Part shown: piece by piece, positions 1 to 64,000 of the stretch | How positions within the stretch are numbered: the stretch's first letter is position 1 | Layout: the number at the start of each line of letters is the position of its first letter | Source of the DNA: Loxodes magnus | Taxonomy: Eukaryota; Ciliophora; Karyorelictea; Loxodida; Loxodidae | Assembly (NCBI GenBank): GCA_946699065.1 | Contig: CAMPDV010000928.1 | Span: 1 to 64,000 of the forward strand | DNA length: 64,000 bases | Direction of reading: 5' to 3' | Position numbers and translations under genes: made by a program | Notes under the pieces: generated by a model | Told to the model about the DNA's origin: nothing | Seen by the model: the letters and a program-made list of their open reading frames with translations, nothing else | Databases searched by the model: none

Positions 1-3000
1 TATAAAAAAAAGTCTGAAAATGAAAAATGTTCATAAATATCTTTTAGAAAGAGAGAATAAAGATATTTTAAAAATTTCGAAATTAGGTGTCGAAAAAAGA
101 ATAGTCAAAGAGTAAAAATAAAAGTAGAGAATTATAAAAAAAAGTATGAAAATGAAAAATGTTCATAAATATCTTTTAGAAAGAGAGAATAAAGATATTT
201 TAAAAATTTCGAAATTAGGTGTCGAAAAAAGAATAGTCAAAGAGTAAAAATGAGAAGTAGAGAATTATAAAAAAAAGTATGAAAATGAAAAATGTTCATA
301 AATATCTTTTAGAAAGAGAGAATAAAGATATTTTAAAAATTTCGAAATTAGGTGTCGAAAAAAGAATAGTCAAAGAGTAAAAATAAAAGTAGAGAATTAT
401 AAAAAAAAGTGTAAAGACCAAAAATGTTCATAAATATCTTTTAGAAAGAGAGAATAAAGATATTTTAAAAATTTCGAAATTAGGTGTCGAAAAAAGAATA
501 GTCAAAGAGTAAAAATGAGAAGTCGAAAATTATAAAAAAAAGTGTAAAGACCAAAAATGTTCATAAATATCTTTTAGAAAGAGAGAATAAAGATATTTTA
601 AAAATTTCGAAATTAGGTGTCGAAAAAAGAATAGTCAAAGAGTAAAAATGAGAAGTCGAAAATTATAAAAAAAAGTATGAAAATGAAAAATGTTCATAAA
701 TATCTTTTAGAAAGAGAGAATAAAGATATTTTAAAAATTTCGAAATTAGGTGTCGAAAAAAGAATAGTCAAAGAGTAAAAATGAGAAGTCGAAAATTATA
801 AAAAAAGTATGAAAATGAAAAATGTTCATAAATATCTTTTAGAAAGAGAGAATAAAGATATTTTAAAAATTTCGAAATTAGGTGTCGAAAAAAGAATAGT
901 CAAAGAGTAAAAATGAGAAGTCGAAAATTATAAAAAAAAGTATGAAAATGAAAAATGTTCATAAATATCTTTTAGAAAGAGAGAATAAAGATATTTTAAA
1001 AATTTCGAAATTAGGTGTCGAAAAAAGAATAGTCAAAGAGTAAAAATGAGAAGTCGAAAATTATAAAAAAAAGTATGAAAATGAAAAATGTTCATAAATA
1101 TCTTTTAGAAAGAGAGAATAAAGATATTTTAAAAATTTCGAAATTAGGTGTCGAAAAAAGAATAGTCAAAGAGTAAAAATGAGAAGTCGAAAATTATAAA
1201 AAAAGTATGAAAATGAAAAATGTTCATAAATATCTTTTAGAAAGAGAGAATAAAGATATTTTAAAAATTTCGAAATTAGGTGTCGAAAAAAGAATAGTCA
1301 AAGAGTAAAAATGAGAAGTCGAAAATTATAAAAAAAAGTGTAAAGACCAAAAATGTTCATAAATATCTTTTAGAAAGAGAGAATAAAGATGTTTTAAAAA
1401 TTTCGAAATTAGGTGTCGAAAAAAGAATAGTCAAAGAGTAAAAATGAGAAGTCGAAAATTATAAAAAAAAGTATGAAAATGAAAAATGTTCATAAATATC
1501 TTTTAGAAAGAGAGAATAAAGATATTTTAAAAATTTCGAAATTAGGTGTCGAAAAAAGAATAGTCAAAGAGTAAAAATGAGAAGTCGAAAATTATAAAAA
1601 AAGTATGAAAATGAAAAATGTTCATATATATCTTTTAGAAAGAGAGAATAAAGATATTTTAAAAATTTCGAAATTAGGTGTCGAAAAAAGAATAGTCAAA
1701 GAGTAAAAATGAGAAGTCGAAAATTATAAAAAAAAGTCTGAAAATGAAAAATGTTCATAAATATCTTTTAGAAAGAGAGAATAAAGATATTTTAAAAATT
1801 TCGAAATTAGGTGTCGAAAAAAGAATAGTCAAAGAGTAAAAATGAGAAGTCGAAAATTATAAAAAAAAGTATGAAAATGAAAAATGTTCATAAATATCTT
1901 TTAGAAAGAGAGAATAAAGATGTTTTAAAAATTTCGAAATTAGGTGTCGAAAAAAGAATAGTCAAAGAGTAAAAATGAGAAGTCAAAAATTATTAAAAAA
2001 AGTATGAAAATGAAAAATGTTCATAAATATCTTTTAGAAAGAGAGAATAAAGATATTTTAAAAATTTCGAAATTAGGTGTCGAAAAAAGAATAGTCAAAG
2101 AGTAAAAATGAGAAGTCGAAAATTATAAAAAAAAGTATGAAAATGAAAAATGTTCATAAATATCTTTTAGAAAGAGAGAATAAAGATTTTTTAAAAATTT
2201 CGAAATTAGGTGTCGAAAAAAGAATAGTCAAAGAGTAAAAAATAAAAGTAGAGAATTATAAAAAAAAGTATGAAAATGAAAAATGTTCATAAATATCTTT
2301 TAGAAAGAGAGAATAAAGATATTTTAAAAATTTCGAAATTAGGTGTCGAAAAAAGAATAGTCAAAGAGTAAAAATGAGAAGTCGAAAATTATAAAAAAAA
2401 GTATGAAAATGAAAAATGTTCATAAATATCTTTTAGAAAGAGAGAATAAAGATATTTTAAAAATTTCGAAATTAGGTGTCGAAAAAAGAATAGTCAAAGA
2501 GTAAAAATAAAAGTAGAGAATTATAAAAAAAAGTATGAAAATGAAAAATGTTCATAAATATCTTTTAGAAAGAGAGAATAAAGATATTTTAAAAATTTCG
2601 AAATTAGGTGTCGAAAAAAGAATAGTCAAAGAGTAAAAATGAGAAGTCGAAAATTATAAAAAAAAGCGTAAAGACCAAAAATGTTCATAAATATCTTTTA
2701 GAAAGAGAGAATAAAGATATTTTAAAAATTTCGAAATTAGGTGTCGAAAAAAGAATAGTCAAAGAGTAAAAATGAGAAGTCGAAAATTATAAAAAAAGCG
2801 TAAAGACCAAAAATGTTCATAAATATCTTTTAGAAAGAGAGAATAAAGATATTTTAAAAATTTCGAAATTAGGTGTCGAAAAAAGAATAGTCAAAGAGTA
2901 AAAATGAGAAGTCGAAAATTATAAAAAAAAGTGTAAAGACCAAAAATGTTCATAAATATCTTTTAGAAAGAGAGAATAAAGATATTTTAAAAATTTCGAA

Positions 3001-6000
3001 ATTAGGTGTCGAAAAAAGAATAGTCAAAGAGTAAAAATGAGAAGTCGAAAATTATAAAAAAAGTATGAAAATGAAAAATGTTCATAAATATCTTTTAGAA
3101 AGAGAGAATAAAGATATTTAAAAAATTTCGAAATTAGGTGTCGAAAAAAGAATAGTCAAAGAGTAAAAATGAGAAGTCGAAAATTATAAAAAAAAGTGTA
3201 AAGACCAAAAATGTTCATAAATATCTTTTAGAAAGAGAGAATAAAGATATTTTAAAAATTTCGAAATTAGGTGTCGAAAAAAGAATAGTCAAAGAGTAAA
3301 AATGAGAAGTCGAAAATTATAAAAAAAAGTATGAAAATGAAAAATGTTCATAAATATCTTTTAGAAAGAGAGAATAAAGATATTTTAAAAATTTCGAAAT
3401 TAGGTGTCGAAAAAAGAATAGTCAAAGAGTAAAAATGAGAAGTCGAAAATTATAAAAAAAAGTATGAAAATGAAAAATGTTCATAAATATCTTTTAGAAA
3501 GAGAGAATAAAGATATTTTAAAAATTTCGAAATTAGGTGTCGAAAAAAGAATAGTCAAAGAGTAAAAATGAGAAGTCGAAAATTATAAAAAAAAGTGTAA
3601 AGATGAAAAATGTTCATAAATATCTTTTAGAAAGAGAGAATAAAGATATTTTAAAAATTTCGAAATTAGGTGTCGAAAAAAGAATAGTCAAAGAGTAAAA
3701 ATGAGAAGTCGAAAATTATAAAAAAAAGTATGAAAATGAAAAATGTTCATAAATATCTTTTAGAAAGAGAGAATAAAGATATTTTAAAAATTTCGAAATT
3801 AGGTGTCGAAAAAAGAATAGTCAAAGAGTAAAAATGAGAAGTCGAAAATTATAAAAAAAAGTATGAAAATGAAAAATGTTCATAAATATCTTTTAGAAAG
3901 AGAGAATAAAGATATTTTAAAAATTTCGAAATTAGGTGTCGAAAAAAGAATAGTCAAAGAGTAAAAATGAAAAGTAGAAAATTATAAAAAAAAGTATGAA
4001 AATGAAAAATGTTCATAAATATCTTTTAGAAAGAGAGAATAAAGATATTTTAAAAATTTCGAAATTAGGTGTCGAAAAAAGAATAGTCAAAGAGTAAAAA
4101 TGAGAAGTCGAAAATTATAAAAAAAAGTATGAAAATGAAAAATGTTCATAAATATCTTTTAGAAAGAGAGAATAAAGATATTTTAAAAATTTCGAAATTA
4201 GGTGTCGAAAAAAGAATAGTCAAAGAGTAAAAATGAGAAGTCGAAAATTATAAAAAAAAGTATGAAAATGAAAAATGTTCATAAATATCTTTTAGAAAGA
4301 GAGAATAAAGATATTTTAAAAATTTCGAAATTAGGTGTCGAAAAAAGAATAGTCAAAGAGTAAAAATGAGAAGTCGAAAATTATAAAAAAAAGTGTGAAA
4401 ATGAAAAATGTTCATAAATATCTTTTAGAAAGAGAGAATAAAGATATTTTAAAAATTTCGAAATTAGGTGTCGAAAAAAGAATAGTCAAAGAGTAAAAAT
4501 GAGAAGTCGAAAATTATAAAAAAAGTATGAAAATGAAAAATGTTCATAAATATCTTTTAGAAAGAGAGAATAAAGATATTTTAAAAATTTCGAAATTAGG
4601 TGTCGAAAAAAGAATAGTCAAAGAGTAAAAATGAGAAGTCGAAAATTATAAAAAAAAGTATGAAAATGAAAAATGTTCATAAATATCTTTTAGAAAGAGA
4701 GAATAAAGATATTTTAAAAATTTCGAAATTAGGTGTCGAAAAAAGAATAGTCAAAGAGTAAAAATGAGAAGTCAAAAATTATAAAAAAAAGTATGAAAAT
4801 GAAAAATGTTCATAAATATCTTTTAGAAAGAGAGAATAAAGATATTTTAAAAATTTCGAAATTAGGTGTCGAAAAAAGAATAGTCAAAGAGTAAAAATGA
4901 GAAGTCGAAAATTATAAAAAAAAGTATGAAAATGAAAAATGTTCATAAATATCTTTTAGAAAGAGAGAATAAAGATATTTTAAAAATTTCGAAATTAGGT
5001 GTCGAAAAAAGAATAGTCAAAGAGTAAAAATGAAAAGTAGAAAATTATAAAAAAAAGTATGAAAATGAAAAATGTTCATAAATATCTTTTAGAAAGAGAG
5101 AATAAAGATATTTTAAAAATTTCGAAATTAGGTGTCGAAAAAAGAATAGTCAAAGAGTAAAAATAAAAGTAGAGAATTATAAAAAAAAGTATGAAAATGA
5201 AAAATGTTCATAAATATCTTTTAGAAAGAGAGAATAAAGATATTTTAAAAATTTCGAAATTAGGTGTCGAAAAAAGAATAGTCAAAGAGTAAAAATGAGA
5301 AGTCGAAAATTATAAAAAAAAGTATGAAAATGAAAAATGTTCATAAATATCTTTTAGAAAGAGAGAATAAAGATATTTTAAAAATTTCGAAATTAGGTGT
5401 CGAAAAAAGAATAGTCAAAGAGTAAAAATGAAAAGTAGAAAATTATAAAAAAAAGTATGAAAATGAAAAATGTTCATAAATATCTTTTAGAAAGAGAGAA
5501 TAAAGATATTTTAAAAATTTCGAAATTAGGTGTCGAAAAAAGAATAGTCAAAGAGTAAAAATGAGAAGTCGAAAATTATAAAAAAAAGCGTAAAGATGAA
5601 AAATGTTCATAAATATCTTTTAGAAAGAGAGAATAAAGATATTTTAAAAATTTCGAAATTAGGTGTCGAAAAAAGAATAGTCAAAGAGTAAAAATGAAAA
5701 GTCGAAAATTATAAAAAAAAGTATGAAAATGAAAAATGTTCATAAATATCTTTTAGAAAGAGAGAATAAAGATATTTTAAAAATTTCGAAATTAGGTGTC
5801 GAAAAAAGAATAGTCAAAGAGTAAAAATGAGAAGTCGAAAATTATAAAAAAAAGTGTAAAGACCAAAAATGTTCATAAATATCTTTTAGAAAGAGAGAAT
5901 AAAGATATTTTAAAAATTTCGAAATTAGGTGTCGAAAAAAGAATAGTCAAAGAGTAAAAATGAGAAGTCGAAAATTATAAAAAAAAGTATGAAAATGAAA

Positions 6001-9000
6001 AATGTTCATAAATATCTTTTAGAAAGAGAGAATAAAGATATTTTAAAAATTTCGAAATTAGGTGTCGAAAAAAGAATAGTCAAAGAGTAAAAATGAGAAG
6101 TCGAAAATTATAAAAAAAAGTGTAAAGATGAAAAATGTTCATAAATATCTTTTAGAAAGAGAGAATAAAGATATTTTAAAAATTTCGAAATTAGGTGTCG
6201 AAAAAAGAATAGTCAAAGAGTAAAAATGAGAAGTCGAAAATTATAAAAAAAAGTATGAAAATGAAAAATGTTCATAAATATCTTTTAGAAAGAGAGAATA
6301 AAGATATTTTAAAAATTTCGAAATTAGGTGTCGAAAAAAGAATAGTCAAAGAGTAAAAATGAGAAGTCGAAAATTATAAAAAAAAGTATGAAAATGAAAA
6401 ATGTTCATAAATATCTTTTAGAAAGAGAGAATAAAGATATTTTAAAAATTTCGAAATTAGGTGTCGAAAAAAGAATAGTCAAAGAGTAAAAATGAGAAGT
6501 CGAAAATTATAAAAAAAAGTGTAAAGACGAAAAATGTTCATAAATATCTTTTAGAAAGAGAGAATAAAGATATTTTAAAAATTTCGAAATTAGGTGTCGA
6601 AAAAAGAATAGTCAAAGAGTAAAAATGAGAAGTCGAAAATTATAAAAAAAAGTATGAAAATGAAAAATGTTCATAAATATCTTTTAGAAAGAGAGAATAA
6701 AGATATTTTAAAAATTTCGAAATTAGGTGTCGAAAAAAGAATAGTCAAAGAGTAAAAATGAGAAGTCGAAAATTATAAAAAAAAGTATGAAAATGAAAAA
6801 TGTTCATAAATATCTTTTAGAAAGAGAGAATAAAGATATTTTAAAAATTTCGAAATTAGGTGTCGAAAAAAGAATAGTCAAAGAGTAAAAATGAGAAGTA
6901 GAAAATTATAAAAAAAAGTATGAAAATGAAAAATGTTCATAAATATCTTTTAGAAAGAGAGAATAAAGATATTTTAAAAATTTCGAAATTAGGTGTCGAA
7001 AAAAGAATAGTCAAAGAGTAAAAATGAGAAGTCGAAAATTATAAAAAAAAGTGTAAAGACGAAAAATGTTCATAAATATCTTTTAGAAAGAGAGAATAAA
7101 GATATTTTAAAAATTTCGAAATTAGGTGTCGAAAAAAGAATAGTCAAAGAGTAAAAATGAGAAGTCGAAAATTATAAAAAAAAGTATGAAAATGAACAAT
7201 GTTCATAAATATCTTTTAGAAAGAGAGAATAAAGATATTTTAAAAATTTCGAAATTAGGTGTCGAAAAAAGAATAGTCAAAGAGTAAAAATGAGAAGTAG
7301 AAAATTATAAAAAAAAGTATGAAAATGAAAAATGTTCATAAATATCTTTTAGAAAGAGAGAATAAAGATATTTTAAAAATTTCGAAATTAGGTGTCGAAA
7401 AAAGAATAGTCAAAGAGTAAAAATGAGAAGTCGAAAATTATAAAAAAAAGTATGAAAATGAAAAATGTTCATAAATATCTTTTAGAAAGAGAGAATAAAG
7501 ATATTTTAAAAATTTCGAAATTAGGTGTCGAAAAAAGAATAGTCAAAGAGTAAAAATGAGAAGTCGAAAATTATAAAAAAAAGTGTAAAGACGAAAAATG
7601 TTCATAAATATCTTTTAGAAAGAGAGAATAAAGATATTTTAAAAATTTCGAAATTAGGTGTCGAAAAAAGAATAGTCAAAGAGTAAAAATGAGAAGTCGA
7701 AAATTATAAAAAAAAGTGTAAAGATGAAAAATGTTCATAAATATCTTTTAGAAAGAGAGAATAAAGATATTTTAAAAATTTCGAAATTAGGTGTCGAAAA
7801 AAGAATAGTCAAAGAGTAAAAATGAGAAGTCGAAAATTATAAAAAAAAGTATGAAAATGAACAATGTTCATAAATATCTTTTAGAAAGAGAGAATAAAGA
7901 TATTTTAAAAATTTCGAAATTAGGTGTCGAAAAAAGAATAGTCAAAGAGTAAAAATGAGAAGTCGAAAATTATAAAAAAAAGTGTGAAAATGAAAAATGT
8001 TCATAAATATCTTTTAGAAAGAGAGAATAAAGATATTTTAAAAATTTCGAAATTAGGTGTCGAAAAAAGAATAGTCAAAGAGTAAAAATGAGAAGTCGAA
8101 AATTATAAAAAAAAGTATGAAAATGAAAAATGTTCATAAATATCTTTTAGAAAGAGAGAATAAAGATATTTTAAAAATTTCGAAATTAGGTGTCGAAAAA
8201 AGAATAGTCAAAGAGTAAAAATGAGAAGTCGAAAATTATAAAAAAAAGTATGAAAATGAAAAATGTTCATAAATATCTTTTAGAAAGAGAGAATAAAGAT
8301 ATTTTAAAAATTTCGAAATTAGGTGTCGAAAAAAGAATAGTCAAAGAGTAAAAATGAGAAGTCGAAAATTATAAAAAAAAGTGTAAAGACGAAAAATGTT
8401 CATAAATATCTTTTAGAAAGAGAGAATAAAGATATTTTAAAAATTTCGAAATTAGGTGTCGAAAAAAGAATAGTCAAAGAGTAAAAATGAGAAGTCGAAA
8501 ATTATTAAAAAAAAGTATGAAAATGAAAAATGTTCATAAATATCTTTTAGAAAGAGAGAATAAAGATATTTTAAAAATTTCGAAATTAGGTGTCGAAAAA
8601 AGAATAGTCAAAGAGTAAAAATGAGAAGTCGAAAATTATAAAAAAAAGTATGAAAATGAACAATGTTCATAAATATCTTTTAGAAAGAGAGAATAAAGAT
8701 ATTTTAAAAATTTCGAAATTAGGTGTCGAAAAAAGAATAGTCAAAGAGTAAAAATGAGAAGTCGAAAATTATAAAAAAAAGTATGAAAATGAAAAATGTT
8801 CATAAATATCTTTTAGAAAGAGAGAATAAAGATATTTTAAAAATTTCGAAATTAGGTGTCGAAAAAAGAATAGTCAAAGAGTAAAAATGAGAAGTCGAAA
8901 ATTATAAAAAAAAGTATGAAAATGAACAATGTTCATAAATATCTTTTAGAAAGAGAGAATAAAGATATTTTAAAAATTTCGAAATTAGGTGTCGAAAAAA

Positions 9001-9803
9001 GAATAGTCAAAGAGTAAAAATGAGAAGTCGAAAATTATAAAAAAAAGTGTAAAGATGAAAAATGTTCATAAATATCTTTTAGAAAGAGAGAATAAAGATA
9101 TTTTAAAAATTTCGAAATTAGGTGTCGAAAAAAGAATAGTCAAAGAGTAAAAATGAGAAGTCGAAAATTATAAAAAAAAGTGTAAAGATGAAAAATGTTC
9201 ATAAATATCTTTTAGAAAGAGAGAATAAAGATATTTTAAAAATTTCGAAATTAGGTGTCGAAAAAAGAATAGTCAAAGAGTAAAAATGAGAAGTCGAAAA
9301 TTATAAAAAAAAGTATGAAAATGAAAAATGTTCATAAATATCTTTTAGAAAGAGAGAATAAAGATATTTTAAAAATTTCGAAATTAGGTGTCGAAAAAAG
9401 AATAGTCAAAGAGTAAAAATGAGAAGTAGAAAATTATAAAAAAAAGTATGAAAATGAACAAATGTTCATAAATATCTTTTAGAAAGAGAGAATAAAGATA
9501 TTTTAAAAATTTCGAAATTAGGTGTCGAAAAAAGAATAGTCAAAGAGTAAAAATGAGAAGTCGAAAATTATAAAAAAAAGTATGAAAATGAACAATGTTC
9601 ATAAATATCTTTTAGAAAGAGAGAATAAAGATATTTAAAAATTTCGAAATTAGGTGTCGAAAAAAGAATAGTCAAAGAGTAAAAATGAGAAGTCGAAAAT
9701 TATAAAAAAAAGTGTAAAATGAAAATTGTTCATAAATATCTTTTAGAAAGAGAGAATAAAGATATTTTAAAAATTTCGAAATTAGGTGTCGAAAAAAGAA
9801 TAT
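1..9803. repeat. 132-133-bp tandem satellite, about 74 units
   Basis: Head-to-tail array starting before the window edge and ending where the unit breaks off near 9803. Successive copies of the phrase TTCATAAATAT lie 132 or 133 bp apart. Each unit has a nearly invariant core of about 95 bp and a linker of about 38 bp that varies by class (linker forms GTATGAAAATG, GTGTAAAGACC, GTGTAAAGATG, GTGTAAAGACG, GAACAATG). The core holds a perfect 12-bp palindrome, AATTTCGAAATT. Most units are 133 bp, so a reading frame would rotate from unit to unit. The core encodes a short Lys/Glu-rich peptide in one frame, but I see no sign that it is translated. It is most likely a satellite; a centromeric or other structural role is only a guess. 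Confidence 0.97.
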
Positions 9804-11395
9804 TCAAGATCAAATCTTAATATTTTAAGTAAGATTTGCGATTCATAATACTCAAAAGATTTTGATTTTCTCAAGTGATTTTTTGATAATAGTATGCGAA
9901 ATTTATCCATTAACCTCGCTTTTGTTTCTCTAACTCATTTTGTGTGGAATTAAAGATTAATAAAGAAATCGACAAATTTTTTCTATAATCAAATGTTCTC
10001 CTAAAATTTTTCTAGAAAGCTAATATAAATTAAAAAATTTTTATAGATCATAGAAAAACAAGATCTTATGCTTATTAAATCTATCGAAATTGAATAAAAT
10101 ATCTACTACTAAAGCATCGATAAATTTACTAAGTGAATTATCAATTTATCTACTAAAGAGTAAATTGAATTCAAGAATCAATAATATAAATATAATTTTA
10201 AAGATTATAAAATTATTCATTATTTTTCAAATAAAAATCACCAATTGAATGCTTTGATTTTCAAATGAAGAAATTAATAATGCTTACCAATAAGTGAAAA
10301 AGCTATAAGCAATTTAAATCAAGAAAAAGAAAAAAAATATAAAGATTGGTTAAAGTCAAAAAAAGAAGAAATGGTTGTATTTTATTAAATTCCAATCTTA
10401 AATATTTATATAGAATTAAATGAAATGAAAAAATAAATTGAGAATTTCCTCTCTTGAAAAAGAAGTATGAGACTATAAAAAAATCAAAAATATAAAATAA
10501 AATTAGAGTGATAAAAATAGAGAAGTTAAAGCGTTAAGTATGATTATTTTTATTTATATAAATTTATTGCTAAAGAATGGGAAAAACTTATTTATGTGGA
10601 ATAAATTTTATACATTAAATTTAAATTTTCAGACTTCCAAGTAAAATTTCAATTATTTATTTTAAATAATAAAAGAGATTGTAAATATAAAAAGTACTTT
10701 AATATTTTAAATCAAATACTAAAATGTAAATTAATTTAAATTTTTCTTTATATAGATAATTTCTATATTTAATCAGTTTATTTCAAATTATCTCACACTA
10801 ATAGCTTAATTATTTCATCTGTTTAAATTTGCTTTTTTTATAAAATTCTAATCAAATAATTACAATAAATAATTAATAATTTAGAATATAATCTTAATGA
10901 ATAGTCATTTAAATTATAAGGTATAATTAGTTGGTTAATAGGAGAATGTTTTACTTATATAATTAAAATTAAAATTAATTTTTTCCAAAGTTATTTTCAA
11001 ACCAGCTCAAATAACTAATAGAAATCTGATTTTTTTTAGCTTTTTTGTTTTGTAAAAAGAACATAAATGCTCTAAGATGCTTTTTTAATAAATTGTTTTG
11101 CAAATATTTAACAATTTTTTTTAATATATTAATTTTAGATTTAGTTAAAGGATTTTTAAATCTAGTAAATAATTTTTTTTTTAATTATATTTTAAATTTC
11201 TCTTTTTAAATTTGTTCTTTAAGTTCTATATCCATTGGAACTACTTTGAAGTTTTTTTTTTCGTTTTTCTTCAATTACCTAGCGATTCTTTCTATTTTAA
11301 CTTTTTTAGTCAATTTGTTGATGAGTGATTTTAGTTGTACTAAATATTGAAATATTTAATTTCCTTTTTTAGAGGAGAAGTAGATAGATATAATC
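9804..11395. other. AT-rich stretch, no gene recognised
   Basis: This follows the satellite directly and shares no unit with it beyond the last partial copy. It is AT-rich with short poly-A and poly-T runs. No protein motif, tRNA or strong hairpin was recognised on either strand. Open frames mean little here because all three stop codons are sense in this genome. Confidence 0.5.
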
Positions 11396-11399
11396 TTAA

Positions 11400-11760
11400 A
11401 TGAAATATACACTAGATGAGATCAAATGCTTAAATTTTAGTTTAATTCCAATACCAAATAAAGAATCTATAGAAAGATAAGCCCAATATTAAGAAATTAT
11501 TTAAAAAATCAATGTGTAACAGGGAAATATACCTATGGATATAAAAAAAATGAATAATAATGAAGTATAAATAGAAAAACATTATGTTATATATGTAAAA
11601 ACCAGCACCATTATAAAAATCCTGGTGAAGAAACTAAATTTATTTATAAAAAATATTACAAAAGACCTGTTTTAAGAATAAGTGGCTCAGCTAGAGTTAA
11701 TATTTGGTAAAAAATTTATAAAAAGTAAGATTAACAATTTTAAACAAAACTTTAGATGTA
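11400..11760 (+). CDS. Possible Gag-like fragment with a zinc-knuckle-like motif
   Basis: From an ATG at 11400 the frame, with TAA/TAG as Gln, gives a mixed, protein-like N-terminus (MKYTLDEIKCLNFSLIPIPN) followed by a Gln/Glu/Lys-rich stretch. After about 60 codons a different frame carries CYICKNQHHYKN, which resembles the start of a CCHC zinc knuckle but lacks its last Cys. The Gag-like loci at 37.6-38.2 and 39.8-40.6 kb show the same layout: a charged helical region, then a frame change, then a knuckle. The left inverted repeat overlaps its end. It may be a decayed retroelement ORF. The call is weak. Confidence 0.3.
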
Positions 11761-11862
11761 ACAAACTTAACTGTGAAATATATATTATAAATAAGGATAG
11801 CGAATTAATGTAGTCTTTAGTCGTCCTTTAGTTCAAGAGAAAACATTTTCGAGAATAATGAA
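11749..11862 (+). repeat. Left arm of a 115-bp inverted repeat
   Basis: The sequence from AACTTTAGATGTA to GAGAATAATGA matches the reverse complement of 16738-16852 at most positions. The shared core includes ATATTATAAATAAGGAT and GTCCTTTAGTTCAAGAGAA. The arms enclose about 4.9 kb. They could be terminal repeats of a transposable element or two oppositely oriented copies of a dispersed repeat. No target-site duplication was identified. Confidence 0.75.
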
Positions 11863-11939
11863 TGAAAGATCAATTAATGAAAATAAACGAAATTTAGCTT
11901 TTTTATTCTAAATTTGTTTGCTTTTAAATTTTTGAAAAA

Positions 11940-13150
11940 GGTTATCATTAATTTTAATTTCAAATTAGATTTAATCTATTCTAAGAAAGAATTTTATCTT
12001 TGTATTAACATCTTAGTATGTTAGTTGAAATTCTTTTCTATTTATTAATTTAATTAATGGGGAACTATTATAAATTGCTTATACTTTAAAATTCTTCGAA
12101 CTAGTAAAAACTTTTTCTTATATTGGCCTTTAATTTTTACTCCATTTTAATATCTCTAAGTCATATAAAGGTATCTTAATTTCATCTTCCCTTATTGCTA
12201 TTTAAATTTTATTCTAACTTATTTTGACTTTCATCAGAAATATAGTTAAAATATCATTACCTTTATAAAAGCCATTCTTAATCTTTAGACTAGTTCTATT
12301 AATTCTTCTAATTTTTTTCCTTTTGTATCAGCTAATTTCAATCTTATTTATTCAGATTACCTCTAAAAGATATTTTATTAAATTATTTTTTGCAAGTTTA
12401 AATTTAAATTAAACTAAAATGAATTTCTTAAATATTGTTAATTTTTAATAATTTGGTTTAATATCTAACAACCCTAAAATTATATATAAGCTAATATTTT
12501 ATATATATCTGTTTTACTTATAATTCTTAAAATTTATACAATCTAATAAGGCTCTCTACTCTTAATAATAGTTAGATATATAAATTAATTAAACAATTTA
12601 GTATTCAAATTTTTCCTTTTATACTTAAGTGCATTTTGTTTATTTAGAAATTACCTTTGAAGTTAAATTATTTAATAGATAGGCTTTTTCTAGTGCTATT
12701 ATTATTTAATCCCTTATATTTTTTTATTTATAAAGTTAAGTTTATTTTTCCTTTTATATCTAGTGGAAGGCATAACTCATTTATTTTGATCCATATTTTT
12801 TCTAAATAGCTTAACTGGGTAGTAATAAAATCTAAAGCACAAAACTATATTTTTAATAGATAGGACTTGCTTTTATTAATTGCATTAAAGTTATTAAGTT
12901 TACGTTTTTTTATTTGGAATATGGAATATTAATGCTATATCACTTCACTTAACCTTTGCCTAAGTATTTTTATAATAAGCTCATGGGTTTATTAAACTTT
13001 TTTCCTTTCTTTTTGACTTAAACTAGTATTAACATATAGAGTGAAAAAAATTTGAGATTGCTAATTATAAAATTAGATTCAATCTGAAAAAAAGTTTTAT
13101 AGTGATGTTTATCTAAATTTTAAGCTATTGATTTAATAAAAAAATTCTAA
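11940..13150 (-). CDS. Unidentified protein inside the inverted-repeat pair
   Basis: Read on the minus strand with TAA/TAG as Gln and TGA as Trp, one frame stays protein-like for roughly 400 codons without a frame change. It contains segments such as KERKKVQQTHELIIKILRQR, LDFITTQLSYLEKIWIKINE and ISDESQNKLEQNLNSNKGRW, with a good mix of Asp, Glu, Gly and Pro for such AT-rich DNA. No domain is recognised; scattered Leu/Ile/Asn spacing faintly resembles degenerate leucine-rich repeats. Start and end are approximate. It lies wholly between the inverted arms at 11.75 and 16.85 kb, so it could be cargo of a mobile element. Confidence is limited because open frames are uninformative in this code. 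Confidence 0.4.
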
Positions 13151-13159
13151 AGCATGCAA

Positions 13160-16100
13160 ATTTATTCTAATGGAATATTTAACTAAAGTCATATAGTTGA
13201 ATTAAAATTATAATATATGGAAGTTACTTAAATAAACAATTCTTTTAGACTGTAAAAAATTATTTGAGCAAAATTCCTATTTAAATAAGAGTAAAATTAA
13301 GTGGAATAAATAATTAAAAAAAAGGTGGAAGTAAACTGAAGAAATATTTGGTTATGCGCAAAAAATTTATAAGTAAAATTTAATTAAAAACTGAGTAAAT
13401 TAATAAAAATATCCTAATTTCCAATTTTTAAAGAAATTTCGTAAAAAAGAAAATTATTTTTTACTATTTAGTTCATTCCAAAATCCATAGAGCATTGGAC
13501 TAAGAAATTATTTTAAAAATTAATGTAAAAATATCTTTATTTCAATTATATAATTATACTCTATAGTTTATTATGACTATATCCTAGTTAGAATAAAACT
13601 CTTCGAAATGCTTAATTTTAAAATAATTAAAAAAGTATTTATAGCTAGTCTAAATAAATTTTGCTATAGAGCAAGTCATTTAAAACTAAATCTATATTTG
13701 TTTTCATTATTATTCTATATACATTCTATTAATTAAACCTAGAACATCTTCTCTTCAAATTTAAAATGATGCAAATTAATATTATTTTAGTGATTTCTAT
13801 CCAAGAAAATCATAAAAGAGGAATAATTATAAATTTTTCATTTATCCCACAATTTTTATAAAAGAAAGATATAGTAATTTTAGTCTATTAGCTTAATATT
13901 ATTGATCTTAAAACGTTAATAGAGAAAAATAATTTAGTATACATGATCTATTTTCAAAGATACAAGACCAATAAATAAAAGATAAAAGCTTATAATTATT
14001 TTTACATTTTTCAAATAACTTTTGGTAAACCTTATTATTTTGTTTTTTAGTTAAAAATCATTAAAAATAGATATCTAATTATTTCATTTTACCATTATTA
14101 AAAGCCTTTTTATCTAAGATCGTACAGGAAGTATTAAGAATCTAATATAGGAATTTTATCTTTTTTTCTTGAATTAATTTTATATTTATTCTATATAAAA
14201 TTCGAAAGCTTTTTTAACTATTTTATTTTTTATAAATATTTGACAAGAATTAATTTTTTGGATTGAAATTTTCAATGAGCTCAATCGAAATACAAAAAAG
14301 GAAATATTCATGAAAAAAAATCAAATTTTTAGTGATTCAAGCTTTATCAAAACTATAGCAATCTTGAGGAATTATAAAACCGAGATAAAAATTATGTTAA
14401 AAGTATTTGGATGATTTTCAATAAAATTATTATATTTTTGGCATAAGATACTAAAATTTTTATATAATATAGATTTTAAAAGATAAACTTAAGGAAATTT
14501 ATCATCTTGAATGTATTTACTTCATATTTTTCATTGATAAGCATTCAAAGCTTTTCAGTTGATCTAGAAACATTTTTTTTATTAAAATTACCTAAATTAA
14601 AGCATTCTATTAGAACAAAATTAGCAAACATTATGAAGAAATAAACTAGTAAATTATAATTAAATTAAAATCTATAATAATATTAAATTTAAAATACTTA
14701 TTAGATTAATTTAAAAGGGATTAGACTAGCTTGCAACAATAGATTGATAGATATATATATTTAATTAAAATCTATAAAGCTAAATTTAGAAATTAGGGAT
14801 AGATATTTTAGAGCATTTCATAATCTTTTATACATTTTTAATTGTTTTAATTACTATTGAGAAGCTTATATCATAAAAAACTTTATTAGAAGAGAATTAA
14901 AATTTATTTCAAAAAAGTTACTTAGAATAAATAACCTTTATCGATTTTTTTTTCTGTTCATTAAAAAATCTTAAAATCAACTGAGAAAAAAATTTGTACA
15001 ATTCAGATTTTGATTAACCATTGAAAGTTTTATAAAAGTATTAAAGAAGAAAATTTTCATGTTAAATAGTGAAAAATTAGGGATATGTAACTTTTAGAAA
15101 TTTCACTTGAAAATAAATACATCTCACTATGTGTTGAAGCGTTATATGGTAAAGTCAGGTTAATTTTTTCATAAAAGTTAAACTTTTCAATACTTAATTT
15201 AAGATTTCTACGAACATTATAATTTTAAAAAAATGGAATATAAAATGGTAAAAATAGAAAAATATAATAGAACATAAAATTAGAGTGAAAGGAAAAGAAA
15301 GATAAAAGCTAAAGGACAAATTTAATAACTATAAGCTTTTAAATGGGTTATATTAAATTAGTAATTTACTTTACATTTGACTGTATATATTTTTCTAATT
15401 TGAACCACTTTGAAAGCTACTTAGATTCTACTAATTTATATAATACTATATATTCTTTATGCATTTAAAACCAAAAATAATTTCATAATTTTAAATATTA
15501 AAGAATAAATAAATTTATCAAAATATAAATTTTATTTAATAGCTTTCAGATATTTAAAACTTATATAAAAGTTTAAACTACAATCATATCTATTATCTAT
15601 AGTAATTCATAATGCGAAATACCTTATATTTTTAAAAATTAACTTTGTACTAAAATTATCCTAAATCAAAAGATTGATTTCCTTGATTGTTTGATAGCAA
15701 AAATTTATACTTTGTATTTTTCAGATTTTTATTAATTATAAGTTATAATATACATTTTTTGAAAGAATCTATTTAGAATTTAATATATATATAATAAAAT
15801 TTTAAATTAGGAATATTCTTACAATTTCAAAAAATATGAAAAATGAAAAAATTGTTTAGAAAGAAGTATTTCAAAGCCATTTTTCATATAAATTTTATTA
15901 TATGTGTAGAAATGAAACATGTATATAGACACTATTTTAAGCTTAATTTATCTATTTATAAGAATCAAAGAAATCCTTTAAGTTATTGATGATATTTCAT
16001 TGAATAATAAATTGCTCATGCTGAGTAAATATGATCGAGTATTACACAATAGGATAGCTGTTTAATGAGATTCCACCTTTTTTGGAAGATATGAATCTTA

Positions 16101-16730
16101 TTTATTTTACTATTTTGTTAATGAATTTCTTGATATTCAATAGACTAGGGATTAATAAAATGAAAATAATATAAAATATTAAGGAAGAATCTTACGAAAA
16201 ATGTAGATTTCTAGTAAAAAATACGAATTAGCGAGAGTGAAATTTTAGAGACTAAGTAATATTATACAAATTTGCCCTTCTGTCATCTCTTTAATGATGT
16301 ACTTTAAAAAAATTTATTAAATTTCAATCTAAATTAATTTCCTTTAAGCAAAGAATTATTGTAAACAAGTTATTTAATTATAATTAAGTTGCATTGAGCA
16401 AACTTAAGAAACGCAATATTTTATTGTTGTATTCCTAAAACCCAATCCTTCCTATTTATACAAATGAAAGTGGAATAAAAGAAAACTGAATTTTCGACTG
16501 AAAGAGCTAGAAATATTTAAAAATGACTTTTGATGTGATATTAATATTCCTTATTTATTTTTATTTTATTTATACTAAGAAAGGAAAATAAAACTTATAA
16601 TATTAATACTTTAAAAATTTTATAGCATTCTTAATTAAAAATTATAATATTAATTAAAACTAAATTTTTATTTTGTTTAATCATTGATTGCTAAAATATT
16701 AAAAGGAGTTTATAGTTTCAATATTTGGAC
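13160..16730. other. Interior of the inverted-repeat segment, weak coding signal only
   Basis: AT-rich sequence between a candidate gene and the right inverted arm. Around 14311-15480 the plus strand gives protein-like pieces in changing frames (for example KKNQIFSDSSFIKTIAILRN, then IFMLNSEKLGICNFQKFHLK). I could not hold one frame or recognise a domain. No tRNA or structured RNA was seen. Confidence 0.35.
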
Positions 16731-16737
16731 TTTATAG

Positions 16738-16852
16738 TCAGTATTCTCGAAAATATGTTCTCTTGAACTAAAGGACGATTTAAGATTACATTAGTTCGTC
16801 ATCCTTATTTATAATATAAACTTCATACTTAATTTTTTTACATCTAAAAGTT
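16738..16852 (-). repeat. Right arm of a 115-bp inverted repeat
   Basis: This is the reverse complement of the left arm at 11749-11862, with a few substitutions and single-base gaps. Similarity stops on the inner side just past the CTCGAAAATA block. On the outer side it fades near the CATCTAAAAGTT block. Confidence 0.75.
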
Positions 16853-18190
16853 ATTTTTTTAAAAAGATGAAAAAAGGTAAATAATTTAAATTTAAAGAAC
16901 AATTCTTTTCAAAAAAAGAGAAATAAAACGATAAGCAAAATCTAAATTGAAAATTAAAGTTCTTCAATAAATATTTTCTATTTATCTAGAAATTTATAAT
17001 TTTTAATTTAAAAGCAATGGTAATAATTTAATATTTAGTTATTTTTGCTTTATAAACATTTTTAATTTTTTAAGTATTTCTTAAGTCTCTTTTTTTATAA
17101 GATGTAAGTCATGCTCCAATTTAATTCTACTCTTTTTATACGCTAAAAAGTTTGTAATTTACTTATAATTTTTATTTTCTATACATCACTTTTTAATTTT
17201 TGGTTTTATAACTAACTTATTTAAATAAAAAATTCTTTTTATATATTAAATATATTACTCTTCTTTTTATTTAAATTATAAAGTATTTAATCAAAATGAA
17301 ATTTATTATAATAATAGTTTAAAGCTCCAATTATTTTTAATATTATTATTATTTTAAATTTAATATAAGTTTATTTATTTATTTTTTAATACACATTTAA
17401 AATGAAAAATTAATAATCCCATTATTTTCACTTAAATAGGATATCAAATTTAATATACTTTAAACTCTTTTTTTATTTATTTTTTATATTTTAAGCCTTT
17501 TTAGACAGATTAAATAATCAAAATTTGTAATTTTTTTTTAAATTTAATCATTATACTTAAATACAAATTTTAAATATCTTTGTAGTGATATTTTTCTTAT
17601 TAAATAATTTATTTTTTTAGTTTATAAATCAAGTTAAAATGCATTATAGAAATATATCAGATTAAAATAAAAGAAATTTTAATTAATATTTTTATTTCAT
17701 TTAATCTCAATCAAACTATTTTGATACATTTTTATTTCTGCTTTTATTAATAATAGCAAAAGACCTTAAGATAAAAGTGTATAAAGCTCTTTTTTTAGTT
17801 TCTTATAAAATTTTATTAGAAAATTTAAATTTGTTTTCTTTTATTTTTTCCCTAATTTTTCATTTTGATTTCAAACTAAAATAATTTTATGATGTCTTTA
17901 ATTACAAGAATTGGTTCCTTCAACAAGTGATATTATTAAGTGTTTTTTAAATTTTTATCTATAATTCTGATTTTATCGCTTTTCAAATACTCTTGTTATA
18001 GTCTCATTTTAGTTTTTTCTTTTAACTTTTTCTATTTATAATAATTTTTGTTTTCTTGACAGTAGCTTCTTGTGAAATGTTTTTCTTTCCTAATTTAAAC
18101 TATGTTAATTATTTAATTAGAAAGAAATATCTATTCTTAAATTTTTTAAATTTAGACCTCCTTTTTAAAATTAATTTATATTAAAAAATT
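16853..18190. other. Very T-rich stretch, no gene recognised
   Basis: The plus strand is strongly T-rich with many short A/T runs. The complementary strand would encode mainly Lys, Asn, Ile and Gln, as expected from composition alone. No motif or RNA structure was recognised. Confidence 0.4.
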
Positions 18191-18199
18191 TAAATATTA

Positions 18200-19460
18200 T
18201 GTAACCATAAATTTATCTATCAACAGCAGATTTAAAAGTGCTCCAAAGTAACTAAATTATTATTTTAGTAATTTAACGTTTGTATATTAAATGAATTATA
18301 ATATTAATTAATAAACGATTATGCTTTTTAATAAGGAAAATATATTTATTTACATTTGTATATATAATTAAATCTAATAGTTAATATCTTTATAATCACA
18401 AGTTTATTATTGCTTTCTATAAATTTGTGGGTTTTAATACCAATGAATCTAAATATAATCGCTAAAATAGTTTCTGGATGAAATTTGCTTTGATTTGAAT
18501 TTAAACTATTCTTTTAAATTCCAAAAGTTTGGATTAATAAGTATTAATTTAGTTTCTTAATAAATCAATATTGTTTAATTTACTATATTATTTAAAGTAG
18601 ATAAAAGGAATAATTTACTCAATCATTATTTAATATCATTATCTTAATTTATTTTTGAAAATAATCATTGCTTAGATGATTAATTTATAAATAAAGTGCT
18701 AAGATGAGATCTTAGATTATTAAGCACTCTAATTTTTTGGGATAAACTTACTTCATGAACTTCTTTTTTACTTATCTTTCTATCTTGGAAACTAATTTAG
18801 TCTTATTTAACTTTTGCTTTATTTTATTTCATAAATTAATTAGACAATAGTTAAGATTATGGTTTCTGTGAAGGTATTGATTTACTATTTAAGCAATTTT
18901 TATTATTATTTATCTATCGTGCCTGAGCTTCGCTTAATAATTTAAATATCTAAACTTATAAAAAAATTTTGGGCTAGTTTAAGTCCATAATAGAAATAAA
19001 CAATAATCTTTATTAATCTTATGATTTTCTCTTATCTAGAAAGTTCATACGATTCTAGTTAATTTTAGATACTTTTTATAAGCACTTGGATATATTTCCT
19101 TCTATTGGTATATAATTATTTCATTTTTTATATCTAGCACTTAAAGTTTTTGCCTATAATCACATAAGCTGTAAATTTTGTTTTCAGCTAATATTTAATA
19201 AATGTATCTAAGAGAATTTTTCAAGTTAAGCGTTGTTTTAAAAAATATTTTTAATTTTAAGCAAAGGTTTGATTTCAGCTTTATTACATAAGCTTGATAA
19301 AGGAAAAAAAATTACTTTAAAGGACTTTTTCTTCTTAATTAATTAACTAAATAAAGGATGATCTTATATTTTATTTTTATCTCCCTATGACTTATGCTTA
19401 TTACTTAAAAAAAGTAAAATGGTAAAGGTTAATTATATTATTTATATACATTATCAATCT
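18200..19460 (-). CDS. Unidentified protein-like region
   Basis: On the minus strand, with the reassigned code, long stretches look like real protein. Examples are SEAQARQINNNKNCLNSKSI, SFQDRKISKKEVHEVSLSQK and KLILINPNFWNLKEQFKFKS. Upstream of about 18950 a second minus-strand frame reads equally well (LAENKIYSLCDYRQKLQVLD), so the exact frame, start and end are uncertain. No domain is recognised. It runs divergently from the REJ/GPS gene that begins at 20045. It may be a gene with unseen introns or a decaying one. Confidence 0.35.
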
Positions 19461-20044
19461 GAAGAAGATATGTTGATTCAACCATCTCATTCATTATTAT
19501 TATATACTTGCTTATACTTTAATTAGCTAACTATTATTAAATTTCAATGAAGCTTAGTGCTATTTAATCCCTATTTTCTATGGTTATTTCTAACTAAGAA
19601 GCAGAATAGAAGGCTATATATTTTTTATAAATAGCTACCTAAAAAAATTAAGCTTACCAATATTTTTAATCTTATAATACATTTCAAAACCATAATATCA
19701 TACTTTTTCCTTTATACCTTAAAATAAATTAATCTAAGTTATTTTAATTTTATCTTTCCTTTTTCTTTATAGATATTTAATTCTACTTCTTTATTTAATT
19801 TTTTCTACTTTATGTTTAGCTATTTTAGAAAGTTTTATCTTATTATTATTTACATCTGCATAGTCATGCTAATTTACTAAAACAAGCATATAAGATTAAT
19901 AGCTACTATTTATAGGATTTTAATCTTAGCTTGCTTGCTAATGTTATTTTTAGTGTTGGTACTAAATAAATTATTTTTTAAGAGTTATCACTATTTTTAA
20001 AGTACTTAGTTAGTTTATTTACATGGTAATTAATAAAGCTATAA

Positions 20045-23000
20045 ATGAAAGCTATTTTAGTTTTGTTTCTCTTTACTTTGGGACTTTCAGAATTAAATGT
20101 TCTAATCTCTGGAAATTAGTATGTTGAACTTCTTCCTTATGAAAACATAACTCTAAAGGCTAAAGCTTTTGATTAGAATACCTAAGATATAAAATACATA
20201 TGAACATGTTAAATTTAATAAGAAGTTCTTTAGTATGATGACAAGTTAGTAAATTAGATTATAAGAACATGTAGTGCTTAAGGCCCCTAATTACTTATTT
20301 GTGCTTAGTCATTTCCAGTAGGCGCTTTTCTTGCTATTACAATGAATGCTTCTACATCTGATGGAAGATTTGGACTTAGCACAGTCTAAGTACATATAAC
20401 TCAAAGCCTTTACTCTCCAGTTTCTATTAGTCTTGAATAAAACGATTTTAATATAGTAAACTAAGACTCTTTATTTGTCCTATATGCAAAAGTACGTGAT
20501 TCTAATTTTCAAATTAAGTAGACTTCTTGAACTTAAAATCCTGGGAATATTGAAGAAGTTTCACTCTTCGAAACGAACTTAAATTTTATCTTAGTAAATG
20601 CTTCTCATCTTAGTCAAGGTGAATAATATACTTACGCAATATCAATATAAGATGCTAATGATTTTACCTTCATAAGATAAAGAATAGTTTATGTAAATAA
20701 AGCTCCTAATTGTGGGTAATTTTCGGTAAGTCCTTAAATGGGATAGGCATGAGAAACCCTGTTCTAAATGTAATGTCTTAACTGCTCCGATTTAGAAGGA
20801 AACTATTCTCTGTAGTACCAATTTTTTTATCTAACCAAGTCAAGTGAAGAATTGCCATTAAGCATAAAAAGTGAGCAGTAAGAATGAATTTTTAAGTTGC
20901 CTTAGTTTGCTAATTACTCTGACTAAAACTTGATAGTAGGAGTAAGTATATGTGACTAGTTTGAAAGTTGTACTAAAATGTTATAAACTATCTCAGTGCA
21001 TAAGTCACTTTGAGATGTTAACTACGAAATACAAAATATCGACTATAGAGTCTTTAATTCTAGCTTAGAGAAAAAGAACTTTTTATATAACTTAGCTATA
21101 GAAATGAGCTATAGCTCTTAGACTATTTTTAAACAGAATTAGATGGAGCTCTTGGAATAATTGTCTTCTAATATAAATACACTAGAAAAGCAGAAAATAG
21201 CAATTTAAGGGTTTTAAGAAATTTATAGATTGATAGAATCTGAAGATATATAGAGATATATTAACTACTTAGATAGATGTCTAGATTGAAATGAGAACTA
21301 AGAGCTTAAATTTGATTAGTTAAATTCTATCATAACAATAATTGATAATCTATTGTATAAATAGAGTAAAATAAATTAAAGGTAAATGAGGTAGATGATA
21401 GATGGGAAATAAATGAAGTAGGAGAAGGAATAATTTAGGGAATCTTTGAGATAGCTACGCTAAACAAAAGAATAACTTAAGTCAACAATCTGGTAATTAA
21501 TATAAAAATCTTCTTTACTTTTTGCAATGTCTAATCTGGCACCTAGTAAATGATACCCCTAGAAGCACTTATGATTAAAGTCTAACTTAAATTTTTCAAT
21601 AGAGCTTGTTAGATGAAATCCCTTTTTCTTTGAAGATTTAGTTCCTAATTTTTTAGTTAATCCTATACCTGATAGAGGACACTTCTCTATACTAGCAAGC
21701 TTTACTAATAATCCCTGTGAAAATAGCTCAATTTAAATGACTCATTTAGGTATAGAGGTATACAAAGGTTGATAAATATATGATAATGACACTTGGTCTG
21801 GGTTAAATATTCCCTTGAAATAGTCTATAAGTACTGATTATACGCTTTATTTTTAAGAAACCAATATCGAAGCTCTTATATGCTAGATGTGAGATTCAGA
21901 TCAATAAATCTGAATTAACGAGTTTTCATGCTTATTATAAGACAAACTAAGAGTTTTTGTACGTTTGCAAGTGTCAAAAATCGGGGATTTTAAGAATAAA
22001 TTACAAAAGTGATTAAAGTTAAGAAGAGATTTAATAATCAGAACACGATGAAGAGTTTGAAGAAGGTTCTGAAGAAGAGTTTGAAGATTAAGAGGACTTT
22101 GAGGAAAATGAAAAGCCATCTTCAACCAAAGAGGAAGTTTAAGACATAAATGTGAATTATTAAAGTTCTGAAAGTAAGTATAGTGAAGATTTTTATGGTA
22201 AATCAATTCCATTTTATACACTTCTATGCCTCTCATCGATTTATACCTTTCTTATAATATTCTAATGTGGATATTTCAAATGTAATAACTCAAATAGTCA
22301 GAATAATGCCTAAAGTAATTAGTAAGTCCTACTTAGTCATTCTACCTGATAGACATTATGTGATTATTCATCTCTAACTGGTCCGTGAAAAAATCCTAAA
22401 TCTAAAAAAATGGTCAAACATATCTCTCTCCTTTTGATAGACTGAGTAATAGCTTAAATCTGTTTTTTTACTAACCTTGCTTCTGCATCTTAAAACACTA
22501 AGGAGAGCAATCTTTAATAATAAGACTTCATAGCTGCTTTATGAATAGCTTTTATAGTAACAATCTGGAAGACTTTAAACATCTGCCTTCTTCTAAAGTT
22601 TTAAGGAATATAGCGTTGCTTCATTTGCAGTCAATTAGTAATGTGCCTCGCAGTTACAACCTGGATATGCTTCAGATTTGACACTGAGGATTACTCTCCC
22701 TGAATTTAAAGTCTTCTAATCAGCTACTTTCTCTACCTTCTAATTTTAGATCCTATTTTTACATTCTTACTTATAAAGCTCATTTCTAAGATGTAGTTCT
22801 ACTAGGTTTTGAATAATTATTCTCCAATCTAACCTATAAATATTCATAACCCTAGCAACAATTTAGAGTTAACTAACGTTCCAGTATATTTAGCTTAGTA
22901 AATATCTTCCAATACTCTAATGAATATCAACAATAATATAAAATAGGATATTCCATTTGTCCAAATTAATTGCTGCATTAATCCTCAGAATAAAAATTCT

Positions 23001-23600
23001 CAGTGATAGTCATAAAGCTCGATAATAGAGAGTATGCCTGGAATGGTTTAGATGGATCAGCTTAATAATAATAATTTAAATAATGATTCAAGTGATTAGC
23101 TTTAAAACTCCGTTTATATTCCATAACCAATTGAGAATAAATTACCATCAGGTAACTTTTGCTAAACTTTGGACGGAAATAGTTAAATAAATATGCATAA
23201 CGTATAGGAAAGTGGTTAGGAGTTAAACTAGGAATGGTCTAATCAAATAGACTAGAGAATGAACATATGATTTGCTTATCTAATTAGCTTTTTATTTTAA
23301 TTGAGTATATTAACAAAATTTCTAAGCCATTTTATGAATAGTAAGCTAAATGCTTAATTGTCTATATATAAATTATTATTTGAGTGAGGTAAGCAAGAAA
23401 AAGATAAGAGTATAAAGTTAAAGTTGGCAGGTAATGGTTTGAAAATGAATTATGACAAAACTTGCAGCCTTTAAAATCTATTAATTATTGCTTTAAAGCT
23501 TACTAATTATTTTTTCCTGGCTTTTTTGCATTTTTTTGTTTTATAGTTACGATTATTTAAATAGATAACTATTTTAAAATTAAGGATAAATATTAAAATC
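20045..23600 (+). CDS. REJ/GPS-domain multi-pass membrane protein (polycystin-1-like)
   Basis: Starts at ATG 20045 with a signal peptide (MKAILVLFLFTLGL). A large extracellular part follows, with a REJ-like block near residues 215-330 (C-x-x-F-x-V-S-P-x-x-G-x-A-W-x-T-L-F). Near residue 615 comes a GPS motif, CQMWDSDQQIWINEFSC, as in GAIN-domain receptors that cleave themselves. An acidic linker is followed by at least six hydrophobic spans, then a cytosolic Asn/Gln-rich tail and one more span. REJ-GPS-multi-TM architecture is that of polycystin-1/REJ proteins at the cell surface. Many UAR codons read as Gln. In-frame TGA codons fall at Trp positions, including both conserved GPS Trp. A +1 shift is needed between the GPS Cys (about 21930) and the acidic linker; a 19-nt GT-AG segment there could be an intron. 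The end is uncertain: a TGA at about 23380 or a later point before the tRNA. It is the fullest of three family copies here. Confidence 0.85.
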
Positions 23601-23611
23601 ATCAAAAAAAA

Positions 23612-23685
23612 CGCCACCGGGTGGACTTGAACCACCGACCTTTTGGTTAACAGCCAAACGCTCTAACCTATTGAGCTACGGAGGC
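23612..23685 (-). tRNA. tRNA-Asn (GUU)
   Basis: The minus strand folds into a standard 74-nt cloverleaf. Anticodon loop CTGTTAACC gives anticodon GUU. The T arm is GGTGGTTCAAGTCCACC, and the D arm contains TAGCTCAATAGGTTAGAGC. Acceptor stem GCCTCCG pairs with CGGTGGC except for a U-U mismatch at the fourth pair. On its 3' side (plus-strand 23604-23610) lies an A-run, that is, a T-run terminator on the coding strand. It lies just past the REJ/GPS gene. An identical copy is at 30165-30238. Confidence 0.97.
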
Positions 23686-23699
23686 TCTTATTAAACTAT

Positions 23700-26220
23700 C
23701 TTTACATCCTTTAAATATTGTAATTAGATCTAACTTAGAAATTTTAGATGCATATTAAAGCAAGGAGAACAAGAACATATCTACCGATGAGAAAATTACA
23801 CTCCAAATAAACAGATCACAAATTTATTTAGTCACCACATAACTTAGCTAGAATCTTAATTGTTTTCTTAAATTTGATGATTAGACTAATACTAAAATAA
23901 ACTAAATTAAAGGGATAATTTAAGCTAATTTTCCTTTATCATTTTTAAGCACTTCTGAAATATTTCAAAATAAAGAGAATCCATAAATTATATTCTCCTT
24001 TACATTAGCATCACTATATAATAAATTTATATTATATGCTTTAATATTACATTCACTAGATTCATAAATAAGAGATATAGCGATAATTCAAAAATGCTAT
24101 AAGAGAAATAAATGTTATTGAGAACCTTAATATTTCTTAATCTAGGACTTTTAATTAGAAGGAGCGAACTCTACTTTTCAATTAAGCTAATTAAAAATAA
24201 TAAACTTATATAGGCTAACAATTCTATTAGTTTCAATTATTTTCTAACTTCTTTCAAATAGATAATATAAAAGAGATCTAAAGCTGATTCTAATTTTAGG
24301 TTATACTCTCTAACTTAAGAGTCATTATGTTTAACTATATATCCATTTAATTTAAATTATATATCTAACTGAAGCTTTTTAACTTGAATCTTGCTTAATG
24401 TAATCAAATATCAAAAATTTAACTTTAGACTTATTAAATTTATTTGGTAACTTAAATAAGTTCTAGTTGGACGAGCCCTAATATACCTTTTATACTAAAA
24501 CTTTGATTATAAAAGGGATAATTATAACTAACTTTTCAGTTTATAAAACTGGCATAGCATTAAGCAAAAAGCTATTTATATGTTTCTAGTTATCTAAACT
24601 GAGAGTACTTTCAGCCCTTTCGATTGTTATTTTACTTGTAATCTCTAAAGCCTAAAAATCAGAGGTAAAATTTAGTTTTTGTTCTCTATTTTTTCCTAAT
24701 TTGTATTTAAAAAAGATTACAACTACAGTCATGCTTAATTTCTCTGTAAGTAGTATACTCATAAATTTAATTAAGGGCTCATTTGGCTCTTTTATAACTA
24801 TAAATAGATAATAATTTTATAAGTTTATTAAACTCATTTTTTTCATTTTTGCTTCAATTAAAAGTTAGAATGAAAAATGCTAAACAGCTTTTATTAATTT
24901 TGTCTTGCTATATCGCAAAAAAGTAACTATTAGCTTATAATGTTCTTAAGATAAGCTTCTTATAATTATTTCTCTTTTAAAAAGCGAGTTAAGATTGAAA
25001 TTTGATGCTTAAGATTTTTTACTAGTATATGATTAGTTAATATTTCAAAGCTTAATTGGCTTCCAGTCTTTTTTAAAAGCAACCAGAAGAGTCTTTTGTG
25101 AGTATACTATTTATAATTTCAATTCTGAGATTTAACTTAGAAATAAAGCATAAAAAGTGGTAAAATTTCATGGACTTATATGTTTAGAGGGATGAATTTT
25201 CCTTTTTGAGAGTAAGAGTGAATACAAAATTTAAAAGAAACTCGAGAAGAAAACCAAGGAAAATCAAACAACAATAAATAAACCCTTAAAGACAAATAAA
25301 GCGAGCTTGCCATTAATTATCCTCTTTAAATTTATATCTTAGTTTTCTTAAATCTAGCAGGTATTAAATACACATTCTTTACTTTTCCAAAGCTTAAGTT
25401 TATATCTTACCATTCTAGAATTATTACTCAACACTTGGCAAAAATATGCATATTTTCAATATTTTAAGCTATATGGGATATTAATAAGTTAAGGTTTCAA
25501 AGTCCTTATATTCTAATTAAAAATATATTATTAAAAATTGAAAGAAAGACCTGCTTGAACATAGTAAGAATATGACTGAAATGAGATAGTAATATAGAAG
25601 AGGAATTATATTCTAGCATTTGACTTTTTTTATAGCTTAAATCTATGATATTTTAATATACTAAATCCAATCCTTAATTAATGAAGATGCTTTATACTTA
25701 TCTCAAAATTCCTTGCTTTTTAAAAAATAAGAAGCTCTTTTTAGTTGAAATGTGCTTTTTTAATCCAAATAAAGTGAATATAAAAACTACTATAGATAGC
25801 TATGAATTCTCATATTAGAGTATAGGAATGCTAAAATCTTTAAGGGATTAAAGGAGAAACTACTTTTCAACTTAATGATGTTTAAGGGAAAATATCTAAG
25901 ACAAGATTACTTATATCAATTTTTCTAATTAGTTACTATATAAAGACTCGATAGAACCAAAAGTAAATTAGCAAGATTTACTTTATAGATTATCATTTCA
26001 TAATTTAGTAGGAAGAGTGAGAAAATACCGTTTAAGTCTTTTGTGAAAAAACCTTGCAGATTTAGAGCTAACGAGGACAAGAATAGGCATTATAAATATC
26101 ATAAAGACTATAAATAAAACAAGGTAGTAATTAGAAGGTTGATTTTTTATATTGAACTTAAAATTTAATAAATAAATATGAAAAGATTAATGAAGACAGT
26201 ACAGTTTAAAGTTAAAAGAG
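23700..26220. other. Duplicated flank downstream of tRNA-Asn; coding strand unresolved
   Basis: Both strands give long readable frames. The plus strand reads as a hydrophobic protein (RNKCYWEPQYFLIQDFQLEG; DAQDFLLVYDQLIFQSLIGF). The minus strand reads as a helical, Lys-rich, HEAT/ARM-like one (FSLFWNISEVLKNDKGKLAQ). DNA similarity to 30620-32400 at matching distances from the two tRNA-Asn genes shows this flank was part of the same duplication. At aligned spots both strands keep some residues (plus: KKLFICFQL versus KKFICYQL; minus: a shared SDF and a similar NSFL/QTFL step), so conservation does not settle the strand. I report it as a candidate coding region only. Confidence 0.35.
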
Positions 26221-26229
26221 TTATGATAA

Positions 26230-27060
26230 ATTGCTTATGATCTTTTGAAGAGATTAATAGTAAAATTTAACTGTTTCTCCCCTTTCTCTTCTTGTCTTAC
26301 ACATATCTAATTGAAAATTACTGTCCCTCTGTCAGTACTTGTCTTCTTTTTGCTTGTCGATATATCCTAGCGCATCGCAGTACAATTTTTCTTTCTCATT
26401 AGTTTCAGTAACTGCAAACTTTTCTTTTTCATTTGTTTTTGTCTTTGTTTTTACAGTATTCTTATTTGAAGTTAAGGAATTACTTGTATCGTTTTCATTA
26501 ACATGTTCTTGAATTGCAATAAAGCATCTCTTGCTACTTTTTTGCGTTTTGGCAATCAGTCTCTTTATTCCTCTACTATTATCATATCATTTTTTAGTTT
26601 TTACCTTTAATTAAAAATTGCTATTTTAGTTAATTTTTGCAATTTCATCTATTTTGATTGATAACTCTTTTTTCTCTGTGTTACTTCTAGGATTTGTTTT
26701 TAGTCCTTCGATAGCCTCCAAAAAATTTTAAATTTCTCTACTGAGATTTGATTCTTGATACAATTTATTTTCTTGTTTAGATTTCAATTAGTTTTTCGTT
26801 GTCATCTTTCATCTTTTAACCTCTTTCAGGAGTTTCATCACCACTTTAACTAGCTTTTTTTAACTTATCTATTAGTCAGTGATGAATTCCGATACTTCTA
26901 TTGCAGATTTTCTTTGCCTATTTCCTAGGCTTTTCTTCAGATTCTGGAATCATAATTTAATGTATAACTCTATTCCGGCTTATCCTTAATCCTAGAGGTT
27001 CTAGTATCTCGCTTGCTATTTTTTAGAAGCTGAGAAAAAACCTTTGTGCATGTCTTCCAT
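26230..27060 (-). CDS. Unidentified Lys/Glu-rich protein
   Basis: Starts at ATG 27060 on the minus strand, or at the second ATG four codons on. One frame runs about 275 codons without interruption and is rich in charged residues, with 4-5 TGA codons read as Trp (for example KEDKYWQRDSNFQLDM). The plus strand here is T-rich and reads poorly. The N-terminus (HKGFFSASKK) resembles those of the Gag-like ORFs at 40601 (FKKGFYTTS) and about 36046 (FKKSFYTTS), so it may belong to the same family, but no zinc knuckle is seen. A segment reading IKLWFQNLKKS recalls homeodomain helix 3; nothing else supports that. The end is approximate, where composition becomes hydrophobic. Confidence 0.6.
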
Positions 27061-27850
27061 ATTTTTCCTTTAAGTAAATCAAATTTAATACTAATTAAAG
27101 GCGATGAAAAATAAAGAGTAAAGCTATTATAACTAATTTTTAACATCATAGCTTGGTATTGAGTCTATGAACGAATGACAGGATAAGAGAATGATATTTG
27201 AATAATGAGAGAGCAAGGAGAGAAAAATTGAGTTTAATTAGATTCAAAACTCCATCAAATTGAATAAAATTTGTAGGAGGCTTTCAAAAGAAACCTCTGG
27301 CAATTGAAAGGCAAGAAAGAACATTTCATAGACCAAGAAAAAGATGATAGATTTGCAACATTATGTAACACTTGTGACAGAAAAGACCAAGACAAAAAAA
27401 TGAAAAAGTAACATCGACGAAATACTAACTTCTAGGAATTGAAAAGAAAGACCGACTAGATTTTACCTCTTATGAATTTGAAAAAAATCTGAAGAATGAA
27501 ATAAGATTTAAGTCTAAATACAAGACAGAGAGAAGTTAGAAGAAAAGCTGATTATATAAACATAGCAACTTTTACTTACAAGTAGAAGAGTGAACTATAT
27601 TAATGATTAATGATTAGTTTGTTTTTTAATTTTAAAATTTCAATAAAAATAAAATAAAGATGAATGGCTTAAAGATTCATATCTAATTAAGCTATACTAA
27701 AAACTATAAATATCTACTTACTTAATTTATAAATTTTTAAGAGATTTAGTTAAGATTATCTGAAGGTAGATATTTTATTTGAGAGAAGATGAAAGTTATT
27801 TAATACTATTTCAATTAAACAAAATATTATATTAAATAAATAAATAAATA
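27061..27850. other. Spacer, no gene recognised
   Basis: Mixed A-rich sequence between a divergent protein gene and a structured RNA candidate. A purine-rich part at 27180-27600 could be coding on the plus strand, but no frame or motif was convincing. Confidence 0.4.
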
Positions 27851-28080
27851 GGACGGAGTAATCCTCCAACTGAAACTGACTTAAACTATGGTACCAGGAA
27901 GTACCCCATAGGTGAAGAACCAACCAAGAGAACAAGATCGAAGGGCATCAAGTAGCATTATTGATGAAAGATACCAGATAATAAGGTATGTTAGGGTAGA
28001 ATTCCGATCGCGGCCCTATAGAAGACTTAACTAACAAGGGAATGCTAGCACTGTGGAAGACTTTAGCAAGGAATTTTTTT
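27851..28080 (+). ncRNA. Structured RNA candidate ending in a T7 run
   Basis: Much richer in G and C than its surroundings, and foldable. Near the 5' end CTATGGTAC pairs with GTACCCCATAG around an AGGAA loop. Further on, TAGGG pairs with CCCTA around CGATCGCGG. A TGATGA (snoRNA box C-like) occurs at about 27964. The stretch ends in seven T residues at 28074-28080, as for RNA polymerase III termination. The family is not recognised. Confidence 0.4.
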
Positions 28081-28099
28081 AACTTTAAAAATCTTTATT

Positions 28100-28140
28100 A
28101 AAGAGCTGCGCATTATTGAGGTGCTAAACGCTCTGTAATC
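28100..28140. repeat. Short dispersed hairpin element, copy 1
   Basis: Begins AAAGAGCTGCGCA and ends GCTCTGTAATC. AGAGC pairs with GCTCT across a short loop. A second copy with the same ends, followed by the same ATTTATTTATT context, is at 39436-39477. Both copies sit beside structured RNA candidates. It could be the tail of a short interspersed element or an RNA 3'-end hairpin. Confidence 0.6.
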
Positions 28141-28170
28141 TCATTTATTTATTATTTATAATTTTTAGTA

Positions 28171-28390
28171 AGCACCAGCATTAATTAATATTGTAAGAAA
28201 GTGAATATAGGCTGCGGAAAGAAGAACTAGTAAGTAATCTAGTACAGTGTATACTGCATTGAGAGTAATCTCACACTAGATGTTATCTTGGGGAAGGGTG
28301 AACAAGCTCGGAAGAGACAAGCTTAACTTGTCCGAATGTCCTCGCTAGCAGTATGAACGTTTGACTGAAAAGTCTACTAATGACTTAATT
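28171..28390 (+). ncRNA. Possible signal recognition particle RNA
   Basis: A GC-richer island. At 28304-28324 it holds a short helix with a GGAA tetraloop (CTC-GGAA-GAG) and an A-rich asymmetric bulge on the 3' side, preceded by GGGTGAAC. SRP RNA helix 8 is built this way, and human 7SL has GGGGTGAAC before its GGAA loop. A downstream segment (CGCTAGCAGTATG) loosely resembles the 7SL stretch CGTGCTGATCAGTAGTG. The 5' part has a TTGTAAG that could be the UGUAA-like Alu-domain motif. The assignment rests on eye matching, not a covariance model. Ends are approximate. Confidence 0.3.
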
Positions 28391-28557
28391 ACTAATTCTT
28401 ATTTGTATCTTATTCAAGAAAACTGGAACATTTGGCTCAAGATTCGAGAATAATCCTTAATAAGCAGATTCCTCATTTGGAGAAACTGAGGTGATTCCTT
28501 TGACAAAAAGAAAGACACACAAAGTATGAGATCATCTTTTTTTAATATTAAATATTA

Positions 28558-29890
28558 ATGTTCAAATATCAAAAGTCGGAGATTTTGAGAATAAATTACA
28601 AAGGTAATTAAAGCTAAGAAGAGAATTAATAGCCAGAACTTTAAGAAGAGCATTCTTTTGAGGAAAATACTAAACCACCGACAAGCTAAGAGGAGATTAA
28701 AGATTTAAATGTGAATCATTAAAGTTCTGATGATAATTCTAAAGAAGAAACATATGGTAAATCAAATCCATTTTATCCCTTAAATGTATCTCCTTCATTT
28801 TTATCTTTCTTTTAATATTTTAATTTGAATATTTAAAATGAAAAAGCATAAAATATTCAGAATAGCTACTAAAGTAATTAGTAATCTTAAGCTAGCAAAT
28901 CTGTCAGGTAGTGTGTATTAGATAATTGGACTCTATCTGGTCCATGAAAAATCATTAGTATTAAAAAAACAGTTAGAGATACTTTTCTCCTATTAAAAGA
29001 CTGAATGATAGCTCAATTTTGTTTCTTTACTAACCCTGTTTGTGCTTATTATAGCACCGAGAAAAAAAAATGTGATTCATAAAACTTTAAAACTTCTCTA
29101 TGAATAACTTTATAGTAATAATATGAAAGAGATTAAGTATCTGTCTAATTCTGAAACTTTAAAATATCTAATATTGCTTCGTTAGTAGTCAACTAGTAAT
29201 ATGCATAGCAGTTACAACTTGAATCAGTGCTAGTTTTAACGCCAATAAATCTTCTTCATGATTTATAGCCTTCTGACCAGTTACTTCCTCTACCTTCTAA
29301 TTTTAGATCCTATTTTTATATTTATAGCCATAAAATCATTTATAAGATGTAGTTCTACCAGGTTTTAAACTATTATTCTCCAATTCATCCTTTAAGCATT
29401 CTAAACTATAGCAACAATTTAGAGTTAATTAACGCTCCATAAATTCAGCTTAGAAGTATCTTCTAATTATATAATGAATGTCAGTTATAACGTAAACTAA
29501 GGAACCCCATTTATCCAAATTAATTGCTGGATTAATCCTTAAACTAGTATTAATCAGTAATAGTCATAAACTTCATTAAGCAATAGTAGTCTGGGCTAGT
29601 CTAGAAAATCAATTGACTATGCTTCCAGATTTACTTCCATCCAATACTAACTAAACTAAGCAGCTTTAAAACTCGGTTTACATCCTATATCCTCTTGAGG
29701 AATAATTACAATCAGGTAGCATATCCTAAATACTGGAAGGAAGAAAGTAGTTAAAGTATGTTACATAATATATAGGTAAATATTTAAGAGTTTAACAAGG
29801 AAGATTTTATAGAAGCAGGTTAGAAATTTAAGCAGTGATTTGCTAAACTTATACTCTGTTTATATAAAGTAACCATATATAAAAATTTAT
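28558..29890 (+). pseudogene. Truncated second copy of the REJ/GPS membrane protein
   Basis: Collinear with the C-terminal half of the gene at 20045-23600. It starts at the segment after the GPS Cys (QKSEILRINYKGNQSQEE against QKSGILRINYKSDQSQEE) and runs through the acidic linker and the membrane spans. The signal peptide, REJ block and GPS Trp region are missing. At about 29110 one T is missing relative to the first copy and shifts the frame, so it is probably a pseudogene. The match resumes in the new frame (ICLILKLQNIQ against ICLLLKFQGIQ). Trp positions are informative: GPW, DW and LW use TGA in both copies, while IWK and TTWI use TGG in copy 1 and TGA here. A tRNA-Asn follows, as in copy 1. 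Confidence 0.8.
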
Positions 29891-30164
29891 TAGCCATCAA
29901 ATTAAAATAAGCGAGATCTTTGCTTATCTATATATAAACTAGTTAAGGTAAATAGATAAAGAATGTTAGGTATAAATTAAGAAGTTAATGACAATACTTT
30001 AAGAGTAAATATGATACAATTCGTTGTGCTATATTTACTTTTATAGTAATTATAAGCTTATGAGTTCTTTTATTATGAGATTGAAATTTTGAGTTATATT
30101 GCTATGGTTATTTAGCTAGCTTGTATTTTTAGTAATAAGAGGTAATTTCAAAATCACTAAAAAA

Positions 30165-30238
30165 CGCCACCGGGTGGACTTGAACCACCGACCTTTTGGT
30201 TAACAGCCAAACGCTCTAACCTATTGAGCTACGGAGGC
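30165..30238 (-). tRNA. tRNA-Asn (GUU), second copy
   Basis: Identical over all 74 nt to the gene at 23612-23685, including the acceptor-stem U-U mismatch, and in the same position after a REJ/GPS copy. The flanks have diverged far more, which suggests selection or gene conversion on the tRNA. Confidence 0.97.
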
Positions 30239-30313
30239 TCTTAATAAGCTAATTTTGAGTACTTTATAAATATTTTATCAGTTTTAATGGGCTTAGATTA
30301 ATCAATTTCAACT

Positions 30314-30600
30314 AAAAAAGTTTTTGGACCGGAAACTCCTTTCCGATTGCACAACCCGACGCTCTCTTTTTATGGAATAACGGGGATATCCTGTTGTGCT
30401 CCAGGCACAGCTGCTAGGGAGCTCCATCGCTATGAGCAGCCAGGCTTCAAGCCCCTACCAAGAGCGGATAATCTCAAAGACAGTGTTCCCTTCAGAAAAT
30501 GGATCTGATCAGGGACTTTCTCAGTGACAGGAAAGGAACTTGTTTCTAGCCATAAAGCCAGAAAGTGTTGTCACGAAGGTCATTCTCAGCTCCCACCATC
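30314..30600 (-). ncRNA. Structured RNA, possibly RNase MRP/P-like
   Basis: A 287-nt island of nearly balanced base composition. On the minus strand it begins GATGGTGGGAGCTGAG and ends with AAAACTTTTTT, a likely Pol III terminator. TTCCTTTCC followed by GAGAAAGTCCCTGATC resembles the CR-I region of RNase MRP RNA (TTTCC ... GGAAAGTCCCCGGACC in human); this is the only family hint. The 3' third (ACAGGATATCCCCGT and what follows) is shared with the plus-strand candidate at 32970-33060. The tRNA-proximal block of the first duplication copy (23700 onward) lacks this insert. Confidence 0.5.
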
Positions 30601-30619
30601 TTTTCAATTATTAATGAGC

Positions 30620-32940
30620 TTAGATTTAATATCAAGCAAAAATATAAATAGATTAAAAGCTAAGTTCCGAGTAAACTTTTTATTCCTATAATAGATTATA
30701 CATCAAAACTTGAAGCTCTACTTTAACTTAAAAAAGGTTCATTAATTGAAGATAAATTATTCTAGGAGATAACTTCAATTATATTTCCTTAATCTCTATC
30801 ATCTTAAAATTTTCTAAAAAGATACTTAAAAATAATGGAATTCTATAAATTAATTTCTTCTCCTTCAGTTTATTTTTTTCATTTTATTTATGTTAAAAAG
30901 TTGTTTCTGACTTCTTTAAAAAAGGGATAAAATATAAAAATAATTTTATATATTAGAAAGTATTTTTAATACCTTTAAATATAGTTAATCTAATCTTAAT
31001 TTTTATGAAGAAAGCTATTAGTTAAATCATAAAGCAGACTACAAAGATTATTAGTTTCAATTTTCTATTTTTTTTGTTTGACAAAAAAAAGAAATGCATA
31101 TCTAAGTTTATTTCCAGTTTGTTGCTTTCTTTTTTAATTTTCGTTTAACTAATTATTTATTTTATAGAATCAGCAAAATTATTCTAGATAGGTATAATTG
31201 TGTAAAGCTTGCTCTTTCTAATCTTAATTTATGTATTTAAATGTAAATAACTTTTTGGTTCTATAAATATAATTTATTTGCTTATTATAAGCATCTTGAT
31301 TTAAGTGACTAAGGATAGATTTAAATAAGCCTTATTTATTAAAGATTATATTTGATTATATCTATTAGGTATATAGTGCCTTTAGACACTTATGACAAAA
31401 AAGTTTATATGTTACTAGTTATGCTTTATCTGAAATTAGATTTAGTTTAATCCTAGCTCTTTTTCTTGAAAATATCAAGCATAAAATCAGAAAATAGAAA
31501 TCACCTTTCATTCTTTTAATCTTTTGCTAAACTATCATTCAAGCTGCATTAATTCATAATTTTACTTAGTTTCATCTAATATTGAATAAGTTGCTTCAAT
31601 TTGTGCATTAATGCATTTCTCTCGTATCATATTTACTTAGCTCTTTTATAACTTTTTGAGTATTTTATACTTGTAACATTTACATTTTGCTGTTAATAGA
31701 ATTAACTTTCCATACAGTTTAAAGATTTTCCTTCAAGTCTTTTTCATAGGATAACTTATCTACTAATAGCAAAAAATGTCTTTAAACATAATCAGTCTAA
31801 TGAATTCTATTTGAGTATAAAGCTCTTATTTTCCTTTAATCTCTAAGTTTTTTTATAGTTATAAGGGTAAAGTCTTTTTGAAGGATTGACGAATATAGAA
31901 ACATTTGAACTTAAACTCAGATAATGAAGCTAAAAGGTAGTTAGAGATACTAACAGCAGTCTTAAATATAGCAGAGAAATGTTAAATATTTAAACTAAAA
32001 ATCAAAATTTTAATATCTATCTACCACTTAACTATTGTTGAAGCTTCTATAAATATGAGCAGATATAGAGTTCATATAAACAGTATAAGTGATAATCTTA
32101 ATGATTTTCTAGTTAGTTAGAAAGTATAAAAAAAGACATTTTTGTCTCTAGATTATTCTTATCTCTATTAAGGTTTTCTTAAAAAGATAAGCTCAATAGT
32201 TATATGAGAACACTATTTTATCCCTTTTTTTATTTCTATTATTCTTCATATCTACATTTTAAAGATCGCTGAGAAAATACAACGAGATGGTAAGTAAATA
32301 TTTAAGTCTGATGCTAAGAGAAAAACGATAAAAAGCATTTCTCAAAGGATTTAACATCTGCGAAACAAACAATATTTTAGGCTAAAATCTTGATTGAAGA
32401 ATGAAGATACATTAGCAGTTTGAAAGTTGGAAGTGAGGGCAGACTTTTATAGTTTATCAACGCAACGACTTAATAAAATCTTATCATATGCAATATTCTT
32501 TAGATTCATTATATGATTAAAGTGAAAGATTAAGTCTAATGAAGCTAGATATTATTATATATTGTAGGTATACAATAAGCCAGATATCTAGGCTGTATAA
32601 TGATCTAACTAAATAATGTCTAATTAGAGTAAATAAGATAATCGACATCCATTGTAATATAATTTTTAAGCTATTGAATTAATTATAGTGATATAGAATG
32701 AAAAATGAAGAAAGTTGAATTTAGTTAGATATAAATGATATAAGTCAAAAGAGATTATTTATTAGTTTATTTTATTATAATTTAATTATACTAAACTATA
32801 AGATATAAAAAGGATCTAAGGGTATTTCAAAAGAGAGCATTATAATGATCAGAGCAAATATTTTGCTCGAATTTTTATCTACTCAATTTACAAATGGAAA
32901 TCTAATTCTTTTTAGTTGTTCTATATCCTTACTTTTCTAT
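30620..32940. other. Second copy of the post-tRNA flank; coding strand unresolved
   Basis: Diverged counterpart of 23700-26220, aligned for example at 31375-31500 with 24545-24670. It reads as hydrophobic protein on the plus strand and Lys-rich protein on the minus strand, with frame changes in both. On the plus strand WENT followed by QV is shared with the first copy. If either copy encodes protein, this one is probably decaying. Confidence 0.3.
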
Positions 32941-32969
32941 AATATAACTTAAAAAATTGATCATAACTA

Positions 32970-33060
32970 GACTGGCAGCTGCTTTTCGAAAGCAACAGGA
33001 TATCCCCGTCATCCCATGAAGGGAGTGTTGGGGTCGTTAAACTGCAAGAAGTAGCAGTCC
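32970..33060 (+). ncRNA. Structured RNA sharing a domain with the 30.3-kb RNA
   Basis: About 90 nt closed by GACTG at the 5' end and CAGTC at the 3' end. Inside, TGCTTTTCGAAAGCA forms a tight hairpin, and CCCCGTCATCCC can pair with GGGAGTGTTGGGG. The middle, ACAGGATATCCCCGT through GAGTGT-GGG, matches the 3' part of the minus-strand RNA at 30314-30600. Two oppositely oriented copies of a GC-rich block in an AT-rich window point to a conserved RNA domain. The family is unknown. Confidence 0.45.
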
Positions 33061-33599
33061 AAAACTCTTTAAGTTTAAAATTAATTAAAATGCCTTTATC
33101 TCTCATCCATACATGGGAAAGCTAATTATTTTAAGTGTCTTCTTTGAAAATAAATAACATCCTTTGCTTAACTATGGTAAATTATACTCTCCATAGTCTC
33201 TTTTCTTAACTACAGTCGAGTCTTTTATACGGATATCTAGTTTATTGCTTTAAGATACTTTTAATTAACAGACAGAATGATATCTTTAGTTACCAGTTTA
33301 CTAATTTAATTTACTTTCTGAGCCATTCTACTATAAAACTAGGGTACTTTGATACAAGTGCTTTTAGCAATTTTATATTATAAAGTTATTCTCTTAAACT
33401 AAATAGCTTTCTTTATAGTTTACCTTAAGTGCTTAAGATAAGATAACACTCAATATAATTTACACTGAGCTCTAGAAAAAGCTTATATGTATATATGCTC
33501 AATTTGCTTATAATAAGTTCAGTTGAAATTAACTTAGAATGATACCTGAAAAAGGTCATTAAATCATTAAAATAATCTACCTAAGAAAGCTTATAAGAA

Positions 33600-34500
33600 G
33601 CACAAATGATCAAAGTAAAAATCGTCTGTTTGGTAGATTAGGATTGGGGATAACTAGATTTGAAGTATGTTCGAATTTATAGAACTTAAAGAACTTTAAA
33701 GAAGTGATCAAAATATCTACCATTAAAAGAGATTCTTATGTAAGAAGGGTGTATTCGAGAAAAACAAAAGCATTCAGTGAGAAAGAAATTAGAATAGCTA
33801 AAACTGATGGGTCTTGAACTTAAGTAGAGTAAATATCGGATGAAAGTTAGATCATATCAGGAGGAAGGTTAATAATAACTATCGATTTGAAATTATTTCA
33901 GAAAATAGTTGAACTTAGAAATTTAGAATGCAATTCTAGAGAAACTTACACCGGACTATTTTTGATAAAAAAGACAAGGTTTTTATAGTTTTCTTGTACT
34001 AATTTCCTTAACAAATAATAAGTAAACGTAAGTGAGTGTAAGTTCTAAATCTCTAATCTTAAAACTTCGATATGATAGCGTAAATTTAGACTTCTGTAAA
34101 TATTTTTGGATGCGATTAAATAGACCAATAAATGCATGTATTTGGCGGCTCAATTGATCATAGAGAAAATTATAAGCAAAATAAAATAGTATAATAGCTA
34201 GAGAAATTAGGGATTCGAATGCTAGTAGTAATTAACTCAAGAGGCGGCTACTTCGGCTGTTTGAATTCCTTCGCAAAAATAATTTCTCATTTATACAAAT
34301 TGATCTACTATAGAAACTCAAATATCCGACTTGAAAGAAATAAGAGTTTAAGGTGATAAATATAGTCAGCGTTTCTATAACTATACTTAGCTTATTTAAT
34401 TCTGGAAATATGTGCTTCAGTTCAATGGGGAAAGTGACTTATATTGCTTTGATATTCATAACGGAAACTGGAGAGCTACGAAATGATTACTTAAAACTTT
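33600..34500 (+). CDS. Unidentified protein, frame changes
   Basis: The plus strand reads as protein in pieces. One frame over 33600-33960 gives FKEVIKISTIKRDSYVRRVY and SDESQIISGGRLIITIDLK. Another at 34130-34330 gives MHVFGGSIDHRENYKQNKIV and LVVINSRGGYFGCLNSFAKI. Gly-Gly pairs after hydrophobic residues recall Kelch blades, but this is not enough for a family call. The need to change frame means introns, indel errors or decay. Ends are approximate. Confidence 0.3.
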
Positions 34501-34509
34501 TATTTTACT

Positions 34510-35020
34510 AATAATTTTGCACAGCCACATTAGCTTCCAAATTATAGCCTACATAATCTTTTACCAATATAATATTCCTATCCTTTAGTTTAAAATTTAT
34601 GAATAAATATATTATTTTTTAACAGAAAAAAGTATATTCAATTCAAGTCTTTAAGCAAATATAAACTTAACTATGATAATCTCTATAAGCTTATAGTTTT
34701 AGATACCAAGTAAATTATTAATGTACTGAGTCTGTTCAACTTTGCCAAATACAATTTTTCAGCTTCAAAGTTTAAAAAACTAGTTTTGAGAGGAAAAGCT
34801 TAAATTATAGTTATAGTTATTGTAATCAAGTTCTTGAGTTTACTTACTAACTGAATCTAAATTATGTCTAAGAAGGTAAAAATCAATTTCTAAGGATTTA
34901 GATTTCTAATTTTCAGTTTTTCAATGAAATAAAACTAAATATTTTAGCTTAGTTTTTTAAAATCTTTCATTAAACCTAAGCAATGTAGTTACTTTTACAG
35001 TACTATCATCATGCTCAATA
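34510..35020. other. AT-rich spacer, no gene recognised
   Basis: No motif, tRNA or structured RNA was recognised. Short hydrophobic frames are compatible with base composition alone. Confidence 0.35.
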
Positions 35021-35029
35021 TTATAAGTG

Positions 35030-35400
35030 AGATGGTTCCTTAGAAAAATCAGATATCTCTTAGTAAATATGTTAGAAAATAAGAATAGTAATACATATGG
35101 ACAGAGCAAAACCTTAAAAATAAGAAAAGCATTATCTTAAGAGTCGTTATCACAATCAGTACATCAAAGAATAGAAACCTGAAATAAGAGTTAAGGTAAT
35201 AAAATAAAAACTTGAAAAATTAGAATTGATACTAAAGGAAAAAGGTGAAGAATTAAGCTTTTTATTTCCACCTATAGAGTAAGCTAATAATAAGATTTAA
35301 TATAAGATGTGACAAAAGCAAAACGAGATTGATTAACAATTCAATCAAATTCCTCAAAAGTTTTAATTTTAGTTTTCGTAATTCCAATATTAATTAAAAA
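35030..35400 (+). CDS. Unidentified charged protein fragment
   Basis: Two plus-strand frames are convincing in turn: MLENKNSNTYGQSKTLKIRK near 35075, then KPEIRVKVIKQKLEKLELIL and KEKGEELSFLFPPIEQANNK up to about 35370. The second has a helical, coiled-coil-like pattern. A frame change near 35155 joins them. No family is recognised. It converges with the Gag-like remnant on the minus strand at 35420. Confidence 0.4.
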
Positions 35401-35419
35401 ACTTTAGGAAAAGCAGACA

Positions 35420-36046
35420 TTATATCAGAAAATTATTTAAAGGATGCTAGTATCTTTCTTCATTGTTAAAGACCAAATTTACTATTCCGTTTTAATTGAC
35501 GATGAATTTGGCACTGTTTGTCAGTACTCGCTCCATATTTGATTCCGAAACACTTGTATCACTTCTTAGTCTATGGCCTTTTTTTCTACTGAATCAGTAT
35601 TTTCCAGATAGTGGTTAAAATAAACTACGACTACCATATCTGATAGATCATCATAGGTATTTAGTAGACTCTTATCATTTAGTCTTCAGAGACGTTGGTT
35701 GAAATAAGTTGCTCATTCTTTTGTTAAATTATTGCTTAGATTGTGTACCTTTTTTACCACTTAATTCCTTTCTTATTTTATGTTCCTCCTTTTAGTGAAG
35801 TCTGTCCAACCATAGATATATTGATATCCTTTTTCCGCTAAGTGTATTATTATATCATGCTTCTTCAATCGGTGAATTTGGTTCGGTTTATTCTGTGTGC
35901 TTGAGTTATGAGTCTAGTTTCCATTCATAATAAAGAAGGTAGAACTAATTAAAGCGAAGACCCGGTAGAAGAAGTAAGTGCTTCAGGTTTTCTCTCCTAC
36001 TTTGAGGAGGTGGTATAAAAGCTCTTCTTGAAGCTAACCACTTTTT
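35420..36046 (-). pseudogene. Gag-like retroelement ORF remnant
   Basis: The minus-strand N-terminus VVSFKKSFYTTSSKQERKPE matches the start of the ORF at 40601 (FKKGFYTTSFQAKKEERKQE) in protein, and in DNA over the TATACCACCTC block. After a frame change, a second frame from ATG 35928 gives KHDIIIHLAEKGYQYIYGWT and LNTYDDLSDMVVVVYFNHYL. No intact zinc knuckle was found at the end. The broken frame and missing motif suggest a decayed copy of the family at 37.6-40.6 kb. Confidence 0.45.
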
Positions 36047-36429
36047 TAAATATATAATGAAAGAAGACATATTAACCCATAAAAAGCAATAAGATCATTT
36101 ATTATATATATCATAAAATGTATTTATTGAATCATAAATCAAGAAAGCACTACAGAAGATAATTTTATTTTAGTTAATAAAAGGATCAAGACCAATATGT
36201 ATATAAAATAGAAAACATTGATTTAAAAATCTAACGATTATTCAAAACATATACTAATATCATATAACTATATCAAATAGAGAAGCTGAAAGTGAAAATA
36301 AAAAAGAAAATAAAAGAGAAGAACATAAAAATAAAAAAGTATTAAATTATATATTTTGTACTTTAAAAAGCAAATATGATGAAAGAAATTTCATAAAAAT
36401 TATAAATTTCAGTTCTTAGTTGAAGTCTT

Positions 36430-36480
36430 CTTCACATGCTTCACACTTAGTTGCTGACATTTTATTTTTTGAATGAGTGA
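36430..36480 (-). CDS. Tiny possible Cys-pair peptide start
   Basis: The minus-strand ATG at about 36460 opens MSATKCEACEEDFN, a CxxC pair in a good start context, then runs into ordinary AT-rich sequence. It could be a first exon of a zinc-ribbon or RING-type protein, or chance. Confidence 0.2.
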
Positions 36481-36489
36481 AAAATAAAG

Positions 36490-37400
36490 ATGTTACTTAA
36501 TATTTTATTGTATATATATCACTTAAGAAAGTAAGTGAAGGTAAATTAGCTTTGCATTAATTATATGAGATTACTTATTAAATAATAGTTATTACCTACT
36601 TTTAAAATTATTACATTAAATGGAAGATTTTACCCACTGAATCTAAGTCATTATACAACTTTTAAGAGGAATTAGCGAAAGTCACTTCTAAGCTATACTG
36701 CTAACTAAAACTAAATCATCCTAAAATTAGTTTATTAACTAATTTTCCAACCTTGTCACTTCTAAAACGAAGGAGAAATATCTAGGAAGATAAAGAAAAG
36801 TAAGAAAATAATAGGGCTTTCAAAGGAAGTAGTTCAACTATAGAAAATGATAAAAAGAAGAGGAAGGTGATTTAAAAATAGTACGATATGCTTAGAATGA
36901 TAATAGATCGTTAAATGGTTTAACTATATCTTAGTGATTTTAGAAGCTAAGTATTTAATAAGCTTAATCAACATTAGAGAAATATCCAATTATGATGTTA
37001 ATTAAGAAGATACTTAATAAAATTAATGAAGGCTAAAAAGATTGCAATATAATTAAATGATTTTAAATAGATTAAGCAAATAAGTGATATAAACCTTAGA
37101 GACTAAAATAATATAATCTTATATCATTATTTCAATTATTGACTATAGCTTTATTATTATGAATTAAATCAATTTGATGTTTAAAGTAAACTTTAGAATT
37201 GATATGCTAACGAGTTGATTATGATAAATTATGTATATAAAGAACTTAAAATTTAACTATTATAATATGAAAGGTTGAAGTGCATTTAAGCCTTAAAAAT
37301 AATAGAGAGATGATTAAGAAATTAATTTTTAGTAGTAATAAAAAAAGAAATATTAAAGAGTTTCTAATATAATAATAATAATAATAATATACTTAAAGTT
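36490..37400. other. AT-rich spacer with an AAT microsatellite
   Basis: No gene recognised. A short (AAT)n tract lies at about 37368-37390, just before the structured RNA candidate. Confidence 0.4.
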
Positions 37401-37408
37401 ATTAAGGT

Positions 37409-37528
37409 TTTGCATTTCCTGGAATTTCGTCCAGTTCCTGCGGACATTTTTTTAAACGTGGGTGTGTTCCACGACCTTTTTTGAAAGTGGGAGGTTACCA
37501 CTATAAACTTCCAAGTGGTCTTGCAAAG
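37409..37528. ncRNA. Hairpin-rich small RNA candidate
   Basis: A GC-richer island with consecutive short stems: CTGGA-ATTTCG-TCCAG, CGTGG-GTGTGTT-CCACG, AGTGG-GAGGTTA-CCACT and an overlapping CCACT/AAGTGG. T-runs of seven and six lie between the stems on the plus strand, which would end a plus-strand Pol III transcript early. The minus strand, or a Pol II snRNA, is therefore more likely. The family is not recognised. It lies immediately 3' of the minus-strand Gag-like ORF. Confidence 0.4.
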
Positions 37529-37559
37529 AGTTTTTATTTATAAATCCCAGTTTGCGTTA

Positions 37560-38201
37560 TCCATAGTTTGTTAAGTTGTCTTCATGTTCTTTTCTGCTCT
37601 TATTCGTTTATTCTCTTTCATTATCAGCAGTTTCTTAATAAATGATTATTTGATTTGCAATATCAGCACAGTTTATTTTCTCGTTTTTATTTCGTTCTTT
37701 TTATCGATAGTTTATTTTCTATTTTTTCTAGTCTTTAAATGAAGTTCATATCGATCATTTCTTTTCCTGGATTTTATTCTACTTTTGAGTATATTGGTGT
37801 TTTTTCTATTTCCATTTTCGTGTCATATTTAAAGTTTTATTGTGACTAAGTTCAGAGTTGTTCTTCCGTTATCAAATTGCTTTGAATGAGTTGTCTTCTG
37901 AGTATTAATAATTCGTTGTTTTAATCCTCTATGTTATTCATTAATTCCCTTATTTTTCTCCTTAGTTATAAGCTATTTCTTCATACTTTGAAATTAATTT
38001 TTACATTTGATCTAATTAAATTTAAAGTTTTTGATCAGCTTCGTTCTTAGGTTATCTTATCTCTATAGGTCCTACCGTCACTTTACCTTCTGATGACGAA
38101 CTTGACTCCTCTCGTTGCTATTGTTTTTTCTAAATTTCTTTTGCCGCTTTTCTCTTTAGGTTTTTAAGTTAATTCTTTGAGAGTCGAAGAGATTAATCCA
38201 T
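37560..38201 (-). CDS. Gag-like protein with CCHC zinc knuckle
   Basis: Starts at minus-strand ATG 38201 (MDQSLRLSKNQLKNLKRKAA). A Lys/Gln/Glu-rich helical region of about 90 residues follows. After a frame change near 37940 the new frame runs to a CX2CX4HX4C zinc knuckle, CWYCKSNNHLLRNC, at 37628-37672, then a basic tail. This order (coiled coil, then knuckle) is that of retroelement Gag/ORF1 proteins, which bind their RNA in cytoplasmic particles. The second knuckle residue (Trp) is a TGA. No reverse transcriptase follows before the hairpin RNA at 37.5 kb. Whether the frame change is decay, an intron or programmed shifting is unknown. Confidence 0.6.
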
Positions 38202-38990
38202 TTTTTTTCTATTATAAGAGTTTCTAATATTTATATAAGCATTTTACCTCCTTATCTCATAGAATTAGTATTTTCTTATTTGAAATGGTTGTGAAAACAA
38301 ATAAAAAGAAAATTGAAAACAAACAAGAAGAAAATTGAAAATAAGAAAAGAGAGGAAAATGCGAGAAAAAAATTTAGAACCAATATAGAAGAAACAATTG
38401 AACAGGAGTAGGAAGAATTAACTAGAGGTTGATAATAAACTTACATAAACTCTTATACTTAACATAATTCCCATGAAATAAACTATAAGTAGTGTAATTA
38501 TGTCCCAATACTCAAAGTATTGAAATTTTTTTATCTTATTATTATTATTATTTTAATCCTTTATTTTCATAACTGTTTTATTTATTATTTCTACTATATA
38601 TTTAAGTATTTTGAAATTCTCATAATCTCTTTTAAAGCAATCCATAAATTTATGAGAGATTATTAATATTTTATTAAATCTATTATTTTACTTTATCTTC
38701 ATAAAAATTTAAAAAAAACATTTTGCAACAAAAAATTTCTCTTACAGATAGAATAAAAATATATTTGAAAATAAGGTTTAATTCTTAGGAGAAAGCTTAA
38801 AAAAAGGTTATAAAGATAAAAGATTTTCAAAGTTAAATTGTTTGTTATTTATTTTTAATTTAAAATAGAAATTTTTATTCTTAATATATTAAAATAATTA
38901 ATAGCTTAGAATATTTCTAGAAAACCTAACTAAATTGAATATGAAATAAAAATAATTTTCAAATAATAATAAGTTTTATTAAAATATTTT
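38202..38990. other. AT-rich spacer
   Basis: Purine-rich to about 38440, then AT-rich with a short (TTA)n tract near 38537. No gene or RNA structure recognised. Confidence 0.4.
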
Positions 38991-38992
38991 AA

Positions 38993-39140
38993 AACCGCCA
39001 TAGTTGTTCGAAGGTGAACAACAAGGTCGTCTTCATCAGAGGTTGGGGAAGTTAAGTACCCATAATCGACTTTATGTCTTCCTCTGCTTTGGTTTGGCCT
39101 CGAGACATAAGATTCTTAGACCTTCGGCACTAGCTTCGTT
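38993..39140 (+). ncRNA. Structured RNA candidate, copy A
   Basis: Begins AACCGCCATA. GTTGTTC pairs with GAACAAC around GAAGGT. CAGAGG pairs with CCTCTG around a GGG/CCC inner stem (GGGGAAGTTAAGTACCC). A last stem pairs CATAAG/CTTAG-type ends. GAAGTTAAGTAC recalls the 5S rRNA internal-promoter segment, but the rest does not fit 5S. The block from CTTCATCAGAGG is repeated at 39181. Confidence 0.45.
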
Positions 39141-39180
39141 TATTTTTAACTCTGGAACTAAAAAGAAATAATATTGCGAG

Positions 39181-39290
39181 CTTCATCAGAGGTGGGGAAT
39201 TTAAGTACCCATAATTGACACATGTCATCCTCTGCTTTGGTGATGCAATGAGACACAATTCTGCCATGTCCTTGGACCTCCAGCAAGTAT
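39181..39290 (+). ncRNA. Structured RNA candidate, copy B
   Basis: A diverged direct repeat of the 3' two thirds of copy A. It keeps the CAGAGG/CCTCTG stem and the GGGGAATTTAAGTACCC inner stem while other positions differ (CTTTGGT kept, following bases changed). Stem preservation with changed flanks supports an RNA role. The strand is assumed from copy A. Confidence 0.45.
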
Positions 39291-39316
39291 TAAAGATTAC
39301 GAGTATTCTAAAATTA

Positions 39317-39430
39317 TATCAGTATTGAACATTTTTATCAGTACTGAATAATTATACCAGTATTGAACAAGGTTTATCAGTATCTGATAATTTTATCAGT
39401 AAGAAACATTCTTGTCAGTATGAAACATTT
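39317..39430. repeat. Six degenerate 19-bp repeats
   Basis: The unit approximates TATCAGTATTGAACATTTT. Six tandem copies lie between structured RNA copy B and the hairpin element at 39436, with increasing divergence toward the 3' end (TATCAGTAAGAAACATTCT, TGTCAGTATGAAACATTTT). Confidence 0.7.
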
Positions 39431-39435
39431 TTTTT

Positions 39436-39477
39436 AAAGAGCTGCGCACCAACGAGAGTGCTACGCGCTCTATAATC
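39436..39477. repeat. Short dispersed hairpin element, copy 2
   Basis: AAAGAGCTGCGCA at the start and GCGCTCTATAATC at the end. The stem is stronger than in the 28100 copy (AGAGC-GCG against CGC-GCTCT). It is preceded by an eight-T run and followed by ATTTATTTATT, as in copy 1. Confidence 0.6.
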
Positions 39478-39479
39478 AA

Positions 39480-39775
39480 ATTTATTTATTTATTTAATTA
39501 AATTATCCATAAAAGCTTATATTTTCACTTATACAAGCAATACATGCTAAATCTCTATTAACTTTAGTTAAAAATAGATTCTTAAAAGTATTAATAATTA
39601 AATTTGTAAACTGTAATAGTAGTTATTTTCTATAATTGTTTAACCTTTTAAGCATTATTTATTTATCTCTTTACTAAGGATAAACATTTATGGGTAATTA
39701 GTTTTTTCTTTATTTTTTATGATTAAATTAAATTAAAGTTATTCAGAGAAGGGATTGTTTTCTTAATAGTTTCCT
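39480..39775. other. AT-rich spacer
   Basis: Nothing recognised between the hairpin element and the 3' end of the next minus-strand Gag-like ORF. Confidence 0.4.
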
Positions 39776-39779
39776 ACTC

Positions 39780-40601
39780 CCTATCCAACTGATAGGTACT
39801 TGAACTCTTGGTGGTCTGTTCCTCCAGTCACTTTCAAGTCTTCGCAGTGGATTGCTCCGAATATTGCTTTTCTTCCTGTAAATATTCCCACTGCTAGTTG
39901 GGTAGAATTAGGTTAGTTCGTTTCAAATTTTCTTTTGTATCTCTTTTCTTTATCTGCATTTCCTTCAGAGATGGTTTATTCTTCCACAGATAAAGCATTT
40001 TTTCTTAAAGTATCTTTCTTTAGTTAATTCAATTTGTTTATTCTAGGTTAATATTGTTTTCAATTTTCTCTAACTTGATGTGCATGTTCTCGTTCATATC
40101 ATATAGATATTCCAACTGCCTGTCGAATTCGTCAATTCGAATATTCATGGCAGCTTAGTTTTTGTTTCTAGGAGCATGGGTTTCCTCATCTTCTAAATGC
40201 TCTTGCTATTCTTGAGCTAGTTCTTCAATCTGTTTTTCCAGGTCTTTATTTTTTCCTATTAATGCTAAGATAAGCTTAGCCATTTCCTCCTTCGTCATTC
40301 CTAAGATTTGTTCTTTATTGAGATCTCCGAGGTCCATGTAGGGGTTGAATGTCCTAATCTAGGCCTGAAAGTTACTAATCTTTTGCTTCTTGGGAAGGTC
40401 CTCAGTCGATATTGTTGCATGTTAGTGTTTCTAGGGTTGTCTGGGGGGTGTTGTTTAGAGTTGCTCCTATATGGTTTAAGAAGAAGGTTTGGTTTTGGAA
40501 GATGACGTGTGGTGTTTAGAAATTTAGGTTTCCTGCTTCCTCTCTTCCTTTTTAGCTTAGAAAGAGGTGGTATAGAAGCCCTTTTTGAAACCTTCTACCA
40601 T
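39780..40601 (-). CDS. Gag-like protein with CCHC zinc knuckle
   Basis: ATG at 40601 opens MVEGFKKGFYTTSF. A Lys/Gln/Pro-rich region follows, then a helical core (MTKEEMAKLILALIGKNKDL; EQIEELAQEQQEHLEDEE; IDEFDRQLEYLYDMNENMHI). Near 40030 the frame must change. In the new frame KERYFKKKCFICGRINHLWRKC contains a CX2CX4HX4C knuckle at 39956-39997, followed by a basic, Arg-rich tail to about 39780. Its Trp is a TGA. TAA/TAG serve as Gln throughout. This is the best preserved of the Gag-like loci and has more GC and better codon variety than its surroundings. No protease or polymerase domain was seen nearby. Confidence 0.65.
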
Positions 40602-40879
40602 ATTTTTTATCTTTTTTATGATAAAATTATTTTATATAAGCACTAAAATATACAATGATAGCTAATTTTTATATTGAGTTTACACTATGCTTTATATATT
40701 TATTCTTATAATCTAAATCATTGTAATTAAAGAGGGTCTTAATCAATTTATTGAAAAACTAAATCTGATTTAGTTTAATAAAAAAACTAAAATATGCTTC
40801 AGTAAATTAAGATTTTTAACTATTTAGATATTTCTTAAGTTATTACATTAGTTCATTTTCATTTTAATAATTTATCAAA

Positions 40880-41537
40880 TTCTATTGCTTTTCCACAAAT
40901 GTTAGCTGAATTCCATTTTCCTCTTTTAATTGCATATAACCTTAGTTTTCCTGAGTTTCTAAAGAAAAATATGTAATCTCATTATACAATAGGCTTGGAA
41001 TATTATATAAGAAATTTCATCCATTTTTTCTCCATGATCTGTTATTTATTTGAAATCATAAGCAAAAGTTCTTCTTAAATCCCCATCACTACATCAGATA
41101 TAGCAACTTTATTCTTTCTTTGAATACGCAGCCCTTTATGAACTTTTATTCTTAAATTAAACTTATAAATGTATTCATTTCTATTCAATATTTGAATAAG
41201 TATAAATAGAATTTTAAGATTATCTTTTATCAAAGTCAAACTTGTCAAAAGCAATAAAATCTTCTTTTACTAAGCAAAGTTCAAACGTTCTCATTATTAT
41301 TGGAAAGTCTTCGAAATAAGGAGCAAACTTGAATTTTTTCATATTAAAAACTTCATGTGATTTGGTAGCTTCTCCTCCTATTAAATAAACTGAAGCTTTA
41401 TCATCAAATATAGTTCCATGATGACTTCTGCTAAAAAATGTTTCCAACTCTTAAGTTTTATATTAATCATTTTTCTATTTGAAGAATAGTGAATCTTTTT
41501 GAAGATTTACTTTCTCCAGAAAATATTGATAAGTCAT
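40880..41537 (-). CDS. Kelch-like repeat protein fragment
   Basis: From ATG 41537 one minus-strand frame gives a helical lead-in, then VYLIGGEATKSHEVFNM and, one blade later, SIYTYSNIEQKWIHL followed by SSQRAAYSK. Hydrophobic-GG, then a Y-x(n)-W pattern 60-70 residues on, is the Kelch/beta-propeller signature. The Trp is encoded by TGA. Kelch proteins usually act as binding scaffolds. Only about two blades are recognisable, so this is either a short or a truncated gene. The C-terminal stretch to about 40880 is less convincing. The upstream limit is uncertain. Confidence 0.55.
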
Positions 41538-41869
41538 CTTTTATCTATTCAACGTAATAATTTTCCTGTAAATTTCGGAAATTTAATTTACTTTAGAATT
41601 CGTTAATAAGCCACTTCTAAAAATGAAGCAAGATAAAGTATTGGAAGAATACAGAATAGTAGAGTACATTTTAAACTATTAATGGCAAAGGTTTGGAAAA
41701 ATTTCGTATTTGTTAATCATCAAATGTACTTTGCTAAATAGCACTCCAATCTATTTAGCCTTCTATGATATTTTGCACGTTTTTCTAAGACATAACAACC
41801 CGATAATAAATTCTGACTTAGTATGAAAATCCTTTCTATAAAATAAATAAACAATATCGAATTTAAAGT

Positions 41870-42080
41870 TGCGCTATTAATTTAATTCCTAACTATTTGA
41901 CAGAAATTAAAATTAACTAAAGAATTAGAAGATAAGGAACAAATTAATAAAATTCTTAATTAATAGCTTAAAAAATAAAATATTACTAATTTATTGATTC
42001 AACTAAATGATAACGAAGATGATATTTATCAATTTTTTATTTTTTTACTTTTAAGTTCTATATAAGTTTCGAGAGGTTAA
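41870..42080 (+). CDS. Short coiled-coil fragment
   Basis: The plus-strand frame reads KLKLTKELEDKEQINKILNQ, then NLLIQLNDNEDDIYQFF, with a heptad-like hydrophobic spacing. No start or domain could be fixed. It may be an exon or remnant. Confidence 0.35.
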
Positions 42081-42089
42081 TATAAGAAA

Positions 42090-42590
42090 AGAAATATCTC
42101 TATTGAAGTAAATCAAAATTATTAAAAATAGAAATCTTAAATTTCTTAGTTGAATCCTGAGCTACCAATTTTCAAAAGATTAAAAATAAAGAGCTGCATT
42201 AATTCAATATATGGTAAATAAAAGGCACATTATTAGTTTTCCTTGATTAGGATTTTTTTATTTGTTCAATAATCATTAATTAATGCTTTAATAATTAAGC
42301 ATAAGAAAGAATCTTATAAAAAGCTAATTTAATAATTATTTTTAATTTTATTATTTATAAAATAAAATTCTTACATTCGAACATCTATAAGTAAATAGTT
42401 AATAGATATTAGGTTGAGTTATTCTAATAGATGCTTATTTAGCTGCCAAAGTTTTGAATTAGCAAAATTTTTTAATTTATTTAATTTTTAATTTTCCTTC
42501 TAAATTACAAGTAGATAGTTCTTACTATCCTTATAATTATTTATTATGACTTATATTATATGATATGAACTAGTATCTTAAAAAGACTTA
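42090..42590. other. AT-rich spacer
   Basis: No gene recognised. Confidence 0.4.
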
Positions 42591-42599
42591 GTTAATTAA

Positions 42600-42960
42600 A
42601 AAATAAACAAAAAATGAAAAGTTTTAAGTTTTTATGATTTTAATAATTTATTCATGCAAAGAAAGGTTATTATAACTAAAAAATACCAGATACTTATAGC
42701 TTATTTTATCTTAACTTGAAAGATTTTAAGAAAAACAAGGAATTTATTAATGATCTTAGTTTTCTTATTATGTTCACTTGCAATAAAACCTTAGCGCTAA
42801 ATAATAATTTAAGTTTTATATCAACATATTCAGTCTCTTCATTATCTAGGTTTTATTTGGTGAAGTGTTATAAATATCTTCAATCAATAAAAAATTAGAA
42901 ACAACCTAGCTATCTAAATTTAGAAGATTTTAACTTTGTAATTTAATATTTTTTATAAAA
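42600..42960 (+). CDS. Small unidentified protein start
   Basis: The plus-strand frame gives KDFKKNKEFINDLSFLIMFT, then YSVSSLSRFYLVKCYKYLQS and, reading through TAG as Gln, QPSYLNLEDFNFVI. The arrangement (hydrophobic helix, VSSLSRF, then a short helix) vaguely recalls F-box starts of ciliate LRR proteins. Start codon and end are unclear. Confidence 0.3.
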
Positions 42961-43454
42961 TTCTATTAATAAAAATTAATTAAGATCTTGATTTGTTAAA
43001 AAACAGGAGTTGCATGTTTTGTTTCAATTTTTTAATAAATTGCTGAGTTATAAACTTCGCTTCATTAACTTATATACAATTTTCTTTTGTATAAATTTAA
43101 AATTTATTAGAGCTATTACTTAAATAATAGATCTGTTTAGTTAGTAAACTAAATTTAAATTATTATTTTATAAATAAAAGATATTTAATTATATAACCAT
43201 ATGATTCCTTTATTTTGTCAGATGATTTTAAAAGAGTCAAACAATTTATTTTTACTATCTTTCTATTTAAAAAAATCAGAAAGCTTTTAATTTAAAATTC
43301 ATCAAAGCTTTTAAATCATTTTATCTTTTATCTAAAATTAATAGTTTCTTCTAATCTAAAAAAAGCAAAAATAAAATTATTAATCATTTGAGCAAAAAAT
43401 TTGATTTATCTTTAGAAAGAAGCTTTTAGACTGATTAAAGATTAAATTAAATTA

Positions 43455-44450
43455 AATTAAATAATGTTCGCCTTTCAGCTTAATAAAATAATTTTTATGA
43501 TATCACTCTCATTCTGAAACTCTTAGGTCTTCATTATTGTTTTGATTTGATTTTTTTTAGTTTAGTTTCTCTTCTTTTTGTATCTTAGTTCATTCTAAAA
43601 ATAATTATTTTAAGTCTTCTTTATTCAAATATTACTAATGGATTTATTTTTCCATCAATCATTCTTAAAATCAAGTTATTTGTTAATGTTTTTGTTTTAT
43701 GCTAGACCATGTTTTTTAATCTTAAGATCAATATCTTCTAGGATTTATTTATTCTTTTTTGTTTCTTAATTTATTAATATTTGATTACATTCTAGCATTT
43801 CTTTTAAATTTTTCTCTATTTTTTATTAGTTTCATTGTTTATTGTATATTTATTATTTCCTTCTTTTCAGATTTATGTTTATGTGTAAGTTTTATAATGT
43901 TTCTTGTATCTGAAGACTGTTTTCTTATATAATTTATCTGTAATACTAGCAATCAAAGACATGTTCAAATTTTTCTTATTGCTAACAAATGCATAGTATC
44001 TACTCTTAATCAATATGTCTTTCTGAGAGATCAGCTCTAAAAAATATTAATTGCGTTCTTAGTCTATAAATTAATTTTTATTCTTTTATTAATTCTTTGT
44101 TTGTTGTTATATAAGTAATTTTTTTTAATTTAGTCTCATTTTTATATTGTCTATAAATTATTTCGGCTGTTTTCATATCTTATATTCTCTATATCGTTTC
44201 CTCGAAAAATTTTTTTGTATTTTTTTTAGATTTCTTTAGTATAATTGTTTATGTTAAGATCTTTTATTTATTCATTGTTTATTTCATAGTATTATTCAAT
44301 TTTTTTAATTCTTTTTTAGACTGATTAAAGATAAAATAAGTTGAAGTTTATATTTTTTCTTCTGTTTTCAAATATTTAATTTTATTTCCATCCTCGCTCT
44401 ATAACTTTAAGATGAATTAACTTGGTATATTTACCAAATACAGAAATAAT
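43455..44450 (-). CDS. Coiled-coil protein
   Basis: One minus-strand frame runs about 330 codons with no frame change: LQSEDGNKIKYLKTEEKIQT, KKFFEETIQRIQDMKTAEII, RADLSERHIDQEQILCICQQ, KEMLECNQILINQETKKNKQ. It is dominated by Lys, Gln, Glu, Asn and Ile in heptad-like spacing, typical of long cytoskeletal or ciliary coiled coils. Only a few TGA codons occur, all acceptable as Trp (for example NDWWKN, one TGA then one TGG). No globular domain is recognised. Start and stop are not defined by clear signals. Confidence 0.6.
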
Positions 44451-44793
44451 TACTAAACGGATTTATAGTAATTTTATTTTCCAAGCACCTTGTCATACTG
44501 AATAAAAGATAGCTCTAAAGTATAAAAGAAAATGATAAAACTGAAATTAATTAATTTTAAATTAGCAACTTTTATAAGATTTGAAATCAAAAAGTTATTT
44601 AACTTAATTAAAAAATTCAGCTTAAATAATTAAGGTTTAAATAAAATTATTTTAAAGGTATAATATTAGTTATAATTTTGTAAGTGTGTAAAGTGAAATC
44701 TAGGAGATTAAATATTCAGCTTAGTTAAATAATAATTTCTAATTTTAGATAGATTTAATTAATATTTAAGTTATTTCACTTTTATAAAAAGAA

Positions 44794-44866
44794 GCCCGGC
44801 TAACTCAGTCGGTAGAGCGTCAGACTCTTAATCTGGTGGTCGTGGGTTCGAGCCCCACGTTGGGCG
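44794..44866 (+). tRNA. tRNA-Lys (CUU)
   Basis: A 73-nt cloverleaf: acceptor GCCCGGC pairs with GTTGGGC using two G-U pairs; D arm TAACTCAGTCGGTAGAGC; anticodon loop ACTCTTAAT with CUU; T arm CGTGGGTTCGAGCCCCACG. A T-run follows as terminator. It converges on tRNA-Glu. Confidence 0.97.
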
Positions 44867-44905
44867 TTTTTAATTTTATATACTTAGTAGGAATTAGCAA
44901 AATAG

Positions 44906-44977
44906 TTCCGCATCCGGGGCTTGAACCCGGGTCTTTCGGGTGAGAGCCGAATATCCTAACCACTAGACTAATGCGGA
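44906..44977 (-). tRNA. tRNA-Glu (CUC)
   Basis: The minus strand gives TCCGCAT/ATGCGGA acceptor arms, D arm TAGTCTAGTGGTTAGGATA, anticodon CUC in GGCTCTCACC, and T arm CCGGGTTCAAGCCCCGG. It lies 39 bp from tRNA-Lys, tail to tail. Confidence 0.97.
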
Positions 44978-45385
44978 TTTAATTTATTAAAAATGAAAAT
45001 AATTTAAACATGCTAATAATAAAGAAAATTACTTTATCTAATTTTAATTATTTAGATTTAACTAAATCTTAAAATTTTTAAACAATTAGAACAAAATATA
45101 CCTATTGTAATTTGAAACTGATAGATTACTTATTTAAGTGCTTTTGTTTTATTTTTTAATAATTATTTGAAAAAAGTAGAGTCTATTTTATCTAAAATTA
45201 TTTAGGAATAACAACCTCTTAGTTTTTATTAAAAAGATTTAATAATTTGAATAAAGTTTAAACAAACATAAAGCTATATTAAACTGATTATTAAATAACG
45301 CTTTAAAGTTTTCTGGTTTGTAATAATTATATTAATTAAAATATTTTTATATTTAAGATCTATTTTATAAACTTATTAGCATAAA

Positions 45386-46702
45386 ATGGAACATTTCTTT
45401 AAAAAGTGTCTCTTCTTAAAGGGATTCATCTCAGCCAAATTACGATCAGTAAATAATACTTTAAGATCTCAAAATTATGCAATAGAAATTTTAAACTTTT
45501 AAGACAAGTATAAAAGCTCGAAAAAAGATGAATACATTATGATTAATTCAAATATACAAAAACTGAGAATAAGTTTGCAGCGAATATCAGAATATATTAA
45601 TTGGAAACAAAATTCAAAGCAATTGTCAGAGCTGATGGAAAGCATATTCCTCTAAAAGATATCGATGAACGGTCAGATGGATGTGGAATAACAACCTATG
45701 ATAAATTATATTACCAATCGGAAAATAATTAGATGTTGATATTCAAATGGTCAGTCATAAAGTGCGAACTTGTTTCCAATTTAGACTAAAAGAAAAGAAT
45801 CATAGAAAATTAATAGATAAATATATTCAGACTTTATTGCAATTAAGAAGGAAAAATTTGAAGGAAAAAAATACTCAAACTAAACAAAGAATCTCCATTT
45901 ATTTAATATACATTTTATGAATTCAATAAGAAATAATCGGGATTCTACCTATCGGAAAATATTAGAACGAACAAATCAAAAATTATCAAGACTTATGATA
46001 GACATGATCAAAACAAATTCGGAGTTAATTGTTTTATTTAACAATAAACTTTTAATTTGTGATGAACCAAATATATGTGAAATCACGTTAATTAATTATT
46101 ATTCTATTACTATTCTTAAAAAAGGAAAATTTTAGACAGATTCTGTAAGGAGTCTATTCACAATAAGTGGTTAATGAAAATATATTAAATATCCTTATTA
46201 CATAATATTTAATAGAGTCATATAAGTCTAAATTTATTAACTTTACAAATAGAATTACAAAATGTAATCAAATCTTAATTAATAGAGCTTAAATGAATTA
46301 GGATACATCTACAAGAGAAAATTTGATTAGAAATAAAGTTAGAATTGGAAATGACAAGAGTAAAGGGAGGAGAGAGGAGTAGAGACTTATAAAAATTTAT
46401 TTTTAATACCAAAGCAATCTGGTGTCCAGCATGAAGAGGTGAAAATTCTCTATAATTGCTAAACTTAATTTATCCTATTATTATTTCTATCTTAATTAAT
46501 AGAGCAACAATATTATTTAATTATCATAAGTTAAAGAAATTAATTTTTATCCTTCTCAAATTTAAATTATCTTACTTTATACATTTTCAAAACATTTTTA
46601 TTTATCAACTTTTTAAATATTTTATAATTATGCTTAAATTTATAATTTTAATATGAATTAGAAGATAAGAAAATAAAGGAAAATTAATTTTAAGAAAGGT
46701 GA
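45386..46702 (+). CDS. Unidentified 438-residue protein
   Basis: ATG 45386 opens one frame of 439 codons ending at TGA 46700. It includes MEHFFKKCLFLKGFISAKLR, KQLSELMESIFLQKISMNGQ, NRDSTYRKILERTNQKLSRL and NKLLICDEPNICEITLINYY. The end (YELEDKKIKENQFQER then TGA) is charged and looks like a natural C-terminus. A hydrophobic stretch just before it could contain one or two membrane spans. At least three internal TGA codons read as Trp (RCWYSN, GQWKYIKY, WKWQEQ). It is Lys/Asn/Ile-rich with no recognised domain. Continuous frame, sensible N-terminus and C-terminus make it one of the better gene models. It converges on the LRR gene. Confidence 0.55.
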
Positions 46703-46759
46703 ATTTTTAAATTTGCAAAAATAAAATAAAAATTAGATTATTTAAGTTAGCATTCTAAA

Positions 46760-48270
46760 AAGTATCACAACTCAAAATTTATTTCATCTCGTTCTTGATG
46801 TTTATAGCTATCATCATAATTTAATTTAATTTTGTTATATTTTCGCTTCAAGCTTTTAATTGATTATTCATTTATTTGTTTGCAACCTTATAGCTCTAAT
46901 TTCTTAAGATCTTATAAATTGGAAAGTCTTTATTACATTCGTCTTAAAGGGGAAAACTTCTTATGTAATTTTTTCATTTCTTTATAAGCTTAAATATTCT
47001 AATCTTTGCTATACTTTTATTATCTCAATCACATCAGTATTAATAAATTGCAGTTATCAAGACTTAGTCTATTTAATTACAATATTTGAGTAATTTCTTG
47101 TATTCAATTTTAACTATTAACTAAGCAATCAGAAAAATGAAAGCTTTATAAAAATTGGATTCTTTCACTAATAATTACTAAAGTTTCTTTTTTAATTTAT
47201 TTTATTTTAAGTTATATTTGAGTGCATTTTCTGTTTTTTTCAGAATATTATTTATCATTCTTCATCTAAATCCTAATTATTTGATTATAATATTATTTTT
47301 TTAAGTTTTAGCAATAAATTCATATTAACTTGTAATCTTCTTTCTATAATTAATCCAAATTTTCTAAATTTATTGCTTCCAACTTAGGTGAGTTTTATAG
47401 CAATTTTTCTAAATTTATTTAATTAAAATTCTTACAATTAACTAGTCTATCAAATTAAAGACTTGGAAATTATTAAGAGAAAAAGTTATAAAAAGCTAAA
47501 GAGGATAATAAAATTTCTTCAAAGTAGATATTTTTTTAATTTGCTGGTATTTATTTTATCTAAGAGTGAATCAGATAAATTTAAAAGTTTAAGTAATTGT
47601 ATTTAATTCAAGTTAGGACATAAATGGATAAATTAATAATTTTATTAATTTCAATTTCTGTTTAGATTTTAAATTCGCATTCCTCTTAATTATAGATATT
47701 GCTTAAGAATATTATAGTTCAGACTCCTACTATAGGTACATAATTCTTTTAAATTCAAGTTTAGATAATAATCTAATAAAAATGATCCTGTTATATTATT
47801 TGAGTAATCTATGTTAATGCTTTCTAAACTTTTTTAATTTTCCAGAAAGGCTAAGTTTTAGTCTTCCAATTTTATCCAGTGAAGATTTAATATTTTTAAA
47901 TATTTGCATAGAGAAACATCTTGCAATTTTATATTCTTTATAGGTAAATTCCATAAATCTAGTTCTTCTAAAATATTTTATTTTCTATTTTTACTATTTT
48001 GTTCTTTAATACAAATATATCATTTAACTTCTTTTGTAACTATTAGCATACTTTATTAGATAAATATGATGCATCTATTAATAAATGTTTAATAGAAAAA
48101 TGAGTTAATTATCTTAAAACTCAGTTTAATTTGTTTCTTATATATTTTGCCTCTTTTTTGCTATATTTTTCTATGTATAAAGCTTCGTAATGGAAATTAG
48201 ACTAATAGAAATATTTGTTTACTTTCTGTAATTAAGTCTTTACTATTTCTATTTTTCATATTCTATTTTA
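46760..48270 (-). CDS. Leucine-rich repeat protein
   Basis: The minus strand encodes many LRR-type segments: LEELDLWNLPIKNIKLQDVS, CKYLKILNLHWIKLEDQNLA, SLESINIDYSNNITGSF, LKLLNLSDSLLDKI, LVNCKNFNQINLEKLLQNSP, KLEAINLENLDQLQ and LNRLSLDNCNLLI. Spacing of about 25-30 residues fits RNI/F-box-type LRR solenoids that bind protein partners. Most Trp are TGG, with a few TGA. The N-terminal part upstream of 48000 is less clear, and near 47100 reading moves between frames, so the 3' portion may be decayed or intron-containing. No F-box was found at the start. Confidence 0.65.
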
Positions 48271-48279
48271 CTTTTCATT

Positions 48280-49530
48280 TCATAATTTAAACCTTACTCA
48301 AATTTACTCTACTTTGGATTAGACTATACAATTTTTGTGAGTGATAATTAAATGTTCTTAGCATATATTAAAAAATTTATAATGTTTTTTATTTAATTAA
48401 ACAGATCTTTTGTTATTATATTTATAAAGGCTTAGCTAGGACAGATTGTTACTTATTTATATTTTTTATAATATTTACTTTTATATTATGCTATGTTATA
48501 CTTTTAAAATCAAAATGCCTCTTTAGAGTTGTCCTTGTAAATTACTCTTGTTGGAGACATTTATTGGTAACTGATTTTATTTTATGTTTACAGAGTAATA
48601 ATTAAAGGTTTTTATATAATAAGATAGAAATAATTTTAGAGTGTACTTAAGATTTGAAATGATAATAGAAATAAATAACTCTGATTATAGACATAAATTA
48701 GAAGTTAATCATAAAATATGTAAATAAAGTAGTTTAAGAGTACACTACATCTTAATAGTATTAAACTAGAGAAATCTTACTAATAATATTAGTAGATTAA
48801 ATAAAATAGAAGATATAGACAGAGGATATTAATAAATAGGTGCTATAAAAATAAGTAGTTAATATATTAATTAGAATATAAAATAGGGTTATAAAGTATA
48901 GACTGAATAGTGCTATATAATATTAGTAATGAAAAGGAATAATAATGAAGTAGTTATTTATAATAAGAATAATAATGTTAAATAAGCTAAATTCTTACAT
49001 CTGCTTTAATCATACTATTACATTTTATAGGTTATAAATTAAGTAATTATCTATTAAAAATTTTAAAAATAGGAGCAACCATGCCGCAGTAACACTTTAA
49101 CACTTTATTACATTTACAAGAATGGCTGAATCAAACTAACTAACAACATGTTTATTTACTATTATTTAAGATAAGTATTTCATAATTCATAAAGCACACA
49201 TTTTATGAAGAGGAGATCAGATCATTACATATTATCCTTCTATTCAAAAATTACTGAAGCTATTTTAAAGATTAATAGAACGAATAAAAATCAACACTTC
49301 TAGAAATATTTTAAAAATCAAAGAACTATTATCAAGAAATCTAATACATTAGGAAAAAAAACTATAGCTATTATCAAAATATTACCTATATTATTAATTC
49401 ACACATCTCCTTAATAGGAATCAATTTTTGGTTAATAAAGTGAAAAAAGTGAGAAAGTTAGTAAAGAACTTAAAATATAATGCTATTATGATTCGTAACT
49501 TTAAAATAACTAAAGTAACTAAGTCAAAAA
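48280..49530. other. AT-rich region, no gene recognised
   Basis: A purine-rich part at 48640-48960 and a mixed part to 49500. No convincing frame, motif or RNA structure on either strand. Confidence 0.35.
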
Positions 49531-49539
49531 TTTATAAAT

Positions 49540-52150
49540 AATAAAACTTTAATTTAAGATAAATATTTAAAGTAGTCAAATGTTATATCCATCTCCGCTA
49601 ATATCAAAAATTACACTCTAAAATAAAAAATTTACTTATCATTAAATTCTTTACATCCTAAAATAGAAAAAAGTTACCTAGTATAAATAATCTAAAATTA
49701 ACAATTACTTTAACATTCTTTAATACATTATATTAGGAATTACTTTCTTTTCAAATCAATCATTACCCCCTATAAATAAAAATAATATTACATTCTATAT
49801 AATTTTCTTACTATCTTAGGTAAAACAATACAAGCTCATATAAGCAAATACTAGCTACAATAAAAACAAAACCATCTTATAATTATTTCTTACAATCAAA
49901 AATTAAAAAGATACCTAAAGTAGATTCTTACCGCCTGAGGTAATTTAATACCATCTTATAATAATAAAAAAATACAAGCTATAATAGTTTTTAAATACAA
50001 ACTGTGAATAAAAAATATCTTACACTCTATAAATATTTAAAATATCTTACTCACTATAAATATTTAAAATATCTTACCATCTATAAATATTTAAAATATC
50101 TTACATTCTATAAATATTTAAAATATCTTACACTCTATAAATATTTAAAATTCTTACAATCTATAAATATTTAAAATATATTACAATCTATAAATATTTA
50201 AAATATCTTACTCATCTATAAATATTTAAAATATCTTACACTCTATAAATATTTAAAATATGTTACCATCTATAAATATTTAAAATATATTACAATCTAT
50301 AAATATTTAAAATATCTTACTCACTATAAATATTTAAAATATCTTACATTCTATAAATATTTAAAATATCTTACATTCTATAAATATTAAAATATCTTAC
50401 TCACTATAAATATTTAAAATATCTTACATTCTATAAATATTTAAAATATCTTACTCCCTATAAATATTTAAAATATCTTACCATCTATAAATATTTAAAA
50501 TATATTACAATCTATAAATATTTAAAATATCTTACATTCTATAAATATTTAAAATATCTTACACTCTATAAATATTTAAAATATGTTACCATCTATAAAT
50601 ATTTAAAATATTTACATTCTATACATATTAAAATATCTTACTCACTATAAATATTTAAAATATCTTACATTCTATAAATATTTAAAATATCTTACAATCT
50701 ATAAATATTTAAAATATCTTACATTCTATAAATATTTAAAATATCTTACCGTCTATAAATATTAAAATATCTTACTCACTATAAATATTTAAAATATCTT
50801 ACCGTCTATAAATATTTAAAATATTTAACATTCTATAAATATTTAAAATATCTTACCCTCTATAAATATTTAAAATATGTTACCATCTATAAATATTTAA
50901 AATATCTTACATTCTATAAATATTAAAATATCTTACTCACTATAAATATTTAAAATATCTTACCGTCTATAAATATTTAAAATATTTAACATTCTATAAA
51001 TATTTAAAATATCTTACCCTCTATAAATATTTAAAATATGTTACCATCTATAAATATTTAAAATATCTTACATTCTATAAATATTAAAATATCTTACTCA
51101 CTATAAATATTTAAAATATCTTACATTCTATAAATATTTAAAATATCTTACATTCTATAAATATTTAAAATATCTTACCCTCTATAAATATTTAAAATAT
51201 CTTACATTCTATAAATATTTAAAATATTTTACATTCTATACATATTCTAAATATCTTACCGTCTATAAATATTTAAAATATCTTACCGTCTATAAATATT
51301 TAAAATATCTTACATTCTATAAATATTTAAAATATCTTACCCTCTATAAATATTTAAAATATGTTACCATCTATAAATATTTAAAATATCTTACATTCTA
51401 TAAATATTAAAATATCTTACTCACTATAAATATTTAAAATATCTTACATTCTATAAATATTTAAAATATCTTACCGTCTATAAATATTTAAAATATCTTA
51501 CCGTCTATAAATATTTAAAATTTCTTACCGTCTATAAATATTTAAAATATCTTACATTCTATAAATATTTAAAATATCTTACCATCTATAAATATTTAAA
51601 ATATCTATAAATATTTAAGATATCTTACATTCTATTTTTAATAGAAATACCATCTTATTTTAATTTTTACCTCCTTTATTAGTTTTTTTACTTGCTATAT
51701 ATTAAATAATTAACTTTCTGGATTTGTTAAATTACCAGCTTAACATAATTTTTTTACAATCTTCTTTATTTTTTACATTCTATATTTAGTTTTTACTCCC
51801 TTTCTTATATTTTTACAATCTTATTTATTTTATTACATTCTTAAATTTTATTTATTACTTTCTAGTTTTAAAAGTATTACTAACTTTTGATAAATATATT
51901 ACGCACTTTTTTAAAATTTACCTCCTGTACATTATTTCAAACTTTCGTCGAAGTCATTTTAGCCTTCTTTAAATTTTCTTACTTTCTCCTATTTTTTATT
52001 ATTTAATACTTTCTAATTTTATTATTTACATTCTGATATTATATTATTACCATATTATTTTCTCATTATCTCAAAAACTAATTTTGATTAATTACTTCCT
52101 ATTTTTAATATTTACTTCCTAAATTTTATCTTATTATCTAACCTCCTTAA
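49540..52150. repeat. 27-bp AT-rich satellite with degenerate flanks
   Basis: The core array (about 50010-51640, roughly 60 units) repeats CTATAAATATTTAAAATATC followed by TTAC and a variable trinucleotide (ATT, TCA, CAT, AAT, ACT, CGT, CCT). Units of 26-28 bp occur, so no reading frame is kept. Both flanks (49540-50010 and 51640-52150) carry irregularly spaced TTAC-N-N-TC motifs in AT-rich sequence, like degenerate edges of the array. The right flank overlaps the 3' end of the RING gene. Function unknown. Confidence 0.9.
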
Positions 52151-52676
52151 ATTTATATTAATTACATTCTTTCAACTTTAAGTCTAGCTAAACTTCATCT
52201 TTATTCTCCATTTTATTCATTCTATGCTAACTATCTAATTCCTCTTATCCTCTATAAAGTTCATAAAAATCAGTGTCAATTCCTTCTAATCTTTCTACTT
52301 TTTATTTCAGTTATTCAATTGTTTCTCCTTCCTCTACATTTAAGTTTATTTCTTCTTTATTTTTACTTAAAATCTTGACTTTTATTAGTTTTGGTTTTTG
52401 CTAATAAGATAGCTCAATTTTAGTTTCTTCAAGACGAAGTTATTTATATTCTTGGTTACTTTCACTAGATTAGCTATTTTAGCTCATTAAATTTTTCGGA
52501 TCATTGAATGAAACTTTTCTACAGTTTCTTTTTGGGCACTGATTAGAACCCTCTTTTAAGTATTTTTCAAGAATACAAATTTGGCATACTTTATGTCCAC
52601 AAGGAAGGGTTACGGGAATTCGTATTTAAGAGTCGAAATGGATTAAGCATGAGCTGCACCTGTTAGATTCAGCCAT
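52071..52676 (-). CDS. RING finger plus ubiquitin-like domain protein
   Basis: A clean 201-residue ORF from ATG 52676 to TGA 52073-52071 with no internal TGA or frame change. RING ligands: C7, C10, C26, H28, C31, C34, C47 and C52 (the last pair is CPKRNC, one spacing longer on each side than the usual CxxC). RING domains recruit E2 enzymes, so it is a likely ubiquitin ligase. Residues about 98-170 (IKVKILSKNKEEINLNVEEG, then TIEQLKQKVERLEGI and YRGQEELDS) match a ubiquitin-like beta-grasp fold. Many TAA/TAG codons are read as Gln, which alone excludes the standard code. Because a single TGA closes the ORF at a sensible C-terminus, it suggests TGA is still used as stop. The 27-bp satellite flank begins at its 3' end. 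Confidence 0.85.
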
Positions 52677-52699
52677 ATTGATTATAATGGAAGTGAATT

Positions 52700-53080
52700 A
52701 AAGCAAATAGTTTAAATCTATTTATGTTTAATTCTAAGCAAAACCTTAAGAAAATAAATAAGTTATTAATAATTAGATAGTTATTAACTAGTCTAAAGCT
52801 ATTACTCAGAAGCTTTTCTAAATTAAGAATTCATATATTAACTTAGGTAAACATTTAGCTATTATTTGATTCATTTGAATCCATCTAATATAAACACTTT
52901 CTATCTATCTATACTTATTTAGTCTATCATTTAGAACTTTAATGCAATCAATATTGCTACTTTCATAGTTTTTGTATACTATTAATAGTTATCTATTTAT
53001 AGAACTTTTAGTTATAGTAGGAAGGATATACTTTTAGCATAATTAGTAGCTTTCTAAAGGATTATTTTGCTTCCTTAATT
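52700..53080. other. Upstream region of the RING gene
   Basis: AT-rich. It should hold the RING gene promoter on the minus strand and the start of the next plus-strand gene. No specific signals were recognised. Confidence 0.4.
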
Positions 53081-53089
53081 ATTTTATTT

Positions 53090-53680
53090 TATTAAGGCCT
53101 TTCTACTAAGCTAGCCTTTTTAGTTTATTTTGCTATTTAGAAGAATTATATATAATGTCGAAACCTATACTTCATAGATGAGAGACCTTATGAAAAGATA
53201 AGATAATTTAAAGTTAATAGATTGAAGAGAGAATTTGATTTATTTAGAAGCTGATACAAAAAGTTAGCTCATGATTACAGCTAGAAGAAAGACTTTTATG
53301 AATAATAGATGCCACATCTTATATCTTAAGATATAATCATACTCAGAATGTATGATGATTTCTAATAATAATGACTGTATAAACTAACAACCGATATCAA
53401 CGTGTGTTATCTAACTAGATAGTCACATTAGAGAGAGGAATATTTAATAAAAAGTAGATAATTTAAACAGAAGCAAGTGTAGAATCCATTTTATGTTTTT
53501 TAATTATTTATTTATTTAAAATAAAAGGGTTATATGAGTGACTGGTATGTAAATATTTAATCTCTATGAAGCATAAATAAATTAATATTTTACAGACCAT
53601 TCTAAAGAAGATTTATAAGGAAATGATTTTCTAATGAAAATAACCATATAGCTGTTGGATTTTATTATATGAATACTTAG
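53090..53680 (+). CDS. Unidentified basic protein
   Basis: A single plus-strand frame of about 190 codons: NLYFIDERPYEKIRQFKVNR, LKREFDLFRSWYKKLAHDYS, QKKDFYEQQMPHLISQDIII, RQSHQREEYLIKSRQFKQKQ and YMSDWYVNIQSLW. Rich in Lys, Arg, Tyr and Gln with balanced acids; four TGA codons read as Trp. No family recognised. The same frame stays open far downstream but becomes hydrophobic and less convincing after 53680. The start codon is not fixed: no in-frame ATG is obvious near 53150. Confidence 0.5.
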
Positions 53681-53689
53681 TTTTTTATT

Positions 53690-56090
53690 TGTTTTTGCTG
53701 TAGACAATTAAATCAAACATTACAATCTTAAATAAATTCATCAGCTTTCATTAAGTTTTAGATCTTCAGTCTATAAAAGATATACAGACTCTTATTCTAC
53801 CTATTTTTAATATCTCTTAAAATTATACTGGGAATTTCTTTGGAATTAAGAGATTAAAGATATCTCTTATACTTAATCACATTAAATTATAATGTAGAGT
53901 TCTTCAATTAATTAATATATTTTACACAATAGCAAACTATTAAATTAAAATTATCAAATCATAAGGATTTTTATATCTCTACTTTAGCAAAATTTTTTAA
54001 TTTTATTCACCTTTGAGATAGGTAGATAATCTTATTTACTTGTATCTTAAATATTAGAGATATTAAATTAGTTAAAATCTAGAAAATTATATGAATTAGT
54101 TTTAAACCTTAATTGCATAATTCATAAAACAATTATTTTATTTATTATGTCCCTTCTTACATTCTTTTTCCTTATTTATCTTTTCACTAAGCTTTAGAAA
54201 TATTTAATTAGTTATGTTGAAAAATTATAATAGCAAATGCTTTATCTAAATTGATAAACTTTTTATGTGGTTTTTACTTTGAAGCTTCTTCTAATAGCTT
54301 TTACCATTCCTTAATGAATTGGGTCTTTCTTTAAGAATATTAATGAACATAGTTTCTTATTTTCCTAGACAAATTTTAAGATAATAATATGAGAGTTCTA
54401 ATTCTCTTTCTTTACTATTTATAACTAATAAGGGATTTCTTAATAGTAGCTTATTTATCATAAATTGCTTATGAAGTTAATTTAATGAGTATTACTAGTA
54501 GTGGGATATCTTAAAACCTAATATTCTTATCCCACCCCCTAATATTTCTCTAATCAACTCACTCTTACAATCCTATAGTTCTAATTATTTCTACTTATCA
54601 CCTTCAAAATTACTTATATCTTCTAGCTAACAATTTAACTTTATTCCTTTTAATATCATTTGAACTTTATTTACTCAGTATTTCCTTACTTTTAACCTAT
54701 AATTAACTAGCTTCATTATTTAAAAATAAATAGCATTAAAGCATTTTTGGACTTGCTTAAGTTAGACTAAAAATAGAGAAGTGTATTAAAGAGTTAAGCT
54801 TTAACTTACTCTTAAGCTAAAAAGTTAGATAGACAATTTACATCTATTAATACTAAACTGTAATCTAAATAAATAATCCTTTATTTTCCAATTTAATAAA
54901 TAAGAAGCTATATTATTCCTGCATTTTGACTCTAAAACAAAAAAAGAAAGTTAGTCAGTACCTATAAAATAAAAGGATTATAGTTAACTATGAAGGGATA
55001 AGTGAATTAATAGCTTTAGTTATTAAATAAGTTTGAGATTATATAATTATAACTAAAAGTATAAATGGATGTACTTTCTTTATTTATATCTCTATTTAAT
55101 ATTATAAGCATATTTCAAACTCTTAAATCAGATAGTTATTAAAAAAGTTATTAAGATTATTATTTTCATTTTAACACTAAAGAGAGACTTTAAATTCCAT
55201 CTTCTTAGTATTAATTTAAAATTAGAGTAGGTATTTCTAACTTAAATAGAGCCAGTATAATAAGGATAATTTGTATTGATAAAATGAGGAACATATGAGA
55301 TTCTAATTATTGTCCATTAATTCACATTTCAAAGAGAAGAAATAAAATAATTACTAAACTGTTTATTTTATTATATTTATAGCGAGAAGCTAAGACAAAA
55401 GTTTATCTACCTTAATAAATTTATTTTAGTAATTTTTACAACTAAAATAGATCTAAATATGGTATGATTAAGTATATTCTTTTTCGCTTAAATAGTAAAT
55501 GAAATGCTTAGTTAGTTCATTAATTCCTATTTATTAGGGATTTTCATTATATTAAGAGTATTGTTATTTAACTAAATTATGTTGAATGTTTTTTGTCCTA
55601 TCTATTGTTATTAGTTGTAGTATGAAATTTTAAATTTGAATAGAAAGCTTGTATATTTAAATCCTAGTTTGCACTCTTTTTTATTACAAAAGGTATTTGC
55701 TTTAGTTATTTTAAATTGGATAAATAAGTTTTTTTTATTTTTTCCTCCAGAAACCTTAGTAAGTTTAAAGCTACATTGGAAATAAGCTTTTATCACGTAG
55801 ATATTTTAATACTTAGTAAAGATAACTTTACATGCTCTAACTGATCTCATATTTTAAACGATATCAAACTTCAAAAACTTTACAAAAATATATCTCAGAG
55901 GCAAGATTAAAAGGCTTTAATAAAACTGACCTTTCTCTTAATGATCTACCTAAAAGCTTTAGAAAAGCAAAATATTACTAACTAATAGAATCTCTAACTC
56001 ATCAAAAAGACATCAAGTCAAATAGTTTTAGATTTATAGATTCAAATTAAGATACATAGATAGCATAATGAAGGTTTATTTGTAATTTTC
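53690..56090. other. AT-rich region, coding status unclear
   Basis: The frame of the preceding gene remains open to about 54980 as a hydrophobic sequence, which could be membrane protein or an artefact of the code. A C-rich patch (TATCCCACCCCCTAAT) at about 54530 is not a telomere repeat. No RNA gene recognised. Confidence 0.3.
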
Positions 56091-56111
56091 TTATTTTAAG
56101 ATTCTGGTAAA

Positions 56112-58990
56112 ATGAAGATTTTAAATCTTCTTATGCTTGCTAATTTAGTTAAGTCGATGAAGGTTTATATCTCTAGTGATGAGTATATAGAGATGACTTA
56201 AGTAAGATAACTGCGCATTGTATAAAATAGTGATTGATAGTCCGAGCGAAGAATTAAGATTTTAATGAAATTGTTAAGTTATAGACTAAAAATAGATTTC
56301 ATATAATGAGGCAATCAGAAAAGAAGTAGAATAAAAGTGTCATTTCTTTACATCTTCCATTACGTTATAAGGATAGTAATTTCCAGTTTGAGCATTCTTA
56401 GAACTTGATGTATGTGTCTATTTCAACAACCGAAAATAAACCTCTGATAAAGTGTACTTAAATATAACAAATAATAAGGTATCTCCTGTGGCTATAATGA
56501 TACGAATAATGAATATAGCAAAAATAAATCCAGCTAATTTTTTTATAATGTATGGAGTTGCTTCTAATTCAAGTGTAGATATAAAGACGGCTTCTTGATA
56601 CCATAGTTCTGGTAGATTTTAATCTGCTATCTTCTTTGCACTAAATTGTTTATATAAATTAAGGCATAAGAACTAGAGTAAGGAAATTATCATATATTAA
56701 CTTTTGAAGTATAAAGAGTGATCAAGTGTACTAGCCAAAAATAATCTATAAAGAGCTTCTCAAGCTGAAAATTCTATAGTAAACTCTCAAAAAGGAAAAG
56801 CATGAGATGCCTTATTTACTCTAAAGCGTGATGATGCTACTGATTTAGATGAAGATTATCCCTTAAGATACCAGTTCTTTTGTATGGAATCATTCTATCA
56901 AGAATTTCCTTTAAATTTGATGAAGAATATTAGCACTAAAAGCTTTTAGTTATTTATGTACTCTTAATTTTTCTCCTCTAGATATGAAATAGTTCTTATG
57001 ATATCTATCCTAAAAAATAGAGAAGCAAGAATAGATGGCAATAGCAGTTGCAAGTTACTAAGGAGTTAGACTAAACGTAACATCTGAAAACCTGCAGAGT
57101 TATATAGACAGTATCTACCAATGTCTTAACTAGCAAATAAAGTACCAAATATCCTAAAATTAGACGTCTTTGCTTACGTAGATAATTAAACAATTCTAAT
57201 ATAAAAAGCTTAACATTGAACAAGAAGTATAAGCTAGTCTAATAACTAGGTGAAGTACCTTTAACTATATAAATAATCATACTTTTACATAAAAATTTCT
57301 AAAATCTAAATTTGATAAATTTTGTAAATAATTCTTCTATTCTATGAAAGAAGAAAGAAATTCCTACTAAAGAAATTGAGTTACTAGACTCGAGTCTTTT
57401 CTTTTTTATGATCTGAACCGTTGAAACTCTAAAGGAGAAATAATGATAGTAAAGGGAATTTTTCTTCCTAATTATAAGCTACTCAATGATATTAAAGGAT
57501 GTTTTTTTGTAATCTTTCTATTTGAAGAAACATTTCATGTGAAATGGATGATTTGAGTTATATCCGTTATTTAAATCTTTCTGTTTATTAAATATCTGAA
57601 GAGATAGATTCTATATAAGAAGGGTAAACTGAAGAAATTGAAAATCGAAGTTAAATATGTTCTAAGCTATAACCAAACTTAAACACCTTCAAATGTAGTG
57701 TGCCAAATGTGAGATATCAACGAATACAAATGAGATAATGGAACATCATGCTCAATAGAAAAGATCCAACTAGCTAACTATTATAGGTGTAAATTGTAGT
57801 TAGTCAGAATTATTATATTCGCTTCAGTTGTATAAGAGGTAAAAGAATAAGAAAAGAGGAAAAAATGAAGAAAAGCAAGATTAAGAGAATCAAATTTAGG
57901 AAGAGAGAAATGAAGAAATGTAAAATTATGAAGAATCAAACTTAGGACTGAATTTAAATGAAAAAAGAGAGGATAATGGAAATTAGTCAAGTTATAAGCA
58001 TCCAGTTCCTGCTTAATCATTAGTAATCTTATGTTTAATATTTTTCAATTTATATATTTATATTTCTACATTTAATGTCAAAGAAAAAAGAAAATTTAGA
58101 TAGATCTTTATATTTTAATTCTTTAAAGCGACCAAAACTATTTTAATGAACAATTAATGTTTTCATGATAGTTCCTTGATTAAAGATTCAATCCCAAACT
58201 CTAAAAAAAATTTCATTTTGTTTATTGATTTTACTATTGCTTCGTGATGCTTTCTGGTAAACCTTATAATTGCTACTTAATAGAAAAATTATGGCTAAGA
58301 TTTTGGAGTTACGGTTTTAGTAGGTTTAGGAATGCCTGTAAGGAAGTAGTTTGCCTAAAGATTCTAATATAGTATGGTTTAAGAAAATCTAGTAGGCTAT
58401 TATTTTAACTTCTTTATTTTATTCTTAAATTCCATTTCATGCATTTTCACGTTTTTTAACACTGAAGAAATTATTTTTGACTATCTTGTCTCTTTATCAG
58501 CTAGTTTTTCTATTATCTCTATTTGATTCTTTATAGTCTTTTTATTGCGATATAATGATCAAAAAGATGCTTAGACTGCAAATGAATAAAACTATATCCT
58601 AAATATCATAAGCAGTTCATCCTCCTTAAGATGGTAATTAGATGAAGGAAGGTTAAAATGAGAAAAGGAAGTGACTTAACTATCCTAAAAGTAACTTCAA
58701 CATCTATGTTATGGTTGAAGATAGCCCGACTTACTTTAATAAAGACACTTTATAGCATAAATAAATAATACATAACGTGATGTTAATGAATCTTATATAC
58801 ATCGGTAGACTAAAGACCAATATATGAGTAATTACTATATCAATGATGATGGGTAGATAAAGAGTAAAGCAGAAAAAGAGACAAAACAATTATTTCTTAA
58901 AAATAGTAAAAGGAAAACTCGAAGATTAAAAAGAAATTTCAAATCAGACTGAAGACACATTTACTATTATGCAAAACTAAGAAGAAATTA
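56112..58990 (+). pseudogene. Third REJ/GPS membrane-protein copy, frame broken
   Basis: ATG 56112 gives a signal peptide (MKILNLLMLANLVKS) and YISSDEYIEM, matching ISGNQYVEL of the copy at 20045. A frame change near 56200 is followed by a long match: FQWNCQ against YIWTCQ, QFPVWAFL against SFPVGAFL, then VSPVAI and TASW against YSPVSI and QTSW. The REJ block (GKAWDALF, ATDLDEDYPLRYQFF) and, in another frame at about 57690, an excellent GPS motif (CQMWDINEYKWDNGTSC) follow. The acidic linker, YKHPVPAQSLVILC and membrane spans (FILFIDFTIASWCFLVNLII) come in further frame changes. At least three shifts suggest a pseudogene; unseen introns or base-calling indels are alternatives. Conserved Trp codons are TGA. 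Confidence 0.75.
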
Positions 58991-60060
58991 TCGTTCCTTC
59001 TTACTCTAGTTATTTTCCTTTAAATCTATATTCTAAAAAGGAAATTCAGAGAATCATTCAATCATTTTTATCATTACTTAAAAAATTAATGATATTAGGG
59101 CTTCTATTATCTTCTCTTTAATTTAATAGAAGAGCACTTTTAGGTTTGCAAGAAAATCCGTTTAGGTTTATTTCTTTTTTTAGTAAGTTTATTATGATTG
59201 CTGACTAAGCATTTCAGACTTTTCTTATTTTGACTTAAGTTCTTCGATTACTAAAATCCAATATGGTCTTTTTGATACATTGATTATCAAAATCTTGATT
59301 TTTTCTCTTAATTTGTCTTCAATTTAAAAATTACTTAACTAAGATACCTATAAAGTTCAAATCTCCTAACGATATGAATGTGGCTTTATAAAGTATATCA
59401 TTGAGTAGCTTTACACTTTCTACTTGTTCTTAAACCCAAACATATATTAATTTCTCCACTAAATTTAGAACAATTTTAATCTTTAAATATTCCTGCTAAG
59501 CTACAAGTTCTTAAAAGTTTAGACTAATTTCTTTTCTCTCTTAAGCAAGTACTTGTCATTTAATGGTTAAATATATCTTTCTTTATATCATAACTTCAAT
59601 ATCTAGACTCATATTTAAATTAAATGCATATGTTAAAGATCTATTCCTTTCTATCTGTAATTAACAACCTATTAGGGAAAAGTTTATAGTTGACTAGATA
59701 GATACTAATATATTAGCATTACCTTAAAATGTTTGTGTATTATTATCTTTAGCATCTTCTATGATTTTAAGCTTTTAAATAATCCTAACTTATTTACTTC
59801 TTTCTCAACCTATTTTCAGAAATTCTAGATGTTCTATCTACTTACTAGCACTCTCATGATCTTGATATAATTTTTTGGATATAAATATTGATTTAATTAG
59901 AAGCTAAGTCTTATTTGTTCTAATAGCTATATCATGGTATGTAGAGTATAAATAGGAATGGCTATTGATTAACATCTTAGCAGCACTATCATTTTAATTT
60001 CTAACTTTAGAGCGGAAGCTACTTAGATATTCTTTTCTAACTAGTAGCATAAATTTACAA
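58990..60060. other. Coding candidate, strand unresolved
   Basis: The plus strand continues as a hydrophobic sequence (KKEIQRIIQSFLSLLKKLMI), which could be the tail of the REJ/GPS copy. The minus strand reads as a soluble helical protein (MLLVRKEYLSSFRSKVRNQN; HESASKQIEHLEFLKIG; QVLAQERKEISLNFQELVAQ). The minus reading has the better charge balance. I cannot decide without transcripts. Confidence 0.35.
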
Positions 60061-60069
60061 ATATTTATT

Positions 60070-60425
60070 GTTATAAAGAAATAAACCAACAAATAGAAAT
60101 CAATAAGATAACTAGCATTTTCTAAGTTTGAAAACAGAATAAAAATAGAATAAAAGAAAAAAGATTGATATTAAATTAAAAGTAGCTATATAATAAAAAC
60201 TATAAGTGATAAAGATAATTAGAAATAATTAATTGAAATATAATAGATATGTATTATTATAAGTAAACTATTACAACTACTATACAAATCTTAATAATAT
60301 AATAATCATAAGTAAATAGTTTAAATCTAAATAAGACTAAAAGAATTAGATAAATAATAAACTAGTAAAAGGTAGTTAAATTGAGAAAGATCAATTATAA
60401 TAAAATATTTATTAATTAAAAATTA
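60070..60425. other. AT-rich spacer
   Basis: Highly repetitive A/T words, no gene or RNA recognised. It should contain the promoter of the TPR locus. Confidence 0.4.
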
Positions 60426-60429
60426 CATT

Positions 60430-61570
60430 ATTAGATTTATCTATTCAATTGCCAATACTTGCTTTCGACATTGTATAAATATCTCAAGCGTAATAATATA
60501 ATCAATAAGGAATTTAATTTGGAAAAGCAGGAAAGAGTATTGAAGCTATCGAATATTTTGATATAGCTATTATAATAGACCCTAAAAAAGCAAATTTTCA
60601 TTTTAATAAGGAATTGTACTTTAAAAGTTAGAAAAATACAACGAAGCTCCCTAGAGCTACAATATAGATCTCAAGCAGAATCTAATAATGCAATTGTTCA
60701 TATAATAAAGTAGTTGATCTGAAAAATTAAGAAAAACAAATGAAACCAATGAAAGTTTTAACTAAGCTATAAAACTAAGCAATGCCAATCTAATCTACTT
60801 AAAAATAAAGGTTTTTCCCTCTAAAAATTAGGAAATTATCATGAAGGAATGTAATTTTTCAATCAGCCATTAACTTGATAATAAATACGCAGATGCTTAT
60901 TATGATAAAGGTCTTTGTCTTCAAACCAAAAACAAGAATCAAGAAGAAATATAAATTTCCATAAAGTAAACTATTTAAACACGAATCTTAAATTTCATCG
61001 AAAAGAGTCTCAATAAAGTCGCCAATAAAAGAAATAAAAACAGAAAAAATGATAAAGAAGTTCTTACAGTAAAAAAATGGGAATTAAGAGGTTCGAAAAT
61101 GGACAAAAGAAATTTGATTCTGATAAAAATTTCTAGAGAAATTGCAGAAAATAGCTTGTGACAAATTGGAACAACTAACCTGATAGATATCAAAAAATGT
61201 ATGCCTTGCCTGAAATAACCAAAGAATAGAGTGATAAAAAAAGAAAAGTTAAGATTAAGTGAAGAGAAAATGCGCAACTAAAAGGCTTACAAAATTAAAC
61301 TAATAAGTATAGCAAATAAAACTTAAGAGTTAGGTGTTTAAAATGATCTTTATAATAAAGGAAAAAAACAAAGAAATTTAGATCAAGCTGTAGAAAAAGA
61401 TATTCAATATAAAAAAGTAAATTCAGCTTACTAAGCAAAGTTTTGACGGCTGGAGGGCAAAAGTCATTTTGTGCTGTTTTGTAAAGGAAATATTGATGAA
61501 GAAAAAAATTTAAATTTAAATCTAAATAAAAAGGCTGTATTTTAAGAAGACTGTAGTGTAATATCATAAG
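60430..61570 (+). pseudogene. TPR-repeat protein with a frameshift
   Basis: The first repeat, YNQQGIQFGKAGKSIEAIEY followed by FDIAIIIDP, is a canonical tetratricopeptide repeat. The next repeat continues in another frame, GIVLQKLEKYNEAPQSYNID. The junction (HFN-K-G) fits loss of one G at about 60610. Later weaker repeats include YADAYYDKGLCLQTKNKNQE and NDLYNKGKKQRNLDQAVEKD. TPR proteins are protein-binding scaffolds. Continuous Lys-rich sequence separates the repeats. It is probably a degenerating member of a TPR family, or a functional gene with a sequencing error. No clear start ATG was found. Confidence 0.6.
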
Positions 61571-61579
61571 TTAAAAATA

Positions 61580-62100
61580 CCTCAAAGAAGAAATATAATC
61601 TGAAGCATGCTTCTTTATAATTTAGATTTGAAAAAAAAAGTTAAACGTTTCAATACAGACAATATTTTTAAAAGATATTAAATAAATTTTAATTGAATGT
61701 TTTTAAAAATTAAAAGTAGAAAAAAAAGGAGTCATCAAAGGAAATTCAAATAAAATAAAGTGTAAATATAAGAATTGCTAAAAAAATTAATGAAAAGAAA
61801 CATGTTAAAACTAAAAACTGTTAATTTTTTAATCGAAGTTAATTTTTAAAATAAATATAAAATACTTTAAATAAATATCGAAATATTTTAAGAATAGTCA
61901 AAAATGAAAAAAAGAAAGTGTCAGAAAAATAAGAAAAAACTCAAAAAAAAAGATTATTGTAAAGATATAAAAAGAAAAAAAATAAAAGAGTTAAGGGATA
62001 AAATCAAGTTCAAAAAAAAGAGAAAAAAACATGAGGATTTTGCTACGTCTTTTAAATTTATATTTAAAAAAATCAGAATAACAATACCAAAAAAAATCTT
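61580..62100 (+). other. Lys-rich stretch after the TPR locus
   Basis: Strongly A-rich on the plus strand. An ATG at 61904 opens a run of Lys/Arg/Asn codons (MKKRKCQKNKKKLKKKDYCK) that turns hydrophobic where it overlaps the minus-strand locus. It is probably compositional or a tail of the TPR locus, not a gene of its own. Confidence 0.3.
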
Positions 62101-62109
62101 CCGCTTTTT

Positions 62110-63900
62110 TATAAAAATATTCTTAGTACTCAATAAGCTTACGCTTGCTTCATGCCTTAAAATGTCGCAATTTTTTTTTAAGCTTTGGGCTGTTTTTCAT
62201 TTATTTTAGCTTGCTCTAACTAGTCTTTATGCCTTTTTATGTTAAAGCTTCTCTTTCACCTTAAGTTTCAGTTGCCTCTTCCATTACTCAATACTTCTGT
62301 TTTCTGATTCTTATTACTCAGTTTTCTTACAGGCATCCCAAAGCTTACGCTTACTTCAGGCCTTAAAATATTGCAAATTTTTATTTTTTTAAGCTTTGGG
62401 TTGCTTTCCATTTATTTCAGCTTGCTCTAACTTAGCTTTATGCCTTTTATTTAAGAATCCTTTTTCTATTTTTTTTTATCTTGGCTTATTTATTTCATAA
62501 GATTTCTTCTGGCTTAAATTCGTTTTTTTCCTATTTTTTAATTTTTAATTTTTGAATTTGCAATGTTTTTTTGTCTTCTTCAGCTTTTACATAATTTTAT
62601 AAGTTTTGTCTTTTTTGTTTTTTTTTCTTTTTGTGCTTTTTTTTAAGACTTTTTTGATATCGATTTTCTAAACAACTAATTTTTTTTTCTGTTTTGTTTT
62701 CGTTTTTAACGAAAGATATCACAGACTCATATTCTTCTTTTCTGCAATTTTTTTAAAATCTTTTTTTAATATATGTTCTTTTTTATAATAAAAAAAATTA
62801 TTTTTAACAATCTCGTTTATATTTAAGGTTCTTTTTTCTTTTTAATTTTTTTAATCTTTTGATATTTTTAAGTTTTGCTTTTTTTCTTCATGTTTCTAAT
62901 TTCTTTTTAGAGTTAGTTTTTCGTATTATGATCTCTTTTTTTTTCTTCTGTTTTACTTAAATATAATTTTTTCTTTTATTTGTAAGATCTCTTTTTTTTG
63001 CATGTTATAATTTTAAATTAAAGTATTCTTGATTTACCTGTACTTTGAATGAGAACAGTATATGAAATTTAAAATTTTATTTTTTACTTTCGATTTCTCT
63101 CTTAGACTCTTTGTTAAATTTTTCTAAAGTTTTCGAAAGTTCTTTTTTTAAGTTTTCATTCAGTTTTCCTTAATTTGATTCTTATATTCACTTCAAACTA
63201 TTATTATTTACTTTTCTTTATATTGTAGTCTTCAATAATTACTTTTTAAATTTCGGGATTTTCATTGATTCGTTTTTAGATTTTTTTTTTCATTTTTTTT
63301 GACTTGATTTTTCTTTTTTAATTCTTATTTTTATTTTGCAAGTATTTTTTTAGATTTGTTAATAAAGTTTTTATGTTTCCTTATTTATTTTTTTTACCAT
63401 TTTTGAAATTTGCTTGTTTAAAACTTAAGATTTTGGTTATTTTTATTCGTTTTATTTCAATCTTTCTATTAATTTTGTTTTAATTTTTTAATTTAGACAT
63501 ACAATTTTTTCAATATAAGGTTATAAATTTCATATTTTGTATTTTTGTTATTTTTTGATTATTTCATTAACATTTTCGTTAAAAATATTTTTATCTTATA
63601 TATTGCTTTTTTTAGGCTTTATTATTACTTACGATTTACTTTTTAAAGTTTATTTTTAATTTATTTTTTAATTTTTAATGTTTTTAAAATTTTTTGTAGA
63701 AATATTAAATCTTTTTTTCTTTAGATTGGTTTTATTAAAATGTATTTATTTTATTTTATTAAATGAAATATAATAAAAATTATAAATGCTTTACGTTTTT
63801 CATCCAGCGTTTAACAAGTTTAATTTTTTTCCATTTTTTTTATTTTTAAAACGAATAAAAAAAGAAAATATTTAATATAATAGAAAAAATTAATTTATTT
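62110..63900 (-). CDS. Lysine-rich coiled-coil protein
   Basis: The minus strand gives hundreds of codons dominated by Lys, Asn, Gln, Glu and Ile: KLNENLKKELSKTLEKFNKE, KREIESKKQNFKFH, KKISCLENRYQKSLKKKHKK, KKTLQIQKLKIKKQEKNEFK. Near 62460 the frame must change to read HKAKLEQAEINGKQPKAQK, and a diverged copy of that segment, HKDQLEQAKINEKQPKAQK, follows about 206 bp on. The duplicated helical unit and heptad pattern indicate a coiled coil. Frame change and extreme AT bias leave doubt about an intact gene. It may extend beyond 63900. Confidence 0.45.
62135..62452. repeat. Diverged tandem duplication of about 110 bp
   Basis: 62135-62243 and 62341-62452 share AAGCTTACGCTT, CTTCA-GCCTTAAAAT, TAAGCTTTGGG, CATTTATTT-AGCTTGCTCTAACT and TTTATGCCTTTT. 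The duplication lies inside the minus-strand coiled-coil locus and repeats one helical segment. Confidence 0.8.
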
Positions 63901-64000
63901 TAATAAAAGATATATTCAACTTAAAGAAAAATATACACAGGAAAAGATTAATTTAAGATATTAAGAAAGAAGAAAAAGTAATTTAATATAAATTTAATCT

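What the first reader, a model, noticed from the sequence alone, without database searches (positions are those of the whole stretch)
20045..23600. All three stop codons are read as sense: TAA/TAG = Gln and TGA = Trp
In the REJ/GPS gene, long homologous protein is obtained only if TAA, TAG and TGA are all translated. TGA falls exactly where the protein family requires Trp: both Trp of the GPS motif (CQMWDSDQQIW), the REJ G-x-A-W-x-T-L-F, and the GPW and DW positions of the membrane region. TAA/TAG fall in Gln-like contexts. Known relatives are the karyorelict code (table 27) and the Condylostoma code (table 28), where stop versus sense depends on context. A second ciliate code of this type would be notable if the organism is neither.
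Basis: partly seen in the sequence, partly recalled or inferred. Interest (0 to 1): 0.95.

Follow-up and report, generated by a model that had tools for sequence, protein, structure and literature searches.

The report
Known stop-as-sense code of Loxodes
This DNA very probably comes from the single-celled ciliate Loxodes magnus, in which all three usual stop signals also spell amino acids; that code is already described for its group, but the genome also shows the likely machinery, a modified tryptophan tRNA in more than a hundred copies.

Summary
The window lies in a 705,730,643-base genome, matching the 706 Mbp published for the Loxodes magnus macronuclear assembly. Loxodes is a karyorelict, whose code (table 27: TAA/TAG = Gln, TGA = Trp or stop) is known. 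The window's REJ domain scores best with TGA = Trp among ten readings (86.3 bits, next 81.0). In 29 REJ domains and 30 kinases of this genome, columns holding TGA are 56 and 72 times enriched in TGG-coded Trp; TAA/TAG columns are enriched in Gln. TGA stands within two codons of the matched C-terminus in 10 of 12 actin-family genes; the other 2 have TAA. [quoted passage not shown] No credible tRNA(UCA) turned up. That tRNA type is already reported for Loxodes; I saw no paper on its amplification, and the control with other tRNAs did not complete. A known code in a known clade; the tRNA copy number is the detail worth following.

The parts
20045..21952 (+). First coding part (frame f0) of a REJ-family protein with in-frame TAA, TAG and TGA
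   Evidence: PF02010 E 2.2e-24 under table 27; codon counts
21953..21971 (+). Candidate 19-bp intron that would explain the change from frame f0 to f1
   Evidence: GT..AG, length 1 mod 3; one of two such candidates there; published mean intron length of Loxodes 19.3 bp. Not confirmed by RNA
21972..23388 (+). Second coding part (frame f1), hydrophobic stretches by eye, Trp mostly TGA; the 3' end is not fixed
   Evidence: Three-frame reading; TGA list; no Pfam match in this frame
23612..23685 (-). tRNA-Asn(GTT) just downstream of the gene
   Evidence: ARAGORN, Rfam 72.3 bits
52071..52676 (-). Probable second gene: RING finger plus ubiquitin-like domain, TAA/TAG read as Gln, no Trp before the first in-frame TGA (52073-52071)
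   Evidence: Pfam E 1.6e-4 and 4.1e-4 in one frame, both below the curated cut-offs; translation and coordinates

Best explanation
The window is nuclear DNA of the karyorelict ciliate Loxodes magnus, which uses the ambiguous karyorelict code (table 27). UAA and UAG are read as Gln; UGA is read as Trp inside genes and as stop at gene ends. Shown here by sequence comparison: the sense meanings, and TGA at conserved C-termini. Inferred: the organism (from assembly size and code), and that UGA is read by an amplified tRNA-Trp(CCA) whose anticodon stem is shortened to 4 bp, as others showed for Blastocrithidia and Condylostoma, with eRF1 winning only near the mRNA 3' end.
For: Genome of 705,730,643 bases against 706 Mbp published. 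TGA = W best of ten readings. Kinases: D-x-W column 7 TGA, 22 TGG, 1 Tyr of 30; TGA columns 72x enriched in W, TAR columns 6.9x in Q. REJ: columns of 9 TGA + 9 TGG of 18, and 15 TGA + 13 TGG + 1 Phe of 29; TGA columns 56x in W, TAR columns 3.1x in Q. TGA within two codons of the matched end in 10 of 12 actin-family genes and at the end of both eRF1 copies on contig C196. tRNA-Trp(CCA) with 27:43 mismatch: 46 of 46 genes read (19 A.C on C67, 27 T.C on C148), flagged by Infernal on the C67 type; core counted 124 times against 3 for the A43 core.
Against: No rRNA was compared. Sense-coded Gln leads TAR columns only by enrichment; by raw weight Lys and Glu (kinases) or Ser and Lys (REJ) are commoner there. 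One of four TGA in the window's REJ domain is not in a Trp column and one is in a mixed Trp/Leu column. In 2 of 12 actin-family genes TAA, not TGA, stands at the expected end. UGA use in this gene (20 of 1128 codons) is far above the 0.12% published for the karyorelict Parduczia. The stop of the window gene was not fixed. The tRNA-Gln search did not complete. Nothing here shows translation.
Confidence: 0.93

Rival explanations
1. The gene is a decayed copy (pseudogene) in which Trp codons TGG mutated to TGA, in a ciliate where TGA is only a stop.
For: The frame changes once and the terminal stop was not fixed. The genome has 93 REJ matches, many on the same contigs with similar scores.
Against: Every one of the 93 listed REJ matches holds TGA. 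TGA shares Trp columns with TGG across 29 REJ domains and in high-scoring kinases, 14 of 30 of which hold TGA. In the window gene TGA outnumbers TGG 20 to 5 while the REJ domain still scores 86 bits. The frame change fits a Loxodes-sized intron. A decayed window gene would not alter the genome-wide result.
Confidence: 0.04
2. A Condylostoma-type code (table 28), in which TAA and TAG are also regular stops.
For: TAA stands one codon after the matched C-terminus in 2 of 12 actin-family genes.
Against: TGA ends the other 10 and both eRF1 copies on C196; no TAG end was seen. Assembly size matches Loxodes. UGA usage does not decide: both published values, 0.042% and 0.12%, are far below this gene.
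Confidence: 0.02

Closest known systems
Karyorelict nuclear code, NCBI table 27 (Parduczia, Loxodes)
   Same: TAA/TAG = Gln, TGA = Trp inside genes, TGA as stop at gene ends
   Different: TGA is used heavily in this gene (20 TGA to 5 TGG); 2 of 12 actin-family ends show TAA
Condylostoma magnum code, table 28
   Same: All 64 codons can be sense
   Different: There all three codons end genes; here TGA in 10 of 12 and TAA in 2 of 12 ends examined
4-bp anticodon-stem tRNA-Trp(CCA) of Blastocrithidia and Condylostoma
   Same: CCA anticodon with the top anticodon-stem pair broken; no credible UCA tRNA found
   Different: Core present 124 times, the 100 listed places on two contigs in tandem, beside 3 cores of the A43 type

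Membership tests
Karyorelict code (table 27) | TAA and TAG encode Gln | tested here: met
   Q is the most enriched sense-coded residue in TAR columns: 6.9x in kinases, 3.1x in REJ; not the commonest by raw weight
Karyorelict code (table 27) | TGA encodes Trp inside genes | tested here: met
   72x and 56x W enrichment; profile score
Karyorelict code (table 27) | TGA is the terminator | tested here: met
   10 of 12 actin-family ends and both eRF1 copies on C196; the other 2 of 12 show TAA
Karyorelict code (table 27) | Sense or stop set by distance to the mRNA 3' end | not testable with these tools
   Needs transcripts; reported by others
Karyorelict code (table 27) | Organism belongs to Karyorelictea | tested here: inconclusive
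   Assembly size equals that published for L. magnus MAC; lineage of that species; rRNA not compared
Condylostoma code (table 28) | All three codons serve as regular stops | tested here: inconclusive
   TGA 10, TAA 2, TAG 0 of 12 actin-family ends
Blastocrithidia code (table 31; number recalled) | TAA/TAG = Glu | tested here: not met
   Enrichment E 2.1x against Q 6.9x in kinases; E 1.45x against Q 3.1x in REJ
4-bp anticodon-stem tRNA-Trp(CCA) | Pair 27:43 broken, anticodon CCA | tested here: met
   46 of 46 genes read: 19 A.C on C67, 27 T.C on C148; ARAGORN drawing, Infernal. Base 27 was not read in the other counted cores
4-bp anticodon-stem tRNA-Trp(CCA) | No cognate tRNA(UCA) in the genome | tested here: inconclusive
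   One pattern: 56 places against 272 for the reversed control; 8 places taken out, none called as tRNA
4-bp anticodon-stem tRNA-Trp(CCA) | Reads UGA in the cell | not testable with these tools
   Needs an expression or reporter test

The most novel reading that the evidence does not exclude
The UGA-reading tRNA-Trp with the short anticodon stem has been amplified about 40-fold over the normal tRNA-Trp, in separate tandem arrays whose copies carry different broken 27:43 pairs. This would be a dosage solution that lets UGA outnumber UGG in some gene families, while genes such as eRF1 keep UGG.
Probability: 0.35. Interest if true: 0.55.

Novelty: already known. Interest (0 to 1): 0.27.

Why it matters
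A code with no dedicated stop codon bears on how termination is recognised. Here it is the known karyorelict code, so the window adds a clear example and no new code. The side result, 124 short-stem tRNA-Trp cores to 3 of the normal type, makes the proposed decoding mechanism directly testable in Loxodes.

Tried and rejected
A search of about 5.8 billion predicted proteins with residues 1-660 gave no relative. Pfam scans under table 27 of other parts gave no match over a curated cut-off. The matches at E up to 0.1 were the RING and ubiquitin-like pair and six single weak ones (DUF2002, E1_UFD, TPR_1, Lysis_col, SUB1_ProdP9, Arm_vescicular), which I took as chance. Not scanned: 1-20044, the minus strand of 20045-24000, 43793-44000, 49002-52000 and 61502-64000. 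For UCA anticodons, 56 places matched against 272 for the reversed control. Eight were taken out: seven tRNA-like repeats and one other. ARAGORN called none as tRNA, nor did Rfam; the other 48 were judged only from the listed letters. Papers: passages of PMC11441545, outline with abstract and passages of PMC4967479, passages of PMC13092985 and PMC12005148; all others only as search listings with the start of abstracts. Swart et al. 2024 (eLife RP93502), which is cited for the Loxodes tRNA, is not held and may describe the arrays. Seah et al. 2022 was not read. That I saw no paper on the arrays rests.

Full report
What is there. Frame f0 from 20045 encodes a protein with a REJ domain (PF02010, E 2.2e-24 under table 27). 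Up to 21955 the frame holds 12 TGA, 37 TAA and 21 TAG in 637 codons, against 2 TGG and 9 CAA/CAG. From about 21966 the protein continues in frame f1 with 8 TGA, 3 TGG, 40 TAA/TAG and 9 CAA/CAG in 491 codons. A 19-bp GT..AG stretch at 21953-21971 would join the two frames; a 22-bp stretch at 21973-21994 would too, and a one-base change is not excluded. Loxodes introns have a published mean of 19.3 bp. The GPS and membrane parts were named by eye; Pfam gave no match to either. The end of the gene is open: TGAs at 23385, 23440, 23446 and 23453 are candidates in one frame or another, and none starts between 23454 and 23627.

Is it more than chance. Reading TGA as Trp gives the REJ profile 86.3 bits; nine other residues give 73.8 to 81.0, Tyr being next. 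The genome search listed 93 REJ matches, each with at least one TGA inside. I aligned 29 domains: 28 taken from that list and the window's own. Sense-coded Trp is 56 times enriched in columns that hold TGA; Leu follows with 2.7 times. Two pairs of the 29 are more than 80% alike. Of 136 listed kinases I aligned the 30 that were given as loci, the best-scoring ones. TGA columns are 72 times enriched in Trp; the D-x-W column has 7 TGA, 22 TGG and one Tyr. Columns with TAA/TAG are most enriched in Gln, 6.9 times (kinases; Glu 2.1) and 3.1 times (REJ; Lys 1.8). By raw weight other residues are commoner there (Lys 30.8, Glu 30.6, Gln 17.1 in kinases; Ser 81.0, Lys 71.6, Gln 41.2 in REJ), because most Gln in this genome's genes is itself written TAA/TAG. 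The Gln meaning is thus less sharply shown here than the Trp meaning.

TGA also ends genes. From 96 actin-family matches I took 12 C-terminal ends; some of these are close relatives. Ten have TGA directly after the matched end or one or two codons on; two (C10, C193) have TAA one codon on, level with the usual end, which may be UAA stops. The two eRF1 copies on contig C196 end with TGA, have no TGA inside, 4 TGG each, and 20 and 21 TAA/TAG in 436 codons. They keep NIKS, preceded by GRAQ; that the usual motif is TASNIKS is recalled. A third eRF1_1 match (contig C2) showed none of three motifs I looked for and was left unresolved.

Which organism. The window is contig C928 of a genome of 705,730,643 bases in 7843 contigs. 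The paper on Loxodes magnus gives 706 Mbp for its MAC assembly, a large share of it tandem repeats, and names table 27 (passages). With the code and the candidate intron length I take this as the same assembly; it is an inference, since no rRNA was compared. Loxodes belongs to Karyorelictea.

How it probably works. A pattern for tRNA-Trp(CCA) (271 places against 87 for the reversed control) led to two types. One has a broken 27:43 pair, hence a 4-bp anticodon stem, in all 46 genes in which I read both bases: 19 A.C on C67 and 27 T.C on C148 (drawings; Infernal marks the mismatch on the C67 type). Its 19-base core with C43 occurs 124 times; the 100 places listed lie on C67 (about 187 bp apart) and C148 (mostly 241 bp apart), and 24 were not listed. 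The core with A43 occurs 3 times, all on C110; two were read and have T27-A43, a 5-bp stem. Both counts are of exact cores only. For anticodon UCA one pattern gave 56 places, fewer than the reversed control (272); the one tRNA-like group was not called as tRNA by either program. Others showed that the short-stem tRNA-Trp raises UGA readthrough, and it is already reported for Loxodes (passages). I infer that this tRNA reads UGA here. I saw no mention of the arrays, but the paper most likely to hold it is not in the library. The amplification may be nothing special: 43 of 96 actin-family matches score 450-460 bits over nearly the whole family, many on the same contigs, and counts for other tRNAs were never obtained.

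Verdict. It is the known karyorelict code in what is very probably a known karyorelict, so the finding is not a new code. What remains of interest is the tRNA gene ratio and the uneven use of TGA: 20 TGA to 5 TGG in this gene, 21 to 61 in 30 kinases, 0 to 4 in each eRF1 copy.

Noticed in passing
G000:C67:482319-491186 and G000:C148:155460-169425 (L028-L038, L044): Tandem runs of tRNA-Trp(CCA) genes with a 4-bp anticodon stem; core 124 times in the genome (100 places listed), against 3 of the A43 core on C110.
   Followed up: partly
G000:C266, C437, C711 and other contigs: 43 actin-family matches with nearly the same score (450-460 bits), many on the same contigs.
   Followed up: no
window 1-9807 and 50012-51606: Two satellite arrays, 133-bp unit (about 74 copies) and 27-bp unit (about 59 copies).
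   Followed up: no
window 23612-23685 and 30165-30238, minus strand: Two identical tRNA-Asn genes.
   Followed up: no
L108-L114: A dispersed repeat with a tRNA-like T arm and TCA at the anticodon position; not called as tRNA.
   Followed up: partly
L106 and L107 (contigs C10 and C193): Two actin-family genes with TAA one codon after the matched C-terminus, possible UAA stops.
   Followed up: no
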